A stretch of DNA of 64,000 bases from the NCBI RefSeq assembly GCF_004006315.1, contig NZ_CP026530.1, forward strand, positions 1,662,001 to 1,726,000. The letters are read 5' to 3'. Made by a program: the position numbers and the translations under genes. The stretch is from Nautilia sp. PV-1. GTDB lineage: Bacteria; Campylobacterota; Campylobacteria; Campylobacterales; Nautiliaceae. The notes under the pieces are model-generated. The model made no database searches and was not told where the DNA came from. It saw only the letters and a list, made by a program, of their open reading frames with translations. Within the stretch, counting starts at the first letter, position 1; each line of letters starts with the position of its first letter. Positions 1 through 64,000 of the stretch are shown in pieces.

Positions 1-32
1 TTAGGTAAGTCTATCCCTGCAATTCTTGCCAT
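1..32 (-). CDS. rpsM: 30S ribosomal protein S13, N-terminus only (runs off the window)
   Basis: The first ten residues (MARIAGIDLP) match the invariant start of ribosomal protein S13, which sits in the head of the small subunit. Only the start is inside the window. It lies 3 bp after the rpmJ stop codon on the same strand, the usual bacterial order rpmJ-rpsM, so the two are probably cotranscribed from the promoter near 338. Confidence 0.85.
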   Translation of the reverse strand, partial: MARIAGIDLP

Positions 33-35
33 GTT

Positions 36-149
36 TTATCCTTGTCTTTGTTTATGTCTAGGATTTTCACAAATAACTCTTACAATCCCTTTTCTTTTTA
101 CCACTTTACATTTAGGGCAAATTTTCTTAACTGATGCTCTAACTTTCAT
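36..149 (-). CDS. rpmJ: 50S ribosomal protein L36
   Basis: A 37-residue protein beginning [15 protein letters not shown] and ending NPRHKQRQG, the standard length and sequence of L36. It keeps the Cys-x2-Cys...Cys...His zinc site of the 'C+' form of L36. The ribosome site AAGGAGAAG lies just upstream of the ATG. infA, often placed before rpmJ, is absent here: a 180-bp structured leader and then a purine permease lie upstream. The gene is too short for ordinary ORF cut-offs. Confidence 0.95.
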
Positions 150-341
150 AACTTCTCCTTAAATTTTAGGAAAATACGTTTTCCGTTTAAACGCCCCTTA
201 GGTACAAAGACCAGCTCTTGCAATTAGTCAGCTGCGATTTTGCAAAGTTTGTGAAACAGCTTCACAACTTCACAACCCCACAACTAAACTACTTACTAAT
301 TGCAAAACCTCTTTTACGTTCAGGGGGATGGAATTATACCA
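150..341 (-). promoter_or_regulatory. Promoter and structured leader of the rpmJ-rpsM operon
   Basis: On the minus strand an extended -10 (TGGTATAAT, 341-333) predicts a start near 326, giving a leader of about 175 nt before rpmJ. The leader holds a perfect 11-bp inverted repeat, TTGCAATTAGT (305-295) with ACTAATTGCAA (228-218). Inside it are a smaller hairpin (GTGAA/TTCAC) and GTTGTGAAG-like repeats. No reading frame is convincing. A long-range stem in front of a ribosomal operon suggests autogenous control, as with r-protein leaders elsewhere, but the ligand cannot be named from sequence. Confidence 0.55.
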
Positions 342-356
342 TATAAATATGTTTGA

Positions 357-398
357 AAGTAAAAAGTAAAAAGTGAAAAGTGAAAAAGAGAAGAAAAA
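357..398. repeat. Degenerate 7-bp tandem repeat (AAAAGTG type)
   Basis: Runs of AAAAGTA/AAAAGTG units fill the spacer between the permease stop and the rpmJ promoter. Similar 7-bp units occur at other gene junctions in this window: 1806-1836, 8964-9002, 10562-10600, 11975-12000, 12350-12430 and 35173-35200. Confidence 0.6.
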
Positions 399-430
399 AT
401 AGTTCTATTATTTCCTTAATTAAAGGAAAT
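392..430 (-). terminator. Possible terminator after the purine permease
   Basis: Directly after the permease stop codon lies the 8-bp stem ATTTCCTT/AAGGAAAT (430-423 with 417-410). A second small dyad (AATAG/CTATT) and a run of T on the minus strand follow. The spacing to the T-run is looser than in a textbook terminator. Confidence 0.45.
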
Positions 431-1716
431 TAAGGATGAACTATAAACATTAAGAGTCCGATTATAGCAATAGAAAGCGTTCCGAGTGTAAGTTTTTCTT
501 TTTCTCCTCTGCATAAAGCCAATATGAAATAAGCTACAAACCCTGCGCTTAATCCTATAGTAATTGAAAAAGTTAAAGGCATTAAAAGTACTGTAATAAA
601 TACGCTCACAGCCGTTGTAGTATCAGAAAAATTAATATTTTTAAGCTCACCGAACATTAAAACACCGACCATTACAAGAATAGGATAAATTGCGTTATCA
701 GGAATAGCTTTATATATTGGAAGGAAAAACAGAGTTGTTACAAACAGTAATCCGGTAACTATAGCAGTAAGACCCGTTCTTCCCCCTTCTTCAACTCCTG
801 CTGCGCTTTCAATAAAAGAAGTTGTAGTAGATGTACCGAGAGTCGCACCGATAACTGTGGCAGCAGCGTCTGCCTGAAGAGTTTTCTCAAGTTCTACAGG
901 TTCTTTAAAAAGTCCGGCTCTCATACCGATACCGGCAAGCGTTCCTATAGTATCAAACAAATCCGTAACCAAGAACGTTACTATTACAGGAAGCAGTGAA
1001 AGTTTTAAAGCGCTCATAATATCAAAATGAAACGCTATAGGCGCCATACTTGCAGGCATTGAAACTACGCCCTGAGGCATTTGGGCAAGTCCGAACACCC
1101 ATGCGATAATAGAAGTCACCGCAATTGAGATTATAAAAGCTCCTTTTACCCTGTATGCATATAAAACTGCAGCAACAAAAAAGCCTAAAATTCCTAATAA
1201 AACTTCCGGATTATGAATTGTTCCAAGTGCAACAAAAGTAGCTTTGTTTGAAACAATCACACCCATACCTTTAAGTCCGATAAAAGCAATAAACGCACCG
1301 ATACCGGCACTGATTGCTCTTCTTAAATCATCAGGCACCGATTCAAACACCCAGGCTCTGAAACGTGTTAGAGAAAGCACAAGGAAAATTAAACCGCTTA
1401 TCATAACTACACCTAAAGCTGTCTGCCAAGGAATACCCATTCCTTTAACCAAACCGAATGTAAAATAGGCGTTTAAGCCCATTCCGACACTCATTGCAAC
1501 AGGCGTATTTGACCAAAAACCGTTTAATATAGTAGCAATAATCGTCACTACCGCCGTAGCAGTAATCAAAGCATCAAAAGGCATACCGGTTAAACTCATA
1601 ATTCCGGCATTTACCGGTACAATATACATCATGGCGAGAAACGTCGTAAATCCAGCTCTTACTTCCGTCCCCACGGTAGTATTATGCTTAGAAAGCTTGA
1701 AGAGTTTTTCAAACAT
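430..1716 (-). CDS. NCS2-family adenine/guanine/hypoxanthine permease (AzgA/PbuG type)
   Basis: A 428-residue polytopic membrane protein that imports purine bases by proton symport across the inner membrane. The N-terminus (FEKLFKLSKHNTTVGTEVRAG), the block with SVGMGLNAYFTF, the stretch LVTDLFDTIGTLAGIGMRAG and the segment GTSTTTSFIESAAGVEEGGRTGL are hallmarks of the AzgA branch of NCS2 rather than the xanthine/uracil branch. The length is normal. The start ATG follows AAGGAG with good spacing. It stands alone between Hsp20 and the rpmJ operon with its own promoter. The exact base cannot be told from sequence. Confidence 0.9.
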   Translation of the reverse strand: MFEKLFKLSKHNTTVGTEVRAGFTTFLAMMYIVPVNAGIMSLTGMPFDALITATAVVTIIATILNGFWSNTPVAMSVGMGLNAYFTFGLVKGMGIPWQTALGVVMISGLIFLVLSLTRFRAWVFESVPDDLRRAISAGIGAFIAFIGLKGMGVIVSNKATFVALGTIHNPEVLLGILGFFVAAVLYAYRVKGAFIISIAVTSIIAWVFGLAQMPQGVVSMPASMAPIAFHFDIMSALKLSLLPVIVTFLVTDLFDTIGTLAGIGMRAGLFKEPVELEKTLQADAAATVIGATLGTSTTTSFIESAAGVEEGGRTGLTAIVTGLLFVTTLFFLPIYKAIPDNAIYPILVMVGVLMFGELKNINFSDTTTAVSVFITVLLMPLTFSITIGLSAGFVAYFILALCRGEKEKLTLGTLSIAIIGLLMFIVHP

Positions 1717-1721
1717 TTTTA

Positions 1722-1752
1722 CTCCTTGATTAATTTCAAGGAGATTATAACA
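1722..1752 (-). promoter_or_regulatory. Permease promoter with an operator-like dyad over the start site and SD
   Basis: An extended -10 (TGTTATAAT, 1752-1744) is followed at once by a perfect dyad, CTCCTTGA (1743-1736) and TCAAGGAG (1729-1722) around a 6-nt centre. The right arm contains the Shine-Dalgarno sequence AAGGAG. The predicted transcript start falls inside the left arm, so the dyad fits a DNA operator better than a full RNA hairpin. Which regulator would bind is unknown. Confidence 0.5.
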
Positions 1753-1839
1753 AATATGAAACTGATATTAAATGGCTACAAAAAAAGTCTTATTTAGTAA
1801 GGAATTAAAGGATGAAAGCAGAAGGTGGAAGGTGAAAGA

Positions 1840-2262
1840 TTATTTAATTTCGATTTTTTTACCTTCCGGTTTTTTGCGTCTTGGAATAAATAGTTTCAAT
1901 ACACCGTTTTCATATTTAGCTTCAATATTTTCGCTGTCCGCATCCGCAGGTAATTTAAAGCTTCTTTCAAATCTTCCGAAAAAGCTCTCTATTCTTGTAT
2001 AGTTTTCTTTTTCTTCTTTTCTTTCAAGTTTTCTTTCACCGGAAATTGTTAAAATACCCTCATTTACAGAAATTTCTATATTTTCTTTATTAACACCCGG
2101 AAGGTCTATTTCTAAATAATAACCTTTTTCATCTACTTTTTCATTAACTGCCGGTGTAAAGGTTTCTACTTTTTGAACCGGTCTGTTTGTATTTAATACA
2201 GCTCCGAGTCTTCTTTCGATATCTTGTAATTCTCTAAACGGATCGAACACTGTTGGCCACAT
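1840..2262 (-). CDS. Small heat-shock protein, Hsp20/alpha-crystallin family
   Basis: A 140-residue cytosolic holdase chaperone. The N-terminus (MWPTVFDPFRELQDIERRLG) is typical of bacterial class A sHSPs. The alpha-crystallin domain spans about residues 35-135, with the conserved LPGVNKENIEISVNEGILTI and the C-terminal strand ENGVLKLFIPR (variant of the A-x-x-x-n-GvL motif). The I-x-I-type tail is IEIK. The gene is monocistronic behind a near-perfect sigma70 promoter (2296-2324) and a strong AAAAGGAGG ribosome site. No CIRCE or HAIR element is visible upstream. Confidence 0.92.
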   Translation of the reverse strand: MWPTVFDPFRELQDIERRLGAVLNTNRPVQKVETFTPAVNEKVDEKGYYLEIDLPGVNKENIEISVNEGILTISGERKLERKEEKENYTRIESFFGRFERSFKLPADADSENIEAKYENGVLKLFIPRRKKPEGKKIEIK

Positions 2263-2295
2263 TGTCCCCTCCTTTTAAAGAATTTTAACATCGTA

Positions 2296-2324
2296 ATTAT
2301 ACAAAATTTACAATATTTTGTCAA
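2296..2324 (-). promoter_or_regulatory. Consensus sigma70 promoter of hsp20
   Basis: On the minus strand TTGACA (2324-2319), a 17-bp spacer and TATAAT (2301-2296), a full match to the sigma70 consensus, about 35 bp upstream of the start codon. The -35 lies next to the stop codon of the upstream AsmA-like gene. Confidence 0.8.
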
Positions 2325-2335
2325 TAAAGTTGATA

Positions 2336-3679
2336 TTAAAAGACTAATATTTTATTATCCACCTGCCTAAAGTCTCTTTTTTCCAATACTTTTATTTTTC
2401 CGTTTTCCAACAACAGTTTAAATACATTGTTTCCTTTTCTGAGATAAACTATAATGTGATACTTATCAGGATATGTAAATTCGCCTTTTTTTATACTGAT
2501 TGATATATTCTGATTGGTACTGAGCATATCAAATACCGCATGTTTATTATCAAACATACCTTTAAAAAACACTTTTCCGGTATTTTCTTTGGAAAGATTA
2601 ATTCCTGTCAGGTAATATATTTTTTTGATCAGTTTATTATTTAGAAATTTCGTATTATTGCTGACAATATCGAAAGTGCCTAATTTGTCATATATTTTAA
2701 CAGTTCCGGATATATCTCCATCTAATATCTGCATAACACCTATATGACTGAAAAACTGTTTACCGTTCATTTTAAATGTTAATTCTATTCTTGAATCGGC
2801 AAAACCTTCAAAGTTGTCTCCTTTAAATTTCAAAACGCCGTTTGAAGACTCGTAAATACCGTGCATATCGGTTTTTTCTTTAAAAGGATATAATAAAATC
2901 GGCTGCAGTTTGTTTAAATCGAGATTCTCAGCTTTAAATTTAGACTCCCAGTAATCATTAAAAATTCTTCCGTTCAAAATAATATTTCCGATACCGGACT
3001 CTATATTTGAATTAAAAGAAACATTATGATTTTTAATATTTAAATCGGTAACGGCCTTAAAATCGGTTTTTATACGGTTTTTATATTCCCCTGTAGTTTT
3101 AAAAACCGCTTTATAAACTGAATTATGTTTGTTAATTTGCATATCAGTCTGTCCGCTTACCCATGGATAGTCTATTTTAAGCATATATAAAATTTTCTGC
3201 AGATTAAAATCGCTTCCTTTAGCATCCATATCTACTTTATCGTCAATGTTAACTTTAAAATTCATATATCCGTTTGCAAAAAAAGACATACCGTCTATAA
3301 CAATGTTATTTCTGTCAGTATATATTTTCCCGCTTAAATTCATTTTTCCCTGAAAATAAGGAGACAAATCGCTTAATTTTTGCACATTCCCTTCAAACAT
3401 AGCATTAAAAGGGAATAAGGCACCGTAAATTTTAACAACATTGTGTCCTTTTTTTGCAACAAGAGAAAAATTATTAACCCCGTAATCCAAATACGTTATT
3501 TCCGTACCGGGCATATATTTGTCTATTTTCGTTTCTATTACTTTTTTTAATACGGCACTTCCCACCGGTGTTAACATTAACAATATTAAAAAAATTGCAA
3601 TACCCATTCCTACCAAAAAACCTAACAATACTTTATATTTTAATGTTTTTTTATGAAATTTTTTAAATCTTTTAAACAT
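2336..3679 (-). CDS. AsmA-like inner-membrane-anchored protein
   Basis: A 447-residue protein with a basic N-terminus, one membrane segment (about residues 20-42) and a long beta-rich periplasmic part with repeated patterns such as GxxxNLSGKIYTDRNN and GNIILNGRIFNDYWESKF. This resembles the AsmA/TamB/DUF3971 superfamily of lipid-transfer-like envelope proteins. The call rests on architecture and repeat style, not on a signature motif. The ATG at 3679 is preferred over an upstream TTG because AAGGA sits 6 nt before it. It overlaps the end of the MscS gene by 8 bp, so the two are probably cotranscribed. Confidence 0.6.
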   Translation of the reverse strand: MFKRFKKFHKKTLKYKVLLGFLVGMGIAIFLILLMLTPVGSAVLKKVIETKIDKYMPGTEITYLDYGVNNFSLVAKKGHNVVKIYGALFPFNAMFEGNVQKLSDLSPYFQGKMNLSGKIYTDRNNIVIDGMSFFANGYMNFKVNIDDKVDMDAKGSDFNLQKILYMLKIDYPWVSGQTDMQINKHNSVYKAVFKTTGEYKNRIKTDFKAVTDLNIKNHNVSFNSNIESGIGNIILNGRIFNDYWESKFKAENLDLNKLQPILLYPFKEKTDMHGIYESSNGVLKFKGDNFEGFADSRIELTFKMNGKQFFSHIGVMQILDGDISGTVKIYDKLGTFDIVSNNTKFLNNKLIKKIYYLTGINLSKENTGKVFFKGMFDNKHAVFDMLSTNQNISISIKKGEFTYPDKYHIIVYLRKGNNVFKLLLENGKIKVLEKRDFRQVDNKILVF

Positions 3680-4763
3680 TTTCAATCCTTACCGGCGTTT
3701 CAATATATAAGCTGTTTGACGGGAAAGCAAATGAAGCACCGTTTTTTTCTACTATTTCTTTTATTTTAAAATTAACATCCTCCCTTATTTTTAAATAATC
3801 GTCCCAAACCGCAGTTTTTGTAAAAAAATAACAAAAAATGCTCAAACTGCTGTCCTGATATTCATCGAAATAAATTAATATAGGATCATTATGAATATCA
3901 GGATGTTCTAAAAGCGTCTTTCTTATTTCATTGAGTATTTTTTCCATTGTTTCAAGTGTAGTGTCGTATGTAAGCCCTAGACGCATCATGATTCTGCGTC
4001 TGTCTCTGCGGCTGAAATTCTCCACATCCGAATTGGCTATTACGGAATTTGGAACTACGATAAGTCTTTTATCAAAAGCTCTGATTTTAGTGGTTCGCAT
4101 TCCTATATCTTCCACTATTCCTTCGGCACTGCCTATTTTTACCCATTCTCCTATTTTAAATATATTATCCGTTAAAATAGCAATGCCGCCAAAAATATTA
4201 GCCGCCGTATCCTTTGCGGCAAGAGCGAAAGCCAAACCTCCAAGACCCAATGAAGCTAAAAATCCGGTAACGTTAATGCCCCAGTCCTGAAGCAGAGCCA
4301 CAACGCCGACTGTTACAACAAACACCTTTGTTATTTTGATTAAAAAAGAAGCAAGTTCTCTTGAGGCTTTGCCGAATTTGCCCAAAAAACGGTATACATA
4401 ATCTTCAAACTCGGTAATTATGTTATAAATCATCCAAAAGAGATCAAAAATCAACAGACCCTTTAATACGTGATTCAGCAATGTGCTGTTTATTTCTAAA
4501 AAATAAAGCAAAAAATAAATACCCGCTATTATAAATATAAATCTTACCGGCTCTCTTATTGCATTTAAAAATTTATCATCAACTTCAGTTTTTGTTTTAG
4601 AGACCAGTTTTTTAAAAAAAGACAAAACAATAAGAGTAAAAAATTTCCTGGCGAACAGAAACAAAAAAAATACAAAAAAAGCTGTTAAAATCTTATATAA
4701 TGGAAGCGACAGAAACTGGTAATTGAGTATATCAAGCAGAGCTTGAGGAAGATTTTTTTCCAT
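3672..4763 (-). CDS. MscS-family mechanosensitive ion channel
   Basis: A 363-residue inner-membrane channel. Four or five hydrophobic segments precede the pore helix (about residues 165-190: GFLASLGLGGLAFALAAKD, glycine/alanine-rich as in MscS TM3). The cytoplasmic beta domain follows, with FKIGEWVKIGSAEGIVEDIGMRTTKIRAFDKRLIVVPNS, the most conserved MscS stretch. It opens under membrane tension to release solutes. It starts 2 nt after ftsI and runs into the AsmA-like gene, forming the end of the flgB-flgC-fliE-ftsI transcript. Confidence 0.92.
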   Translation of the reverse strand: MEKNLPQALLDILNYQFLSLPLYKILTAFFVFFLFLFARKFFTLIVLSFFKKLVSKTKTEVDDKFLNAIREPVRFIFIIAGIYFLLYFLEINSTLLNHVLKGLLIFDLFWMIYNIITEFEDYVYRFLGKFGKASRELASFLIKITKVFVVTVGVVALLQDWGINVTGFLASLGLGGLAFALAAKDTAANIFGGIAILTDNIFKIGEWVKIGSAEGIVEDIGMRTTKIRAFDKRLIVVPNSVIANSDVENFSRRDRRRIMMRLGLTYDTTLETMEKILNEIRKTLLEHPDIHNDPILIYFDEYQDSSLSIFCYFFTKTAVWDDYLKIREDVNFKIKEIVEKNGASFAFPSNSLYIETPVRIENV

Positions 4764-4764
4764 A

Positions 4765-6471
4765 TTAATCCCCTATTAATTTTTCATCCTTCATTATTAT
4801 AACAATTTTTTTGAATAATGGTACAGCGCTCTGCGAAGCGAAGTAATTCGGAAAAGGGGCTTTAATGTCTAAAAAGGTCACTCCAATGGTATATTTGTGG
4901 GTATTGTCATCAGCAAAACCGAAAAATGAAGAATTGTATATTTTTTCATATTTATTATGAACGCTTACGTGTGCGGTACCGGTTTTACCCGCTGTAAAGA
5001 TACCGTCGATATAAGCGTTTTTGGCTGTCCCTTTTAATACGATTTTTCTTAAAATCCTCAACATTTCATTTGCCGTTTTAGCTTTTAAAACTCTTTTATA
5101 CGTAGTTTTTACATCGGCAATTTTCGGCGTAACTTCTATTCCGTTATTGTTAAATACGTTATATGCTTTGAGAAGCTGAACGAAATTCACCATAATACCG
5201 TATCCGTATGCCGTAGTGGATTTGTATATAGGATACTGAAGCTCCTTCATGCTTCTGATAACACCTTTAAGTTCATAAGGAAGATCTATTCCGCTGTATT
5301 CCGAAAATCCGAAACTTTTAAGACCGTTATAAAATTCGCTAGGCGTTAATCTCAGTGCGAGCTGGGACATTACGATATTACTTGAATAAACAAGGGCGTT
5401 TTCAGCGCTTAGCCATTGGAAAGGGTCGTCATCCCTTATATACGTTTTTCTCCATTTCGGTTTCCATTTACCGTTATATGCGTTTAATACTTCGTAAGGA
5501 TTTACCTTTCCGTGTTCCAAAAGGATCGCAAAAGTAATCGGCTTCATCACAGACCCAGGCTCATAAAGATACCTTACGGCGCTTATTTTCATATTCGGTA
5601 TGTCTTTTTTCGTAATATGGTTCGGATCAAATCTGTTTGAAGACACAATTGCCAGAATTTTGCCGGTTCTTGAATCCATTACGGCAGCCATTACCTCTTT
5701 TGCCTGATAAAGAGATTTTGCTTCGTCAAGCAGTTTTTCTATTCTTTTTTGCAAAATCAGATTAATGTTAAGTGTAATATTTTTACCGTTTACAGGATAT
5801 ACTACAACCGAATTTTTATCATAAATTATATTGCCGCTCACATCCCTGTATCCTGCAATCTTACCGTTTCTTTGCGGTTTTAATATATTGTCGTAATATT
5901 CTTCGATACCGTTGTCGCCTCTGCCCTGATCCTTAAGGTATCTGCCCAAAAACGGTTCAAACGTATTGCCGTAAGGATATATTCTTTTAAAAAGTCCCTC
6001 AACTTTATCTTTCGATACGTATATTACGCTTTCTATATCGTATGCCCTTCTTACACCGTTAAACGAATTAAATACCCTGTAATGATCCAGTATACGTCTG
6101 AGATATACCAGCTGCTGTTTCGTTTTTAAATCCACCTTTGCAAGAAGAACTCTTTTTTTATGGGATCTTAATTTTCTGTAAAGAGTTCTTTTGTCAATTC
6201 CGGTGTAAATACTGAAAAGATCCACAAACATTCTTTTTTTATCGCTTGATATATAAGCCGGGTTAATATATACGCTGTATACTTTTTCGCTTTTTGCGAG
6301 AGTAAAATTTTTTGTTTTAATATTTCCTCTTACAGCGCTTTCTATTTTAGTAATTTTCGGATTAAAATAATTTTTGGGTCTGCTTACGCTGAAAAACAAA
6401 AATGCACCGAACAGCGCCATAACAAGAAGAAAAAAGAGAATGTATATTAAAGGGATTTTATTGTTTTTCAT
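4765..6471 (-). CDS. ftsI: Penicillin-binding protein, division transpeptidase FtsI/PBP3 type
   Basis: A 568-residue class B PBP that cross-links septal peptidoglycan in the periplasm. There is one N-terminal membrane segment (about 7-29), a dimerisation domain, then the transpeptidase domain with all three catalytic motifs: S-x-x-K in EPGSVMKPITF, S-x-N in YSSNIVMSQ and K-T-G in AGKTGTAHVS. The start codon overlaps the fliE stop as TAATG, so translation is coupled. The order flgB-flgC-fliE-ftsI is known from Campylobacterota, which supports FtsI over the elongation enzyme PBP2. Confidence 0.9.
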   Translation of the reverse strand: MKNNKIPLIYILFFLLVMALFGAFLFFSVSRPKNYFNPKITKIESAVRGNIKTKNFTLAKSEKVYSVYINPAYISSDKKRMFVDLFSIYTGIDKRTLYRKLRSHKKRVLLAKVDLKTKQQLVYLRRILDHYRVFNSFNGVRRAYDIESVIYVSKDKVEGLFKRIYPYGNTFEPFLGRYLKDQGRGDNGIEEYYDNILKPQRNGKIAGYRDVSGNIIYDKNSVVVYPVNGKNITLNINLILQKRIEKLLDEAKSLYQAKEVMAAVMDSRTGKILAIVSSNRFDPNHITKKDIPNMKISAVRYLYEPGSVMKPITFAILLEHGKVNPYEVLNAYNGKWKPKWRKTYIRDDDPFQWLSAENALVYSSNIVMSQLALRLTPSEFYNGLKSFGFSEYSGIDLPYELKGVIRSMKELQYPIYKSTTAYGYGIMVNFVQLLKAYNVFNNNGIEVTPKIADVKTTYKRVLKAKTANEMLRILRKIVLKGTAKNAYIDGIFTAGKTGTAHVSVHNKYEKIYNSSFFGFADDNTHKYTIGVTFLDIKAPFPNYFASQSAVPLFKKIVIIMKDEKLIGD

Positions 6472-6761
6472 TAAATCTGAGTTTTAAGCAGCTCTTTGTA
6501 AGCGTTAATGGCTTTGTTTCTTACTTCCAAAACCATTTTCATCTGCATCTCGGCTTTTTGAATTGTAATTGAAGCTTTTGCCAAATCTTCGACATTTCCT
6601 GTTGCTATATCGGCCTGCGCTTTATCTGCGTCTTCCATCATATTATTGGTTGTATCTATTTCTTTTTTTAACAGATCTTCAAAACTGCCGTCGGCTTTGT
6701 TTTTATTATTAGCAACATTTCCGATACTGCCAGTATTATCAACTTTGTTTATAAAAGCCAT
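6471..6761 (-). CDS. fliE: Flagellar hook-basal body protein FliE
   Basis: A 96-residue protein that joins the MS ring to the proximal rod. The C-terminal half has the FliE pattern (ASITIQKAEMQMKMVLEVRNKAINAYKELLKTQI), which is the conserved and diagnostic part. The N-terminal half is short and polar, as is normal. It lies third in the rod-gene cluster, 9 bp after flgC, and couples to ftsI downstream. Confidence 0.93.
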   Translation of the reverse strand: MAFINKVDNTGSIGNVANNKNKADGSFEDLLKKEIDTTNNMMEDADKAQADIATGNVEDLAKASITIQKAEMQMKMVLEVRNKAINAYKELLKTQI

Positions 6762-6770
6762 TATCTATCC

Positions 6771-7268
6771 TTAACTTTGTAATATGCTTATAGCGTTATT
6801 CGCCATTGATTTGGCACTTTGAAAAGCCGCCACGTTTGCCTGATAAGCCCTTGTCGCTTCTAATAAATCGGACATTTCTATAACCGGATTAATATTAGGG
6901 TACGCCACATACCCCTGAGCATTCGCATCCGGATTGCTCGGGTCGTATTTTAATATAGGTTTTGAATCGTCCCTTACCACCTTATCGACAACTACCGTCT
7001 CAATAGGAGGTTTTGCAACCGCATTGTCTTCCCCCGACTCATCTAACGGATTTTCATACTGATGAAAATCGGCAGTTTTATCAATTTCTTGATTTAACTG
7101 GTCTTCAAAAGGCACCGCTTTAAAGATAACCTCTTTTCTTCTGTACGGTCCTCCTTCCGGAGTTCTGGTTGTATTGGCATTTGCGATGTTTTCGGAAATT
7201 ATATTAATTCTGAATCTTTCCGCCGAAAGACCGTATCCCGAAATATCAAAACTGTTAAAAAATCCCAT
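6771..7268 (-). CDS. flgC: Flagellar basal-body rod protein FlgC
   Basis: A 165-residue proximal rod protein exported by the flagellar type III system. It has the N-terminal rod motif (ISENIANANTTRTPEGGPYRRKEVIF) and the C-terminal helix NPVIEMSDLLEATRAYQANVAAFQSAKSMANNAISIL, both typical of FlgC. It lies between flgB (10 bp upstream) and fliE. Confidence 0.95.
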   Translation of the reverse strand: MGFFNSFDISGYGLSAERFRINIISENIANANTTRTPEGGPYRRKEVIFKAVPFEDQLNQEIDKTADFHQYENPLDESGEDNAVAKPPIETVVVDKVVRDDSKPILKYDPSNPDANAQGYVAYPNINPVIEMSDLLEATRAYQANVAAFQSAKSMANNAISILQS

Positions 7269-7278
7269 TACTCAGCCT

Positions 7279-7713
7279 TTATATATTTTTACTTGAATCA
7301 ATTACCGCTTTAAAAATATCTATATCTTTTCTTAACGCCTGAATTGTAGCGTTGTAAGCGATATTGTTTTTTGCCATTTCGGTAGTTTCCACGTCAATAT
7401 CCACACTGTTGCCGTCGTTTCTCGCCAAATGGCCGTCTCTGTAAAAAACAACCGGTTTAACATCTTCGCTATCGTCAAACCCTGATAAATGCCCCGGTTC
7501 TGTTTGAGCCAGTTTTAGTTTAGGCGTTCCATTGTGAATTCCGAATTTCTGATCCACTTCTTCCTGAAGCGCATCTTCAAATCTTATATCTTTCGGTCTG
7601 TAATAAGGAGTATCGGCATTTGCAATATTACTGGCAATCATATCCTGTCTTATTTTGCGGTAATGTAAAGACTGCTCTAAGATATCAAAGCTTTTTGATA
7701 TTTCAAATGCCAC
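7279..7713 (-). CDS. flgB: Flagellar basal-body rod protein FlgB
   Basis: A 144-residue proximal rod protein with the flagellar rod signature (MIASNIANADTPYYRPKDIRFEDAL, about residues 25-50) and a C-terminal helical part (DVETTEMAKNNIAYNATIQAL). The start is GTG, preceded by GGAG at 5 nt; an ATG one base upstream is out of frame. It is the first gene of the flgB-flgC-fliE-ftsI-mscS run and probably has a sigma54-type promoter. Confidence 0.95.
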   Translation of the reverse strand: MAFEISKSFDILEQSLHYRKIRQDMIASNIANADTPYYRPKDIRFEDALQEEVDQKFGIHNGTPKLKLAQTEPGHLSGFDDSEDVKPVVFYRDGHLARNDGNSVDIDVETTEMAKNNIAYNATIQALRKDIDIFKAVIDSSKNI

Positions 7714-7736
7714 ATTTACTCCTTTTTATTTTTACA

Positions 7737-7753
7737 AGCAATTTCTATTCCGT
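7737..7753 (-). promoter_or_regulatory. Possible sigma54 (RpoN) promoter of flgB
   Basis: On the minus strand CGG-N10-GCTT: GG (7751-7750), exactly 10 bases, then GC (7739-7738) within TTGCTT, matching the core GG-N10-GC of sigma54 promoters. The -24 half is weak (CGGAAT instead of TGGCAC). Control of rod genes by RpoN is established in Campylobacter and Helicobacter. The start site would fall just upstream of the ribosome site. Confidence 0.4.
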
Positions 7754-7824
7754 ATTTTTATAACTGTTTTTAATATAAATTTTTGTTAAAATTCTATCAA
7801 TATTATACTTCATAAAGGTTAATT

Positions 7825-8970
7825 TTGCAAAAAGTGGACTCCCTGATATTCATTATTGTCGGAATCTTGATGTTAATAGGCGCTCTTTTTTCATATTCCC
7901 TGCCCGTATATCTCGAACACGCCAAACATTTAAGCGAATACCACTTTGTTGTAAGATACATAGGATTCGGAATACTGGGATTTGGAATAATGGTTTTATT
8001 TGCAAAACTTGATCCTGATAAATGGTTTGAGAAAATAGGCTGGTTTATATTAATAACTTCGGCCATACTGGTAATTGCGATGCCTTTTCTTCCTGAAAGC
8101 GTCGCGCCTATTATTAACGGCGCCAAAAGATGGATAAAAATCGGCCCTTTTAAATTCGCACCGGTAGAGTTTTTTAAACTAGGTGTGATTTTCTTTCTTT
8201 CATGGTCGTTTACGAGAAAAGTTAAAAAAGAGGCAATTCCTTCTTTAAAGGAAGAATTTAAACTTATACTGCCTTATTTTATTATACTTGGAGGTTTTTG
8301 GTATCTGATTCTGGCATACCAGTCAGATTTAGGACAGGTAATGGTTATGGGACTGCTGTTTGCGTTTATGCTTTTAATAGCGGGAGGGAGATTTCAGACA
8401 TTTACCCTTATACTCGCCGGCGGTATTTTCGTATTTATAGCGGCAGTACTGTCCTCCGGATACAGATACGCAAGATTTAAAGCATGGCTTCATTTAATGA
8501 CAAACAACTTTTTCCCGAATGTAACTGTGGAAAGCAAAATGAGCTACGGACAGGTAGAGCAGTCATTAAACGCTATATACCACGGAGGTATAATCGGCCA
8601 GGGAATAGGAAACGGTATTTTTAAGCTGGGATTTCTCTCAGACGTACATACGGACTTCGTATTAGCCGGAATAGCGGAAGAAACGGGCATTATCGGCATA
8701 AGCGTAATCGTTATACTGATGCTCGCTCTCGTTTACAGAATATACAAAATAGCCAACAGAAACGAAAAAAAAGAATACCAGCTCTTTGCTTTCGGAGTAG
8801 GAACACTTATAATGATTCAGTTTATTTTTAACGGACTTGGTGTAACTTCTTTAATCCCGATCAAAGGTCTGACCGTCCCTTTTCTAAGTTACGGGGGAAG
8901 CTCCCTTGTGGCCTTATGCACCGCAATCGGAATGGTTTTAATGATCAGTAAAAAAGCGAAACTGAATTGA
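7825..8970 (+). CDS. ftsW: FtsW, septal peptidoglycan polymerase
   Basis: A 381-residue SEDS-family protein with about ten membrane segments that makes glycan strands for the division septum with FtsI. SEDS marks include INGAKRWIKIGPFKFAPVEFFKLG (about residues 95-120), the AYQSDLGQ stretch, HTDFVLAGIAEETGIIG and FLSYGGSSLVA near the end. The start is TTG, with AAAGG 6 nt before it. It is divergent from flgB. Its neighbour murG is the usual partner of ftsW in dcw clusters, which favours FtsW over RodA. Confidence 0.92.
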   Translation: MQKVDSLIFIIVGILMLIGALFSYSLPVYLEHAKHLSEYHFVVRYIGFGILGFGIMVLFAKLDPDKWFEKIGWFILITSAILVIAMPFLPESVAPIINGAKRWIKIGPFKFAPVEFFKLGVIFFLSWSFTRKVKKEAIPSLKEEFKLILPYFIILGGFWYLILAYQSDLGQVMVMGLLFAFMLLIAGGRFQTFTLILAGGIFVFIAAVLSSGYRYARFKAWLHLMTNNFFPNVTVESKMSYGQVEQSLNAIYHGGIIGQGIGNGIFKLGFLSDVHTDFVLAGIAEETGIIGISVIVILMLALVYRIYKIANRNEKKEYQLFAFGVGTLIMIQFIFNGLGVTSLIPIKGLTVPFLSYGGSSLVALCTAIGMVLMISKKAKLN

Positions 8971-9002
8971 GAATTGAGAATGGAGAATTGAAAATTGAAA
9001 AT
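8964..9002. repeat. Degenerate 7-bp tandem repeat (GAATTGA type) at the ftsW-murG junction
   Basis: GAATTGA/GAATGGA/AAATTGA units run from the ftsW stop codon across the spacer and into the first codons of murG. The TTG start of murG is itself part of a repeat unit. Confidence 0.6.
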
Positions 9003-10020
9003 TAAAAAAATTGCAATAACGGGAGGAGGAACGGGTGGACACCTCAAAATAGCAAAAGTAATCAAAGAAGAACTCAATAAAAGAGGCATAAAACCAATAT
9101 ATATCGGCTCCACAAGCGGTGCGGACAAAGACTGGTTTGAAAAGGACGGCGGATTTGAAAAAAGCTATTTTTTACCTTCAAGAGGAGTCGTAAACAAAAA
9201 AGGGCTCGGAAAAATTTCATCGTTTTTACATATTCTAAAGCTTGCAAACCGGACCAAAAAACTGTTAAAACAACACAATGTTCAGGCTGTTTTCAGCGTA
9301 GGAGGATATTCCGCCGCCCCTGCGAGTTTTGCGGCGGTAATGTCAAAAACCCCTCTTTTTATACACGAACAAAACGCACACATAGGCTCACTGAACAGAC
9401 TGCTTAAACCTTTTAGCAGGAGATTTTTTAACACTTTTCTTTATAACGACCCGTATCCTGTGGAAGATATATTTTTTGATACGGCAAGGATAAGAAACGA
9501 ACTAAAAACCGTGATTTTCCTCGGAGGCAGCCAGGGCGCTTTGGCGATAAACGACCTTGCATTGAAACTCGCTCCAAAACTAAAAGAAAAAAATATCAGT
9601 ATTATTCATCAGACAGGCAAAAGGGACTTTGAGAGAGTAAAAAAATTTTACGAAAAAGAAAACATAACAGCGGATGTGTTTGATTTTGACAAACACCTGG
9701 TAAATAAAATATCAACAGCGGACTTTGCTATCTCAAGGGCCGGAGCCTCGACTCTGTTCGAACTTGCGGCAAACCTGATTCCGACTCTTTTCATACCTTA
9801 TCCGTATGCAGCGGGAGACCACCAGTATTACAACGCTAAATTTTTAGCCGATAAAAACGCCGGGTTCGTAATAAGACAAAACGATATTGACATTGAAAAA
9901 ACAGAAAAATTAATATTTGAAGCCGATCTAAATCAAATATCCGACAATCTAAAAAATATAAATCAAAAAAAGGGAGCGGAAATTATTGTAGATGAAATAT
10001 TAAAATCCCTTATCGATTAA
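8995..10020 (+). CDS. murG: MurG, lipid II-forming GlcNAc transferase
   Basis: A 341-residue GT28 enzyme at the inner face of the membrane that adds GlcNAc to lipid I. The N-terminal loop is [15 protein letters not shown] (GGGTGGH motif, residues 10-16); the second G-loop is [11 protein letters not shown]; the UDP-GlcNAc site includes [13 protein letters not shown], then [13 protein letters not shown] and [17 protein letters not shown]. The start is TTG inside a repeat, with GGAG 10 nt upstream. The end overlaps the gmhA end by 21 bp, tail to tail, so there is no room for a separate terminator. Confidence 0.95.
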
Positions 10021-10557
10021 CGCGCATATCATATGCCCAACCATTATGTGCATTTCCTGAATTCTAGGCGTATCATCCGAAGGTATTACAATATTCACAT
10101 CTCCGGCTTTTGCCATTTTCCCACCGTCTTTTCCCGTAAGGGTTATAACATTACAGCCTGTTTCTTTTGCTTTATCGATTGCGTTTAGCACGTTTGCTGA
10201 ATTGCCGCTTGTAGAAATTCCGATCAGTACATCGCCTTTTTTCGCTATAGCTTCCACCTGTCTTGAAAATATATATTCAAATCCATAATCGTTTCCTATT
10301 GCGGTCAAGGCGGAAGTATCCGTAGTCAGTGCAATACCGGCAAGGCCCCGGCGCTCTTTTTTAAATCTTCCGCTAAGCTCCGCCGCTATATGCTGGGCGT
10401 CCGCAGCGCTTCCCCCATTACCGCAAAGTAGTATTTTATTCCCGTTTTTTAACGCATCTACACACATACTTCCGGCTCTTAATATAAGAGGCAGCAGCTC
10501 TTGCATTTTTTTTGCCGTTTCTATATGTTCGTCCAAACAGTTTTTTAAAATTTCCAT
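10000..10557 (-). CDS. gmhA: Sedoheptulose-7-phosphate isomerase
   Basis: A 185-residue SIS-domain enzyme catalysing the first step of ADP-heptose synthesis, sedoheptulose-7-P to D-glycero-D-manno-heptose-7-P. The P-binding motif is [23 protein letters not shown] (about residues 43-65), with [22 protein letters not shown] and STSGNSANV further on, as in GmhA. Its position with hldE, hldD and gmhB confirms the pathway. It runs opposite to murG and overlaps its tail. Confidence 0.95.
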
Positions 10558-10572
10558 TTTCTATCCTTCAAT

Positions 10573-12003
10573 TCACTTTTCATTTTTCATTTTTTTAATT
10601 ATATTCGTGGTGCTTTTTCCGTCTACAAAATCTATGAGTTTAACTTCTTTTGCTATATCGCTTCCGACTACAGTTTTGCCTTCGTAGTCTTTTCCTTTCA
10701 CTAAAATGTCCGGCTTAATCTGTTTTATAAGCTCATATGGCGTATCTTCTTCAAATATAACCACAAAATCCACCACTTCAAGACTGGCCAGCAAATAAGC
10801 CCTGTCATATTGGTCGTTTACCGGTCTTTCAGGCCCTTTCAGTCTGCTCACAGAAGCGTTTGAATTTACCCCGACTATCAATTTATCCCCGAGGGCTTTT
10901 GCTTTTTGAAGATACTTAACATGTCCCAAATGCAATATGTCAAAACATCCGTTTGTAAAAACAATTTTTTTGTTTTGAGCCCTTAAGTCATTTGCGATAT
11001 GGGTTATTTTTTCAAAATCCACTATTTTATAATCCACACTGTTGTCTATTCTTCTTTCTGTCTCTTCAATTTCCTCAAGCGTAACGGTTGCGCTTCCAAT
11101 TTTACTTACTACAACAGCCGCCGCCGCATTTGCAAAATTCATGGCTTTTCTTAAATCTCCACTTTTGCTCAGATAATACCCTAGACTCGCCAAAACCGTA
11201 TCGCCCGCACCCGTTACATCATACACTTCTTTTGCGATTGTAGGGATTTTTATATATTCATCTCCGAAAAGCGCCATTCCCTCTTCACTGAGTGTCACAA
11301 GCAGAAAATCAAGATTCAGTTCTTTTTTGACTTTCCATCCGGCTTTAATCAGGTCTTCTTCAGAATTTATTTCCATTCCGGCAGCAGTTGATAATTCTTT
11401 TTTATTAGGTTTAATCATCCATGCGTTTATATATTTAGAGAAATCTTTTTTAGGATCGATTATAAGCTTTTTATTGTTTCTGTTTGCGAGTTTAATTATT
11501 TTCTGCGTTAAAGATTTCGTCAAAACGCCTTTTTCGTAATCGCTTAAAAGTATCAAATCTATTTTTTCAATATTTTCATTGAGATAATTTAATATTTTTT
11601 CTTCATATTCGGAAGTTATCGGAGTTTTTGTTTCCCTGTCGTATCTTATTACCTGATGATTGCTTGCAATCACCCTGCTTTTTACAATAGTCTCTCTGCT
11701 TAAATCCGTAAATATACCTGCGGTATCTATGTTTTTTTCTTTTAAAAGATTAACAAGCCTTTCGGAATTTTTGCCTACTACAGTTGAAACAAGCACATCG
11801 CTTCCGAGTGCCAAAAGATTATTTACGACATTTCCGGCACCTCCGAGCCTGTCTTCTTCCTTAATCACTTCCACTACAGGTACAGGCGCTTCCGGTGAAA
11901 TCCTGTCACTCCTGCCCCACAGATAGTGGTCTATCATAAAATCACCTATTACAGCTATTGTAGGTTTAAGTTCCAAGGTTGAAGGTTGAAGGTTGTTATT
12001 CAT
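10573..12003 (-). CDS. hldE: Bifunctional heptose-7-phosphate kinase / heptose-1-phosphate adenylyltransferase
   Basis: A 476-residue two-domain enzyme for steps two and four of ADP-heptose synthesis. The N-terminal PfkB/ribokinase domain (about 1-320) starts IAVIGDFMIDHYLWGRSDRISPEAPVPVV and ends with the catalytic DVTGAGDTV. The C-terminal nucleotidyltransferase domain (about 340-476) has TNGCFDILHLGHVKYL and LKGPERPVNDQ. The first ten residues (NNNLQPSTLE) and the last few (KMKNEK) are encoded by the 7-bp repeats found at many junctions here, so both ends have been reshaped by repeat expansion. Confidence 0.95.
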   Translation of the reverse strand: MNNNLQPSTLELKPTIAVIGDFMIDHYLWGRSDRISPEAPVPVVEVIKEEDRLGGAGNVVNNLLALGSDVLVSTVVGKNSERLVNLLKEKNIDTAGIFTDLSRETIVKSRVIASNHQVIRYDRETKTPITSEYEEKILNYLNENIEKIDLILLSDYEKGVLTKSLTQKIIKLANRNNKKLIIDPKKDFSKYINAWMIKPNKKELSTAAGMEINSEEDLIKAGWKVKKELNLDFLLVTLSEEGMALFGDEYIKIPTIAKEVYDVTGAGDTVLASLGYYLSKSGDLRKAMNFANAAAAVVVSKIGSATVTLEEIEETERRIDNSVDYKIVDFEKITHIANDLRAQNKKIVFTNGCFDILHLGHVKYLQKAKALGDKLIVGVNSNASVSRLKGPERPVNDQYDRAYLLASLEVVDFVVIFEEDTPYELIKQIKPDILVKGKDYEGKTVVGSDIAKEVKLIDFVDGKSTTNIIKKMKNEK

Positions 12004-12427
12004 TATTATCCTTTTTAGAATTAATTAATGCATTAATCATTTTTTCTATTTCCACCGATAAAGTATCAATTGCGTCAATACTTTTAACAAAGCCGAGTTC
12101 ATTAGCAAGTTCCAACTGCGTTTGTAATTCATACAAAGAACCCAGAGCAATATATAAAAAATATATAAAATCTTTGTTCGTCCCTCTACCTTTTCCCTCT
12201 GCAATATTACTTGGAACTGAAACAGCGGCTCTTTTTATTTGAGAAGTAAGCCCGAACTTTTCTTCATCTGGAAACACCATAGTAATTTTATATATTTCTT
12301 TTACCAATTTCATAGATTTTTGCCAAACTATCAAATTCCTGTAACTGTTCTTTCTCCCCTTCCTCCTTCTGCCTTCATCCTTTATCCTTACCCCTTTCAC
12401 TTTCATCCTTGCTTCTTCTCCCTTCAT
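11996..12427 (-). CDS. Four-helix-bundle protein (23S rRNA intervening-sequence/S23 family)
   Basis: Residues about 25-143 match the four-helix-bundle family first seen inside 23S rRNA intervening sequences: NLIVWQKSMKLVKEIYKIT, SQIKRAAVSVPSNIAEGKGRGTNKDF, then ALGSLYELQTQLELANELGF. Its role is not established. The first 24 or so residues (Lys/Arg/Gly-rich) are encoded by degenerate GGATGAA/GAAGGGA repeats, so the true start is uncertain (12427, 12406 or later). It sits alone between hldE and hldD in an otherwise purely heptose-synthesis operon, overlapping hldE by 8 bp, which looks like an insertion. Confidence 0.85.
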   Translation of the reverse strand: MKGEEARMKVKGVRIKDEGRRRKGRKNSYRNLIVWQKSMKLVKEIYKITMVFPDEEKFGLTSQIKRAAVSVPSNIAEGKGRGTNKDFIYFLYIALGSLYELQTQLELANELGFVKSIDAIDTLSVEIEKMINALINSKKDNNE

Positions 12428-12430
12428 CCT
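12350..12430. repeat. Degenerate 7-bp repeats at the 5' end of the four-helix-bundle gene
   Basis: CCTTCAT/CCTTTAT/CCTTACC/CCTTGCT units, with TTCTTCTCC variants, run for about 80 bp up to the hldD stop codon. They resemble the AAGGATGAA units at 1806-1816 and 44096-44107, but here they are coding. Confidence 0.6.
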
Positions 12431-12432
12431 TA

Positions 12433-13428
12433 CTATCTAACTTCCTCTTCATATATCCTGATAATTTCAGGCAGATACGCTTTTATACCTTCTTCCAGTT
12501 CAAATCTCGGCTCATAACCTAAATATTTTTTCGTATCTTCTATATCGGCCTGGGTGAAAAACTGATACTGCCCTATGTACGGGTTGGGAATATACGTATC
12601 ATCCCTTTTTATGTTAAGCTCTCTTTTGAGAATATCAACAATATCCTGAAAGCTCCTGGCTTTGCCTGTGCCTACGTTATAAACTCCGTTTTTATCAGTT
12701 TCACACGATTTAATATTCGCCTGAATAACGTCTTCAATAAATATAAAATCCCTGAGTATTTTATCGCTTCCCTCAAACAGTTTGGCACTTTCACCCCTTA
12801 AAAGCTGAAGCCCGAACTGAAGAACCATCGATGCCGTTTTGTTTTTAAAATACTCTCTCGGACCGTAAACGTTAAAATACCTTAGCCCTACTATTCTGAT
12901 TTTATCGTAATATTCTTTTGCAAGATTGTCCATCATCAGTTTACTGAACCCGTATACATTGTTCGGTTTTTCAAATCCCACGCTGAATTTATTGCTGTTT
13001 CCATACGTTGCTGCAGAAGAAGCATAAATCATGGAAGCGTTTTTCTTAACGGCTAAATCGCATAAATCCTTAAAAGCATTTACATTCGTATCAATCATTA
13101 TTTTCTGATCTGCAACCGTAGTATCGGATATAGCGGCTTCGTGGAAAATATAATCAATATCATATTTTTCAAGTCTTGCCAAGTCGTCTTTATTGTTTAT
13201 ATCTCCGCTTATAATAATACCGTTAAATCCGAGCAGGTTTTTAAAATGCCCGAAACTCTTAAGGTTTCCGTTGCTAAATTTTTCTTCACTTCTGAATTTA
13301 TCAAATACTATAACTTTACAGTTCGGATAGTTTTCCTGAAAATAAAAAGCGAGATTGCTTCCTATAAATCCGGCACCGCCCGTAATTACAACGGTTTTAT
13401 TATTAAAATTTATATTAGAGTATTTCAC
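12433..13428 (-). CDS. hldD: ADP-L-glycero-D-manno-heptose 6-epimerase
   Basis: A 331-residue short-chain dehydrogenase/epimerase that makes the L-glycero form of ADP-heptose, the donor for the LPS core. The Rossmann motif GGAGFIGSNLA is at residues 17-27; the active site has YASSAATYG and Y-x3-K in YGFSKLMMDN; FNVYGPREYFK and the C-terminal EDVIQANI follow as in HldD. Its start overlaps the gmhB stop by 4 bp. Confidence 0.94.
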   Translation of the reverse strand: MKYSNINFNNKTVVITGGAGFIGSNLAFYFQENYPNCKVIVFDKFRSEEKFSNGNLKSFGHFKNLLGFNGIIISGDINNKDDLARLEKYDIDYIFHEAAISDTTVADQKIMIDTNVNAFKDLCDLAVKKNASMIYASSAATYGNSNKFSVGFEKPNNVYGFSKLMMDNLAKEYYDKIRIVGLRYFNVYGPREYFKNKTASMVLQFGLQLLRGESAKLFEGSDKILRDFIFIEDVIQANIKSCETDKNGVYNVGTGKARSFQDIVDILKRELNIKRDDTYIPNPYIGQYQFFTQADIEDTKKYLGYEPRFELEEGIKAYLPEIIRIYEEEVR

Positions 13429-13913
13429 AAAAACTCCTTTTTTATTTTTTTAATTATATCATATAAGCTTTCTTCAACTTTGAACGTTTTTTCTATTCCG
13501 GCTCGCTTTGCCGCTTCTATATCCCTGTCGCTGTCGCCTATCATAATCGAATTTTTAAGATCAATTCCATATTCTTTAGCCAGATCCAAAATCATTCCGG
13601 GTTTGGGTTTTCTACATTCACACTCTCCCGTAATGTCGGGATGATGAGGACAAAACCGGACGTCTTTTATTTCAATGCCTTCTTTTTTAAATTCTTCTTT
13701 CATCCATTCAGTTAATTTATAAAAATCTTCTTCATTGTAATAACCCCTGGCTATTCCACTTTGGTTTGTCACTATAAAAAGGGTAAATCCAAGATTTTGA
13801 AGCAGTTTTAAAAGCTCAAATATTCCGTCTTTAAACTTAAAATCTTTTATTCTCCCGACATATCCCGTATCGATATTTATAACTCCGTCTCTATCTAAAA
13901 ACGCCGCTTTCAC
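13425..13913 (-). CDS. gmhB: Heptose 1,7-bisphosphate 7-phosphatase
   Basis: A 162-residue HAD phosphatase, third step of ADP-heptose synthesis. The nucleophile motif FLDRDGVINIDTGYV is at the N-terminus; the zinc loop is CPHHPDITGECECRKPKPGM (Cys-x-His...Cys-x-Cys); motif IV is MIGDSDRDIEAAKRAG. I start it at the GTG at 13913, which gives the normal GmhB N-terminus (VKAAFLDRDG), follows AAAGGAG, and overlaps the waaF stop as GTGA. A longer start at 13967 would add 18 non-homologous residues inside waaF. Confidence 0.92.
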   Translation of the reverse strand: MKAAFLDRDGVINIDTGYVGRIKDFKFKDGIFELLKLLQNLGFTLFIVTNQSGIARGYYNEEDFYKLTEWMKEEFKKEGIEIKDVRFCPHHPDITGECECRKPKPGMILDLAKEYGIDLKNSIMIGDSDRDIEAAKRAGIEKTFKVEESLYDIIKKIKKEFL

Positions 13914-14791
13914 ACAAGCTCCTTTACAGCTTTTAACACATCTTCGGCTTTTATCTCTTTCATACATTCATGATGTCCCAAAGGACACTCCCTTTTCATG
14001 CAGGGGGCACACTCCAAATCTTTTGTGACAATTTTGTAATTACTGCTCCAAGGAGACGTTTCTTTGTAATTCGTAGGTCCGAAAATCGCAACTATCGGTA
14101 CATTATAAGCCGCTGCTATATGCATTGGACCGCTGTCGTTTGTTATAAACAGATCAAGCCCTCCGATATGTTCACAAAGTTCTTTAATAGTTAATTTGCC
14201 ACATAGATTTTTATAATTTGAAATCGTAAGTTTTTTTTCAATATCCTTTGCTATTTCCTCTTCTCCGGGACCTCCGAATATTATTACGTCATATTTCTCA
14301 CCCAGGGTATTTGCAACTTTCGCAAATTCCTCCGGATACCATCTCTTTGCGCTTCCGTATGTAGCACCGGGATTTATTCCAAATGTCGGTTTTTGAAAAT
14401 GTTTAGGCTTATACGGTAAAACAGGCGAATAAACTTCGTTTTTTCCGATTATAGTATTTACATATTTCGAATATTTTTCAACCATATGCCCTGAAAGACT
14501 TTTATCAAAATAAAAACTCTTTTTTGCCTTCAATCCCAAAATTTTTGAATACATACTGGTTCTGAAACTGATAAATATATCGGCTTTAGGAAAATTCATA
14601 AACTGCCTGAATTTATGTTTTTTATCAATTACAATCACCTCATCAAACCATTCCTTCAAAAACTCAGTCGCTACAAAACTTCCAAAAACTATTGTTTTTT
14701 CAGGTTTAAGCTCATCCAAAACGGCTTTTATCGCTCCGCTTGCCATTACGGCGTCACCCAGCCAGGTTGGAGGTTCAATTAATAACTTCAT
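13910..14791 (-). CDS. waaF: ADP-heptose:LPS heptosyltransferase II type (GT9)
   Basis: A 293-residue GT9 enzyme that adds the second heptose to the inner core on the cytoplasmic face. WaaF features are PPTWLGDAVMASGAIKAV at the start, GINPGATYGSAKRWYPEEFA in the middle, DLFITNDSGPMHIAAAYNVPIVAIFGPT and a C-terminal CAPCMKRECPLGHHECMK. It is somewhat short for WaaF (usually 330-350), with gaps in the N-terminal domain. Specificity for the second heptose is inferred from similarity. Confidence 0.85.
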   Translation of the reverse strand: MKLLIEPPTWLGDAVMASGAIKAVLDELKPEKTIVFGSFVATEFLKEWFDEVIVIDKKHKFRQFMNFPKADIFISFRTSMYSKILGLKAKKSFYFDKSLSGHMVEKYSKYVNTIIGKNEVYSPVLPYKPKHFQKPTFGINPGATYGSAKRWYPEEFAKVANTLGEKYDVIIFGGPGEEEIAKDIEKKLTISNYKNLCGKLTIKELCEHIGGLDLFITNDSGPMHIAAAYNVPIVAIFGPTNYKETSPWSSNYKIVTKDLECAPCMKRECPLGHHECMKEIKAEDVLKAVKELV

Positions 14792-15779
14792 TTATAACCT
14801 TAATTGTTTCATCTACGTTTTTTTCTATGCTGTAATTTTTAGATATATCTTTTGCCTTTTTCTTTAATTCATCAAGCTTTTTATTATTATTTAAAAGTTC
14901 CTGGATTTTATTTACAATATTATCATCTATTATCCATTCTTCAGGCAATATTTCCCCGCCGCCGCACATATCGGTAGTAAAAACAACATTTTCAAAATTC
15001 AATGCTTCTATTATTACGCTGCCAAAAGGTTCATACTTTGTAGGAAATATAAAAATATCCGCCATAGAATAAAACTTATCCACATCGCTTCTCGGACCTG
15101 TAAAGACAACTTTATTTTCTATATTAAGCTCTTTTGCATAGCTTTTATACCACTCAATATTTTTTTCTTTTCCCACTACAAAGAATTTAAAATTGCCTTT
15201 CAATTTCGAAACAATATCCAATGCCTCTTTAACGCCTTTTCTTTTAAATCCGCTTCCTACATAAAGCAAAATTTTTTCATTATTAATATTAAATTCTTTT
15301 TTAAGTTCATCAAAAGGAACTTTTTCTTTTAGAGGTATTCCATTATAAATTACTTCAATTTTTTCAGACGGAACATTATATTCTTCAATAATATTACGTT
15401 TTACCATATTAGAAATCGCAATAATTTTTTTAGCATTTTTAAACATTCTTTTTTCAATATAAAGATAAACAAAATGTAAAGGATTTAATTTTGATTTATT
15501 TTCAATTTTTAAAAATGTTTTATGAACTCCGTCACCCGCACGGTAAATATCAGGACAAATTACCCGTTCCAAGGAAAAATAAAATTTATTACCTTTAAGC
15601 AAACACACTTCAAGATTATACCAGATGATTTTCAGCCAGCTTGATAAAAATTTAGGAGCAGATGTATATTTGATATCAAACTTTATTCCTCTTTTTTTAA
15701 GCTCCTCCGAAAGCCTGCTTAAATAAACTTCGGCTCCCCCGAATTTAGAAGACTTTAACCTAAGAAGAGTAATTTTCAT
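14775..15779 (-). CDS. GT4-family glycosyltransferase, WaaG-like
   Basis: A 334-residue GT-B enzyme. The N-terminus has the GT4 glycine loop FGGAEVYLSRLSEELKKRG; the C-terminal domain has EVIYNGIPL, LLYVGSGFKRKGVKEALDIV and the E-x7-E pattern FIFPTKYEPFGSVIIEALNF. The length and the RAGDGVHKTFL stretch recall WaaG, which adds the first outer-core hexose, but the sugar cannot be assigned. It overlaps the O-antigen ligase gene by 20 bp and waaF by 17 bp. Confidence 0.8.
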   Translation of the reverse strand: MKITLLRLKSSKFGGAEVYLSRLSEELKKRGIKFDIKYTSAPKFLSSWLKIIWYNLEVCLLKGNKFYFSLERVICPDIYRAGDGVHKTFLKIENKSKLNPLHFVYLYIEKRMFKNAKKIIAISNMVKRNIIEEYNVPSEKIEVIYNGIPLKEKVPFDELKKEFNINNEKILLYVGSGFKRKGVKEALDIVSKLKGNFKFFVVGKEKNIEWYKSYAKELNIENKVVFTGPRSDVDKFYSMADIFIFPTKYEPFGSVIIEALNFENVVFTTDMCGGGEILPEEWIIDDNIVNKIQELLNNNKKLDELKKKAKDISKNYSIEKNVDETIKVINEVIN

Positions 15780-17028
15780 TTTTTTCCTTAATATTCAATG
15801 CTAGCAACAAGCCGTATAAAAAATAAAAAAACTTAGCTTCACTATCACCAAAGAAACTTCCAAACATCATAGAAACAATAAATCCCAATGTACCTAAATA
15901 TATAAACAATGCATATCTTCTAATAATTAAATCCTTTGATGTTATGAATAGTTTTTTAGCCAAATATGCATTAAAGAAAATTATATAAACAAATATAATC
16001 AAGCCAAATATCCCTAAACCATAAAGCATTCCCAAAAATTCATTATGAACCTGTGCATAAATTCTAATAGGTAAATTTTGAGGCTCATTTTTAAAAACTT
16101 CTTTTATGCTTGCACCATACAAAAATCTACCATACTCTAAAGGAACAAATGGATGTTCTTTCCTATATATAATCGCAGACTTCCACATACTAAGTCTTTG
16201 CAAAGAAGAACTTTCTATATGTATTTTTTTAAATTCATGCGGCGGCAGTATATATACTTTATGTATATTATCTATATATTGATAAATATTATACCTTTTA
16301 TTAGGCAAATATTTAGAGATAACAAAATAAACACCTGTTAAAATTACAAAGACTGCAAAAGCCTGTTTAATATTAAATATTCTTTTTAATAACATAGCAC
16401 TGAATAATATGACAAATGTGGCAACAAATGTTGCTCTGGTCTGATTAGCTATTATTGAAATAATTGCCAGTAAAAACAAAATAATAAAAACTTTTCTGTT
16501 ATAAAAAAAAGTAAAACTCATAGTAAGCATATATGTGGCCCAAATACCAAACCTTTCACCCCCTCCCGAATCAAGAAGACCTCCTGCACGGTAAGGCCAA
16601 AAACCGTGGTGATACCATATATAAATGTTAATTAATGTATGTATAGTTAACACTGCAAGAATAATATAAAAAATTATCTTAATTTTTCTTTCTTCAATAT
16701 TTAGAAAATAATAAAAACCTGTTAACATAACTATTAAATTAAAAAATATTTCTCCTTTAATTTCTTTTAAAGTTTCAATAATATTTGGAGTATTAAATAA
16801 AGATAAAAAAGCTAATAATATAAACAATGCAAATGCTATTATTAATTTCTTGTAATATAAAAGACTAGTTATTTCAAACTTCGGTTTATATATTAAAATA
16901 AAACTGACTAAAAAAAGACCAAATGATATGTTTTGGACAGCTGTAAAGTGTGCTATGGGTAAAGTAAATATAAATATAGCCAGAAATAAAATATCTATAT
17001 TTGTTTTAATTTTTTCAATTATAAACAT
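15760..17028 (-). CDS. O-antigen ligase family protein (WaaL type)
   Basis: A 422-residue protein with about eleven membrane segments. The Wzy_C-type region has NQTRATFVATFVILFSA, then a large periplasmic loop (about residues 245-330) ending in IYAQVHNEFLGMLYGLGIFG, where the His of HNEFL matches the conserved WaaL histidine. Such enzymes join O-antigen from undecaprenyl diphosphate to the lipid A core. No O-antigen polymerisation genes are nearby in the window, so the ligand may be a short glycan made elsewhere. Its codon use is more AT-rich than that of its neighbours. Confidence 0.8.
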   Translation of the reverse strand: MFIIEKIKTNIDILFLAIFIFTLPIAHFTAVQNISFGLFLVSFILIYKPKFEITSLLYYKKLIIAFALFILLAFLSLFNTPNIIETLKEIKGEIFFNLIVMLTGFYYFLNIEERKIKIIFYIILAVLTIHTLINIYIWYHHGFWPYRAGGLLDSGGGERFGIWATYMLTMSFTFFYNRKVFIILFLLAIISIIANQTRATFVATFVILFSAMLLKRIFNIKQAFAVFVILTGVYFVISKYLPNKRYNIYQYIDNIHKVYILPPHEFKKIHIESSSLQRLSMWKSAIIYRKEHPFVPLEYGRFLYGASIKEVFKNEPQNLPIRIYAQVHNEFLGMLYGLGIFGLIIFVYIIFFNAYLAKKLFITSKDLIIRRYALFIYLGTLGFIVSMMFGSFFGDSEAKFFYFLYGLLLALNIKEKNENYSS

Positions 17029-17029
17029 A

Positions 17030-18112
17030 CTAAGCCTTATATATTTGTTTTTCTATTTTTAATAATATTTCATCAACAGTAATCTGTTTCATACATTCTG
17101 GATATTTACATTTTTTATCTACACAAGGTGTGCAGGTTTTTGGTTTTTGAATAAAAGGATGAATATCCAAATCGTAACATGCATTACTCTCTTTAGGGTT
17201 ACCGGCTACAAACAAGCCGATTGTTGGGGTCTTTACAGCAATTGCAATATGTAAAGGCCCAGTATCGGGAGTTACTAACAAATTAAGTTTATCAATCAAT
17301 GCTGCAGCTCCTCCTAAAGATAGTTTACCGGCTAAATTTAAAACTCTTTTATCATTAATTCCTCTTTCCACTTCATCGGTTAACTCTTTTTCGTTAGGAG
17401 CACCGGTTAAAACGATATTAACATCCGGGTATTTACTCAAAAGCTTTTTACCAAGTTCTACCCATCTTTCATTAAACCATCTTCTGCTAATTGTAGAAGC
17501 CCCTATTTGAAATCCTATTAATTTTTTATTTTTCGGCAATACTTTTTCAACTTCTTCTATCCACTCATCTTTTAAAAACAAATCCATCTTGCAATCATTT
17601 TCCTCAATCCCAAGCCATTTTAAAAACTTAAGCCTTAATTTAATAAAATGTTCTCCTTCAATTTTAGGTACTATTTTATTTGTATGCCATTTATTAAACT
17701 CATTTTTATCGTTTGGAAGTTTAATAATATACTTAGCCCCACTCAAAACGGCAAGAGGAGTCGCTTGAGGCTCATTTGAATGTAATGCCAAAACAAGTTT
17801 GGGATTAATTTTTTTTAATTCTTTCAATACTTTAAAAAAATGTTTTGTTTTCCCAGAATATAAAATAATATCATCAATGTAGGGATTATTTTCAAAAAGT
17901 TCATAATTTTTAGGACTCATCACTACAATTAGTTTTTTATCGGGAAAATGCTTTTTTAAACTTCTAAAAACAGGCGTACCAAAAAGCGTATCACCAATTG
18001 CCGTATTACTGAAACAAACTATTTTATCAATTTCTTCCATTGGAACCAAATCCGTTTTTATAATCTGATTTTCAGGTAAAAAACAGGGAATTATTTTTTT
18101 AAAAAGACTCAA
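17030..18112 (-). CDS. GT9-family heptosyltransferase-like protein
   Basis: About 360 residues. GT9 marks: IVCFSNTAIGDTLFGTPVFRSL near the start, IGFQIGASTISRRWFNERWVELG, LLVTPDTGPLHIAIAVKTPTIGLF and a C-terminal four-Cys stretch (CTPCVDKKCKYPEC). It probably adds a core heptose; which one is unknown. I choose the TTG at 18112, 5 nt after AAAGGAG. An ATG 51 nt further upstream lies well inside the acetyltransferase gene and adds residues without family likeness. Confidence 0.8.
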   Translation of the reverse strand: MSLFKKIIPCFLPENQIIKTDLVPMEEIDKIVCFSNTAIGDTLFGTPVFRSLKKHFPDKKLIVVMSPKNYELFENNPYIDDIILYSGKTKHFFKVLKELKKINPKLVLALHSNEPQATPLAVLSGAKYIIKLPNDKNEFNKWHTNKIVPKIEGEHFIKLRLKFLKWLGIEENDCKMDLFLKDEWIEEVEKVLPKNKKLIGFQIGASTISRRWFNERWVELGKKLLSKYPDVNIVLTGAPNEKELTDEVERGINDKRVLNLAGKLSLGGAAALIDKLNLLVTPDTGPLHIAIAVKTPTIGLFVAGNPKESNACYDLDIHPFIQKPKTCTPCVDKKCKYPECMKQITVDEILLKIEKQIYKA

Positions 18113-18122
18113 AAACGCTCCT

Positions 18123-18704
18123 TTAAACTCTCTCGCCGATTTTCCTTGCCGGATTTCCGGCATAAATAAAATCTTTTTCGCAATTTTTAGTTACGACGCT
18201 TCCGTATCCTACCACAACGTTATCTTCGATTTTTATTCCACTCATAACGCCTACCCTACTAAAAAGCATTACGTTTTTTCCTATAATGGTAGTTTGAGGA
18301 ATTTCTTTTGATTTATTTACTAAAATATTTTTATTTTTTATTTCGTGATAATGTGAAAAAATATCGTTTTCTCTTCCTATATGAGTATCGTCTCCTATTA
18401 TAACTTTTCCCGTTCCGTCTATTTTGGTGTTGTTTAAAACGTTGCAGTTTTTACCTATCTCTATATTGCCTATTAAAATGCAATTTTCTTTAACAGCCGT
18501 ATTATCGCCTATTATAAGTTTTGATTTTTTGTTAGTTCTTACGTTTCTGTAAATTCTTACGTTTTTGCCTATTTTGTTATTAGGCATCCATCCTAAAACT
18601 TTTGCTCTTAATTTGGTAATTTTCTTAAACCAGAATCCTAAAATCAACTTATCGGGCAGTTTTGAAAGAATAATATACAAAAAATAAACTAACTCTTTTA
18701 TCAT
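18123..18704 (-). CDS. Left-handed beta-helix acetyltransferase (LbetaH family)
   Basis: A 193-residue protein with a short N-terminal helix and at least five hexapeptide turns (IGKNVRIYRNV, LIIGDNTAVKENCILIGN, IEIGKNCNVLN, VIIGDDTHIG, TIIGKNVMLF...IEDNVVVGYGSVV), ending with YAGNPARKIGERV, typical of LacA/WbbJ-type O-acyltransferases. In this setting it probably acetylates an LPS or glycan sugar. It may equally work on a nucleotide sugar or on serine; nothing in the sequence decides. Confidence 0.82.
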   Translation of the reverse strand: MIKELVYFLYIILSKLPDKLILGFWFKKITKLRAKVLGWMPNNKIGKNVRIYRNVRTNKKSKLIIGDNTAVKENCILIGNIEIGKNCNVLNNTKIDGTGKVIIGDDTHIGRENDIFSHYHEIKNKNILVNKSKEIPQTTIIGKNVMLFSRVGVMSGIKIEDNVVVGYGSVVTKNCEKDFIYAGNPARKIGERV

Positions 18705-18712
18705 TTTTTCCC

Positions 18713-19645
18713 TTATAAATTGTTTTTTATATGTTTAACTATTAAATCGTTATCTATATTTTCGGCGATTTTGCTTTTATCCTGTAATACCAAATCCTTA
18801 TACCCCCAAGGATGCCATCTGTTAATATCCGAAATTCCGAATAAAGCTATAGTCTTAACTTCTATAGCCGGTGCCAAGTGCATAGCACCACCCTCCAACG
18901 TCACAAAAAGTTTAGCCCTTGAAATAAAAGCTCCCAAATCCAAAAAAGAATCCGTCTTTTTAAAAATAACTTTCGTCTCTTTTTCAAGCTTTTTTGCCGT
19001 TTCAAAATCTTTAGGCTCTGCCGTTATATAAATCTCTTTATCAAGCTTAGCAAATATATCTTTTAACTTTTCAAAGCTCATTTGATTGTTTTTCATTCTG
19101 GCAGAAATATGAAAAACCACAATATCTTTAAAATCTTCATACTTTTTTTTCATCTCTTTGGGGATAAAAAATCTGGTTTTTTCTCCATTATACTCCACAT
19201 TCAACGGCTTCAAGCAATCAAAACAAAATTCAACTTCGTGATTATTTCTAAATTCTATATGATGAGTAAACTTGTCTCTCTTTTTTTTATCTTTTACCCC
19301 TATTCTCATTTTGGCTTTACTGATATTGCTAAACTGCTCAGTTGATGGAGAATATTCGCTTCTAAAAACAACACTTACATCATATTTTTCTTTTCTGATA
19401 CCGTTAAATATTTTAATTTTTCCAAACAGGGCTTTTAACTTTTCCCCTACTCCGTTTACATGTTTAGGTTTGGTATAAACATATATATTGTCTACAAAAG
19501 GATTGTTTCTGATTCCCAAAAAATTATAACTGTTAACCACAATATCGATTTGAGCATTTGGATATTTTTTTCTTAAACCCTCAATTGCAGGTGTTGTACA
19601 TATCAAATCACCTAGATTATCGTTTCTTATTAAGAGTATTTTCAT
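18713..19645 (-). CDS. GT9-family glycosyltransferase
   Basis: A 310-residue protein of the heptosyltransferase fold: ILLIRNDNLGDLICTTPAIEGLRKKYPNAQIDIVVN at the start and LFVTLEGGAMHLAPAIEVKTIALFG near the end. The usual TNDSGPMH motif is changed to TLEGGAMH, so the acceptor or donor may differ. It is the second of five GT9 genes in the cluster and is coupled by a 4-bp overlap to the GT4 gene upstream. Confidence 0.78.
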   Translation of the reverse strand: MKILLIRNDNLGDLICTTPAIEGLRKKYPNAQIDIVVNSYNFLGIRNNPFVDNIYVYTKPKHVNGVGEKLKALFGKIKIFNGIRKEKYDVSVVFRSEYSPSTEQFSNISKAKMRIGVKDKKKRDKFTHHIEFRNNHEVEFCFDCLKPLNVEYNGEKTRFFIPKEMKKKYEDFKDIVVFHISARMKNNQMSFEKLKDIFAKLDKEIYITAEPKDFETAKKLEKETKVIFKKTDSFLDLGAFISRAKLFVTLEGGAMHLAPAIEVKTIALFGISDINRWHPWGYKDLVLQDKSKIAENIDNDLIVKHIKNNL

Positions 19646-20709
19646 TTAAGAACCTTTTCATATACGCTAAGCACTTTATTTACCATCGCTTTTTTAGAAA
19701 AATTCTCAACAATATAATCTCTGTCTTTATTAAACTGCAATTCTTTATTATAAATTTTTTTAACACCCTCAACCCATTTGTTTAAATCCAAACCGTCAAG
19801 CATTAAAAAGTTGTTGTCTTTATATAAATCCATCACACTTCCGACATTGCTGGCTATTATATCTTTTTGCATCATAAGTCCCTGAATCACACTTTGGGGC
19901 ACTCCCTCTTTAGAATCGGATGTTAACAGCTGCAAATCTATAGCTTTTAAAAATTCGGGCACTTTTGTAATATGTCCTAAAAGTTTTACGTTTTTTAAGT
20001 TTAAATCTTTTATTTTCTTTTCTATTTCTTTTCTTTTAGGTCCCTCACCAGCTATTACAAATTCAATATTTTCATTATCTTTAAAATAATTGGCAATATC
20101 CAAAAAAAAGTCGTGTCTTTTAAATGAACGCAAAACTGCCACTATTCCGATATAAAATTTATTATCATCCAAACCAAAAATTTTTCTGCACTCATTTGTA
20201 TCATACTTTTGAGGATTAAATATTTCATCATCTATTCCGGTCGGAATTGACATTATCTTTTCAGGGTTTATTCTGTTATATTTAATCATATCTTCCCTGA
20301 CACTCTCACCCGTTGTAATAATAAAATCCGCAAGTTCGTTAATAAAATTGGTCCTTGAAGGGTTTATTCTGTTGCTTAGATGTCTTGTTCTTATAAACTT
20401 TGCTCCGCTAAGCTTTGCAGCAAGTCCACCAACCCAAGTATCTTTTCCGGAATGAGTATTAATTATATCTATTTTATCTCTTTTTATGATTTTCATTAAC
20501 TCAAAAAGCGTTTTAAAATCCAAATTACCTCTAAACGGCAACGTATAAACCTTAAAACCTCTTTTTAAAGCCTCCTCTTTTATCCTGCTTCCTTCCCTGC
20601 AGGCAAGCATTACATCAACTCCCTGTTCTCTTACACCTTCCATTTCAGAAATTATCCTGATTTCCTGTCCTCCCCATCCGTCAGACCATTCCGTATGTAA
20701 AACCCTCAC
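19642..20709 (-). CDS. GT4-family glycosyltransferase
   Basis: A 355-residue GT-B enzyme. The N-terminal half begins VLHTEWSDGWGGQEIRIISEMEG (glycine loop); the C-terminal half has IPTGIDDEIFNPQKY, IGIVAVLRSFKRHDFFLDIA and LLTSDSKEGVPQSVIQGLMM in place of the E-x7-E motif. It is in the LPS operon, coupled at both ends through 4-bp overlaps to GT9 genes, and so probably acts on the core. The sugar is unknown. Confidence 0.8.
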   Translation of the reverse strand: MRVLHTEWSDGWGGQEIRIISEMEGVREQGVDVMLACREGSRIKEEALKRGFKVYTLPFRGNLDFKTLFELMKIIKRDKIDIINTHSGKDTWVGGLAAKLSGAKFIRTRHLSNRINPSRTNFINELADFIITTGESVREDMIKYNRINPEKIMSIPTGIDDEIFNPQKYDTNECRKIFGLDDNKFYIGIVAVLRSFKRHDFFLDIANYFKDNENIEFVIAGEGPKRKEIEKKIKDLNLKNVKLLGHITKVPEFLKAIDLQLLTSDSKEGVPQSVIQGLMMQKDIIASNVGSVMDLYKDNNFLMLDGLDLNKWVEGVKKIYNKELQFNKDRDYIVENFSKKAMVNKVLSVYEKVLK

Positions 20710-21764
20710 AGTTTCTCCTCAATAATATTAAAAATTTTTTCCATATCAAACTGCATTAAACACTCACTCACTTTACTTCCGTTACAACCGTCTTTTCCGC
20801 ATGGAATGCAATCCCAGTCATGCTGTATAACCGTATGTTTTCCCATTGTTTGAATTCCGCTTTTTTTCGTATACCCGCTTTCAAACAGATCATTATCCCA
20901 TGGTCCCCAGTTAAACGCCCCGCTTGGACCGAAAAACGCAACAACAGGAGTATCTACAGCCGCCGCCATATGCATAACAGCCGTATCTACTCCTATAAAC
21001 AGTTTAGCCCTGCTTGAAAGATATGCAACCTGATTTAAACTGAGTTTTCCGCTTAAATTTATCGGCTTATTTTTACAATAAGATAAAATTTTATTAACTT
21101 TTTCTATTTCTTTTTTATCAGGACTCGCCGTTATTACAACTTTTTGACCTTTTTCATATAAAAAATCAATAATATTTGCCATAATTTTATCATCTATACA
21201 TTTAAATAGCCAACGCGAAACGGGATGAATATGAATAAAATTATCCGGTATTAACTTTTTTACTTTTTCAATATCCTCATTACTCCAAAAAATTTCGACT
21301 TTTTTTTCATATATATCTTTATTTATAATCCTTAAAGCATCCAAATTATTCTCAATAATATGTCTCATAAGCGGCGGCTTTGGCATTATAAAATTAAATG
21401 CTTTTTTCAACATAATATTTTTATTGACTTTATATCCGATCTTTATCTTTGCATTACTGAATTTTGCTATAAAAGCGCCCCTGTCTCCTTCAGTTGTATT
21501 GATCACCATATCATAATTTTTAAAACTTTTTAAAAATTTATATTCTTCAATAAAACGTTTTAATTTCGGAAGAGATTTATAATAGCTTCTATTATATGAA
21601 TAAATTCTGTTTATATTCGGATTCCCTTTAAGCATGGCTTCCGTGCCTTTATTTACCGCAACATCTATCTGCGCCTCGGGGAAATTCATCTTCAGATTTT
21701 TAATTAAAGGAGTAGTTAAAAGAACATCTCCTATATTTCTGAATTTTATAACCAAAATTTTCAT
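20706..21764 (-). CDS. GT9-family heptosyltransferase, WaaQ-like
   Basis: A 352-residue GT9 enzyme: ILVIKFRNIGDVLLTTPLIKNLKMNFPEAQIDVAVNKGTEAML is the typical start of putative heptosyltransferase III. IHIHPVSRWLFKCIDDKIMANII, LFIGVDTAVMHMAAAVDTPVVAFFGPSGAFNWGPW and a C-terminal cysteine set (CIPCGKDGCNG) follow. The WaaQ label rests on family likeness only. The start overlaps the GT2 stop by 4 bp. Confidence 0.82.
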   Translation of the reverse strand: MKILVIKFRNIGDVLLTTPLIKNLKMNFPEAQIDVAVNKGTEAMLKGNPNINRIYSYNRSYYKSLPKLKRFIEEYKFLKSFKNYDMVINTTEGDRGAFIAKFSNAKIKIGYKVNKNIMLKKAFNFIMPKPPLMRHIIENNLDALRIINKDIYEKKVEIFWSNEDIEKVKKLIPDNFIHIHPVSRWLFKCIDDKIMANIIDFLYEKGQKVVITASPDKKEIEKVNKILSYCKNKPINLSGKLSLNQVAYLSSRAKLFIGVDTAVMHMAAAVDTPVVAFFGPSGAFNWGPWDNDLFESGYTKKSGIQTMGKHTVIQHDWDCIPCGKDGCNGSKVSECLMQFDMEKIFNIIEEKL

Positions 21765-22468
21765 TTTTTTCCCTTAATGTATTTCCAAAAAGTATACTGT
21801 GAATAAAGCCTTGCGATTACAAATCCGTCCCAGCCTTCCAAAAATCCGAGCTTTATAAAATACAGCTTAAAAAACGTCCATAAAGGAGAAATAAAAGCTT
21901 TTAATTTATTCGGTTTCGCCCCAAGCGTTGAATATCTGTTCTGCTTATCGATAAATTCCTCAATGCTTTCATACGCCAGATGTTTCATAGGATTTTTCAA
22001 ATACCCGATTTCACATTCACATTCAACGCTTTCATGGACTTCTTTTTCGTTAAATTTTGCCTTTTTTTTATTGAAAAGTCTTACGGAATAATCAGGATAA
22101 AGCCCTAAACGCTTTATTTCCCTGCCCCAAAAAACATTTATTCTCGGAACATAATACGCGTTAAATTCCGGATTTTTCAATATGGCTTTTATTTCATTTT
22201 GAAGTTCAGCGGTTATCCTCTCATCCGAATCAAGCACAAAAACCCAGTCGTTTTTTGCCAAATCGACAGCCTTTTGTTTCTGTTTTCCAAATCCGAGCCA
22301 TTCCTGAAATTCAACTCTCGCACCCAGAGCTTTAGCCGTTTCACATGTATTGTCACTGCTTCCGCTGTCAAGTATCAAAACCTCATCGGCAAACAAAGCG
22401 GATTTAACCGCGCCCTCTATAAATTTTCCACTGTTTTTCGTAATTATTACGACACTCAGCTTATTCAT
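21761..22468 (-). CDS. GT2-family glycosyltransferase, WaaE/KdtX-like
   Basis: A 235-residue GT-A enzyme with LSVVIITKNSGKFIEGAVKSALFADEVLILDSGSSDNT, then the metal-binding DSDERI, and WGREIKRLGLYPDYSVRLFNKKKAKF followed by EKEVHESVE. This is the pattern of the inner-core beta-glucosyltransferases LgtF/WaaE. I place the start at the ATG at 22468, preceded by GAGGA and overlapping the lpxL stop. A longer start at 22546 lies wholly inside lpxL. Confidence 0.83.
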   Translation of the reverse strand: MNKLSVVIITKNSGKFIEGAVKSALFADEVLILDSGSSDNTCETAKALGARVEFQEWLGFGKQKQKAVDLAKNDWVFVLDSDERITAELQNEIKAILKNPEFNAYYVPRINVFWGREIKRLGLYPDYSVRLFNKKKAKFNEKEVHESVECECEIGYLKNPMKHLAYESIEEFIDKQNRYSTLGAKPNKLKAFISPLWTFFKLYFIKLGFLEGWDGFVIARLYSQYTFWKYIKGKK

Positions 22469-23330
22469 ATCTGTCCTCGTAATAATGTTTAAACCTTCTG
22501 TGAAACCAATACCATAATTCCGGATATTTTTTAACTTCTTCCTCAATTATTTTAGACTGTCTGTCGACACAGTTTTGGATATCATCACAAACAAACACAT
22601 CTTTAAAACTTATAACCCATTTATCGTCTTTTTTTTCTGCAAAACCCATAACAACAGGAACTTTCAGTTTTTTACTAAGAAGAGCAGCGCTTGGTGTCTG
22701 AAGAACTTTTTTACCGAAAAATTTGGTATCCAACCCTTCTTCTTTAGATGTATTCTGATCAACTAAAATTCCTATGCTTCTTCCGTTTTTTAAATCTCTC
22801 ATTAAATTTTTAAGAGCGCCTTTTTTACCGTATATTTTTACATTGAATTTTTCACGAATTTTTTTAATTCTTTCGTTCAGTTTCGGATTGTCTATCTCTC
22901 TTACAACGGCACTGATGGGAGTCACAAAAGCACCTATTGCCAAAACCGCGATTTCCCAGTTTCCAAAATGTGCCCCTGCAAAAATTACAGGTCCTTTTTG
23001 AAGCTCATTTTTCACCGTTTCGAGATTCTCAAATTCAACTTTTTTGGCCAAATCCCCTTTACTCATTTTCGAAAGTTCGATAAATTCAAACAGATTGCTT
23101 ACGAAGTTTTCATAAACTTTTTCTGCTATTTTTTCTTTTTCTTTTTTTGAAAGAGTATCTCCGTAAGCTAAATCAAGATTGACAAATACTATCTTTTTTC
23201 TTTTTGAATCAAATTTATAAAACAGAAACGTCAATAATTTTTTTAAATATTTTTTCATAAAATCAGGACATATTTTTAGTAATTTTTCTAAAAACAGATA
23301 TCCGTAATAAAACATATTATCAAAATTCAT
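22461..23330 (-). CDS. lpxL: Lipid A late acyltransferase (LpxL/HtrB family)
   Basis: A 289-residue inner-membrane acyltransferase that adds a secondary acyl chain to Kdo2-lipid A. The active-site H-x4-E motif is in FAGAHFGNWEIA; other blocks are GILVDQN, FFGKKVLQTPSAALLSKK and the C-terminal WYWFHRRFK. The length is standard. It sits between waaC and the GT2 gene, so acylation and core assembly are expressed together. Confidence 0.88.
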   Translation of the reverse strand: MNFDNMFYYGYLFLEKLLKICPDFMKKYLKKLLTFLFYKFDSKRKKIVFVNLDLAYGDTLSKKEKEKIAEKVYENFVSNLFEFIELSKMSKGDLAKKVEFENLETVKNELQKGPVIFAGAHFGNWEIAVLAIGAFVTPISAVVREIDNPKLNERIKKIREKFNVKIYGKKGALKNLMRDLKNGRSIGILVDQNTSKEEGLDTKFFGKKVLQTPSAALLSKKLKVPVVMGFAEKKDDKWVISFKDVFVCDDIQNCVDRQSKIIEEEVKKYPELWYWFHRRFKHYYEDRYE

Positions 23331-24237
23331 CTGTTCTCTTTATTATATTTTTAACATCCATTTTATCCATTACGTTTAACCTCTTGTTTATTTCTTTGTT
23401 TTGAATTTCCACACTTTTAGAATACCTGTTTTCTAAAATTTTATTGTTATAAGTACATCCGTATAAAATAACATTGTTAATATTATTCGCCCAAGCTATA
23501 AAACTTGGGCCCGTATCATTTCCGATTAACAAATCACTTTTGTCTATCAAAGCCTTTAAATCATTCAGGTTTAGACTTACGGGTGTGACATTTTTGGCCT
23601 TATCGGCTATAAAAAACGCCTCTTTTTTTTCATTTTCGCCTACATACGGAACTATTATATTTTCGTTTTTAAAATATTCAGCAAGTTCTGTCCAGACGTG
23701 AAGAGGTGTTTTTTTACACTCCCAGCTCGCACCTATTATAAAAACTATGTTTTTTCTCTCACGGCTTAAATATTCAAATTCCCTGTCTTTGTAAAACAGC
23801 AGTTTCGGGTGATTAATCAAATAACCGTCATCTTCCATCTCAAAAAGCTCCAAATATCTCTGAACGGCAAACTTCTTTTTTGATTTTATTTTCTTATCAT
23901 AAAAAATTGAAGCTATCTTTTCCCTCGGATTTGCGTACCCTATTACTTCGTTTCCTATTATTCTCGCAACCAGAGCGCTTTTTATAAGCCCCTGCAGATC
24001 ATATACGTTTTGATATGTTTTTTGTCTTAGCTCTTTGTAAATATTCCAAAGCTGCTTTTTATCTTTTTTAGCGGCTCTTAAATTTACAGGCACAATGTTA
24101 TTAATATAAGGATTGTCTTGTAAAATATCTTTAAATGATTCATCCACCACAAAATCTATTTTTTCTTCAAGTTTTGGCAAAACAACCAAAGAATGTATAA
24201 TATCACCTAAAGAACTCAGTTTTATTATCGTATCCAT
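23320..24237 (-). CDS. waaC: LPS heptosyltransferase I type (GT9)
   Basis: About 305 residues. The start MDTIIKLSSLGDIIHSLVVLPKL is the WaaC signature (SSLGDIIH); VYDLQGLIKSALVARI, FIIGASWECKKTPLHVWTELAEYF and LLIGNDTGPSFIAWANN complete the GT9 fold. It adds the first heptose to Kdo. The ATG at 24237 follows AAAGGAAACA; an upstream start at 24336 would run into the promoter and msbA. It is the first gene of the LPS transcript. Confidence 0.87.
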   Translation of the reverse strand: MDTIIKLSSLGDIIHSLVVLPKLEEKIDFVVDESFKDILQDNPYINNIVPVNLRAAKKDKKQLWNIYKELRQKTYQNVYDLQGLIKSALVARIIGNEVIGYANPREKIASIFYDKKIKSKKKFAVQRYLELFEMEDDGYLINHPKLLFYKDREFEYLSRERKNIVFIIGASWECKKTPLHVWTELAEYFKNENIIVPYVGENEKKEAFFIADKAKNVTPVSLNLNDLKALIDKSDLLIGNDTGPSFIAWANNINNVILYGCTYNNKILENRYSKSVEIQNKEINKRLNVMDKMDVKNIIKRTDEF

Positions 24238-24268
24238 TGTTTCCTTTAAATTTTGATAAGATAGTAAA

Positions 24269-24277
24269 ATTATAACA
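24269..24277 (-). promoter_or_regulatory. Promoter of the LPS-core operon
   Basis: On the minus strand the extended -10 TGTTATAAT (24277-24269), about 32 bp before the waaC start. No -35 of consensus type is evident. The same TGTTATAAT occurs upstream of the permease (1752) and the zinc-knuckle gene (48772). msbA starts 17 bp away on the other strand, so the two transcripts share this 57-bp spacer. Confidence 0.55.
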
Positions 24278-24294
24278 AATGAAAGGTTTAGATT

Positions 24295-25995
24295 TTGTGG
24301 AAATTTATTAAAGAATACCTCCCTTATTATAAACATTACAAAAAAGAGATATTTTTAGCTGTAATCGGGATGATAATGGTATCCGTATCCACCGCTGCCA
24401 TTGCGTATATTATCAAACCGGTTCTTGACAAAATATTCATTGATAAAAACGAACATCTTTTATACCTGCTTCCGATCGGAATTATTATTATCTACTTCAT
24501 AAAAGGAGTCGGAAGGTATATTCAGACATATTACGTTACATACATAGGCGAAGACGTAGTAAGACAGATAAGAGACAAGTTTTTAAGTTATATTTTGACG
24601 TTTGATATGGATTACTTCAAAAAAACACATTCAGGAGAACTTGTCAGCAGAATAATCAACGATATCAACAGAATACAAAGTGCCATAAGCCACGATTTGG
24701 CAAACTTTATAAGAGATATTCTAATGGCTCTGTTTTTGCTGGGAGTTGTAATATACCAAAGTCCCAAACTTGCTTTTTTTGCGATCATAATTATGCCACT
24801 TATTATTTATCCGATAGGTAAAATTGCCAAAAAACTGAAAAACCTCTCAAAACAGTCACAGGCCAAAACTGCGGATTTAAACAAACACTTAAGCGAAATA
24901 TTTAAAAACATCGAGACAATAAAAGCATACAATGCCAAAATATTCGAATATGAAAAATTTAAAGAAGAAAATTTAAGATATTTAAAAATCAATCTTAAAA
25001 CAGTCAGAACTTCTGCACTTTTAAATCCTATACTCGAACTTATGAACGCAACGGTTGCGGCAATCGTCATTATAGTAGGAGGTCACGAAGTTATTACGGG
25101 ACAGATGAGTGTAGGTGCGTTTTTTTCTTTTATGACAGCTCTTTTTATGATGACCGAGCCTATCAAAAGAGCATCAAACACATACTCCAACCTCCAAAAC
25201 GCCATTGCTGCAAACGAAAGGTTAAAAGAAATTTTCCACCTCAAACCTCAGATTGTATCTGGAGATAAAAAGCTTGATAATATAGAAAAAATAGAATTTA
25301 AGAATGTATCGTTAAAATACGGAGACAATACGGCTCTTCAAAATATAACCTATACCGCCGAAAAACCTGTGAAAGTCGGCCTTGTGGGTGACAGCGGAGG
25401 AGGAAAAAGTTCTTTTGTAAGTCTCATTATGAGATTTTACGATCCGAGCAGCGGTGAAATATTAATAAACGGTGAAAACATGAAACGCTACTCCCTGGAA
25501 GACTTAAGAGAAAAAATTGCATATATTCCTCAAAACGTCCATATATTTAACGACACCATTGCTGCAAACGTCGCATACGGCAAGGAAATTGACGAAGAAA
25601 AAGTTAAAACCGCACTTAAAAAGGCCAATTTACTGGAATACATCCAAAGCCTGCCTGAGGGTATATATACAGTACTGCATGAAAACGGCAGCAACCTCAG
25701 CGGAGGACAAAAACAAAGAATCGCAATAGCAAGGGCCCTTTATAAAGATCCCGATGTTTTAATACTAGATGAAGCGACAAGCGCGCTTGACAACAAAAGC
25801 GAAGCGGTTATAATGGATGCCATTAATAACCTCAAAGACATGATAGTGTTCATAATCGCCCACAGACTTCATACAATCGACAATGCCGATGAAATACTTG
25901 TTTTCAAAAACGGTAAAATAGAATGTTCAGGGAAAAAAGAAGATCTATTGGAAAAATGCGAAGAGTTTAAAAAACTCTATCAAAAATCATATTAA
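24295..25995 (+). CDS. msbA: Lipid A flippase, MsbA-type ABC exporter
   Basis: A 566-residue half-transporter. The six-helix membrane domain spans residues 1-300, with the coupling segment THSGELVSRIINDINRIQ. The nucleotide-binding domain has Walker A GDSGGGKSS, Q-loop PQNVHIF, signature LSGGQKQRIAIARAL, Walker B VLILDEATSALD and H-loop IAHRLHT. It flips lipid A-core across the inner membrane. The start is TTG, 8 nt after AAAGG. It is divergent from the LPS operon, which supports MsbA over a peptide exporter. Its end overlaps nnr by 9 bp. Confidence 0.88.
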   Translation: MWKFIKEYLPYYKHYKKEIFLAVIGMIMVSVSTAAIAYIIKPVLDKIFIDKNEHLLYLLPIGIIIIYFIKGVGRYIQTYYVTYIGEDVVRQIRDKFLSYILTFDMDYFKKTHSGELVSRIINDINRIQSAISHDLANFIRDILMALFLLGVVIYQSPKLAFFAIIIMPLIIYPIGKIAKKLKNLSKQSQAKTADLNKHLSEIFKNIETIKAYNAKIFEYEKFKEENLRYLKINLKTVRTSALLNPILELMNATVAAIVIIVGGHEVITGQMSVGAFFSFMTALFMMTEPIKRASNTYSNLQNAIAANERLKEIFHLKPQIVSGDKKLDNIEKIEFKNVSLKYGDNTALQNITYTAEKPVKVGLVGDSGGGKSSFVSLIMRFYDPSSGEILINGENMKRYSLEDLREKIAYIPQNVHIFNDTIAANVAYGKEIDEEKVKTALKKANLLEYIQSLPEGIYTVLHENGSNLSGGQKQRIAIARALYKDPDVLILDEATSALDNKSEAVIMDAINNLKDMIVFIIAHRLHTIDNADEILVFKNGKIECSGKKEDLLEKCEEFKKLYQKSY

Positions 25996-27366
25996 TTTTT
26001 CTAAATTATTAATTATTTTTGTAGGAGTCAAGGCATAGTTCGGTTCGTAATTTCCGGCAAGAGAATGTGCCAGACTTCCGTGAATAGCGGCTTTTAAAGG
26101 ATGCCATCCCTGCGCCAGCAGTGAGCCTATTAGCCCTGCTAGTATGTCTCCGCTTCCGCCTTTTGCCAAAGAAACACTACCGTTCGGATCAATAAACAGT
26201 TTTTTATTGTAAGCTATTATTTTATTCGCACCTTTAAGCAGCAACACTACCTGAGGATATTTTTCACTGAATTTTTCCGCCAGTTCAAATCTGTTTGCCT
26301 GCACGTCTTTTGTAGTGTAATCTCCAAGGCCAACTATTTTGAGCAGACTAGCAAACTCTTTAGGATGAGGCGTAAGCACGGCTTTTTTATTCAAAAATGA
26401 TGTTATTTTTTCTTTATAAAACATATCCGCGTCAATAACCATAGGAATATCCAAAGAGATTATATCATCCATTATATCGTCGAAATGGTTATTCATACCC
26501 ATTCCGAAAGCCAAGGCTGTGAAATTCCCTATTTTGCCTGTCTGCATTATTTCATAAGGAGCATCTACTTTTTCACGGGTTATTATACTAACAAGACCGC
26601 ATCCGAAATTAAATGCCGCCTGTGAAGCCAGAATTCCGGCTCCGGGTTTATCTCCCACCAATACTCCCAAATGTCCGTATGTTCTTTTATGGGTATTTTG
26701 TCTGTTTCTAAAAGGCAAAATAAGATCGTCTTTTTCCAAAACAAAATAACAGCATTTATTTATATATTTAGTAAAACTCACCCCCAGATCGGCTTTTTTT
26801 ATCACTCCAACATAATCTTTGGCCGCATCGCCGTAAAGAGATATTTTCTCCGCACCCATTGTAATTGTCACGTCGGCTCTGAAAGCCGCAGGTCTTAAAT
26901 TGCCTTTATCGTCAATTCCCGTAGGAACGTCACATGCTATTTTATATGCCTTTAATTTATTCATTTTATTTACGATTGCAACCAGTTCGCTGCTTAAATC
27001 CCTTTTCAAACCGCTTCCGAATATCGCATCCACAAGACAGTCGCAGTTTTTATATACAGTTTCTACATGTCCTCCGACGGCTTTAAATCTCTCTAGCTGA
27101 AGTTTGCACATTTCCGATTTTGCGCCAAGAGGCAAATACAGATTAACATGATAATCACCTAGTAAAATTCTGGCAAGAGTAACACCGTCTGCACCGTTGT
27201 TTCCGGGTCCTGCCACAATATTTACCGTTAAATTTTTCGGAATTTTTTCATAAATTTCCAAAGCCATACTGTATGCGGCATGCTCCATCAATATATCTTC
27301 CGTAAGTTTATATTCTTCATAACACTTCTTATCGAACGAATAGACTTCTTTAAACGCGGGTTTCAT
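25987..27366 (-). CDS. nnr: Bifunctional NAD(P)HX epimerase / ADP-dependent dehydratase
   Basis: A 459-residue two-domain metabolite-repair enzyme that restores damaged NADH and NADPH. The N-terminal epimerase domain (about 1-205) has IVAGPGNNGADGVTLARILL and DAIFGSGL. The C-terminal ribokinase-like dehydratase domain (about 220-459) has TYGHLGVLVGDKPGAGILASQAAFNFGCGLVS, VLTPHPKEFASLL and the catalytic SLAKGGSGDILAGLIGSLLAQG. Both active-site motifs are intact. It is tail to tail with msbA. Confidence 0.93.
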   Translation of the reverse strand: MKPAFKEVYSFDKKCYEEYKLTEDILMEHAAYSMALEIYEKIPKNLTVNIVAGPGNNGADGVTLARILLGDYHVNLYLPLGAKSEMCKLQLERFKAVGGHVETVYKNCDCLVDAIFGSGLKRDLSSELVAIVNKMNKLKAYKIACDVPTGIDDKGNLRPAAFRADVTITMGAEKISLYGDAAKDYVGVIKKADLGVSFTKYINKCCYFVLEKDDLILPFRNRQNTHKRTYGHLGVLVGDKPGAGILASQAAFNFGCGLVSIITREKVDAPYEIMQTGKIGNFTALAFGMGMNNHFDDIMDDIISLDIPMVIDADMFYKEKITSFLNKKAVLTPHPKEFASLLKIVGLGDYTTKDVQANRFELAEKFSEKYPQVVLLLKGANKIIAYNKKLFIDPNGSVSLAKGGSGDILAGLIGSLLAQGWHPLKAAIHGSLAHSLAGNYEPNYALTPTKIINNLEKLI

Positions 27367-27437
27367 ATTTACTCCTTAGAGGCATAGAAAGATTTAAAAA
27401 GTTTTCCTGCTTTATTGTAACAAGTTTATATTTATTT

Positions 27438-28076
27438 TCAACAAAGTCCGTATAAAATATCAGCAATTTCAACAGGTTTAAAACCGTTAACTTCCAAACA
27501 GGCGTTTATACACCGTTTATCCGCAACCTTATACGAATGAGTATGTCCGTGTATGTTTATATCGCAACCGCAAAGTGTAAAAACTTCTTCAAGAAGATTA
27601 GAGATGTTTTGAAATTTTTCATCGTAAGGATTGTCATTAAATACCGGATAATGTGAAAAAAGAACTTTTTTACCGTTAATCTCCTTCACCAGACAGGCTG
27701 TTTTTGTAAGGGTTTTTGTATCATACTTATATTTTAAATATTCAAACCAGCTTGTATCAACATCAATTTCTATTCTTATATCCTCTATTACATCCCAGCC
27801 TATTGATTTATAAAACTCAATATGTTTTTGTTTGTCGTGATTGCCTTTGATAAGCGTAATTTTACCGTTCAGTTTTTCTGCAAGTTTATATTTGTCTCCA
27901 AAAGCCACATCTCCCAAATGCAGCACCTCATCGTTGTCTGAAATATAAGAGTTAAGATATTCAATTAAAAATCGGTCAAAATCCTCATAGCCTTCCATTC
28001 TCGCTTTTTGCATTCTCGTAGGCTCATGAAGCAGCATATTTGTATGCCCAAAATGGGTGTCGGATATTATTTTCAC
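27438..28076 (-). CDS. Metallophosphoesterase
   Basis: A 212-residue calcineurin-fold phosphoesterase with all metal motifs: ISDTHFGH (D-x-H), LGDVAFGD, IKGNHDK, LFSHYPVF and NIHGHTHSYK. The start is GTG, overlapping the phosphatase stop as GTGA and preceded by AAGGA. It is third in a run of phosphoesterase genes, so they may share a substrate, for example a nucleotide or a phosphoprotein; the substrate is unknown. Confidence 0.85.
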   Translation of the reverse strand: MKIISDTHFGHTNMLLHEPTRMQKARMEGYEDFDRFLIEYLNSYISDNDEVLHLGDVAFGDKYKLAEKLNGKITLIKGNHDKQKHIEFYKSIGWDVIEDIRIEIDVDTSWFEYLKYKYDTKTLTKTACLVKEINGKKVLFSHYPVFNDNPYDEKFQNISNLLEEVFTLCGCDINIHGHTHSYKVADKRCINACLEVNGFKPVEIADILYGLC

Positions 28077-28783
28077 TTTAACATTCCTTCTAATTTTTTA
28101 TATTCATTACAAATTGCATTAAAAACATATTCATTCGGTCTGTATCTGTTATGAAAAAGAATCTTGCAGTTTTCTTTCTTGAAATGTTCCGTATTCCCTC
28201 CAAAATCCAAACAGCAATGCAGTGCCATGCCGACTCCGGCACTTCTTGAAATACCGGCAGAACAGTGGATTACAAACTTCAATCCTTTATTAAGCACATT
28301 TTTTTTATGTTTATATATAAACCTGGCTATTTTTTCTGCTTCGCTGCCCTCAATCGGCTTGTAAAATAACAAATCTCTATCCACATCCCAAAAATCAACA
28401 GTTAAACTGTCAAAAAATTTATCTCTTAAAATTTTATCTATCGGCTTTGCATTAAGATCTTTTCTTGTATTTTTCCTTTTTAGATAATTTTTAAGACTTT
28501 TTAGAGTCTTTTTTAATTTTTTCATACTCTCTTTTTGATCTTTGAGAAATATTTCTTTTTTAAATTTGCCTGCACCTATATAAAAAGGAAAGATTAATTC
28601 TTGATCGTTAGAATTTAAGAAATTCTCTATTGTCATTATCTGTTTTTTAATAATTTCATATTTATCATCAGGGTTTATAATTGAAATCAGTAGATGCTTT
28701 TTAAATTCTTTCTCCTGCAAAAGCGATTCTATCTCTTCTCTTCCGATAATATAGTCTATATATCTGGTTTTTATTGTGCTCAT
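28073..28783 (-). CDS. Dual-specificity/tyrosine phosphatase-like protein
   Basis: A 236-residue protein with the cysteine phosphatase loop FVIHCSAGISRSAGVGMALHC (H-C-x5-R-S, about residues 180-190) and a plausible general-acid Asp in DFWDVDRDLL. The N-terminal part is Lys-rich and not recognised. It is placed between two metallophosphoesterases, coupled to one by a 4-bp overlap and 2 bp from the other. It could act on phosphotyrosine, a phospholipid or a nucleotide; there is no partner kinase in the window. Confidence 0.72.
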   Translation of the reverse strand: MSTIKTRYIDYIIGREEIESLLQEKEFKKHLLISIINPDDKYEIIKKQIMTIENFLNSNDQELIFPFYIGAGKFKKEIFLKDQKESMKKLKKTLKSLKNYLKRKNTRKDLNAKPIDKILRDKFFDSLTVDFWDVDRDLLFYKPIEGSEAEKIARFIYKHKKNVLNKGLKFVIHCSAGISRSAGVGMALHCCLDFGGNTEHFKKENCKILFHNRYRPNEYVFNAICNEYKKLEGMLK

Positions 28784-28785
28784 TT

Positions 28786-29598
28786 TTAATTAACCTTAAT
28801 AGATTCTATTACGAATTTTTCATTCTCTTCCGGATATCCCAAAGGATTACATATCAGCTCACAGCCGTTAAACTTTTTATACACCTTAGAATGAATATGT
28901 CCAAATATCCACATTTTAGGTTTAACCCTCTCAATCACCTCTTCACCGTAAGGCACAAAAAAATATGTATTGCTTATATCGTAAACATTTGATAATACAA
29001 CAGGCGGCATATGGGATATTATTATATCGGTTTTATCCAATCGGTTGATTTTTTCCAACTCTTTTTCGTATAAAGAAAACACATTAAAATTATATTTAAC
29101 CGGATAATAATCATACGGAAATACGATTTTGTAACTTTCTTTTCTGTCATATATGTATCTAGCATCATTCATGTATCCGGACCAGTGTTTTACACTGTTT
29201 ACCTCATACCACAAGCCGCTGCCCCAAAAGGTTATGCCTTTATATTCGACTTTTTGTCCGTCCAAAAAGATTACATTATCTATTTTTTCTACCATTTCTT
29301 TAAATTCTTTGAGTCTGTTAAAAGAGTTGTGGTTATATTTCTCCAGATACTTGGAAGAGAGTAAATATAAATCATGATTACCGAATGTAATAAACACTTT
29401 TTCATAATATCTGCTTAATAACTCAATCAAATAAACATTATCATCGTTATAATGTCCTATATCTCCTGCAATTACCAAAATATCAAAAATTTTGTTTCTT
29501 TTACTGTCAATAAGTTTTTTTGCAAAAGATTGTGTTTTTACTCTGTTAAACCTTGAATAAAAATCCAAATGTATATCGCTTATAATATCAAGAGTCAC
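28786..29598 (-). CDS. Metallophosphoesterase, paralogue of the broken gene at 43281
   Basis: A 270-residue calcineurin-fold enzyme: IISDIHLDFYSR, VIAGDIGHYND, ITFGNHDLYLL, IISHMPP and IFGHIHSKVY. I start at the GTG at 29598: it follows AAGGA and gives MTLDIISDIHLDFY, which lines up residue by residue with the island paralogue's MTIDIISDIHLDFY. An ATG 24 nt upstream lacks a ribosome site. TATAAT at 29648-29643 is the likely promoter of the three-gene cluster. Confidence 0.85.
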   Translation of the reverse strand: MTLDIISDIHLDFYSRFNRVKTQSFAKKLIDSKRNKIFDILVIAGDIGHYNDDNVYLIELLSRYYEKVFITFGNHDLYLLSSKYLEKYNHNSFNRLKEFKEMVEKIDNVIFLDGQKVEYKGITFWGSGLWYEVNSVKHWSGYMNDARYIYDRKESYKIVFPYDYYPVKYNFNVFSLYEKELEKINRLDKTDIIISHMPPVVLSNVYDISNTYFFVPYGEEVIERVKPKMWIFGHIHSKVYKKFNGCELICNPLGYPEENEKFVIESIKVN

Positions 29599-29697
29599 TT
29601 TATTCCTTATTTTCATTTCCATAAATTAAAACAAGTAATTTTATTATAGTATAAATTATTACGATTAAAAAAAATGAATTTCTAATATTATTTTGAG

Positions 29698-31173
29698 TTA
29701 ACGTCTTCTAAACTGAAGCGCTTTAAGAAGGTCTTCTTTTTGAATTTTATTTCTTTTGTTTATATTGGCAACGGTTTTGGCAACTTTAAGCAGGTTAAAT
29801 TCGCTTCTTTTGCTAAGCCCGAAATTACCAATGGCTTTTTTCAGTATCTCGTAAGCGCCGTTTTCAATGTCAAATTGATAATTTTCAGGAAGGTTTGCGT
29901 TAAACTCGCCCTTTTGCATCTCAAATACCGTTAAAATTTGTTCAAACATCTTTTTACTTGAAACAGTGTCTTTCGAGTAGTCCTCGGTCATTTGCAGATA
30001 TATCTCTATCCTGTCATACAGAGGTTCACTGATTCTATTTTTATATCTTCTGATCTCCAAATCCGTACATCTGCACTCTTTATTCGTACTCAACAGATTC
30101 CCGCATGGACACGGATTCATAGCAGCCGCAAACAGTATGTCGGTTTCGTATTCTATTTTTGAATTTACCCGGCTGATAAGCACCTTCCTGTCCTGTAACG
30201 GAAGCCTTAAATTCTCAAGCACGTCTTTTTGAAAGTGAGGAAGCTCGTCAAAAAAGAGCATTCCTTTATTCGCAAACGCAATCTCCCCTATCTTCGCACC
30301 CCTGCTGCCGCCTCCGAATATCGCCGCCTTTGTAGACGAATAGTGAGGCGCCCTGAAAGGTCTTGCAGGTTTAAACGTAACTTCTTTGCCTTCAAGCGAA
30401 TTATACTTTTCCACTTCAAGTATTTCTTCTAAACTCATAGGAGGTAAAATATATCTCATTCTGCCGATTATCATAGACTTTCCGACTCCGGGACTTCCTT
30501 CAAACAGAATATTATGAAACCCAGCCGCAGAAATCAAAGCAGCCTCTTTTGCCTGGTTTTGTCCCAGCACATCTTTAAAATCAAGTTCAAAATTTTCAAG
30601 ATAATAATACTTTTTGCCGTCTATTTTTATATGGCTGTAGTTAAAACCGTTATTTTCCACCTTTTTAGGCTCAAAATCTTCAAACTCCTTAATATGCGAA
30701 AAAGCATAAACTTCAACACCCGGAATTTTGCTCACTTTCTCGGCGCTCTGCAGAGGAATAATCACTTTTTTGGGTTTGAGTGAAAGAATAATAGGAAATA
30801 TGGAATTGGTATCTTTCAGACTCCCGTCAAGCCCGAGTTCTCCTAAAACCAGATATTCGCTTAAATCAATATTTTTTTTGTGATATAAAATGCTTAAAGC
30901 TATAGGAAGATCTAACTGCGAGCCCGATTTTGGCAAATCCGCAGGAGCTAAATTTATCGTAATTTTAAGAGGGGGAAATTCGAAATCGTTATTTAAAAGA
31001 GCCGATTTAATTCTTTCTTTGCTTTCCTGAATCGCCTGGGAGCCAAGTCCTACAATAGCAAATCCGGGAAGACCTTTTGTAAACGAACTTTCAACTTCTA
31101 CTTTTTGGGCTTCAAATCCTTCAAGCGTAGCGGAGTTTATTTTTTTCGTTTTTGTTTTAGCAGTTTTTTCCAC
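29698..31173 (-). CDS. comM: YifB/ComM family AAA+ ATPase (Mg-chelatase-like)
   Basis: A 491-residue protein. The N-terminal ChlI-like domain (about 10-190) starts NSATLEGFEAQKVEVESSFTKGLPGFAIVGL. The AAA+ domain has Walker A FEGSPGVGKSMI and Walker B GMLFFDELPHF. The cysteine insert is CPCGNLLSTNKECRC, and the C-terminus is a Mg_chelatase_C domain. ComM is a bidirectional branch-migration helicase that helps integrate DNA in natural transformation. The start is GTG and overlaps def by 37 bp; the operon order def-comM is common in the group. Confidence 0.92.
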   Translation of the reverse strand: MEKTAKTKTKKINSATLEGFEAQKVEVESSFTKGLPGFAIVGLGSQAIQESKERIKSALLNNDFEFPPLKITINLAPADLPKSGSQLDLPIALSILYHKKNIDLSEYLVLGELGLDGSLKDTNSIFPIILSLKPKKVIIPLQSAEKVSKIPGVEVYAFSHIKEFEDFEPKKVENNGFNYSHIKIDGKKYYYLENFELDFKDVLGQNQAKEAALISAAGFHNILFEGSPGVGKSMIIGRMRYILPPMSLEEILEVEKYNSLEGKEVTFKPARPFRAPHYSSTKAAIFGGGSRGAKIGEIAFANKGMLFFDELPHFQKDVLENLRLPLQDRKVLISRVNSKIEYETDILFAAAMNPCPCGNLLSTNKECRCTDLEIRRYKNRISEPLYDRIEIYLQMTEDYSKDTVSSKKMFEQILTVFEMQKGEFNANLPENYQFDIENGAYEILKKAIGNFGLSKRSEFNLLKVAKTVANINKRNKIQKEDLLKALQFRRR

Positions 31174-31661
31174 TCTTTTTCAAACTTCTTTCTTTTAATA
31201 TAATCAAGTCTTTCTACAAACAAATGCCCGTCAAGGTGGTCTGTTTCATGCTGGAAAGCAACACTCAGCAAGCCTTCGGCTTCCATAATATGCTCTTTTC
31301 CGAATCTGTCAAAAAACTTTACTTTTACGTTTTTGTATCTTTCAACTTCGTCAAAATAATCAGGAACACTCAAACATCCTTCTGTATCTTTCTGCGTTCC
31401 GTCCCATGTTAAAAATTCCGGATTTATTACTTCTATTAGTGTGTCTTTACTCTGCTTACCTTCTTCATCGCCAATATCTATCAATAAAGCTCTAATAGGA
31501 ACAGCCACCTGGATTGCAGCCAGGCCTACGCCGTTTTTAGCTATCATAGTTTCATACATGTCATCCAATAATTTATGCAGTTCCCCATCAAATCTTTCAA
31601 CAGGCTTTGAAATCTGTTTCAAAACCTTATTCGGATAAGTAACAATATCTAATACCGCCAT
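31137..31661 (-). CDS. def: Peptide deformylase
   Basis: A 174-residue metalloenzyme that removes the formyl group from nascent chains. The three motifs are GVGLAAIQV (normally GxGLAAxQ), EGCLSVPDYF and QHETDHLDGHLF, with metal-binding Cys, His and His. The ATG at 31661 overlaps the upstream stop as TGATG, after GAAGGAAA. The sixth gene end in this run, it is coupled to the GGDEF-like gene. Confidence 0.95.
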   Translation of the reverse strand: MAVLDIVTYPNKVLKQISKPVERFDGELHKLLDDMYETMIAKNGVGLAAIQVAVPIRALLIDIGDEEGKQSKDTLIEVINPEFLTWDGTQKDTEGCLSVPDYFDEVERYKNVKVKFFDRFGKEHIMEAEGLLSVAFQHETDHLDGHLFVERLDYIKRKKFEKEWKKLLKQKRKK

Positions 31662-32671
31662 CAATTTCCTTCGTATATATAATATAAAACGTCGTCTTCC
31701 TGAGCTTTTTCCATCATCATCAATGCATGTGAAACCAATACTTCAACATCTTCGTTACTGAGTATTTCTACTATTCCTGCAACTATTTTGATATTAATTT
31801 CTTCACCTTCAAGAAAAATAGCAGAATTACTGATAATATCTGAAAGTCTTTCAACCGTTTTACATGCTCCGATTCTGTCCGTATGCTTTAGAAGCATTGC
31901 AAAAACACCGTCCCCCAAATGCGCAATAATATCCGTTCTTCTGGATGTTTTGAGCATTATCTTTGCAACACTTCTGTTTAAAAGAATTTTAGACTTTTCA
32001 GATTTCAAAGAAGCAAATACGCTGTCTTTCACTTTCAAAACGACTACACTGCTTTTATGTTTAAATTTTTCAATAAGTTTTATTTCTTTTTTCAGTTCTC
32101 TTATAAAAAAGTTTTTGTTATAAATACCGTATCTTGCATCAAAAATCGAATTACTCTCAATATCTTTCAAAATTTCTACGTTTTTAGAATATAACTGTTT
32201 TATATGGTTAAGCTCATTATCAAGTTTTTCATTTATTTTTTTAAGTCTTTCTTCAAAACCGTTTATAAGTCTTTCAAAAAGTTTCGGATTGGCAATATGT
32301 GCGGTTTCGCTTTTATATTTTTCAAAAATATCTTTAATAGCCTGAGAATTTTTATATAAAACTGCAGTATGCTGTAAAAGTTCTTTGGAATATTTAAAAG
32401 ACTGTTTTAGTTTTTTTTCAATTTCTAAGTCTTTTTCAAGCTCGTTTGTTTCTTCTAAAGTTATATACTCATAAACCTGATTTCTAAAACTTTCCGGTTC
32501 TTCATCAAGCATATTTAAAAAATACATTTTATAATAATAAGGTATAGGTGGTACATTTTCTTCAATCATTTTATCAAAAACTTTTTTGGCAAACTCCTCA
32601 AGAGGAGAAGAAGGCTCGTTTAAACCAGCAACTTCAACAGTAGAAAATTTATCGTCTTTTTTACTTATCAT
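31661..32671 (-). CDS. Degenerate GGDEF-domain protein
   Basis: A 336-residue cytoplasmic protein. Residues about 1-170 are helical with coiled-coil character (FERLINGFEERLKKINEKLDNELNHIKQLY). Residues 175-330 follow the GGDEF fold (DARYGIYNKNFFIRELKKEI), but the active loop reads HLGDGVFAMLL instead of GGDEF, so diguanylate cyclase activity is unlikely. It lies between clpP and def with TAATG and TGATG overlaps, suggesting a link to proteolysis or nascent-chain handling, or simply cotranscription. Confidence 0.8.
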   Translation of the reverse strand: MISKKDDKFSTVEVAGLNEPSSPLEEFAKKVFDKMIEENVPPIPYYYKMYFLNMLDEEPESFRNQVYEYITLEETNELEKDLEIEKKLKQSFKYSKELLQHTAVLYKNSQAIKDIFEKYKSETAHIANPKLFERLINGFEERLKKINEKLDNELNHIKQLYSKNVEILKDIESNSIFDARYGIYNKNFFIRELKKEIKLIEKFKHKSSVVVLKVKDSVFASLKSEKSKILLNRSVAKIMLKTSRRTDIIAHLGDGVFAMLLKHTDRIGACKTVERLSDIISNSAIFLEGEEINIKIVAGIVEILSNEDVEVLVSHALMMMEKAQEDDVLYYIYEGN

Positions 32672-33261
32672 TAGTTATCTCTTTTTTTTAGTACCTTGTC
32701 AATCAGTCCGTATTTAAGAGCTTCTTCCGCACTCATAAAGAAATCTCTTTCTGTGTCTTTTTCTATTTTTCTAATACTCTGACCTGTGTTCTCAGCAAGG
32801 ATTTTATTAAGTTCTTTTTTCATTCTTAATATTTCTTTTGCATGGATTTCAATATCGGTAGCCTGCCCCTGTGCTCCGCCAAGAGGCTGATGAATCATAA
32901 TTCTTGCATGAGGAAGCGCAAATCTTTTGCCTTTAGCGCCGCTGCTTAATAAAAACGCGCCCATACTTGCAGCCTGCCCCATACAAATCGTTACAACATC
33001 AGGCTTAATATAATTCATTGTATCATAAATAGCCATACCGCTTGTTACCACTCCCCCCGGAGAGTTAATATATAAATAGATGTCTTTTTCCGGATTTTCA
33101 GCTTCTAAAAAAAGCATTTGGGCAACAATAATACTAGATACATGGTCGTTTATTTCGCCTTGCAGCATAATAATTCTGTCTTTAAGAAGACGAGAATATA
33201 TATCGTAAGCTCTCTCTCCTCTTCCGGTTTTTTCAATAACGGTAGGAATTAAAATACTCAT
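32671..33261 (-). CDS. clpP: ATP-dependent Clp protease proteolytic subunit
   Basis: A 196-residue serine peptidase that forms the tetradecameric Clp chamber. The catalytic triad is visible: Ser in [11 protein letters not shown], His in [11 protein letters not shown] and Asp in DTERDFFMS. The start motif [27 protein letters not shown] is typical. It overlaps tig as TAATG, the standard tig-clpP pairing. Confidence 0.97.
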
Positions 33262-34547
33262 TAATTACCTTTTACTTTGTCCTCTAAAAGTTTATTTAGA
33301 AGTTTATCTTCAATTAAGTTCATTTTAATTACAGGCAGTAAATTGTTTTCCTGATAATATTTTATCACATCTTGAGGATTTTGTCCCTGCATGATTGCTT
33401 CGTAATATAATATCTGAGTAAGCTCCTGATCGCTTACGTCAACACCTTCTTTTTTAGCAATTGCGTCAATAATAAATGTAAGTTTAACTCTGTCTTTTGC
33501 TTCAGGAAGCAGTTTTTCTCTAAGTTCTTTAAGTTTTTCAGGATTTTCCTGAAGTTCTTTAATTTCCGCCGGGCTCATTTTTTCAGCTTCATTATTAATC
33601 ATAATTTCCACTTCTTTTTCTACTACGCTATCAGGTAAATCAATTTCGTATTTTTTTACTAAACACTCAAGAATTTCCTCTTTTTTAGGTGCAAAAGCTT
33701 CCGCTTTTTTTCTTTCCTGAATTGAAGTTTTTATCATTTCTTTAAGATCATCTAAAGTTGCATCTTCTTTTGCCATATATTTTTTAGCAAGCTCGTCATT
33801 TATTTCAGCAGGAACTTTTTCTTGAATTTCCTGTAAAGTTACGTCAAACTCGGCTTCTTTTCCGGCGATCTCTTTAGCTCCGTAGTTTTCAGGGAAAGTA
33901 ACTTTTATTTTTTTGCTTTCTCCTACTTTCATTCCTACAAGCTGCTCTTCAAAACCAGGGATGAAAGAGTTGCTTCCGATTTCAAGAGGATACGCTTCTG
34001 CACTTCCGTTTTCCATTTTTTCACCGTCGATATAACCTGTGAAATCGATTACACCGATAAGACCTTCTTTTAAAATTCTTTTTCTTGAAACTTTAGTTTC
34101 AGCTTGAGCTTCCGCGATTTTTTTGATTTCTTCTTCAACTTCTTCATCAGTCACTTCAGGAACTTCAACTTCAGGAACACATTCTTTATATTCGTCTCCG
34201 ATTTCAATTTCAGGTCTTGTGAAAACTTTAATTTCAACTTCAATTTTGTCGTCTTTTTTATCAAATTTAGTAACTTCAGGCTCAGCAATCATATCGCTTA
34301 CACCAAGTTCTTTAACGCCTTTATCAAGCACTTCTCTTATTGCTTCGCTGATTGCGTCTTGTTCGATATCGGCAGCATACATTTTTTTTACTACTTTTAC
34401 AGGCACTTTTCCGGGTCTGAACCCTTGGATTTTCGCTTTTTTTGCGATTTGTTTAGCAATTTTGTCTTTTTTTGCTTCTAAATCTTGATTTTCGATCACA
34501 GCTTTGATTATACTATTAGCAGAATCAATTTTTTTAACTTCTAACAT
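33261..34547 (-). CDS. tig: Trigger factor, ribosome-associated chaperone
   Basis: A 428-residue peptidyl-prolyl isomerase and chaperone. The ribosome-binding signature is [19 protein letters not shown] (about residues 30-50). The FKBP-like domain is about 150-235 ([42 protein letters not shown]); the C-terminal domain is helical. I start at the ATG at 34547 (MLEVKKID), with AAGGA upstream. A longer start at 34598 would overlap folE's start and cover the promoter. Confidence 0.95.
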
Positions 34548-34559
34548 TAAAATCCTTTT

Positions 34560-34590
34560 TTTAAAGGGTATAATACCAAAAATTTTAAAG
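34560..34590. promoter_or_regulatory. Shared divergent promoter region of tig and folE
   Basis: The 50-bp spacer holds GGTATAATACC (34567-34577), a nearly perfect dyad that reads TATAAT on the plus strand and TATTAT on the minus strand, so the two -10 elements appear to overlap. Polymerase could then start only one way at a time. Confidence 0.45.
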
Positions 34591-34597
34591 GATAACA

Positions 34598-35176
34598 ATG
34601 AGCGTTGATTTAGAAAAACTGGAATTGGCAGCTAAAATGATTCTTGAAGCAATAGGAGAAGACGTTAACAGAGAAGGGCTTGTAAAAACTCCTAAAAGAG
34701 TTGCAAAAAGTTTCGAATACATCTGCGGCGGATATTTTAAAGACCCAAAAGAAGTACTTAACGACGCACTATTTGAAAGTACAAACAATGAAATGGTGGT
34801 AGTAAGAAATATAGAATTTTATTCAATGTGCGAACATCATATTTTACCGTTCTTCGGTAGGGTACACGTGGCTTATATACCTGATAAAAAGGTAGTGGGC
34901 TTAAGTAAAATTCCAAGAATGGTAAACGTATTCGCAAGAAGACTTCAAATCCAAGAACAGCTTACAGAACAGATTGCCGATGCCATTATGGAAGTAGTAC
35001 AGCCAAAAGGCGTGGGAGTTGTGATTCACGCAAGACATATGTGTATGGAAATGAGAGGTGTGGAAACTAAACATTCATATACGTCAAGCAGCGCGCTTAG
35101 AGGAATATTCTTAGAGGAAAAAACAAGAGAAGAGTTTTTCAACATTATAAATGCACCTGTACAGACACACTTTTGA
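34598..35176 (+). CDS. folE: GTP cyclohydrolase I
   Basis: A 192-residue zinc enzyme that makes 7,8-dihydroneopterin triphosphate for folate or queuosine-type pathways. Motifs: [36 protein letters not shown] (zinc Cys and His), [25 protein letters not shown] and [12 protein letters not shown]. The length is normal. It is divergent from tig and followed by fliI. Confidence 0.96.
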
Positions 35177-35224
35177 GAAGTGAAAAGTGAAAAATTATAA
35201 AATTTTTCTCCTTAAAGGAAATAA

Positions 35225-36523
35225 ATGGCTCTTAGCAGCATAAAAGACAAAATCGGTAAAAAACCGCTTTCAAAACCGTTCGGCATTGTCAAAAAAATCA
35301 ATCCGACAAATTTAGTAGCCACAGGATTAAATCCTTCTATCGGCGATATAGTCAAAATATGTTCCGGAAACCATGAAATACTCGGAATGGTGACGGCCCT
35401 TGACGAAAACTCTTTTATAGTTACACCTTTTTCATTTCTTGAAGGCTTTAAAATCGGCGATAAAATTTACATCGACGAAAACGGCATGCAGATACCCGTG
35501 GGCGAAGGTCTACTTGGCAGAGTCGTAGATCCTTTTATGAACCCTATTGATGACAAAGGGGAAATATTTTTTGAAAAGAAATATCCTATTATGACTAAAC
35601 CTATCTCACCTATGAAACGAGGTGTTATTGATGAAGTATTCGAAACAAAGGTCAAAGCAATCGACGGACTTTTAACATGCGGAAAAGGACAAAAGCTCGG
35701 TATTTTTGCAGGAAGCGGTGTCGGTAAATCAACTCTTATGAGTATGATTGTAAAAGGTGCGAGTGCTGATATTAAAGTAATCGCCCTAATTGGTGAGAGG
35801 GGAAGGGAAATTCCTGAATTCATAGAACATCAACTCGGAGGCGACTTAACAAATACGGTAATAATTGTAGCAACTTCGGATGATTCTGCCCTTATGAGAA
35901 AATACGGGGCATTCAGCGCCATGGCAGTGGCTGAATATTTCAAAGATAAAAATAAAGACGTCTTGTTTTTAATGGACAGTATTACAAGATTTGCAATGGC
36001 CCAAAGAGAAATAGGACTTGCAATGGGAGAACCTCCTACCAGCAAAGGGTATCCTCCAAGCGCAATTATGCTTCTGCCACAATTAATGGAAAGAGCCGGA
36101 AAAGAAAAAAACAAAGGTTCGATTACAGCCTTTTTCACGGTTTTGGTAGAAGGCGATGACACATCTGCGGATCCTATTGCCGACCAGGCAAGATCAATCC
36201 TTGACGGACATTTTATTTTAAGCAGAGAACTGACTGACAGCGGTATCTATCCTCCAATAAATATATTAAATTCCGCCAGCAGGGTTATGAGTAACGTAGT
36301 TAGTGAAGAACATCTTAAAAAAGCACAAAAATTTAAAAAACTTTATTCACTTTTAAAAGAAAACGAAGTCCTTATCCGTATAGGTGCCTACCAAAAAGGC
36401 GTAGATCCTGAACTTGACGAAGCCATTAACAAAAAACAGGCTATGGAAAACTTTTTAAAACAGTCTCCAAACGAACTAATTCCTTTTGATGAAACTTTAA
36501 ATATCTTAAACAATATTGTATAA
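35225..36523 (+). CDS. fliI: Flagellum-specific ATPase FliI
   Basis: A 432-residue F1-beta-like ATPase of the flagellar type III export apparatus. Walker A is GIFAGSGVGKSTLMSMI; the downstream LIGERGREIPEFIEHQLG, Walker B VLFLMDSITRFAMAQREIGLAMGEPPTSKGYPPS and SILDGHFILSRELTDSGIYPPINI are diagnostic. A 7-bp AAAAGTG repeat fills the 48-bp spacer to folE. Ribosome site AAAGGA. Confidence 0.95.
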   Translation: MALSSIKDKIGKKPLSKPFGIVKKINPTNLVATGLNPSIGDIVKICSGNHEILGMVTALDENSFIVTPFSFLEGFKIGDKIYIDENGMQIPVGEGLLGRVVDPFMNPIDDKGEIFFEKKYPIMTKPISPMKRGVIDEVFETKVKAIDGLLTCGKGQKLGIFAGSGVGKSTLMSMIVKGASADIKVIALIGERGREIPEFIEHQLGGDLTNTVIIVATSDDSALMRKYGAFSAMAVAEYFKDKNKDVLFLMDSITRFAMAQREIGLAMGEPPTSKGYPPSAIMLLPQLMERAGKEKNKGSITAFFTVLVEGDDTSADPIADQARSILDGHFILSRELTDSGIYPPINILNSASRVMSNVVSEEHLKKAQKFKKLYSLLKENEVLIRIGAYQKGVDPELDEAINKKQAMENFLKQSPNELIPFDETLNILNNIV

Positions 36524-36553
36524 TTTTTGTAAAATTGTAAATCAAAGGTGATT

Positions 36554-39034
36554 ATGAACTTCCAACAGATTCTTGAAATTTTTAATAAACAGCCGTACGT
36601 TGCAGTAATGTTATACAAAGAAAAAATAATTTATGCAAACAAAAAACTTCAGGAACTGTTAGGATATAATCAAAAAGAGATCCTTGAACTCCCTGCGGAA
36701 GGTATCTTCCCTCCCGGAAAAACAAGAGAAAAAATTAAAGAAGTGGTTGCCAGGAGGTTAAAAGGCGAAGAGTTCCCCGCGACATATGAACCTTTCGAAG
36801 TTTTAAATAAAAACAACAAACGTCTGATGATGAAATTTTTCACTCAAACAATTAAATTAGACGACGGAGATTATGCCGGGTTTGTTTTAGGCATAGACGT
36901 CACCGACGAATTTAAAAAAGAATTTTTAATAGATATATTAAAAGAAATAAACCAAACAATAATTACAAAAGAAAAAGAATCTGAAATATATCAGAATATC
37001 GTAAAAGCAATTTATACAAAAGGCGGATATGAATTCGCTTGTGCCTCTATCAAGAATCCATCAAACACTGAACTTGAACCAAAATACTGCATTGGAAATT
37101 TTGACGAAGAGTTTTTAAATTTCTTAAAAACAATTTTTAAAGCAGATCCTGCTTATACCGACAAATGCATGGCTACAAAATATATGCTTGAAAATAAATT
37201 TATGGTTATTAACGACCTGACAAAAATAGAATTTCCGAATAAAAAACTTTTAGACACTCTTTTAAAAAGAAACTTTAAATCCATACTTTTCTTCCCTATT
37301 TTTAAAAACAACAAACTTTATTCTTCTATAGGTATCTGCTCTAAATATATAGATGATTTTGACAATATTTCAATTTCTATTTTCGAAGAAGCCAAACAGG
37401 ACATAGAATTTGCTATAAAAAAAACCGAAAACATTTCATATCTTCGTCTTTTACAAGAAGCCCTGGATAAAACATATTCTTGGGTGTTAATTACAGATGA
37501 AGACGCTAATATTTTGTATGCCAACAAAAGCGTTGAAGAAATTACCGGATACAAATTAACAGAACTTTTAGGACAAAACCCTAGAGTATTTAAATCAGGA
37601 TACCACTCAAACGATTTTTATGAAAAGCTGTGGGAAAAGCTGCAAAATAATGAAGTCATAGAAACAATACTTATAAATAAAGACAAAAACCACAATTTAT
37701 TTTATTTAAAAGATAAAATAGTACCTATCTTTACACCTGACGGTAAAAAATATTATATTTCTTTAGCAATAGATATTACACACGAAAAAACACTTCAAAA
37801 TCAGCTAAAAAAAGATATCTTAACAGATTTACCTAACAGAAACGAATTTATAAATTTAATTTCCAATGTTATTTCTGAAGATAAAAAATACGCTTGTGTA
37901 ATTATAGACTTAAAAGATTTCAAAATATTTAACCAAATAAACGGCAACAGTGCCGGGGATTATTTACTCAGAAGGTTTGCCGATTTTTTAAAAACAATTT
38001 TTTATGAAAATGATATTATCGGAAGAATCGGAGGAGATGAATTTGCAGTTTTCATTCAATATAAATCAATAAATGATTTATATTCTATAATACAAAAAAT
38101 TATTTACAAAGTTCAACATTTATACGAATTTAGAAAAAGAATTTCAATAAATATGGGTATTTCTTTTTATCCTAAAGACTCAAAAAACATCACAGAACTT
38201 ATTGAAAAAGCTTTTCTTGCATTAGAAATAGCTAAAGAAAAAGGCGATTTTACTTATGAATTTTTCAATCCCGATATTAGCGATAAGATTCTTGAATATT
38301 CAGGCATTAAACAGCTTTTGATTGAAGCAATCACTTATAAAAAATTTATTTATCACTTTCAGCCGTATGTAAATGCCCGCACTTTTAAAACAGCCGGCGC
38401 TGAAACATTAATAAGAATTAAACATGGTCCTCATATAGTTTACCCCGATGTTTTTATAGATTTCGCAGAAAACAGCGGATATATAAAAGAAATCGAAAAA
38501 ATAATGTTCCCTAGATACTTGGAATATTTAAAACAAATAAATATTCCACTTTCATTTAATATATCAGGCAAATCCTTAACAGATGAAATGCATATAAAAC
38601 AGCTCTTTAGTAACATTTCAGATCTTCCGGTTATAATTGAGCTTACAGAAAGAGAAATAGCCGGCAACATTGAATATACAAAAGAAATTTTTAATTTCTT
38701 TAAAGAAAAAAATTTTAAACTTTCAATAGATGATTTCGGGACAGGATATTCATCACTTACTTATTTAAAAGATTTACCTACCGATTATCTGAAGATTGAT
38801 ATGTCTTTTATAAGAAATATTGAAAAATCAGACAAAGACCTTGCAATTGTCGAAACAATTATTAATTTTGCTCACAGATTTAATTTACAAACTATAGCCG
38901 AAGGCGTTGAAACTGAAAATCAGGTCAAAATTTTACAAAAATTAAAGTGCGATTATTTACAGGGTTATTACTTCGCAAAACCTATGCCTTTTGAGGATTT
39001 ACAAAAATTTTTAAAATCTCACAAAAATTCTTGA
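36554..39034 (+). CDS. PAS-GAF-PAS-GGDEF-EAL signalling protein
   Basis: An 826-residue cytoplasmic protein for cyclic di-GMP turnover, with no membrane segment. An N-terminal PAS domain (about 5-120) is followed by a GAF-like domain (130-295), a second PAS (300-415), GGDEF (420-580) with intact GRIGGDEFAVFI, and EAL (590-826) with AETLIRI in place of EALLR but keeping NISGKSL, ELTEREI, IDDFGTGYSSLTYL, LKIDMSF and QGYYFAKPMP. Both activities could be present. The ATG at 36554 follows AAAGG; a GTG two codons upstream overlaps that site. The stop codon overlaps the -35 of the tRNA promoter. Confidence 0.9.
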   Translation: MNFQQILEIFNKQPYVAVMLYKEKIIYANKKLQELLGYNQKEILELPAEGIFPPGKTREKIKEVVARRLKGEEFPATYEPFEVLNKNNKRLMMKFFTQTIKLDDGDYAGFVLGIDVTDEFKKEFLIDILKEINQTIITKEKESEIYQNIVKAIYTKGGYEFACASIKNPSNTELEPKYCIGNFDEEFLNFLKTIFKADPAYTDKCMATKYMLENKFMVINDLTKIEFPNKKLLDTLLKRNFKSILFFPIFKNNKLYSSIGICSKYIDDFDNISISIFEEAKQDIEFAIKKTENISYLRLLQEALDKTYSWVLITDEDANILYANKSVEEITGYKLTELLGQNPRVFKSGYHSNDFYEKLWEKLQNNEVIETILINKDKNHNLFYLKDKIVPIFTPDGKKYYISLAIDITHEKTLQNQLKKDILTDLPNRNEFINLISNVISEDKKYACVIIDLKDFKIFNQINGNSAGDYLLRRFADFLKTIFYENDIIGRIGGDEFAVFIQYKSINDLYSIIQKIIYKVQHLYEFRKRISINMGISFYPKDSKNITELIEKAFLALEIAKEKGDFTYEFFNPDISDKILEYSGIKQLLIEAITYKKFIYHFQPYVNARTFKTAGAETLIRIKHGPHIVYPDVFIDFAENSGYIKEIEKIMFPRYLEYLKQINIPLSFNISGKSLTDEMHIKQLFSNISDLPVIIELTEREIAGNIEYTKEIFNFFKEKNFKLSIDDFGTGYSSLTYLKDLPTDYLKIDMSFIRNIEKSDKDLAIVETIINFAHRFNLQTIAEGVETENQVKILQKLKCDYLQGYYFAKPMPFEDLQKFLKSHKNS

Positions 39035-39059
39035 CAAAAGATTTTTTTTTACATATAAT
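39031..39059 (+). promoter_or_regulatory. Perfect sigma70 promoter of the tRNA operon
   Basis: TTGACA (39031-39036), 17 bp, TATAAT (39054-39059), an exact match to the sigma70 consensus with optimal spacing. The predicted start is near 39066, 13 bp before tRNA-Pro. The spacer is a T-tract, often helpful for strong stable-RNA promoters. Confidence 0.85.
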
Positions 39060-39078
39060 TTCAGTCCACAAACGCTTA

Positions 39079-39156
39079 CGGAGTGTAGCGCAGTTTGGTT
39101 AGCGCACCTGGTTTGGGACCAGGGGGTCGGGGGTTCGAGTCCCTCCACTCCGACCA
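39079..39156 (+). tRNA. tRNA-Pro(UGG)
   Basis: A complete cloverleaf with acceptor CGGAGTG/CACTCCG, anticodon stem CCTGG/CCAGG with loop TTTGGGA (anticodon TGG), T-arm GGGGG-TTCGAGT-CCCTC and an encoded CCA end. First of five tRNAs in tandem. Confidence 0.95.
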
Positions 39157-39200
39157 TTTAAGCCACTATAAGTGAGTAGCTTTTGAGCTTCCCACTTGTG

Positions 39201-39277
39201 GTGGGTGTAGCTCAGGTGGTTAGAGCACCAGGTTGTGGCCCTGGGGGTCGCCGGTTCGAGTCCGGTCATCCACCCCA
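39201..39277 (+). tRNA. tRNA-His(GUG)
   Basis: Acceptor GTGGGTG/CATCCAC, anticodon stem CCAGG/CCTGG with loop TTGTGGC (anticodon GTG), T-loop TTCGAGT and encoded CCA. The preceding base (39200) is G, as needed for the extra G-1 of tRNA-His. Confidence 0.95.
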
Positions 39278-39294
39278 TTGTTCTATCTAATTGA

Positions 39295-39371
39295 GCGTCC
39301 GTAGCTCAATTGGATAGAGCAACGGACTTCGGATCCGTAGGTTGTAGGTTCGAGTCCTACCGGACGCGCCA
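39295..39371 (+). tRNA. tRNA-Arg(UCG)
   Basis: Acceptor GCGTCCG/CGGACGC, anticodon stem ACGGA/TCCGT with loop CTTCGGA (anticodon TCG), T-loop TTCGAGT and encoded CCA. Confidence 0.94.
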
Positions 39372-39396
39372 AACAACTAAAAAGCTCTCAAAATAA

Positions 39397-39473
39397 GCGC
39401 CCTTAGCTCAGCTGGATAGAGCAACGGCCTTCTAAGCCGTAGGTCGCAGGTTCGAGTCCTGCAGGGCGTACCA
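39397..39473 (+). tRNA. tRNA-Arg(UCU)
   Basis: Acceptor GCGCCCT/AGGGCGT, anticodon stem ACGGC/GCCGT with loop CTTCTAA (anticodon TCT), T-loop TTCGAGT and encoded CCA. Very like the preceding tRNA-Arg, pointing to tandem duplication and divergence. Confidence 0.94.
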
Positions 39474-39484
39474 CTTTTCAGTCT

Positions 39485-39569
39485 GCGGGAGTGGCGGAAC
39501 TGGCAGACGCGCTAGACTTAGGATCTAGTGCCGCAAGGCGTGGAGGTTCGAGTCCTCTCTCCCGCACCA
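39485..39569 (+). tRNA. tRNA-Leu(UAG), last gene before the island
   Basis: Acceptor GCGGGAG/CTCCCGC, anticodon stem CTAGA/TCTAG with loop CTTAGGA (anticodon TAG), a long variable arm (TGCCGCAAGGCGT) as in class II tRNAs, T-loop TTCGAGT and encoded CCA. The island starts right at its 3' end, a usual attachment site for integrating elements. Confidence 0.95.
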
Positions 39570-39570
39570 T

Positions 39571-39709
39571 AAAACCTACCTCAAATTAACGTATTTTCGG
39601 GCATTTCAAGCAATTCTGACTATTGAAAACCTGCCCGCAAAACCTACCCTGGAACAAAAGTAATTGCAAATCATCCTTTTTTACATAATACATTTTTTAA
39701 AAACCTACC
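39571..39709. repeat. Three AAAACCTACC repeats and a long hairpin at the island edge
   Basis: AAAACCTACC occurs at 39571-39580, 39639-39648 and 39700-39709. The first two are each preceded by CCCGCA, within tRNA-Leu's end and at 39633-39638. Between them is a hairpin: CGGGCATTTCAA (39598-39609) pairs with TTGAAA (39623-39628) and TGCCCG (39632-39637), with a 3-base bulge. It has no T-run, so it is not a clear terminator. The layout suggests recombination sites or their remains. Beyond 39710 up to 39771 I see no gene. Confidence 0.5.
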
Positions 39710-39771
39710 CTAAAAATAATTATTTTTATAGTTACGACTATAATATTTCTTAAAAAAAATTATAAGTAGAA

Positions 39772-40635
39772 CTATAAACTACCTTTTTTGCTTTTCAAAA
39801 TTCCAGAAAAAAGTAAAGCTTTTAAAACTTCTTTTTCCTCATTATTTTTTACTTCTAAAATTTTTTTATATTTATCCAAAATGTCAATATCTTTAGTCAT
39901 AAAATCATTATATGCTAAAATTTTTGCCACATATTTTATAGATTTAGTTTTTTGTATCATTGCTTTTAATGAGTTTTTATAATTTTTTAATTCTTTTGTA
40001 TCTAAGTCATTAACTTTTCCAAGTAAAAAATAAATATCATTAACTTCTGTTTTAGTAAAATATTTAGAATCTATTGATTGCACAATTTTTTTATATGTAA
40101 AATTAAAGTCATCACTATACTTAATAGCCATAGATAAAGTCTCAAATGTCTGAATCTTTGCAGGAAGTTTTACGAATTCTTTAAATTTTAAGATATTCTT
40201 TTCATCTATTTTGAGTAATATAGCATCTTTAACTACAAACTTATTATGATAAACTGGAAGATTATTATTTTTAAAAAAAACATAAGTGCTAAAATTATGA
40301 GGAAATGACGGTACTAGTGAATTAGCGAACCATGGATTTGTTTTAAATGTTTTTTCAAGGTAATCATTTTTCCATCCTCCTATATCTCCATTAAATTTAC
40401 TTTCACAAAACATATTTTCAAAACGAATTACATTTTTAACATTCCATCTGCTAACATCTCCATTAAACTTGACACTAAAAAACACAAAGTGCATTTCTTT
40501 AATCAGAGAAGTGTCAATACAATTTAAATCTGCTTCCCGGTTTGGTTTATCAGGTGTTCCTTGAACCTCAAATATCTCTTTTTTAATACATTCTCTTAAT
40601 TCATTAAAATCCTTAGGACAATATTTAAAATTCAT
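39772..40635 (-). CDS. DUF285/BspA-like protein, hypothetical
   Basis: A 287-residue protein. Residues about 48-83 contain two BspA/DUF285 units (F-N-G-D-V-S-x-W-N-V-x-N-V...M-F, then KFNGDIGGW), a leucine-rich-like repeat usually found in long tandem arrays. Here there are only about 1.5 units and no signal peptide, so it may be a cut-down relative. The rest is Lys-rich and helical and not recognised. I start at the ATG at 40635, after AAAAAAGGA. Its end faces the tRNA cluster, at the very edge of the island. Confidence 0.55.
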   Translation of the reverse strand: MNFKYCPKDFNELRECIKKEIFEVQGTPDKPNREADLNCIDTSLIKEMHFVFFSVKFNGDVSRWNVKNVIRFENMFCESKFNGDIGGWKNDYLEKTFKTNPWFANSLVPSFPHNFSTYVFFKNNNLPVYHNKFVVKDAILLKIDEKNILKFKEFVKLPAKIQTFETLSMAIKYSDDFNFTYKKIVQSIDSKYFTKTEVNDIYFLLGKVNDLDTKELKNYKNSLKAMIQKTKSIKYVAKILAYNDFMTKDIDILDKYKKILEVKNNEEKEVLKALLFSGILKSKKGSL

Positions 40636-40761
40636 TTTATATCCTTTTTTTATTGTTGGTATTAATTCTAATAAAAAATAAGACCTTTCCAAAACAAACC
40701 CTAACATTCTAAAAACTAGGCAGCTAGGTTAGTGAGGCAAACTTCCAAATACTGCCAAAAA

Positions 40762-41337
40762 TTAAATACTCTTGATAACACTTAAAACTAAATCAATTTC
40801 TAATATCATTTTTTCTACATTTATTAAATCTTTTATATCTTTAATTTGACGCTCAAAATGTATCTCTTCAAGAGATTTTGTAAGGAAAGCAGGAGATGTG
40901 AATCCAATAAGCCCTCTGTCTTTTTCTTTTTGAGGAAGGAGAGTGTTTTTTAATTCGTTTTCTATTTTTTCCAATATGTTATATTCAGTTTGAGCAGAAT
41001 ATGTAATAAAAGTATGAAGTATTAAATTGCCTACTATTCTCTGACAGTTTATATCTGCATATTTTTTACACAAACCTACATATTTTTTATAAAGTTTATG
41101 AAGTTCATCTAATCTATATTCTACTTTTCTTTTATCAACTTCCGATTTTTCTTCTTTTAAAACATTTACACCTTTTAAAAATTCTTTATCGAACGCATTG
41201 CTGAATAATTTTTTTATATCTTTATGGTCAGGAAATTCTTTTTGGAGGTGAAATAGTAAATCCGTAGAATTATTTTTTGCTTGTATGGAATTTGCCAAAG
41301 CATTTATAACTTTTGAAAACTTTGCTGAACTTCTCAT
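40762..41337 (-). CDS. Hypothetical protein, mostly helical
   Basis: About 191 residues, rich in Lys and Glu and predicted helical, with no membrane segment and no motif I recognise. The start is uncertain: the ATG at 41337 is used, but an ATG at 41379 or a TTG at 41406 is possible, and none has a strong ribosome site. It runs divergently from the VirD4/HerA-like ATPase, so it may be regulated with it. Confidence 0.5.
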   Translation of the reverse strand: MRSSAKFSKVINALANSIQAKNNSTDLLFHLQKEFPDHKDIKKLFSNAFDKEFLKGVNVLKEEKSEVDKRKVEYRLDELHKLYKKYVGLCKKYADINCQRIVGNLILHTFITYSAQTEYNILEKIENELKNTLLPQKEKDRGLIGFTSPAFLTKSLEEIHFERQIKDIKDLINVEKMILEIDLVLSVIKSI

Positions 41338-41428
41338 AATCTTTAATTTTATCAAAAAATACTTTCTTTTTTCAACCATACAATTGAATTTAAACTTCTC
41401 TTGCAAAAAAATTCAAAAGGAGTTAAAA

Positions 41429-42886
41429 ATGGCAATCGGATTTAATACGGAATCAAATTCAAACGGAGAGAATAAAAAATTACAAATCCCCGTAGATTTC
41501 AGACATCGTCTGATTTTAGGAGAGACCGGAAGTGGAAAAACGGCTTCGGTAATTACTCCTATAATGCTTGAGAGGATGGAGAAAAATCACGGGATTTTGG
41601 TGTTTGATTTTAAAGGAAACTACCACTATACGATAAAAGCTCTCGCTAAAAAAAAACAAAAATTGCAAAATATAATAGAACTTGGCAAAGATTACGGAAG
41701 TTTCACTAACATAATAGAGGGACTCCCCGTAGAGGCTTTAGATAAAATCCTCCGTCCTCTTTTAGGACACGATGCAAAAGACAAATTTTGGGAAGAATCC
41801 GCTATTCAGTTAGGTGTGTCCGTTTTAGCTATTATTAAATATATGAACGAACTTGTAAATAATTACAGATATTCTTATTCGTTTAATTCTTTAATAGAAA
41901 TAGCTTCAGATGCCAAAAATTTAAAAGAGTTTAAAAAAGATGTCAAAAACACCGTAAATAAAATACTTAATTCAAGCGCGGACTATTCAAAAGAACTTAA
42001 CATCATAAAAACGATAATGGGATACTATAAAATCCTTGATAAAGTCGCCGATGACTTTTCGCTTGATAGGATGGTTGACGATAACGAAAAAACGGTTCTT
42101 TTCAGCGTAATCTCAACGCTTGTAAATCCTATTGCTTCTTTAAGAAAAGAGAGTGTCAATATTCCTGAAATAGACATATTAAAAGAGCTTTGCAAAGGCA
42201 AAATTATAGTTTTTTCACTTAACGATTTCGATTTAAACGTCCTAAACGCAATAGTCAGCGCAGTGTTTTATAAGATAATTTTGTTTAAAATGAGTTACAA
42301 AGACGCTCCCGTAACGATAATAATGGATGAAGCACAAAAAGTGCTTAATAATTATTTTGAGCTTCCTTTAGACGTATTAAGGGAATATAAAGTTGACGTT
42401 GTTTTAGCAACGCAGAGTATCGCAAACCTTAAAGAAAAACTAAATTCCGATAAAGTCGAAGCGCTACTTGCGAATTTAACCCATAAAATCTACCTAAACG
42501 GCCAAGATATGGAAGTTCCTAAACACCACGCTTACTATAACGGGCAGTATTACAAATTAAACCCTCTTGAGTTTGACAAACTCGATAAGTTCCTGGCTGA
42601 AAGAGAATATCAGATGAGTCATACGAAACTCAAAAATCTGCCTTTTTCGCACAATTCCATACCCGTAGTTTATTCAAAACTTAGCGATACGAAACTTTTA
42701 ATCAAAGACCAAAACCTGCAGGCAATAGGCAAGATGGACTTTTTTATTAAAAAATACAAAAAAGAAGATTTAGCCAAACTTTTCCCGGATATTTTAAAAC
42801 TTGAAGATGAAATAAATCAAAGCCGTGCTATAGAAGAATATCTTAGAAACGAATCATATAAAGGAGGTGATTATGACTATTATTAA
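41429..42886 (+). CDS. VirD4/HerA-like P-loop ATPase
   Basis: A 485-residue ATPase of the FtsK-HerA-VirD4 class. Walker A is LILGETGSGKTASVITPIML (about residues 26-45), followed by GILVFDFKGNYHYTI, the usual 'D-x-K-G' stretch. Walker B is VTIIMDEAQKVL and the following Q-motif is VVLATQSIANL. There are no obvious N-terminal membrane helices, unlike true VirD4 coupling proteins, and no relaxase or T4SS genes are nearby. It may be a soluble coupling-type protein or a defence translocase/helicase. The ATG at 41429 has AAGGAG 8 nt upstream. It overlaps the next gene by 14 bp. Confidence 0.72.
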   Translation: MAIGFNTESNSNGENKKLQIPVDFRHRLILGETGSGKTASVITPIMLERMEKNHGILVFDFKGNYHYTIKALAKKKQKLQNIIELGKDYGSFTNIIEGLPVEALDKILRPLLGHDAKDKFWEESAIQLGVSVLAIIKYMNELVNNYRYSYSFNSLIEIASDAKNLKEFKKDVKNTVNKILNSSADYSKELNIIKTIMGYYKILDKVADDFSLDRMVDDNEKTVLFSVISTLVNPIASLRKESVNIPEIDILKELCKGKIIVFSLNDFDLNVLNAIVSAVFYKIILFKMSYKDAPVTIIMDEAQKVLNNYFELPLDVLREYKVDVVLATQSIANLKEKLNSDKVEALLANLTHKIYLNGQDMEVPKHHAYYNGQYYKLNPLEFDKLDKFLAEREYQMSHTKLKNLPFSHNSIPVVYSKLSDTKLLIKDQNLQAIGKMDFFIKKYKKEDLAKLFPDILKLEDEINQSRAIEEYLRNESYKGGDYDYY

Positions 42887-43271
42887 AGCGAACCCTCAAA
42901 AGCTTCTTTTAGCTTTTGCCCTAGTGATGGACAGAAACGATGGAAGATTCGACACTAGAGCGGTAGCTTTAGCTTTAAATGAATTAAAAGATTATTTTTT
43001 TAATGATTATCCGATATTAACTAAAAGGGATTTTTTAAAGATGCTTAATTATTTTTATAATAAAAGCAGAAATGAAAAAGTTAAAAATATGCAAAAAAGT
43101 AAATTTTATAAAAAATATTTCAAATATTTGCTCAAAAAAGGAATTATTGGTATTGTAAAAGAAAACGAAAAATTACAAAAAAACGAAATAGCTATCTGTT
43201 TTTTTGCAGACAGATATATATTAATAAATAAAAATTTGAATGAATTTAGATTTTTTAATGATTTGGATTAA
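42873..43271 (+). CDS. Hypothetical protein coupled to the VirD4/HerA-like ATPase
   Basis: A 132-residue basic, helical protein of unknown family (starts MTIIKANPQKLLLAFALVMDRNDG). It has an unusually strong ribosome site, AAAGGAGGTGATT, inside the last codons of the ATPase gene, so it is cotranslated and probably a partner. It is followed 9 bp later by the broken phosphoesterase. Confidence 0.7.
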   Translation: MTIIKANPQKLLLAFALVMDRNDGRFDTRAVALALNELKDYFFNDYPILTKRDFLKMLNYFYNKSRNEKVKNMQKSKFYKKYFKYLLKKGIIGIVKENEKLQKNEIAICFFADRYILINKNLNEFRFFNDLD

Positions 43272-43280
43272 GGAGATTTT

Positions 43281-44091
43281 ATGACTATTGACATTATTAG
43301 CGACATTCATTTGGATTTTTATGCAAGGTTCAACAGAGTAAAAACGGAGGCTTTTGTAGAAAAATTAATAAAAAGCAAAAGGGATAAATATTTTGAAGTT
43401 TTGGTAATTGCAGGAGATATCGGACATTATAACGATGATAATCTGTATTTAATTAAACTTTTAAGTCAATTTTACGAAAAGATTTTCATTACCTGGGGAA
43501 ATCACGACTTGTATTTACTTTCTTCTCAATATAAGGAAAAATATAACTACAATTCTTTTCATAGACTAAATGAATTTAAAGAAATGATTAAAAGTATTAA
43601 AAACGTTACCTTTTTAGACGGACAAAAGATTACATATAAGGGAATTACATTTTGGGGTAGCGGGCTTTGGTATAACGTATCGTCTTTAAAACATTGGACT
43701 AATTATATGAATGATTCAAGGTATATCTATGACAGAATAGACGGCTATAAAATAGTGTTACCGTATGACTTTTACCCAATTAAATATAATTTTGACACTT
43801 TCAAACTTTATAAGAAAGAATACGAAAAAAATTAAAAGTTTAGACTATGCCGACGTTATTGTTACGCATATTCCACCGATAAAGATTTTTGATAATTCAG
43901 ATTTAGGTGATAATTACTTTTATGTGGATTACGGAGAAGAAATAATTGAAAAAATTCAACCGAAACTTTGGATTTTCGGACATATCCACGCTAAAACATA
44001 TAAAAAATTCAAAAATTGTGATTTAATAGCAAATCCTCTTGGATATCCGGAAGAAAATGAGAAATTTGTTTTAGAAAATATTGAAATTTGA
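43281..44091 (+). pseudogene. Metallophosphoesterase, frameshifted copy of the core gene at 28786
   Basis: Two frames together give a protein closely matching the core paralogue along its whole length: MTIDIISDIHLDFYAR, VIAGDIGHYND, ITWGNHDLYLL in the first frame, then VIVTHIPP and IFGHIHAKTY in the next. The break is in GAAAAAAATT near 43824-43835. Removing one A from the A7 run restores a 269-residue frame. This could be a true mutation, polymerase slippage, or a sequencing error. All metal motifs would be present if the frame were whole. Confidence 0.85.
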
Positions 44092-44106
44092 TAATAAAGG
44101 ATGAAA

Positions 44107-45573
44107 ATGATACTCTCAAAATCCCAATACATCAGAGCCCTTCAGTGTCTAAAAAGCCTGTGGCTTTATAAAAAAAGACCTGAAATTAGAGTTACCGAAG
44201 ATAAGAAAGTTTTGTTTGAGAGAGGATATGAGGTTGGAGATTTGGCAAAAAAATTGTTTGATGGAGGGGTGGAAATTGAATTTAATCCTGATAACTTCAA
44301 AGGAATGATAGAAAAGACAAAAAAACTAATTAAAAAAGAAAAAATTATTTACGAAGCCACTTTCAGTGAAAACGGGATATTTGCTATGGCGGATATTTTG
44401 GTAAAAGATGGTGACGGGTGGAATATGTATGAAGTTAAATCATCCACAAGCGTTAAAGATTATCATATTGACGATGCCTCAATTCAATGGTATGCCATCT
44501 CTAATGCAATTAATTTAAAAAAAGCGTTTATTATTCATATAAATAATGAATACGAAAGAAACGGGGAGCTTGAAATTGACAAACTTTTTAAAATCGAAGA
44601 TATTACAGATAAAGTATTGGAAAAACAAAACGAAATCCCGAAAAATTTAAAAGAAATAGAAAAAATTCTTTCTTTAAATAAAGAGCCTGAAATTTCAATA
44701 GGCTCTCACTGCTTTAACCCGTTTGAATGCGATTTTACTTATTACTGCTGGAATAATGTACCTGAAATAAGTGTTTTTAATTTATACAGAATGAGTTTCG
44801 ATAAAAAGATGAAACTTTACAATAAAGGAATAGTTAATTTAGAAGATGTAGATGAAAACACATTAAATAACATTCAACAAATACAGGTAAAAACCTACAA
44901 AGAAAAAAGCATTCATATTGAAAAAGAAAAAATTAAAAACTTTTTAAATAAACTATCTTTCCCAATAAACTTTTTGGATTTTGAAACGTTTCAAGAAGCT
45001 ATACCGAGATTTGATAGGCAAAGACCTTATGAACAGATTCCGTTTCAGTATTCTTTACATATACTGTATGAAGACGGAAGACTTGAGCATAAAGAGTTTT
45101 TAGGGGATGAAAATCAAGACCCGAGAATAGAACTTGTTAAAAACCTGTTAAACGACATAACTGAAAATGGGACAATACTCGCATATAATAAAAGTTTTGA
45201 AATAGGAGTTATTAAAAGACTTGCAAAATTTGCACCTGAATATGAAAAGAAGCTCATTGGTCTAATAGATAGATTTGAAGATTTGATTGAGCCTTTTAGA
45301 AATTTAGGAGTATATCATTACAATTTTAACGGCAGCTTCTCTATTAAATCTGTTTTACCTGCACTTTTTCCGGATGATGAATCTCTGAATTACAAAAATT
45401 TAGGGCTTATCCAAAACGGCGGTGATGCAATGAATACTTATGCAAAACTTCATTTAATTGATGATGAAAAACTTAAAAAACAGATAAAAGATGATTTGCT
45501 TAAATATTGCAAACTCGATACTTTTGCGATGGTTAAAATTTTGGGGAAATTAAAAGAATTTAGCAAAAATTGA
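44107..45573 (+). CDS. DUF2779 protein: Cas4/RecB-like nuclease joined to a DEDD-type exonuclease
   Basis: About 488 residues. Counting from the ATG at 44101: the PD-(D/E)xK core has Glu85, Asp98 and Glu111-x-Lys113 (YEVKSSTS). Cys16 with Cys204, Cys210 and Cys216 frames it as in Cas4 and AddB, which hold a 4Fe-4S cluster. The second half has the exonuclease start FLDFETF (Asp293, Glu295), AYNKSFE and a late YCKLDTFAMVK (Asp473), resembling RNase H-like DEDD exonucleases. I prefer the ATG at 44107, 6 nt after AAAGG. The role is probably DNA processing in defence or mobile-element handling. Confidence 0.8.
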   Translation: MILSKSQYIRALQCLKSLWLYKKRPEIRVTEDKKVLFERGYEVGDLAKKLFDGGVEIEFNPDNFKGMIEKTKKLIKKEKIIYEATFSENGIFAMADILVKDGDGWNMYEVKSSTSVKDYHIDDASIQWYAISNAINLKKAFIIHINNEYERNGELEIDKLFKIEDITDKVLEKQNEIPKNLKEIEKILSLNKEPEISIGSHCFNPFECDFTYYCWNNVPEISVFNLYRMSFDKKMKLYNKGIVNLEDVDENTLNNIQQIQVKTYKEKSIHIEKEKIKNFLNKLSFPINFLDFETFQEAIPRFDRQRPYEQIPFQYSLHILYEDGRLEHKEFLGDENQDPRIELVKNLLNDITENGTILAYNKSFEIGVIKRLAKFAPEYEKKLIGLIDRFEDLIEPFRNLGVYHYNFNGSFSIKSVLPALFPDDESLNYKNLGLIQNGGDAMNTYAKLHLIDDEKLKKQIKDDLLKYCKLDTFAMVKILGKLKEFSKN

Positions 45574-45615
45574 TTAAAACCATTATGTTAAAATAAGGGA
45601 TGAAAAGGAGAGAGG

Positions 45616-46851
45616 ATGAAAATGAATGAATATATAAATGAACTAAAAAATTGTATTTCAAGAGAGGAGGTTGAGAGATTTTTAGCTGAGTATGAACCAA
45701 ACAGAAATCCAAATTCAAAACTAAAAGGTAAAAATATTAACCAAAGAGAGTTTTTAACGTATATTTTGGATAATATCGATAAGTTGTGTGCAAGGGAAAT
45801 TAAAAGAAAAAGAAGCAAAGAGTGGAATAATCCCGGGAGTTTGGCTGCTAAGTTTTTTGAAGAGCTTTTTGGAGACGAATTTAAAAATGAAGTAAAGAGT
45901 GAATTTGATATACCTAAGCTTGACTTTTCAAACATTGATGTTGATAGTTCGTCAAGTTGGAAACTTTTTGAAGTTGTAAAGCCTGTTGAAAATTGGGTAG
46001 AAAATTTAGAGAATGTATATGATAAAAATCTTTGGGAAAGTCTTTTAAAAGAAGATTATTTTACGGTTTATTTTACCCATATTTTAAATAACGCTGAGGA
46101 TTATGAAAAATTAAAAAGTTTTTTAAAAGAGAATTTTCAAAATAAAATTGATGAAAAAATAAAAGCTGAAATTGATAAAGCTTTAGCGTTTATGTCAGAT
46201 TCAAACGAACTGTATAAAACTTTTATTCCTTATGTAATTGACTGGGTATTTGAAGATTTTTACAATCAAAAAAATTATCCAAGCAGTGAGGATGTTTTTA
46301 AAAAGTTTGATTTGAAAAGATTTTATGAAAACAGAATTTTTGAGAGATTAATAAATAGTGATTTAGAAAATATTAATCTTTTTATTTTGACTTTAATGAC
46401 AAACTGGAATTTTAACGCCGAGTTTTATGTTGAATGTAAAAGAACGAGAGGAAATGTTTTTGATTTAACGCTTTTTTATGACGAAACAGAAGCTGTCAAG
46501 TTTTTTGCAGATACAGTTTTATTACAAATGGTAAATAATTTGAGTGAATTTTATTTTGTTTTAGAAGATGGGGAATACTGGCAGTTTTCTTATTATTTAA
46601 GAAATAGTGAAGAATTAAAAGAGCTTTTTGAGGATGATGGATTTAAGGAAGAAGCGATAAGAACATATTATGACTGGAAAAGTCAAATTCCTTGGAGTAT
46701 TGTAAATTCGTGTGATGAGCTCAAAGAAATTTTTGACGAAGATGTTTTAGAAGAGATTGCACAAAATGAAGGGTATGATACGTTTGAAGAGCTTTGTGAA
46801 GAGTGTTTTGGAAGTGAAGATGATGAAGAAGATGAAGATTGGGTAATTTAA
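45616..46851 (+). CDS. Hypothetical acidic protein
   Basis: A 411-residue soluble protein with a strongly acidic C-terminus (FGSEDDEEDEDWVI) and many aromatic and Glu/Asp residues. No family recognised, no membrane segment, no catalytic motif visible. It has AAGGAG 5 nt before the ATG and a possible extended -10 (TGTTAAAAT, 45586-45594). It follows the DUF2779 gene by 42 bp in the same direction. The acidic tail could bind a basic partner or mimic nucleic acid; that is a guess. Confidence 0.65.
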   Translation: MKMNEYINELKNCISREEVERFLAEYEPNRNPNSKLKGKNINQREFLTYILDNIDKLCAREIKRKRSKEWNNPGSLAAKFFEELFGDEFKNEVKSEFDIPKLDFSNIDVDSSSSWKLFEVVKPVENWVENLENVYDKNLWESLLKEDYFTVYFTHILNNAEDYEKLKSFLKENFQNKIDEKIKAEIDKALAFMSDSNELYKTFIPYVIDWVFEDFYNQKNYPSSEDVFKKFDLKRFYENRIFERLINSDLENINLFILTLMTNWNFNAEFYVECKRTRGNVFDLTLFYDETEAVKFFADTVLLQMVNNLSEFYFVLEDGEYWQFSYYLRNSEELKELFEDDGFKEEAIRTYYDWKSQIPWSIVNSCDELKEIFDEDVLEEIAQNEGYDTFEELCEECFGSEDDEEDEDWVI

Positions 46852-46865
46852 ATTTGTGAAAAAAA

Positions 46866-46985
46866 ATGAAAATAGCTTACATAAACGGATTTAACGGACA
46901 AAATTCAAACAAAGCCGAATGGCTGAAAAAACACTTTAACGCCACTCACGTTGTGCTTAAAAATCATCTAAATATTGGGGTGTAA
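46866..46985 (+). pseudogene. Fragment of an alpha/beta-hydrolase-like gene
   Basis: A 39-residue frame starting MKIAYINGFNGQNSNKAEWL resembles the N-terminus of small YqiA-type esterases (strand, then H/N-G-F and a Ser/Asn-rich loop). It stops after NHLNIGV with no catalytic serine. It is probably the stump of a lost gene between two accessory genes. The 170-bp gap it lies in holds nothing else that I see. Confidence 0.3.
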
Positions 46986-47024
46986 AATTATTGATAGGAT
47001 GTTAGAAGAGTAAAAGGAGAAAAA

Positions 47025-48737
47025 ATGAGTTATTTTAGTAGAACTATAAAAGATATTATTTCTGATATAGATAAAAAAAATATTCTACTTCCAGCTATTC
47101 AAAGAGAATTTGTGTGGGACACAGAACAAATTGAAAATCTATTTGATAGTCTAATGAGAGGTTATCCAATAGGAACATTTCTATTTTGGAAAATAGACAA
47201 TCCACAAGAAAAAGGCGAATTTTATGAATTTATTAGAATTTATAGTGAAAAAGAAAAAACACATAATTTAAAAGCTAATTTAAATCTAGATAAATCTATT
47301 TTTGCTGTATTAGATGGACAACAAAGATTAACTTCTCTTTATATAGGTTTATTAGGAGAATTTGAAGTAAAAGAAAGATATAAAAGAAATTATGTAAAGA
47401 AAAAATTATATTTAAATCTTTTACATAAAAATAATACCGAAAATATAGAAAAAATATATGACTTTAGATTTTTATCAGAAGAAGAAGTTAAAAAATTAAA
47501 TAACACAACAGAATATTTATGGTTTGAAGTTGGAAAGATTTTACAATATAATGAAGAAAAGTTAATGAGATTTAAATATAGTTTAGAAATTCAAGATATG
47601 GAAAAATTTTTATTAATAGAAACAAACTTACTAAGATTAATGAATGTTATAAATAAAGAACAAGTTATTAACTACTATGAAGAAACAAATGAAGATTTAA
47701 ATGAAGTTTTGAATATTTTTGTTAGGGTAAATAGTGGAGGAACAAAACTTAGTTATTCAGATTTACTTTTATCTATTGCTACTTCTAAATGGAAAGATAA
47801 CGCAAGAGAAAAAATTATTGAGTTAAGAAAAGATTTAAATGAATTTGGTTTCAATTTTGATAAAGATTTTATACTTAAATCAGCTTTAATGTTAAGTGAT
47901 ATTGATGTTAAATTTAGACTTAGAAATTTCAATAGTGATAATATGAGAAAAATTGAGGATAATTGGGATAATATAGAGAAATATTTACAATTAGCTGTTG
48001 AGTTGGTTAAACTGTTAGGATTTGATGAAAAAAGATTAAGTGCAAATAATGCTGTTATCCCAATAGCTTATTATTTATATTTTAAAAAATATGAAAAAAG
48101 TTTTTTACATTCTGATAAATATACAAATGAAAGAAAACAAATCAGAGAATGGTTAGTTAAATCTTTACTAAAAAGAGTTTTCAGCGGTCAGTCTGATGAA
48201 GTTTTGAAAGTTATTAGAGAAGCTATAAGAAATAGTCAATCAAATAACTTTCCAATAAATGAAATTAATGAAAATGTAAAAAAAATTAATATAAGTAAAA
48301 GTATTGAATTTGACGACGATGATATTGAATACTTATTAAATTATTCTTATGGAAAACCTTTTGCATTTACAATATTGTCTTTAATATACGAAAATATAGA
48401 TTTCAGTAAAAATATATTTCATATAGACCATATCTTTCCAAAAAGTTTGAAAAATAAAAAGAAAATTTTTAAAGGTTTAGGCATTAGTGAAGAGCAAATC
48501 AAAGAAATAAAAGAAAAAATTGACTTGATTCCAAATTTACAACTTTTAAAAGGAACAATTAATCAGGAAAAAAATGATAAAAACTTTAAAGATTGGTTTA
48601 ATAATTTACCTGATAAAGAAAAATATAAACAAGAACATTTTATTCCGGACATTGAATTAGATATAAAAAATTTTTTGGAGTTTTTTGAAAAAAGAAAAAA
48701 TTTATTAAAAAGTAAATTGAAAAGTGTTCTATCTTAA
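47025..48737 (+). CDS. GmrSD-like DUF262/DUF1524 protein
   Basis: A 570-residue protein. The N-terminal DUF262 domain has LPAIQREFVWD (about residues 22-32), GYPIGTFLFW and the ParB-like DGQQRLTSL (97-105). The C-terminal HNH domain has HIDHIFPKSL and, 40 residues on, NLQLLKGTINQEKND. Fused GmrS-GmrD enzymes are type IV restriction systems that cut modified (often glucosylated) phage DNA using NTP. All motifs look intact. It has its own ribosome site AAAAGGAG and is very AT-rich. Confidence 0.88.
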   Translation: MSYFSRTIKDIISDIDKKNILLPAIQREFVWDTEQIENLFDSLMRGYPIGTFLFWKIDNPQEKGEFYEFIRIYSEKEKTHNLKANLNLDKSIFAVLDGQQRLTSLYIGLLGEFEVKERYKRNYVKKKLYLNLLHKNNTENIEKIYDFRFLSEEEVKKLNNTTEYLWFEVGKILQYNEEKLMRFKYSLEIQDMEKFLLIETNLLRLMNVINKEQVINYYEETNEDLNEVLNIFVRVNSGGTKLSYSDLLLSIATSKWKDNAREKIIELRKDLNEFGFNFDKDFILKSALMLSDIDVKFRLRNFNSDNMRKIEDNWDNIEKYLQLAVELVKLLGFDEKRLSANNAVIPIAYYLYFKKYEKSFLHSDKYTNERKQIREWLVKSLLKRVFSGQSDEVLKVIREAIRNSQSNNFPINEINENVKKINISKSIEFDDDDIEYLLNYSYGKPFAFTILSLIYENIDFSKNIFHIDHIFPKSLKNKKKIFKGLGISEEQIKEIKEKIDLIPNLQLLKGTINQEKNDKNFKDWFNNLPDKEKYKQEHFIPDIELDIKNFLEFFEKRKNLLKSKLKSVLS

Positions 48738-48771
48738 AAAATAAATACGACACAATATGAAAAAGTTTTTT

Positions 48772-48780
48772 TGTTATAAT
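48772..48780 (+). promoter_or_regulatory. Promoter of the zinc-knuckle gene
   Basis: The extended -10 TGTTATAAT (48772-48780), 34 bp before the start codon. No good -35. Together with the terminator at 49182 it makes the small gene an independent unit. Confidence 0.55.
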
Positions 48781-48814
48781 TTTTACCTACTCTAAAAAGG
48801 AGAAAGGATGAAAA

Positions 48815-49183
48815 ATGAGTGTGTGGATTTGTAAAAACTGTGGGATTGTAGTTGAAAAAGATGGTTGGCCTCATTCACAAGGTTGTACTAAAGGCTCATC
48901 ACATTCTTGGTTTAAAATATGCAATAAGGGTAGTTTACAAGCTAAAAAAGAGCTAAGAGCTTTTAGTTGTGCAAATTGCGGAACAGTAGTCTATTGTGAA
49001 GGTTCTCCTTATTCTCAAGGTTGTCCTGTTGCAAGTTCTCATTCTTGGTTTCCTATTTGTAACCATACTTCACCAAGCGCAAGTACTTATCAGTGTAGAA
49101 ATTGTGGAGCTGTAGTACAATGTGAGGGTTCTCCTCTTTCACAAGGCTGTACTAAAGGCTCACACTCTTGGCATAAACTTTAA
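48815..49183 (+). CDS. Small protein of three tandem zinc-knuckle-like repeats
   Basis: A 122-residue protein built of three units of about 42 residues: C-x2-C-G...G-x-P-x-S-Q-G-C-x4-5-S-H-S-W. Putative ligands are Cys6, Cys9, Cys24, His30, Cys36; Cys52, Cys55, Cys70, His76, Cys82; and Cys94, Cys97, Cys112, His117. There is no signal peptide. I do not recognise a named family. Zinc ribbons of this size often bind nucleic acid or protein. It has AAAGGA 6 nt before the ATG, its own promoter and its own strong terminator. Confidence 0.8.
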   Translation: MSVWICKNCGIVVEKDGWPHSQGCTKGSSHSWFKICNKGSLQAKKELRAFSCANCGTVVYCEGSPYSQGCPVASSHSWFPICNHTSPSASTYQCRNCGAVVQCEGSPLSQGCTKGSHSWHKL

Positions 49184-49211
49184 CAAATACCTTTTTGGTA
49201 TTTGTTTTTTC
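49182..49211 (+). terminator. Intrinsic terminator after the zinc-knuckle gene
   Basis: A perfect 10-bp stem AACAAATACC/GGTATTTGTT (49182-49191 and 49197-49206) with a TTTTT loop and a T-run. It begins inside the stop codon. A second weaker dyad, TAAATAA/TTATTTA, follows at about 49212-49234. The next operon therefore needs its own promoter or read-through. Confidence 0.88.
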
Positions 49212-49259
49212 TTAAATAAGCTCACGTTATTTAGGAAAAAACAAAGTAAAAGGGAAAGA

Positions 49260-50786
49260 ATGAAAAAGGTTTTGTTTATTTTATTGATTGTGGTTGGACT
49301 TTTTGCAAATAATTTTGAAAAATACTTTAATATGGCACAAAATTATTACTGGTTAAGTATTGATGAGGGGATAAAAAGCAGTGTGTGGTTTAAAACAAAA
49401 AAATATTTAGCTCTTGCCGAAAAAGAATTAAAAAAAGAACCGAGTAAGCAAAATTTAAAAAAATTAAACGCTTTAAAAGACGAGGTAAATACGTTTTATT
49501 TAACAAAATACTACACAATGGACGGATATTTTCCGATGTTGAAACTTGTGTCAACTTCGTTTTTTTTATTTCCAAAAAAATCAAGACAGCATACACTGGC
49601 AAAACCGGCTGATTTTATTGCCGTGGAAAATGCGTCTGAAAGTTTAACCGACAGGCTTAAAACGGTAGTTCAAAACCATGTGTTTTTTAATTCGTCCAAC
49701 CCTTATTGGAATGAGATTGCGTTTGAAATATTTAACGCAAACGGTAAATATTACGCACATTTAACGGAAGAACCCAAAGAAATCTTAAGCGATAAAGAAT
49801 TAAAAAATTTTTACTCAAACAATATTACCCCGGATATTATCAACAAACTTCTTAAATATGTAAATAAATCAAAAGTTTATATTGTAAGAATCGAAAAAAC
49901 GCCTCTTGAAAAAAACGACATGTATGTCACGGCATACGGGGAAGTTTATACAAAAAACGGATACAATAAAGACAAAAGCAGTATAACTTTCGGATATTCA
50001 ATTGATGAAAGGGGGAAATGGCCTGTACTTATTTTAGTTCATATTTTGCTTTTGGGACTGGTGTTGTTTCTTACCGCTTATTTTGTCAAAAAAACACAAA
50101 ACAGAAGTTTATATCTTATCGTCCTTATCGGATTCACAGTAGGAAGGGTGTTGCCTTGGGTAATAGTCCCGAGTATAGAAAGTTTTATGCCAAACGGGGA
50201 TTTAAACGTTTTATATACCATTTGGTGGGTTGTGTTGGTAGGTATTGCGATAATACTTGCACCTATATATGCCATGGATTTGATATATAAAAAAATACAA
50301 AACTACATAAAACTTCCTTCAATCGCCGGTAAAGGCGGGATAATAGGATTAAGTATAAGTGCGGGGGTGCTCGGATATCTTTTTGTGCCTTATATATTTA
50401 CTTACGGCGATGTTTTAAGCGTTTGGGAAAACCTGTTGTATTTCGGACTGTTTTCATTAGCGGTTCTGTTTTCCGGGTATGTAAGCGGAAAAATATTCGA
50501 TAAAAGTGATAAAACGGAAGAATATTATATTATCGTTTTTGTAATTACAAGCGCTTTGTTGTTTGTATCGCTTGTACATACGGATTTGATTTGGCTTGCC
50601 GTATCAAGTATTTTAACGATAATTGCTTCATTTTTGGTCATTAGAATGAAAAAAAGCGAATTTGTAAAAGAAGTTAAACAAAAATTTGAATCTGTGGAAG
50701 ATATTGAAAAAGGCTTACATCAGGAAAATTATTATGAATTTGAATATTATAACGATTTGATTCAAAAAACGGGGGTAAAAAAATGA
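49260..50786 (+). CDS. Receptor-like membrane protein with a large extracytoplasmic domain
   Basis: A 508-residue protein. Residues 1-17 are a signal peptide or signal anchor (MKKVLFILLIVVGLFANN). Residues about 20-250 have no membrane segment and should lie outside the cytoplasm. Seven hydrophobic segments follow (about 255-276, 283-303, 318-342, 359-380, 391-412, 422-440, 443-461), then a short charged tail. This looks like a 7-TM receptor layout; no family was recognised. First gene of a four-gene operon, overlapping the STAND gene as ATGA. The start is the ATG after AGGGAAAG; a longer frame runs back into the zinc-knuckle gene. Confidence 0.75.
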   Translation: MKKVLFILLIVVGLFANNFEKYFNMAQNYYWLSIDEGIKSSVWFKTKKYLALAEKELKKEPSKQNLKKLNALKDEVNTFYLTKYYTMDGYFPMLKLVSTSFFLFPKKSRQHTLAKPADFIAVENASESLTDRLKTVVQNHVFFNSSNPYWNEIAFEIFNANGKYYAHLTEEPKEILSDKELKNFYSNNITPDIINKLLKYVNKSKVYIVRIEKTPLEKNDMYVTAYGEVYTKNGYNKDKSSITFGYSIDERGKWPVLILVHILLLGLVLFLTAYFVKKTQNRSLYLIVLIGFTVGRVLPWVIVPSIESFMPNGDLNVLYTIWWVVLVGIAIILAPIYAMDLIYKKIQNYIKLPSIAGKGGIIGLSISAGVLGYLFVPYIFTYGDVLSVWENLLYFGLFSLAVLFSGYVSGKIFDKSDKTEEYYIIVFVITSALLFVSLVHTDLIWLAVSSILTIIASFLVIRMKKSEFVKEVKQKFESVEDIEKGLHQENYYEFEYYNDLIQKTGVKK

Positions 50787-52897
50787 AACATATAGCGCTA
50801 TTAGGGGAAGGCGGAGTAGGAAAAACTACCACCGCCCAAAAACTGATTAAGGATTTAAAACCTAAAATCGTAATTTCAGGGGAATGTCCAAAAGAATCGA
50901 ATCCTTATGATTTGTTTTACAATATGCTTGATTCTTTTTTTGAAATAGATTTGTTTAATAAAAGGGAATCCAACGAACTGGTCGACCAGGTATTGGAAAT
51001 GGCCGGAAGTATTATGTTAGGTCCCATAGCCGGGTTTATGTCAGGTAAAAATGATATGTCAATTTCAAAACAAGATATTTTTATAGCCATTAAAAATAAA
51101 TTTTGGGAATTCAAAGAAGCCGTCGTTTTTATAGATGACATACAATGGATTGACGATGCAAGCAAGGAACTCCTTAAATTTTTATTTGAAGAGCTTAAAG
51201 ATAGCGATTTGTTTTTTGTAATAACATCGAGGGAAAAAGAAATATTGGATGAACTCGGTCTTGAAAACGTTTTTGAATTAAAAGGTTTGGATAAAGTCCA
51301 ACAGTTTGAGTTTTTAAAAAACAATTTTTATCTATCTGACGAAGTGACGGAATGGATTATAAACTGGATAGACGAAGAAAATGCAACTCCGCTGGGGTTG
51401 GTTAATGTGGTTTCGAGTTTATACAGAAAAAATTACCTTGTTAAATCGGAATACGGTTATGTTTTCAGTGAAGAATTTAATCCCGATTTACCAAGTGTCC
51501 CCGATAATATAAAAGAGGATATTAAAGAGATTTTTGAAACTATGCCGGAATACAAAGAAATACTTTCACTTGCGGCAATAATCGGCAAAGAGTTTGATGT
51601 ATCCGTTTTAGCTGACGCCCTTGATATGTCGGTAATTAAAATGACAAATCTTTTATATGAAATTTCAAAAAAAACAAATCTGGTTTATGATGTTTTGAAT
51701 AAAGATAATATTTTTTCTTTTAAATCGCAAATACTGGTGGATGCTATAAAAGAACTCATTAATTATACAGATAAATCGTTTTTGGAAGCAACAGCACCGC
51801 AGATTATAAGATTTTACAATCAAATTATAGCCGAGGCAATGGAGGAAAACAATTATTCCGATATTCAAATTGCCAATTTTTATTACGGAGCGGGTAAAAC
51901 CGTATTACATAAAAATTTCGAATATCAGTTAAAGGCCGCAAGAGCGTGCAAAAATATATTTGAATTTGAAAAGGCCGACAAATATATAGTAAATGCCACG
52001 ACTCTTCTTCAACTGGTGGATAAAAAAGAGGAAGTGGAAGAACTTAAACTGTTAATTGAGGCCGACAGACAGTTTGTTAGGGGAAATATAGATTTGGATT
52101 TTACGAACAGACTGATTGCCAAAACGACCAAAAACTCTTCTGATGAATTAAAAATAGCTACAACCAGAGCAGCTTATAATTCGGGCAGGTTTGACAGAAG
52201 CTATTTTGAAAAATGTTATGAACTGGCTGAAAATTATCTTATTCCGAGCGAAAACAAGTATACAAAAGCCGAAGGTTATCATTTTGCCGCTTTAAGTTTG
52301 GATAACACTCCTGAAAATAAAGAGAAAAAACATAAATATTTTACGGAGGCACTGAAACTTTCAAAAGACAATAAACCTTTATATTCCCAAATAGCTAATT
52401 CTTATGCCGGATTTTTATCTTTTGGTGAAAATCATGAAAAACTGCTTGCAAAAGACTTATTTATTGAAAGTATAGAAATTAAAGAAAACTTACCGGTAAA
52501 AGATTTACCGGGACTTGCAAGGGCATACGGAGGACTTGGGAGGCTTTATCTGTTTTGGGACCCTTGCAATTGTGATAAAGCAATTAAATATTTTGAAAAA
52601 GATTTACAAATCAGTAAAGAATTAAAAGACGAGTTTGGTATTTCAAACATGTATTCGCTTCTTGGTATGGCTTACAGACTCAAAGGAGATTGTGAAAAAG
52701 CAAAAGAATATTATGATAAATCTCTTGAACTCAAACACAATAAAATAGACATATTCGCATCAATATTCGGAAAAATCGCTTGTGGTAGCGGTGAATACGA
52801 CAGAGCAAAAGAGTTTATAAAAGAATATGGCGAACCGCCGGTATTTACTTATAGCTTCTTAAATGATGAAGATAAAGAAAAATTGGGATTAAAATGA
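50783..52897 (+). CDS. STAND-type NTPase with a TPR-like C-terminus
   Basis: A 704-residue protein. The P-loop GEGGVGKTT is at residues 8-16, Walker B VVFIDDIQWIDD at 114-125 and the arginine sensor FVITSREKE at about 145-153; a winged-helix-like region (about 250-340) follows, then helical repeats. Clear TPR patterns lie near 560-690 (ARAYGGLGRLYLFW, SNMYSLLGMAYRLKGDCEKAKEYYDKSLEL). STAND proteins switch on oligomerisation when they sense a trigger, as in Avs defence proteins and MalT regulators. No effector is fused, so the output is probably a neighbour in the operon. Overlaps both neighbours by 4 bp. Confidence 0.82.
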   Translation: MKHIALLGEGGVGKTTTAQKLIKDLKPKIVISGECPKESNPYDLFYNMLDSFFEIDLFNKRESNELVDQVLEMAGSIMLGPIAGFMSGKNDMSISKQDIFIAIKNKFWEFKEAVVFIDDIQWIDDASKELLKFLFEELKDSDLFFVITSREKEILDELGLENVFELKGLDKVQQFEFLKNNFYLSDEVTEWIINWIDEENATPLGLVNVVSSLYRKNYLVKSEYGYVFSEEFNPDLPSVPDNIKEDIKEIFETMPEYKEILSLAAIIGKEFDVSVLADALDMSVIKMTNLLYEISKKTNLVYDVLNKDNIFSFKSQILVDAIKELINYTDKSFLEATAPQIIRFYNQIIAEAMEENNYSDIQIANFYYGAGKTVLHKNFEYQLKAARACKNIFEFEKADKYIVNATTLLQLVDKKEEVEELKLLIEADRQFVRGNIDLDFTNRLIAKTTKNSSDELKIATTRAAYNSGRFDRSYFEKCYELAENYLIPSENKYTKAEGYHFAALSLDNTPENKEKKHKYFTEALKLSKDNKPLYSQIANSYAGFLSFGENHEKLLAKDLFIESIEIKENLPVKDLPGLARAYGGLGRLYLFWDPCNCDKAIKYFEKDLQISKELKDEFGISNMYSLLGMAYRLKGDCEKAKEYYDKSLELKHNKIDIFASIFGKIACGSGEYDRAKEFIKEYGEPPVFTYSFLNDEDKEKLGLK

Positions 52898-53823
52898 AAA
52901 TAGTTTTTGACCCGTATAAAAAAGAGGCAGATAAAAATGAAATTTTAATAGGGCTTGGGAACTGCGAAAAATGTATAAACAAAAACGAAAAATTTGATTC
53001 ATGTGCCGAGTTTTTAGTTCATAATCCAATAAAATACGGCGGGGAAAAAATCGTAATAGAAGATTTTTCTCCCGATACGGTAATTACCATTTATATGTTG
53101 ATTAACGGAAAAATTCCCAAAAAATATATTGATTACGCTACTAAATGGGAGGTCGGAGAGAGCGATAGGGACGTTTTTAAAAGTTACGGGGTGTTGCAAA
53201 ACGCTTTGATTAATTCAATTGATGGCAATGAAAGCGTTAAAGTTGAAAAATCACTTGAATTTTTGGATTTTTTAATCAAAAACGATTATGATTTAGACAA
53301 TATTCCTTCAAATGACAATCCTTTGTATAAACTCGCTTTTAAAAAACTTCAAAATGAATATAAAAAATTTGACGAAACACTTAAAAACGCGGAAATTTAC
53401 ACTTTGAAAATCAACGGAAGAAAAGTTAACGCCGTATTTTTGGATAATGTAAGCGTAACTCCACTCGTTAAACTGCTTCTTCGTCAAAAGTTTGAATTTA
53501 TAGCTTCGTTTAATGAAAAATATAAAGGCGCGGGAAATGACGTGGTGATTTCCGTCTCACCCGAGAGCGGACTTAATTTAAAAGAGTTGTGGGAAAATAT
53601 TGAAAAAGCCGAAACCGAAAAATGGCAGGGGAAAAGACCAAGCGACAATCCCAGGAAAATAGTGTCAACAGATAAATGGAACGAACCGTGGTGGGATGAT
53701 ATGGGAAAATACACCCTTATTGCCGCGCCTAAAAAAACAGGGGAGATGTTTGGAAGCAAACTTGATTATGATGAAGTAAAAAGAATAATTTTACAAACTT
53801 ATAAAGGGGAAAGAGATGAATGA
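52894..53823 (+). CDS. Unrecognised 309-residue operon protein
   Basis: No family recognised with confidence. It has a Cys pair and a third Cys near the start (NCEKCINKNEKFDSC), then SPDTVITIYMLINGKIPKKYIDYATKWEVGESD and, near the end, FIASFNEKYKGAGNDVVISVSPESGLNLKELW and a tryptophan-rich WNEPWWDD. The spread of Asp/Ser motifs and an alpha/beta core vaguely recalls DHH-type phosphoesterases, but the DHH triad is not there. Translational coupling to the STAND gene (ATGA) and to the large gene downstream (8-bp overlap) argues for a shared complex or pathway. Confidence 0.65.
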   Translation: MKIVFDPYKKEADKNEILIGLGNCEKCINKNEKFDSCAEFLVHNPIKYGGEKIVIEDFSPDTVITIYMLINGKIPKKYIDYATKWEVGESDRDVFKSYGVLQNALINSIDGNESVKVEKSLEFLDFLIKNDYDLDNIPSNDNPLYKLAFKKLQNEYKKFDETLKNAEIYTLKINGRKVNAVFLDNVSVTPLVKLLLRQKFEFIASFNEKYKGAGNDVVISVSPESGLNLKELWENIEKAETEKWQGKRPSDNPRKIVSTDKWNEPWWDDMGKYTLIAAPKKTGEMFGSKLDYDEVKRIILQTYKGERDE

Positions 53824-56800
53824 TTTAATTGTAAAATATCCGTCACTTGTGGCCAGACCGTATATGATGATAAAAGACGATTTACAAAAAAAGGATATGC
53901 AAAGATTTTGGTTTGAAAATACAATAAGCTTTTTGGCGACTGTAGTGGGAGCGGAACTTATTGCATGGTATAAGGAACTGAAAAACAAAGAAGATAAAAG
54001 CGAAAAAGAACTTGAAATAATAAAAAAACTTCAAAATCATCCGAGTCTTACAAATGTGGGGCTTGAACATATGAGCCTTGGTAAATGGGTGATGATGTTA
54101 AGGGAAACCGTTAAAATTTTAAAAGAATATAATGTTGATGTGGTATGTCCTGAGATACTGGATTTTTACAATAAAGAAAATGAAGCAATTATCAATAAAC
54201 TCGTAACAATCAGAAACAACGACGCTCACGGAGAACCTATACCAAAAGACAGACTTGAGACCGAACTTTCCAAAAGACAGCAGATGATTGACAAACTTGT
54301 TGAAAATCTTTCTTTTTTACAAAATTACAAGCTTTTAATGCCGGAAAAAATTGAGTTTGAAGGAAACAGACAGCTTTATCTCGTAAAAGAGTTTACAGGA
54401 AATAATATTATAACTTCAAGAGAGGAACTTTCCTTTAATCCGAGACTCAATGATTTGATTTTAATTAATAAAGATAAATTTGTATCTCTTATTCCCAATA
54501 TCGTATATTTGGGAGTTGTGGATGAATCAAAAAGTTTTCTTGGAATTTTGAGTAAATTTGTAGATAAAGACAAAAAAATTGCGAAATATTTAAATTTAGA
54601 GGGAAGCGGAGAAATTGATTACCGAAACGCTATAGAGTATTATCAAATTGACTTTTTGGAAGAGAGAAAACATTTCGATGAGATATATTCCGACCCTGAA
54701 AGCTTTAAGGTTAATTTGGATATTGATTTTAAATTTGAAGACGAAAGTATTTATATTAATCAGGAAAGTTCTTTTAAATTAATTATTGATAATAAAAAAT
54801 CAACGGACCTTGAATCACTGCAAATAAAATTTGAAATTCCGGATATTATGAAAATAACACATCTGCCGGAGAATATAGACAATTTAAAAGATGCAAGCAT
54901 AATCAATAATCAGTTAATTTTGGAATTTAATAAAATAGGTGACGAAGTTATAGAAATTGAAGATATAAAATTCACAATCGATACACAGGGATTCTTTACC
55001 CTAGAAAGAGGTATCGCAACATATAAATATTATAAAACGGTTGCCGAAAAAGATGCGGATATTTTGACAACGGAAGAGATAGAATTCAGTGGCGGAAGTT
55101 TAGAGGTTATAAATCCTGCAAGTAAAGATAAAATAGTCCCGGTTATTAATGTTTATAAAAGATTTCTCGATACTGAAGGGAATGAAATAGAACATATTAA
55201 AATCGGAGAGGATTTTATATTTGAAGTCAGAATCAAAAACATCGGTTTTTCAAGCGCAAAAGACGTAATAGTGGATGTTTTGTTTCCGGAAGGGCTTAAT
55301 CTGAAAAAAGGAAAGGAAAGTATCAGAATTTCACAGTTAAATCCGCTCGAAGAGAAAATCTTTCAGTATGTGTTTTATTCCAAAAAACCGAATATTTATA
55401 CAATTGCGATGCAAAACGTACTTTATTACGATTTAAATAAAAAAAGATATTTTACGCAGTGCAGTGACGAACAGTTTATAATAGTAAGAAGCGATTTACT
55501 TAAAGAGTTTAAATTCAAAATTGAAGAATTTATAGAAGATTTATATATAGATGAAAACGAACAAAAAGAGATTGATAAGCTTATTAAAGAGGCTGAAGAA
55601 AAACTTGGGATTGACGGAAAAAGCTTTTACAAAGAAGCGGAGTTTGAAGCTGTCAGAAATATTGTTAAAGAGATTATTGAAAAAATAGCTTCAAAAAAAC
55701 AGCTTACAATTAATGAAAATATCTATCTAGAAAGTAAAAGGGACAGCAAATTTACAGGTGAAAAACCAAGAAAATTTTTGGTTTATTCGGTAGGAGAATT
55801 TCCGTTTTTTGCAATAAATCTTGACGATTTGGAATTTTACGGACTTGAAACGAATATAAATAAAAGATTTGACAAAATTCAAAGAAAACTTGCAAGGGTA
55901 AATTCGGCTTTTGGTGTATTAGAACATATGGTTGATTATGAAACAGTCAGAAGCAGTGAAGAATACGGAGTTCCGTTTTTTAACCAGTGGATTAATATGA
56001 TTCTTTCTAAAATTGAAAAAGAGTATCTTTTATGGAATAAAATCAGAAAAGAGATAGAAAAAACGTTTGATATAGAATTGAAATTCGGCTCCGGTGATAT
56101 GTATACCAGTGATTTGAAATTTCATCTGTTTATGCAAAGAAGCAATCCTAATACGTATTATTTTAAAATTACGGCTAACAACAAATTTAAAAAATATATT
56201 TCAAAAGCGGACGTATATCTTTTACAAAATATAAACAAAGAAAATAGAAGTTACACAGAAGAGCCTGAAAGACTTTCTCATTTTTGGATTATTACGGATA
56301 AAAAAACAGTGAATCCGGCAATAAAAATGAAAGTGAAAAATGAGAGCGATATTCCGAAATTCATAAATAAAGCAAAAGAGCTTTATAAGGATGTTTTATA
56401 TACGGAATCCCTTTATCTGGTAAGCGAATTTGAAAACGAAGAGTTAAATGAATTCGTAAAAGAATTAAATAATAAAGGATTTTATTTAAAAGAAATAAAT
56501 GATTTCGGTAAAAAAATAGGAATATTTAATTTTGAGGACAATTTAAGCAAAACAGAATCAAAAGATGCAATTTCTTATTTAATACCTGTAAGGAAATGGT
56601 TTGACATTGCCATTAAAACATATTTTGATATAAACGACCTAAAAGATTACGTATTGGTTCAAAGATTTACATGGTCGGGAAGCGGACCTTTGTATATGTT
56701 AAAGGTTAAATCTCCAAGAGAAGAGATTTTAACTAAAACACTTGATTATATATTAAAAGTTTCTGAGAATTACAGTAAAGATAAACTGTTCATATGGCCT

Positions 56801-57514
56801 GAACCTGTTCAAGGTGAAATCATTAATAATTTTGCAAAAGTGGAATATGGGATGTTGACTGTATTTAAAGCAATAGCTGAGGGAAAAACTAAAGTGAATG
56901 AAGTAATTGAATATTTTCCTGAAAAAGAGGAGTTTAATTATTTTTTAAAAAGGCTGAATCAATTGGAAAATCAATATAAAATAAAACCGCCTTTATATAT
57001 AGAAAATAATAAAGTTAAATTGTATGAAGAATATTTGAATTCATTTGAGAATATCAAAAAAATCAATCCTGATTTTCTAGTTGGTGAAGGAATAGGATAT
57101 TATAGAATAGTTTCCTTAAAATTACTTCCATTATTGAATGTTAAATTAAATATAGGTGATTCATGGGCTGAAAGGTATATAAAATTGAATAACAGTGAAG
57201 ATATTAAAGCTGTTATACCATATATTAGCTATAAAAAAGGTTTAACTGTAATAGCTGGAATGGAGTTTAAAGGAGTGAAAGAAAAAGAAGAATTTATGGA
57301 TTATGCAAAACAATTTAAGTTTGATACTGAAATGGATATATTTTACGGAATACGCTCAAATGACCCGAAAATCGAGCTAAAAAAGGAACTTTCCATTAAA
57401 AATATAGAACAAAACAAAGAAATGTTGGCAAACGAAATAAATCACTTTTTTAAAGAAATGGATAGACTTTTGAAAGAAAAGTTTAATGTGTCTATTTTTG
57501 AATTAACAAATTGA
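53816..57514 (+). CDS. Large multidomain protein with a HEPN-like domain and CARDB-like domains
   Basis: A 1232-residue soluble protein. Residues about 1-180 are helical with the motif Arg133-N-N-D-A-His138 (R-x4-H), the mark of HEPN ribonuclease domains. Residues about 300-560 form two beta-rich CARDB/DUF11-like domains (IGEDFIFEVRIKNIGFSSAKDVIVDVLFPEGLNL). Around 565-600 is an EF-hand-like stretch (YIDENEQKEIDKLIKEAEEKLG). The remainder (600-1232) is not recognised. It is the last gene of the coupled operon. If HEPN is active, it would be the RNA-cutting effector, with CARDB parts for binding; that is inference. Confidence 0.65.
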   Translation: MNDLIVKYPSLVARPYMMIKDDLQKKDMQRFWFENTISFLATVVGAELIAWYKELKNKEDKSEKELEIIKKLQNHPSLTNVGLEHMSLGKWVMMLRETVKILKEYNVDVVCPEILDFYNKENEAIINKLVTIRNNDAHGEPIPKDRLETELSKRQQMIDKLVENLSFLQNYKLLMPEKIEFEGNRQLYLVKEFTGNNIITSREELSFNPRLNDLILINKDKFVSLIPNIVYLGVVDESKSFLGILSKFVDKDKKIAKYLNLEGSGEIDYRNAIEYYQIDFLEERKHFDEIYSDPESFKVNLDIDFKFEDESIYINQESSFKLIIDNKKSTDLESLQIKFEIPDIMKITHLPENIDNLKDASIINNQLILEFNKIGDEVIEIEDIKFTIDTQGFFTLERGIATYKYYKTVAEKDADILTTEEIEFSGGSLEVINPASKDKIVPVINVYKRFLDTEGNEIEHIKIGEDFIFEVRIKNIGFSSAKDVIVDVLFPEGLNLKKGKESIRISQLNPLEEKIFQYVFYSKKPNIYTIAMQNVLYYDLNKKRYFTQCSDEQFIIVRSDLLKEFKFKIEEFIEDLYIDENEQKEIDKLIKEAEEKLGIDGKSFYKEAEFEAVRNIVKEIIEKIASKKQLTINENIYLESKRDSKFTGEKPRKFLVYSVGEFPFFAINLDDLEFYGLETNINKRFDKIQRKLARVNSAFGVLEHMVDYETVRSSEEYGVPFFNQWINMILSKIEKEYLLWNKIRKEIEKTFDIELKFGSGDMYTSDLKFHLFMQRSNPNTYYFKITANNKFKKYISKADVYLLQNINKENRSYTEEPERLSHFWIITDKKTVNPAIKMKVKNESDIPKFINKAKELYKDVLYTESLYLVSEFENEELNEFVKELNNKGFYLKEINDFGKKIGIFNFEDNLSKTESKDAISYLIPVRKWFDIAIKTYFDINDLKDYVLVQRFTWSGSGPLYMLKVKSPREEILTKTLDYILKVSENYSKDKLFIWPEPVQGEIINNFAKVEYGMLTVFKAIAEGKTKVNEVIEYFPEKEEFNYFLKRLNQLENQYKIKPPLYIENNKVKLYEEYLNSFENIKKINPDFLVGEGIGYYRIVSLKLLPLLNVKLNIGDSWAERYIKLNNSEDIKAVIPYISYKKGLTVIAGMEFKGVKEKEEFMDYAKQFKFDTEMDIFYGIRSNDPKIELKKELSIKNIEQNKEMLANEINHFFKEMDRLLKEKFNVSIFELTN

Positions 57515-57542
57515 GGGGACTATAAGAAATTCCGTGTCAATG

Positions 57543-58838
57543 AGACTGTTAGAAATTCCGTGTCAGTCTAGATAAAATAACAAAGAAGAAAGGACTGAAA
57601 TGGAAAAGTTTGATTTTGAAAAAGCTGTTAAGGAGTTACTTTCAGGTAAAAAAATAGGAGGTAAAGACGGAGTATTGGCTCCGCTCATAAAAGAACTTGT
57701 AGAAGCTGCACTTGAAGCTGAGATTGAATCCCACATAGCAGATGAAGTATTGCAAAGTAAAAAACAGAAGAAACGGTTACAACAGAAAAACAGTAAAATC
57801 TTCAAGCGGTGAATTTGAACTTGCTACTCCAAGAGACAGAGAAGGAAATTTTGAGCCTCAAATAGTAAAGAAACATCAAACTACAATCAGTGACGAAATA
57901 GAAGAAAAAATTTTATCCATGTATGCTTTAGGAATGAGCTACAGGGATATTAAATCTCATATAGAGGAGATATATCAAATATCCATTTCAACAGCTACAA
58001 TCAATACAATAACGGATAAAATTATAACCAAAGTCAAAGAATGGCAGTCAAGACCGTTAGAATCAATTTATCCTTTTATTTTTATGGACGCAATTCATTA
58101 TAAAATCAAAAACAACGGAAAATATATAAGTAAAGCAGTATATACGATATTGGAAGTAAATTTACAAGGTAAAAAAGAGATATTGGGATTATATCTCAGT
58201 GAAAGTGAAGGAGCGAATTTCTGGCTTTAGGTTTTAAGTGATTTAAGCAACAGAGGTGTTAAAGACATACTTATTGCAAGCATAGACGGTTTAAAAGGAT
58301 TTCCCGAAGCCATTAACTCAATATATCCGAATACAGAGGTTCAGTTATGTGTTCATCAGATAAGAAATTCTTTAAAATATGTGGCTTCCAAAAACCAAAA
58401 AGAGTTTATGAAAGATTTAAAAAAAGTATATCAGGCTGTATCTAAAGAACAGGCCGAAACTGAACTTGACAGACTTGAAGAAAAATGGGAAGACAAATAT
58501 CCAATCGTTATTAAATCATGGAGAAACAAGTGGAATAATCTTTCTAATTATTTCAAATACCCGGAATCCATAAGAAAAGTAATATATACCACCAATATCA
58601 TTGAATACGTCCATAGACAATTCAGGAAACTCACTAAAACCAAAGGTGCTTTTCCGAATGAAGACAGCTTATTGAAATTACTCTATATAGGTATTCAAAA
58701 TGCCCAGAAAAAATGGACTATGCCGATTAGAAACTGGAATCTGACACTCTCTCAGCTGGCTATTTTCTTTGAAGGAAGATTGGATGATGCTTTAAATCTA
58801 TGATATAATTTCCTTAGCTAACACGGAATTATGAACGG
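57543..58838. mobile_element. IS256-family insertion sequence, decayed
   Basis: About 1.3 kb. Left end AGAAATTCCGTGTCA (57551-57565), right end carrying AATTCCGTGT inverted (58821-58830). A second copy of the left end lies 26 bp outside (57525-57539), with the same flanking GACT, so the left tip is duplicated. No target duplication could be identified. It separates the accessory island from the replication module. Confidence 0.75.
57600..58803 (+). pseudogene. IS256-family transposase, frameshifted and with an amber stop
   Basis: Taken together the pieces give a 400-residue Mutator-type transposase: FMDAIH (first Asp), ASIDGLKGFPEAI (second Asp), CVHQIRNSLKY and LEEKWEDKYP (Glu). The first break is one extra A in an A6 run at 57759-57764, between ADEVLQSK and NRRNGYN. 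The second is TAG at 58228-58230 after GANFWL, where CAG (Gln) is expected. The frame is otherwise open to 58803. With two lesions it cannot be active. Confidence 0.9.
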
Positions 58839-58844
58839 TTTTAC

Positions 58845-59099
58845 CTAATAATCTGATTGATTTATATATTGTTTTACAAAATGATAAACATGATAATATT
58901 TAATTTCAAATTCAATATTATATTCATACAGCATAAAATTTATTATTGTTACTATATGTTTAATCTCGAATTCATCTTTTATTAAATCTCTAATAAAATC
59001 TTGCAATACACTACAAACGGTAATTCCCCATAAGTGACCTTCAAAATCCTTTAAAATCAACATTCTTTCAATAAACTGTTTATTGGATAAATGTTTCAT
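58845..59099 (-). CDS. Hypothetical small protein
   Basis: An 84-residue protein (MKHLSNKQFIERMLILKDFEGHLWG) of unknown family, with mixed hydrophobic and charged residues and no membrane segment. A good ribosome site, AAAAGGAG, lies 5 nt before the ATG. Its stop codon touches the right end of the IS, so the IS may have trimmed its C-terminus. First gene of the plasmid-like module. Confidence 0.6.
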   Translation of the reverse strand: MKHLSNKQFIERMLILKDFEGHLWGITVCSVLQDFIRDLIKDEFEIKHIVTIINFMLYEYNIEFEIKYYHVYHFVKQYINQSDY

Positions 59100-59190
59100 A
59101 ACCACTCCTTTTATCTCTTTTATATATATTTATATCTTTTAAGAGCAAAAAATTTTAGAATTTAATAAAAATATGAAAAATTTTTGATTT

Positions 59191-59330
59191 TTAATTCAAT
59201 TTCGTTAAATTTTTTTAAATTTTATTTAATTCCGTTTAATTTCATTTAAGTTTATTAAATTATTTCAAACATATAAGAGAGTGTCTATTCAAGAAGAGAA
59301 AAATTTCAATGTTATTTAATAAAATACAAA
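59191..59330. repeat. Origin-like module A: TTAA steps in 10-bp phase and a conserved block
   Basis: TTAA occurs at 59205, 59215, 59226, 59236, 59246 and 59255, intervals 10, 11, 10, 10, 9, which is one per helical turn. A block shared with module B follows: TTTCAA-ACATATAAGAGAGTGTCTATTC and AAGAGAAAAA, ATGTTATTTAA, AAAATACAA (about 59262-59330). Repeats of this kind bind initiators or bend DNA at plasmid origins. No gene lies in 59100-59391. Confidence 0.6.
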
Positions 59331-59356
59331 TAAATACAACAAATTTAACTTTTATT

Positions 59357-59380
59357 AAACATATAAGGAAACATATAAGG
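59357..59380. repeat. Tandem 12-bp repeat AAACATATAAGG x2
   Basis: Two perfect adjacent copies of AAACATATAAGG, and a third partial one (AAACATATAAG) at about 59267-59277 inside module A. A possible binding site for the module's initiator or regulator. Confidence 0.6.
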
Positions 59381-59395
59381 CAAAAAATGCCTTAT
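59375..59395 (-). terminator. Hairpin at the end of the PP-loop gene
   Basis: ATAAGGCA (59375-59382) pairs with TGCCTTAT (59388-59395) around an AAAAA loop, overlapping the stop codon. No T-run follows the stem on the minus strand, so termination is only possible. Confidence 0.45.
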
Positions 59396-60261
59396 GTTGT
59401 ATATGCAAACGCAAATAAACTTTTAGTTTTTTCTGCTTCGTCAATCAATCTTTGTTTTTCTTTTTCCACAAAAAAACGCATTTTTTTACCGTTCCTAACT
59501 TTGTTAACCGCTTCCTCTAATTCAAAAACTCTCTTACGATATTTATCGTCTGCGGCAACTGCTTTAATCTCAACTGTACGTGCACTAACACACGGAAAAC
59601 ATCCAACTCTCTCCATTCCTAACTCTGTATATAAAGGATTCAATTTAAGACCGTTTTGTTTTATATAATTAAACACCTGTTCTTTTGTCCAGGTAAATAT
59701 AGCATTCCAATAAATTACTTTAAATCTATGCTTCTCTATTTCAAAATTTTTAACATTAAAAATATCGTATCTTTCTGCACGTCTATCACTTTCTTCTGCC
59801 CTGATTCCCTGGACAATAATAAAATCTTTTCCTGCTTTTTTCCCTTTTTGTATATAATTTTCAAATAACCATTTTTTAAAAGGAATAATTTTCAGTTCTT
59901 TCGTACAAAATCTACTAACTAAACCTCTTGGAATCCTTTTTTTTCGCACGCATAAATTCTTCATACCTTCAGTTTCAATACGTTCAATTTTTAATCCCAA
60001 TTTTTTTTCAATATAAGTTAAATATTGATAAGTATATTCATGCTCCCATTTTGTATCAAAAAAAAGGATACGGATTCGGTTTTTTTTGTTATACTTTCGT
60101 ATATGGTTTAAAACAAATAAAAGGACAGCTGTGCTGTCTTTACCTCCACTAAACATGATAATAAAATCCCCTACAAACTCTTCTAAATTTACATTTACTG
60201 TTTTTTCTTTTTTGATTTTTTTGGGGGGCTCTTTTTCTTGTAAATTAAATAGTGTTTCCAT
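59392..60261 (-). CDS. PP-loop (PAPS-reductase-like) protein of mobile elements
   Basis: A 289-residue adenine-nucleotide alpha-hydrolase. The PP-loop FSGGKDSTAVLL is at about residues 37-48; further marks are FFDTKWEHEYTYQYL, SRFCTKELKIIPFKKWL, GIRAEESDRRAE and a CFPC pair near the end (GCFPCVSARTVE). It lacks the CysH C-terminal ECGLH-type tail, so it is not a sulfate-assimilation enzyme. Relatives are common on phages and plasmids and include DndC, which puts sulfur into DNA, but no other dnd gene is seen. The ATG at 60261 follows AAAAGGAG. A TTGTCAA-N5-TTGACAA dyad lies just upstream. Confidence 0.78.
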   Translation of the reverse strand: METLFNLQEKEPPKKIKKEKTVNVNLEEFVGDFIIMFSGGKDSTAVLLFVLNHIRKYNKKNRIRILFFDTKWEHEYTYQYLTYIEKKLGLKIERIETEGMKNLCVRKKRIPRGLVSRFCTKELKIIPFKKWLFENYIQKGKKAGKDFIIVQGIRAEESDRRAERYDIFNVKNFEIEKHRFKVIYWNAIFTWTKEQVFNYIKQNGLKLNPLYTELGMERVGCFPCVSARTVEIKAVAADDKYRKRVFELEEAVNKVRNGKKMRFFVEKEKQRLIDEAEKTKSLFAFAYTT

Positions 60262-60288
60262 TGTCACTCCTTTTAATTTTTCTAATTT

Positions 60289-60311
60289 TTTTGTCAAATT
60301 ATTTGACAAAA
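60289..60311. promoter_or_regulatory. Operator-like dyad 1 (TTGTCAA-N5-TTGACAA)
   Basis: A perfect dyad: TTTGTCAAAT (60290-60299), one central base, ATTTGACAAA (60301-60310). It is 28 bp upstream of the PP-loop gene. Its 19-bp core TTGTCAA-N5-TTGACAA is found again at 60478 and 63286. Confidence 0.65.
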
Positions 60312-60477
60312 GTATCTGACACCAAAACAAATAAGCTCTGTACTTCACAAACATCACTCGATATATATTTTTTTATATATCGGTTGGCAAAATTCTCTTC
60401 TATACAAAAGAATCTTACCGTATTTTGAACATAAAAGTAAAGCAAATAATTTGACAAAAGTCCGCAGTTATGGTGTT

Positions 60478-60496
60478 TTGTCAATTATTTTGACAT
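60478..60496. promoter_or_regulatory. Operator-like dyad 2 (TTGTCAA-N5-TTGACAT)
   Basis: TTGTCAA (60478-60484), TTATT, TTGACAT (60490-60496), one mismatch from a perfect dyad. A half-site TTGACAA lies nearby at 60451-60457. This gap (60262-61041) has no convincing gene. Confidence 0.6.
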
Positions 60497-60562
60497 TGAA
60501 AATGAACTAATGGATATTTAAAAAATAAAAAATTAATTTGTAAAATTTTTCAAAAAATTTTT

Positions 60563-60725
60563 TTAAAATTTACATCTGGTTTAATTTTTTTAAGTCTGTT
60601 TAATAATATTTAATTTTGTTTAATTCTTTTAAATTTCATTAAAAAACATTAAATTCTTTCAACTATATAACAGAATGTCTATTCGAAAAGAGAAAAAATT
60701 TAATGTTATTTAACAAAATACAACA
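60563..60725. repeat. Origin-like module B: eight TTAA steps in 10-bp phase and a conserved block
   Basis: TTAA at 60581, 60590, 60600, 60610, 60620, 60629, 60639 and 60649: intervals 9, 10, 10, 10, 9, 10, 10. The block shared with module A follows at once: TTTCAA-CTATATAACAGAATGTCTATTC and AAGAGAAAAAA, ATGTTATTTAA, AAAATACAA (60657-60725). The phased part is longer and more regular than in module A. Confidence 0.65.
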
Positions 60726-60748
60726 AAATTTATTTTTCTTAAATAAAA

Positions 60749-60836
60749 TATAATAAAATTGGATTGAACGATGAAAACCGAAACGGAACCTAAAGGAGCG
60801 CACCTAAAGCCTCAATAACCGCTCTTTTTTTTCTTT
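60749..60836 (+). ncRNA. Candidate short transcript with terminator and 15-codon ORF
   Basis: A -10 TATAAT (60749-60754) is followed by a 15-codon frame (60771-60818, MKTETEPKGAHLKPQ), containing the direct repeat ACCTAAAG twice. Then comes a stem GAGCG (60796-60800)/CGCTC (60820-60824) and eight T. The transcript would be about 70 nt. It may be a small RNA or leader peptide controlling replication, placed right after module B. The stem is only 5 bp. Confidence 0.4.
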
Positions 60837-60864
60837 TCCCCTTTTGCTATATATACTTATTAAT

Positions 60865-60898
60865 ACTATGGCGGACATAAAGTCCGCCTATATAGTAT
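60865..60898. other. Strong hairpin between module B and the initiator gene
   Basis: GGCGGAC (60870-60876) pairs with GTCCGCC (60882-60888) around ATAAA, extended by flanking ACTAT/ATAGT. It is GC-rich in very AT-rich DNA. It could end the repC transcript or serve as a single-strand replication signal; it has no T-run. Confidence 0.5.
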
Positions 60899-61041
60899 CT
60901 ATATTTACTATAAATACTATAATATCTTGAACCGACCATTTTATCTGCGTTTTTGGAAAATTTTGTCACCCATTGTTTCTCACAATATTACCCGCAATTT
61001 CCCATACTGTCCCCTCTCATTTTCCTTTGTGGAAAAAAAAA

Positions 61042-61863
61042 TCATCGAACTTTGTTTAATCTTTTTTGCGCCAAATCTGTCCTTACCCACATTTCTTCTA
61101 GTTTATCGTATTTATATGTAGGAATATCAAAATTTTTATGCAAAACGTTAAATGCTTTTTTTATTTTTTCACGTTTTTTTCTTTTGTCCATATTTGTATT
61201 ATTGAGATTAAGTATATCAAACAACAAATCTTCTCTATATTTTTCCCGCCATTTTAATAATTTTCTACCGTTTACATTAAATTTAGTTTTAGACCCCTGC
61301 ATAAAAGCATATAAAAGTATTGCATATTCAGTTCTTCCTGTTAATTCTTTTTCCAATATTAAAAAGTTTCCTAGATTCACCAAGATGCCTTTGTTTATAA
61401 CTGTTTCTATAAACTTTTTATTTGCAAAAATTTCAATTTCTTTATAATCGTTATCATATTTAACATCATATATATATTTTGTCATACGGGCTTTACCGTT
61501 TTTCGTAAAAAACAAGTCTACTTTAGATAATCTTATTATACTTTCTAGAAGCGTTTTTCTGTTAATTTTTTTATTAAGAACCCCTCTTTCTTTTACCAGT
61601 TTAACCAAATCAAATTTCTTTACGGCTGCTTCTTTTCCGTCAACTTCAATTATATCCCAATCTTGTTTTGAATATTCTTTGATAATAAACATTAATGTTA
61701 TTAAATCATACGTATTAAGCGATTCCGGTGCTTTTGCTTTAAAAACCACATTACCCCACTTTCTCTCAATTTCCATTTGTTTTCTTTTTCTAGAGGGAAG
61801 AAAAGGTAAAAAATGCAGCGTTCTATCATCTAATTTACTTTCAAGATTTTTAATAAATTTCAT
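61042..61863 (-). CDS. Replication initiator, RepC-like
   Basis: A 273-residue basic protein with winged-helix character (two helix-rich halves, KRKKREKIKKAFNVLHKNFDIPTYKY near the end). Its length, charge and place right after a RepA-type helicase match RepC of IncQ plasmids, which binds origin iterons. Sequence likeness alone is weak. The ATG at 61863 follows GGTGA and overlaps repA by 14 bp; the longer start at 61914 adds residues inside repA. Confidence 0.65.
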   Translation of the reverse strand: MKFIKNLESKLDDRTLHFLPFLPSRKRKQMEIERKWGNVVFKAKAPESLNTYDLITLMFIIKEYSKQDWDIIEVDGKEAAVKKFDLVKLVKERGVLNKKINRKTLLESIIRLSKVDLFFTKNGKARMTKYIYDVKYDNDYKEIEIFANKKFIETVINKGILVNLGNFLILEKELTGRTEYAILLYAFMQGSKTKFNVNGRKLLKWREKYREDLLFDILNLNNTNMDKRKKREKIKKAFNVLHKNFDIPTYKYDKLEEMWVRTDLAQKRLNKVR

Positions 61864-62809
61864 CGTCGTCACCTTCAAATTCAGTACAATTACAAACATC
61901 CAGCACTCCATCAAAACCTTTAACTAAATAAATATCTTCGGGAATCGCTGCATAATTAACTTTGGCAAAAGTTACTTTTACAAAATGTTTTCTCATTTCT
62001 TCCTGAATTCTTAATTCTTTTGCCTCATCCTTACTTAAAACACTCATATTAATTAATAATCTTGCATTATCCACTAGTGCACTAGCCCCGCGCATTGCAG
62101 TTTGTCCATTTGATTTTTCCAAAATAGCTGTCTTGTTTTGATGATGCAATAAAAGTATAGTTGTACCCGTTTTATTGCAGATTTCTTCTAGTATTTTTAG
62201 TATCTCAGACATCTTAGCGTTATTATTTTCATCTTCTCCATGTAATCGGCGAAACGTATCTATAATAATTAATCTTGATTTTTGTCCTAATTTCAGCAAT
62301 ATATTATATGCTTTATCCTGTAATTCACCATCCTTATATAAATTAAAATTTTTTCCATAAAGCCCGTATACCATTAAATTTTTATCAATCGATTGCAAAG
62401 CTTTATATCCATTTGCTTCGCCAAACTCTCTTATAATTTTTCTACTGATTTTTTGTATTCTGTTTTCCAGAATTTCTGTTGGGTCTTCCAAGTTGAGATA
62501 ACAAACAATTCCTCGCTGGTGTGAATTGTTTATTACTGGAATAAAATTGTAAGTTTTTGTTGTATCCGCCAAGCTAAAAGCAAGATGTAAAGCAAGCATA
62601 CTTTTTCCAGTACCACCTGCGCTGCTTATAAAACCAATAGTCCCGCTCTTTAAACCCGTAAACACAAAATCCAGCGGTGGCAATTCTTTTTTAAATATAT
62701 TTAATACCGATAAAGGCTCAGTCCCCTTTTTTTGGATATTTTTATTTTGTGAATTTTCAATGTGTTCATTAACAACATTATTTTTGAATAAATTGTTGTT
62801 TCCGCTCAT
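61850..62809 (-). CDS. RepA-type hexameric replicative helicase
   Basis: A 319-residue RecA/DnaB-fold ATPase. Walker A is ISSAGGTGKSMLALHLAFSLA (about residues 58-75), Walker B LIIIDTFRRLHGEDENN, the following motif TTILLLHHQNK, then AMRGASALVDNARLL. This is the RSF1010 RepA / AAA_25 pattern. The start ATG at 62809 has AAGGTGG 5 nt upstream; a GTG at 62818 overlaps that site. It is cotranscribed with repC and the small gene upstream. Confidence 0.85.
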   Translation of the reverse strand: MSGNNNLFKNNVVNEHIENSQNKNIQKKGTEPLSVLNIFKKELPPLDFVFTGLKSGTIGFISSAGGTGKSMLALHLAFSLADTTKTYNFIPVINNSHQRGIVCYLNLEDPTEILENRIQKISRKIIREFGEANGYKALQSIDKNLMVYGLYGKNFNLYKDGELQDKAYNILLKLGQKSRLIIIDTFRRLHGEDENNNAKMSEILKILEEICNKTGTTILLLHHQNKTAILEKSNGQTAMRGASALVDNARLLINMSVLSKDEAKELRIQEEMRKHFVKVTFAKVNYAAIPEDIYLVKGFDGVLDVCNCTEFEGDDDEIY

Positions 62810-62819
62810 CTTATCCACC

Positions 62820-63200
62820 TTATATATCCAATATAAAATATTCTCTTATTTGATTCATGTCTTTGGATTCTGAGCCTTCATCAACATTATTTAAATTAGA
62901 AACTTCCAATTCTTCAAGCCAATCCTGAGTATTACTTATTTTTATACTTCTTTTTTCGGTTTTAAAGTTTGTTATTCGGTTTTGTAAATTTCTCAATTTT
63001 TTAGGATTACCACTTATACTTAGAAAATCCCAAACATTTATTTCCTTTTCAGCTTCAAATCCAAAAGCCGCCTCGGCTTCGGAAAACCTATTCAAAAGTT
63101 TATTCTCTAGCTTTTCATACAGATTCAACCCTTTTTTAAAAGTTTCATCATCAACCTTTACATCATATACCTCAAAATTTTCCAAACATACAGTTTGCAT
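62820..63200 (-). CDS. Hypothetical protein upstream of repA
   Basis: A 126-residue acidic, helical protein (MQTVCLENFEVYDVKVDDETF) with no family recognised. AAGGAG lies 5 nt before the ATG. It is first in the repA-repC transcript, 10 bp from repA, and a TTGTCAA dyad lies 86 bp upstream. Its position is that of the small regulator gene in IncQ rep operons, but sequence does not show a DNA-binding motif. Confidence 0.6.
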   Translation of the reverse strand: MQTVCLENFEVYDVKVDDETFKKGLNLYEKLENKLLNRFSEAEAAFGFEAEKEINVWDFLSISGNPKKLRNLQNRITNFKTEKRSIKISNTQDWLEELEVSNLNNVDEGSESKDMNQIREYFILDI

Positions 63201-63285
63201 TATTACTCCTTTTCTACTCAATTATAATAAAAAAGTCGCATATAAAACTTATAAAAAACTCCTCGAAATTCCCGTAATATCGGAT

Positions 63286-63304
63286 TTGTCAATATAATTG
63301 ACAA
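63286..63304. promoter_or_regulatory. Operator-like dyad 3 (TTGTCAA-N5-TTGACAA)
   Basis: TTGTCAA (63286-63292), TATAA, TTGACAA (63298-63304), a perfect dyad. It lies between the divergent rep operon and the primase gene, where it could control both. The rest of this gap (63201-63506) is AT-rich with no gene seen. Confidence 0.65.
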
Positions 63305-63506
63305 TTTATATGAAGTAATGAAAGTTTTGTATGCAGAATCAATATTTTAAAAATTTTTCAAAAATTTCTTTTTTAAGACTTCTAAATAGCTTTTTTTTAC
63401 ATTTTCTCTTGAATTTAGCTTAAACAATATTTTTTTTTAGATTTTTTATAAGAATTAAATAAAAAGCGAGCTCTAACAATATAAATATATTAAAAAGGAG
63501 TTTACT

Positions 63507-64000
63507 ATGAAACAATTTGATGATAACTTTTTGCAATTCATCAGAGATAATATTCCGGTAGAAGATATTTTGGAAAATATATTTAACTTTCAAAAAGATA
63601 TACAAAGAAGTTCAATTAACTCACAGGTATATCTCACAGATAAAGGAAAAAAGATTATTACATTTCATAAAAATGGAGCTAATGCCTGGTTTACACTTAA
63701 TGGAGTCAAAGGAGACAACATAAAACTTGTACAATTTCTCGAAGATTGTGATTTTGTAACAGCTGTAAAAAAACTTGCTGATTTTTACAACATAAATCCC
63801 CTAAACTATAACTATAGTTTTATTAATCTTAATAAAAAGCCGACTTTACAAAGAGCTGTTGAAAGAAAAGAAAAAATTAAAAAAGAAATAGCGGAAGCTG
63901 AAAAAAATTCTAAAAAAGCTATCGAGAATTATAAAAATCTTAGAATAAACAAGCACTTCACGAACGATATTCGTGGCATTTCAAAAGCATTACTAAATTA
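63507..64000 (+). CDS. Primase-like protein with a CHC2-type domain lacking zinc cysteines (partial)
   Basis: At least 164 residues, running off the window (the last two bases, TA, could be part of a stop). The part around ITFHKNGANAWFTLNGVKGDNIKLVQFLEDCDFVTAVKKLADFY follows the fold of CHC2 domains in plasmid and phage primases (DUF3991/toprim type), but the zinc Cys/His residues are missing. A basic coiled-coil stretch follows. The ATG has AAAAAGGAG 6 nt upstream. It fits a plasmid replication or mobilisation primase; the toprim part, if present, is outside. Confidence 0.6.
   Translation, partial: MKQFDDNFLQFIRDNIPVEDILENIFNFQKDIQRSSINSQVYLTDKGKKIITFHKNGANAWFTLNGVKGDNIKLVQFLEDCDFVTAVKKLADFYNINPLNYNYSFINLNKKPTLQRAVERKEKIKKEIAEAEKNSKKAIENYKNLRINKHFTNDIRGISKALLN

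Follow-up and report, generated by a model that had tools for sequence, protein, structure and literature searches.

Tandem iterons of about 20-22 bp are a feature of IncQ oriV regions. For RSF1010, gene E and the F repressor gene are described as preceding repA in the operon (PMC2200642), and the account given of the R388 stbDRs is of two sets of five 9-bp repeats, 2 bp apart (PMC3098194). In promoters of C. jejuni a periodic A/T-rich pattern is reported to replace the -35 box (PMC3656092). Here we compare with these systems a pair of AT-rich modules, A and B, of Nautilia sp. PV-1. The window, meaning the whole stretch of DNA analysed, has 64,000 nucleotides and covers 1662001-1726000 of a genome that consists of one contig of 1.79 Mb. 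A search of the literature by titles and the opening lines of abstracts turned up no paper on the element in which the modules lie.

This element is an integrated plasmid-like replicon. It encodes a RepA helicase of the RSF1010 type, a RepC-like protein, a primase of the DnaG type and a tyrosine integrase (Table 1). Judged by homology to the same element in JAMOTL01, a Nautiliaceae MAG (G135 in our set), it extends over about 58845-67566; rightward of the primase gene follow genes for an AAA protein and for the integrase (66026-67408, extended coordinates). By blastn, the two elements were 89.7% identical over 6980 bases, with a separate 499-base match (87%) that spanned the 84-aa gene and the module, and coding identity for the repC, repA, AAA and integrase genes was 89.7-90.9%. 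The RepC-like protein matched the Pfam RepC model at E 0.042 and 13.5 bits, below the cut-off of 22.8, and its AlphaFold model was poor (pLDDT 47). We found no relatives of it in plasmids, and none of it or of RepA in viral contigs. A single-sequence RepC search of 199 genomes of the order recovered only the own genome and JAMOTL01, and a profile search of 397 genomes of the class recovered only the own genome, with JAMOTL01 missing from the result. A search of the element for att sites gave no convincing direct repeat, and neither att sites nor element ends were found.

The palindrome TGTCAA-N5-TTGACA stands twice before the PP-loop gene, then before the rep operon and, with a single mismatch, at 67452 (extended coordinates) before the integrase gene; JAMOTL01 keeps both of the sites that lie outside the cassette. 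We regard it as a putative element-wide operator, likely served by one regulator. We also noted remnants of a mutator-type transposase (57742-58803), split by a TAG stop codon, where the element ends on the left; the corresponding end in JAMOTL01 bears a different mutator transposase. Upstream of the element, 50783-57514 encodes a large AAA-TPR protein and a 1232-aa protein of no clear family, and these proteins had no clear match to a defence system.

Table 1. Features of the element, in window coordinates.
Feature	Position	Strand	Remarks
84-aa protein gene	58845..59099 (ORF listed from 59105)	-	immediately left of module A
Module A	59183..59335	+	6 TTWAA boxes, centres 59207-59257, exact 10-bp spacing, and distal block
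Cassette between modules	59336..60579		about 1.24 kb; absent from JAMOTL01
PP-loop gene	59392..60261	-	PAPS_reduct family, Pfam E 1.1e-24; phrog_424 E 2.4e-47
Perfect palindrome TGTCAA-N5-TTGACA	60292..60308		upstream of PP-loop gene
Second palindrome (60479-60495) and AT stretch	60477..60566		resembles rep-operon upstream region 63285-63376
Module B	60580..60729	+	7 TTWAA boxes, centres 60591-60651, exact 10-bp spacing, and distal block
Conserved non-coding region from B to repC, origin candidate	60836..61041		own genome and JAMOTL01 only, 2/21 family genomes
Hairpin GGCGGAC-ATAAA-GTCCGCC (60870-60888) and TACTAT/ATAGTA repeats	60863..60925		within origin candidate
RepC-like gene	61042..61863	-	weak RepC similarity; overlaps end of repA
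RepA-type replicative helicase gene	61850..62806	-	PDB 1g8y (RepA) E 7.3e-33; tblastn 32% to IncQ plasmid RepA
First rep-operon gene, 126 aa	62820..63200	-	ORF; no assigned family
Perfect palindrome TGTCAA-N5-TTGACA	63287..63303		before rep operon; kept in JAMOTL01
DnaG-type primase gene	63507..64000, on to 64610 beyond the window	+	TIGR01391 E 1e-7; CHC2 zinc finger E 0.0014, below cut-off

A preliminary description of this DNA had taken the two modules for duplicates in the same orientation, and pairwise alignment bore this out. Direct repeats at 59195-59335 and 60589-60729 are 79% identical over 141 nt without a gap, at a spacing of 1394, and a gapped local alignment widened the repeat to the limits of Table 1, within about 20 bp of the starts first proposed. 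The score of 138 was far above those of 1000 dinucleotide shuffles (mean 35.8, maximum 59) and of 49 AT-rich stretches of the window compared with the module (at most 48). Identity was 48/66 in the TTAA array and 63/75 in the distal block, GTCTATTC, AGAGAAAAA, ATGTTATTTAA and AAAATACA being common to both modules, and the likeness fades at about 59356 on the right of A. The suggested search for more copies, run over the single 1.79-Mb contig, gave no further full one: the third match was module B again, on its opposite strand, after which the first independent match spanned about 26 bp (E = 0.0025). Two full copies occur in this genome only, among 21 genomes of the family. Weak matches were found in three family genomes (G088, G157 and G124), of which those in G088 and G157 looked, on inspection, like chance AT-rich DNA.

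The phasing proved sharper than first described. Measured at their centres, the TTWAA boxes (W = A or T) follow one another in exact steps of 10 bp, with an eighth box of module B, at 60582, 9 bp off; none of 2000 shuffles equalled A in this respect, and none of 2000 equalled B. Substitutions between A and B swap TTAAA with TTTAA inside the box, and the centre keeps its 10-bp phase. At least four TTWAA boxes at 10 bp occurred at three places in 478,795 bases of family DNA, namely A, B and the module of JAMOTL01. A search for four TTAA strictly 10 bp apart, which matched 3 of the 21 family genomes, says little by itself, because the control with the pattern reversed gave matches in 9 of 21. Boxes in such exact phase would fit a protein that binds cooperatively to one face of the DNA helix. 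The 100-bp stretches of least stability in the element coincide with or adjoin the modules, starting at 60514 and 59120 in the window and at 1929 in the JAMOTL01 element, in keeping with a melting region.

We also looked at phased boxes elsewhere. Viral sequences held 32 stretches with six TTWAA at 10 bp, most of them near-perfect tandem repeats, and none was accepted as a relative of the module. On an environmental phage contig (L095 5587-5641), six TTTAA boxes stand at exactly 10 bp just upstream of a gene that we take to encode a single-strand-binding protein like gp32. Since gp32 of T4 is reported to repress its own mRNA through UUAAA repeats (PMC535899), these boxes may, by analogy, be the operator of the gp32-like gene. 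Another AT-rich stretch, on an integrase-bearing contig of JAMOTL01 (L026 3900-4027), has TTAA mostly about 10 bp apart and fewer exactly spaced boxes than modules A and B; it lies beside a small ORF with no BLASTP likeness to the 84-aa protein.

At E<=1e-20 there was no PP-loop gene anywhere in the JAMOTL01 MAG. The element there carries a single module of 6 boxes spaced by 10 bp, whose left flank is that of A and whose right flank is that of B. Among 39 ungapped sites at which A and B differ, the JAMOTL01 module was A-like at 20, B-like at 13 and matched neither at 6. A single switch from A to B fits 27 of the 33 informative sites, a fit reached in either direction by 72 of 20000 permutations; the best breakpoint leaves 18 A-like and 4 B-like sites on its left and 9 B-like and 2 A-like sites on its right. 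In the left half, A matched the relative at 64/73 positions, while B matched both the relative and A at 51/73. The right half gave 57/73 for A and the relative, 63/73 for B and the relative, and 63/73 for A and B, a weak hybrid signal, so that the right-hand assignment to B rests mainly on the flank. These comparisons concern one relative element, from a MAG, two of the 21 family genomes carrying the element. Assembly collapse is unlikely to lie behind the single module, because the copies differ at about 1 site in 5 and the gene is found nowhere else in the MAG.

Recombination between the modules had been expected to excise the PP-loop gene, and JAMOTL01, without the gene and with one hybrid module, shows that an arrangement like the predicted product exists in nature. 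The same products would arise whether a two-copy ancestor lost the gene or a PP-loop circle with its own version of the module was inserted, which makes gain and loss indistinguishable here. The view of A and B as old duplicates also gained support, in that the left half of A is nearer to the JAMOTL01 module, from another genus, than to B; by these distances, either the A and B versions separated before the elements did or one of them came from a relative. A simple and recent tandem duplication of the module in the lineage of the window, with the PP-loop gene inserted between the copies, would explain their common orientation and the restriction of two full copies to this one genome of the 21. 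A duplication after the split would not give the left-half distances of A unless the left half of B had evolved fast, and we consider this history improbable.

The PP-loop gene probably starts at the ATG at 60261, which is preceded by AAGGAG. Relatives at E<=1e-15 were found in 23 of 50,697 phage records and 4 of 72,556 plasmid records, and none in the viral contigs; judging from these matches and from the phage-type family phrog_424, relatives of the gene are often phage genes. Genome G190 has a 49% identical relative next to ORFs that are presumably terminase and nuclease genes. The upstream part of the cassette, 60477-60566, aligned with 63285-63376 at a score of 50 (shuffle maximum 46) and, with the palindrome left out, at 40, a score matched by 4 of 1000 shuffles. 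This resemblance to the region upstream of the rep operon suggests that the cassette has long been resident in this family of elements. The stretch to the right of the array of A, 59265-59400, with a hairpin where the PP-loop gene ends, folded with z -2.61 as DNA and -1.68 as RNA.

We propose, with a probability of about 0.55, that the modules are diverged direct repeats of a single AT-rich maintenance site by the origin and act as the recombination junction for a PP-loop cassette. The ancestral or reconstituted form would be that of JAMOTL01, with one module between the 84-aa gene and the hairpin region by repC, and the form in the window would hold the cassette between two copies. A single reciprocal crossover in the module, just beyond the right-hand edge of the TTWAA array, would interconvert the two: A crossed with B would yield a single hybrid module and a circle with the PP-loop gene, and the reverse reaction would insert the circle. 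The exchange would presumably be homologous recombination, with its direction likewise conjectural. The module itself would be a maintenance site next to the origin that melts readily and binds a protein. RepC or the 84-aa protein would be the most likely candidate, attaching cooperatively to the 10-bp phased boxes on the same side of the helix.

The 84-aa protein is possibly the binder of the array, a candidate because its gene lies beside the module in both elements, as the comparison with StbA and the stbDRs (PMC3098194) would suggest. It is 89% identical in JAMOTL01, and among the 21 family genomes it occurs in these two. No match was found in Pfam, NCBIfam or PHROG, and none in plasmids. 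AlphaFold models it as all-helical, with five helices (pLDDT 78); Foldseek returned nothing at E<=0.001 for this model, and fold searches were unconvincing (best VIA, Z 4.9). A bolder version of the proposal, which we put forward as quite unlikely, is that the module is a recombination and maintenance site at once. The small protein would coat the array, stabilise the element and promote exchange at the array edge, making the module a reusable docking point by the origin for accessory genes such as a phage-type PP-loop gene.

As an origin, the region between module B and repC is the best candidate that we can infer from conservation and folding. Its core, 60880-60959, is 95-100% identical to JAMOTL01, and 60836-60990 agrees at 144 of 155 positions, whereas identity in the repC, repA and integrase genes is 89.7-90.7%. 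Conservation alone is no mark of an origin, since the 126-aa gene of the rep operon (364/381, 95.5%) is more conserved than the candidate as a whole. The DNA of the candidate folds well beyond shuffles (z -4.53 and -3.57) and contains four of the nine TACTAT/ATAGTA motifs of the element, and the hairpin pattern had 0 matches in viral contigs. From the distal block of B to 60838, folding was little better than in shuffles (z -1.33 as DNA, -0.92 as RNA), and Rfam gave no structured-RNA match for L009 4500-14000; a structured RNA was rejected on both counts.

Two origins, or one origin and an incompatibility or copy-control site, had been the first interpretation of the modules. Phased AT-rich repeats adjoining the rep genes, an exact 10-bp phase kept in both copies and the location of both in or next to the element's least stable DNA would all agree with this. 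The conserved hairpin/TACTAT region beside repC, however, exists on the B side only and is absent at A, which speaks against two full origins, and JAMOTL01 keeps its rep genes with a single module. Titration of an initiator by A would need an initiator that binds the array, and such a protein is hypothetical here. That each module is a full origin, or that A is a titrating copy, thus seems to us unlikely; with the origin proper at 60836-61041, A would amount to a copy moved away from it, falling short of a full origin in its own right.

The modules could also be regulatory. One version makes the module a regulatory array for the 84-aa protein, a centromere or stability operator like the stbDRs, with roles in autoregulation and segregation. 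In both elements the 84-aa gene has the module immediately before it, with about 106 bp from array edge to ATG in the window and about 113 bp in JAMOTL01, and phased short boxes before the gene of a small DNA-binding protein are the layout described for R388 (PMC3098194). But the 84-aa protein has no sequence or fold match to StbA/TraK or to DNA-binding families, module B does not adjoin its gene, and the boxes are of 5 bp at 10 bp, not of 9 bp at 11 bp; we find this version possible but doubtful. In another, the array would be the periodic A/T signal seen in sigma-70 promoters of Campylobacterota, in an unusually strong form, making the modules two promoters. The pattern that takes the place of the -35 box in C. 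jejuni (PMC3656092) and a TATAA just right of each array speak for it, whereas the intergenic DNA of the host shows periodicity in T runs but none in TTWAA once the modules are excluded, and runs of at least four boxes occur nowhere else in 479 kb. The TATAA is followed by G, C or A and lacks the final T, and promoter-like matches in the region were at the shuffle mean (29 against 28.6). Ordinary promoter periodicity is disfavoured by the intergenic DNA and by these matches, and we hold two promoters to be improbable. A maintenance site that doubles as a recombination junction remains our preferred reading.

Among known systems, the element resembles IncQ/RSF1010 in its homologous RepA and in its adjacent, overlapping repA and repC genes. 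A small gene precedes repA in one operon, where RSF1010 is described as having E and the F repressor (PMC2200642). The similarity of its RepC to three IncQ RepC proteins is marginal (hhalign E 4e-4, probability 35%), its primase matches CHC2/DnaG models and not the RepB type, and it is chromosomally integrated, with a tyrosine integrase. No relaxase was found among the eight longer element genes scanned. Tandem iterons of about 20-22 bp were absent from the 20 direct-repeat families inspected of 28, and the 10-bp array and the TACTAT repeats differ from such iterons; to our knowledge, a 10-bp phased TTWAA array has been described for no IncQ origin. The element is thus IncQ-like in helicase and gene order, yet we do not file it as IncQ, because its primase is of another type, the scanned genes include no relaxase and the RepC match is marginal.

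With the stbDRs and StbA of R388, as they are described, this locus shares an array of short direct repeats in helical phase, placed before the gene of a small protein in the neighbourhood of maintenance functions (PMC3098194). It differs in its 5-bp boxes at 10 bp, against 9-bp repeats at 11 bp, and in an 84-aa protein without a match to StbA/TraK; we recognised no StbB-like partner here. As in repeat-bounded gene cassettes or composite elements, a gene is present or absent between direct repeats, and the empty site with a single hybrid repeat is present in JAMOTL01; the repeat here is a non-coding carrier site, unlike an insertion sequence or a recognised attC or att. The locus marks a compact integrated replicon in the Nautiliaceae that carries an exactly phased 10-bp array, itself unusual, and natural filled and empty forms suggest that an accessory gene moves by way of a duplicated non-coding site and not of an insertion sequence.

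Follow-up and report, generated by a model that had tools for sequence, protein, structure and literature searches.

A 10-bp-phased TTAA array beside IncQ-like replication genes in Nautilia sp. PV-1 as a candidate DNA unwinding element

An array of eight TTAA steps lies about 385 bp downstream of a repC-like gene in the window (the whole 64,000-nucleotide stretch of Nautilia sp. PV-1 DNA that was analysed), and the reading we favor, at about even confidence, is that it serves an integrated IncQ-like element as its DNA unwinding element, the AT-rich part of a replication origin that melts easily. A preliminary description of this DNA had proposed a replication origin with all TTAA steps on one face of the helix. 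The easily melted, origin-like region by the RepC-like gene is retained here, with support from the RepA identity, the low-stability segments, the conserved hairpins and the presence of the array in a relative, and strict one-face phasing is given up. Neither the second array listed below nor the enclosing element appeared in that description.

60563..60657, + strand: TTAA array R2, eight TTAA at 9-10 bp spacing (60581-60649), with an extra TTAA at 60563
59190..59261, + strand: second TTAA array R1, six steps (59205-59255) at spacings of 10, 11, 10, 10 and 9

On recount, all eight TTAA positions previously given for R2 (60581, 60590, 60600, 60610, 60620, 60629, 60639 and 60649) were exact, and the view that they are too regular for chance was borne out by 5000 dinucleotide-preserving shuffles of 60520-60770, in which the longest TTAA chain with steps 9-10 bp apart had a mean length of 1.6 and a maximum of 5, with none of the 5000 attaining the observed eight. 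Autocorrelation, which had been suggested as a check, gave self-similarity peaks at lags 10, 20 and 30 (z 4.2, 4.0 and 3.8), and period-10 self-similarity is present in all three arrays considered here, namely R2, R1 and the single array of a relative, G003. Chains of at least four TTAA occur nowhere in the window other than in R2 and in the second array (59205-59255). When 21 Nautiliaceae genomes were searched for four TTAA at approximately 10-bp spacing, 11 of the 12 matches in the host genome fell within R2 or R1, as did four of the six matches in G003 within its own array. In ordinary noncoding DNA here, TTAA does not recur at 9-11 bp (8 pairs against ~10 expected), and TTAA phasing as a genome-wide habit of the host was therefore rejected.

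The claim that all steps lie on one helix face proved too strong. Mean TTAA spacing in R2 is 9.71 bp, which corresponds to a drift of ~190 degrees over eight steps at 10.5 bp per turn, so that the eight steps rotate by about half a turn and are not all on one side; the helical-phase resultant is 0.53 for R2 and 0.88 for R1. A CRISPR or coding origin of the array was ruled out, as the DNA is AT-rich and noncoding, without conserved spacers or frame. A 58-bp match at position 909165 of the host genome was likewise set aside as AT-rich similarity only, without a TTAA chain, and no Rfam family matched within 58800-63600 at E values up to 1.

The genes next to the array point to a replication module:

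61042..61872, - strand: RepC-like initiator, 276 aa (Pfam RepC E 0.042; hhalign to IncQ RepC E 2.3e-4)
61850..62818, - strand: RepA, IncQ RepA-family helicase, overlapping repC
62820..63221, - strand: small conserved protein, ahead of repA
63507..64000, + strand: start of a DnaG-type primase (CHC2-like plus Toprim), continuing past the window (L009:1508-2611)

By its sequence, RepA is clearly an IncQ RepA-type helicase, sharing 32-34% identity with IncQ RepA over 85-91% of the protein (E 1e-38) and matching AAA_25 (E 1e-27). The RepC-like protein appears to be distantly homologous to IncQ RepC. This homology is weak: the hhalign comparison used three aligned IncQ RepC proteins as its target, with negative controls at E 0.29 and 0.28; the protein had no NCBIfam match and no match among plasmid records, and its structure model was too poor for use (pLDDT 38). 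The order of repA followed by an overlapping repC matches that of IncQ plasmids (RSF1010, the IncQ-2 plasmid pRAS3.2, and pGXY040), which also share the RepA-family helicase. Unlike IncQ plasmids, which use a RepB/RepB' primase that is often fused to MobA, the element has a primase of the DnaG/Toprim type, and no RepB primase was found among the proteins scanned. Because the primase differs, the iteron signal is weak and the RepC match is distant, we refer to the replicon as IncQ-like and not as IncQ.

Between the array and repC are further features that resemble an origin:

60838..60963, no strand assigned: noncoding core separating repC from the array, with two hairpins and 95-98% identity to the relative
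60870-60888: GGCGGACataaaGTCCGCC, within the noncoding core
about 60892-60920, - strand: hairpin adjoining GGCGGACataaaGTCCGCC, with a 12-bp stem
60965..61035, + strand: 22-bp direct-repeat signal, candidate iterons (CACCC.. / TACCC.. / CCCC..), in both genomes

The two adjacent hairpins of the core have folding z scores of -4.0 and -5.1, on the two strands, and the GGCGGAC hairpin occurs only once in the window. Among all 100-bp stretches in 82 kb, those at 60514-60613 and 59120-59219 rank second and third for low stability, and they overlap R2 and R1, respectively. The lag-22 signal at 60965-61035 is weak (z 3.1 and 3.7, with 1% of all windows scoring as high). The 15-bp IncQ motif CTGCGCCTAGTGGAG is absent (best match, 5 mismatches); as a control, it is found exactly in one of three IncQ plasmids and is absent from the examined stretches of pRAS3.2 and pGXY040. 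Matches to DnaA boxes all carry a single mismatch, and the sole conserved one lies inside the repC gene, so DnaA boxes lend no support.

The array is duplicated in the host, and the copies are embedded in a longer repeat:

59195..59335, + strand: left copy of direct repeat family D1, 141 bp
60589..60729, + strand: right copy of D1, 141 bp, array plus downstream block
59392..60357, - strand: PAPS-reductase-like gene, between R1 and R2, absent from the relative G003
60658..60730, + strand: conserved block 3' of the array, TTTCAAC-ATATAA-...-TGTCTATT-...-AATGTTATTTAA, from a three-way alignment
58845..59105, - strand: small helical protein, 86 aa, adjoining R1 and also found beside the single array of G003

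The two 141-bp copies are 79% identical, each takes in an array and the conserved downstream block, and together they bracket a 1.4-kb segment with the PAPS-reductase-like gene, whose product is kin to the SspD, BrxP and DndC families and has a 49% identical homolog in G015. The relative G003 (Nautiliaceae MAG contig JAMOTL010000006.1) shares the replication module (89.5% DNA identity) but has a single array and no PAPS-reductase gene. Its array contains six TTAA at spacings of 10, 11, 10, 10 and 9, identical to those of R1, and is a mosaic, with its left part like R1 and its right part like R2. This mosaic is consistent with recombination between the array copies, whichever its direction, since loss of the PAPS gene in the relative and gain in the host would give the same arrangement. 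Pieces of a Mutator-family (IS256-like) transposase at 57600-58803 adjoin the left end of the conserved module, and the relative has a different Mutator-family member at the same place in opposite orientation.

R2 and the G003 array differ at 24% of positions over 62 bp, and the six phased TTAA are kept in both; under random substitution at this divergence, the six-step chain survives in only ~0.1% of simulations. TTAA cores differ less than spacers when G003 is compared with R1 (0/24 versus 7/38) and with R2 (4/24 versus 11/38), a modest test of constraint as it involves only three arrays, two of them in one genome. Identity to the relative is lower in the array (78%) than in the hairpin core (95-98%), with coding DNA at ~90% and the block at 60658..60730 at 86%. 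No TTAA array was found at three Helicobacter-like RepA-type loci. In related genomes of another family in the order (L029 and L030, probably Helicobacter), RepA-type loci with a repA-repC-like order lack the TTAA array. Virus contigs contained no relatives of RepC, RepA, the 86-aa protein or two conserved DNA motifs.

The replication module forms part of the right arm of a larger element, for which the following sites were identified:

39556..39569, + strand: left attachment core TCTCTCCCGCACCA, at the 3' end of tRNA-Leu(tag)
67553-67566: right copy of the 14-bp core TCTCTCCCGCACCA, beyond the window, in L009
60291..60309, no strand assigned: palindrome TTGTCAAnnnnnTTGACAA, putative repressor operator
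60478..60496, no strand assigned: putative operator, second copy, 1 mismatch to TTGTCAAnnnnnTTGACAA
63286..63304, no strand assigned: putative operator between the rep operon and the primase gene
67451: putative operator by the integrase

Homology to the relative ends at 67566, at TCTCTCCCGCACCA, and the tRNA-Leu gene (39485-39569) has this core as its 3' terminus; these boundaries point to a 28-kb element integrated at tRNA-Leu(tag) (39556-67566). Two hallmarks of integrated elements are present, a tyrosine integrase and a direct repeat at the tRNA 3' end. The right arm encodes the tyrosine integrase, an AAA ATPase, the DnaG-type primase, the small protein, RepA and the RepC-like protein; in the relative, the right arm occupies a different chromosomal site, adjoining lolA- and secA-like genes. 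The palindrome TTGTCAAnnnnnTTGACAA, at 0-1 mismatch, occurs four times in 82 kb, with the copies at 60291 and 60478 at the 5' end of the PAPS gene, and the relative keeps two copies, one at the integrase and one at the primase/rep genes. As the palindrome is common to the integrase, primase/rep and PAPS genes, a single repressor may control all of them. The left part of the element carries a coupling-protein-like gene and several defense-related genes. The former (41285-42886) is a VirD4/TraG-like homolog without an obvious relaxase nearby. The cargo includes a GmrSD-type nuclease (47025-48737) with a strong match to the PADLOC candidate HEC-05 (E 1e-204), and a run of large genes at 50783-57514, encoding a STAND-like ATPase with TPR repeats, a 309-aa protein and a 1232-aa protein with no assigned family, is possibly a defense locus.

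For the array as an unwinding element, we infer the origin function, the protein binding and the order of steps as follows. The RepC-like protein would bind close to its own gene; the hairpin core or its immediate surroundings are the probable target, and the phased array perhaps a further one. The array would open next, RepA helicase would then be loaded onto its single strands, and synthesis would be started by the element's DnaG-type primase, possibly at the hairpins. With TpA steps recurring regularly every 10 bp, the duplex would be weak and flexible, and a protein coat could build up along the array. R1 would be a partial copy without the hairpin core that came or went with the PAPS gene by recombination between array copies. 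Origins of IncQ-3 plasmids contain iterons, an A+T-rich region and palindromes (PMC7557826), and an A+T-rich segment and palindromes near repC are both present at the putative origin here; moreover, the 22-bp iterons of pGXY040 likewise begin at the end of repC. The DNA unwinding elements of iteron plasmids, such as the 13-mers of RK2, are also AT-rich, repeated, of low stability and near initiator sites, although the repeats here are ~10 bp long, number eight and belong to an array that is carried twice. In contrast to IncQ oriV, where iterons are 20-22 bp, only a weak 22-bp repeat is found, and a long TTAA array phased at 10 bp makes up the A+T-rich part; the replicon also differs from IncQ plasmids in being integrated at tRNA-Leu by a tyrosine integrase. 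Against the origin reading are the chromosomal location of the element, the lower conservation of the array than of the hairpin core, the weak iteron signal, the absence of CTGCGCCTAGTGGAG, the weak RepC homology and the Helicobacter-like loci without the array.

The main rival to the unwinding element, which we regard as unlikely, is that the array is the upstream region of a promoter on the + strand that would produce a short RNA toward the 3' end of repC. A TATAA, a possible -10 box, lies in the conserved block at a fixed distance from the array in all three copies, and housekeeping promoters of Campylobacterota have a periodic A/T-rich stretch in place of a -35 box; for Campylobacter jejuni, where such promoters are typical, the periodic A/T pattern is documented together with TGxTATAAT (PMC3656092). 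The array resembles such Campylobacterota sigma-70 promoters in having T/A stretches at about every helical turn followed by TATAA, but it extends over about seven to eight turns, far beyond the ~50-bp promoter motif, and the TG of the extended -10 is absent. Similar phasing was not found at 32 other TATAAT sites or in the noncoding DNA of the host genome, the predicted R2 RNA is no more structured than shuffles (z -0.9), and the terminator-like hairpin is missing from the relative. We find it rather harder to believe that the array consists of 10-bp iterons (TTTAATTNNN units) bound cooperatively by the RepC-like protein, as had been suggested in the preliminary description. The location by repC, the period-10 self-similarity of all three arrays and the better retention of TTAA cores than of spacers between G003 and R1 speak for such units; however, known IncQ iterons are 20-22 bp (PMC7557826), the IncQ plasmids examined have 22-bp repeats and none of 10 bp, the spacer letters of the TTTAATTNNN units vary, the self-complementary TTAA gives no clear direction, the phasing drifts by half a turn, and conservation is higher in the hairpin core than in the array. 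A stronger version, in which an initiator related to IncQ RepC would form a continuous filament on one-turn (10-bp) TTAA units and so melt or wrap the origin directly, with R1 as a decoy that limits copy number, seems quite improbable; if true, it would represent an iteron type undescribed for this replicon family.

A further, decidedly unlikely explanation is that the array serves chiefly as a site where gene cassettes land or recombine, or that it is an AT-rich relic with no function today. The 141-bp repeat does bracket a 1.4-kb PAPS segment that is missing from the relative, but homologous recombination between any direct repeats would have the same outcome, and the TTAA steps were retained despite 24% divergence. 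A role of the array as a partition site (centromere), to which a small, ParR-like protein such as the 86-aa neighbor would bind in register, is very doubtful. ParR binds 10-bp direct repeats (PMC4911067), parC of ParMRC likewise consists of tandem ~10-bp units, and the 86-aa helical protein is next to the array in both genomes. Unlike in ParMRC, neither ParM nor a recognizable ParR was found among the element proteins scanned, nor were ParA or TubZ, and the fair structure model of the 86-aa protein (78) has no significant fold match, so that DNA binding by this protein is only a guess.

If the array is the unwinding element that we favor, this would define where the origin lies in a mobile element from deep-sea Nautiliaceae, and IncQ-like replication genes together with a DnaG-type primase would reside in the chromosomes of heat-loving Campylobacterota. 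Such a compact, 10-bp-phased melting element would allow the control of origin opening by TpA spacing to be tested cleanly, and it could provide a replicon for genetic tools in Nautiliaceae and heat-loving Campylobacterota.
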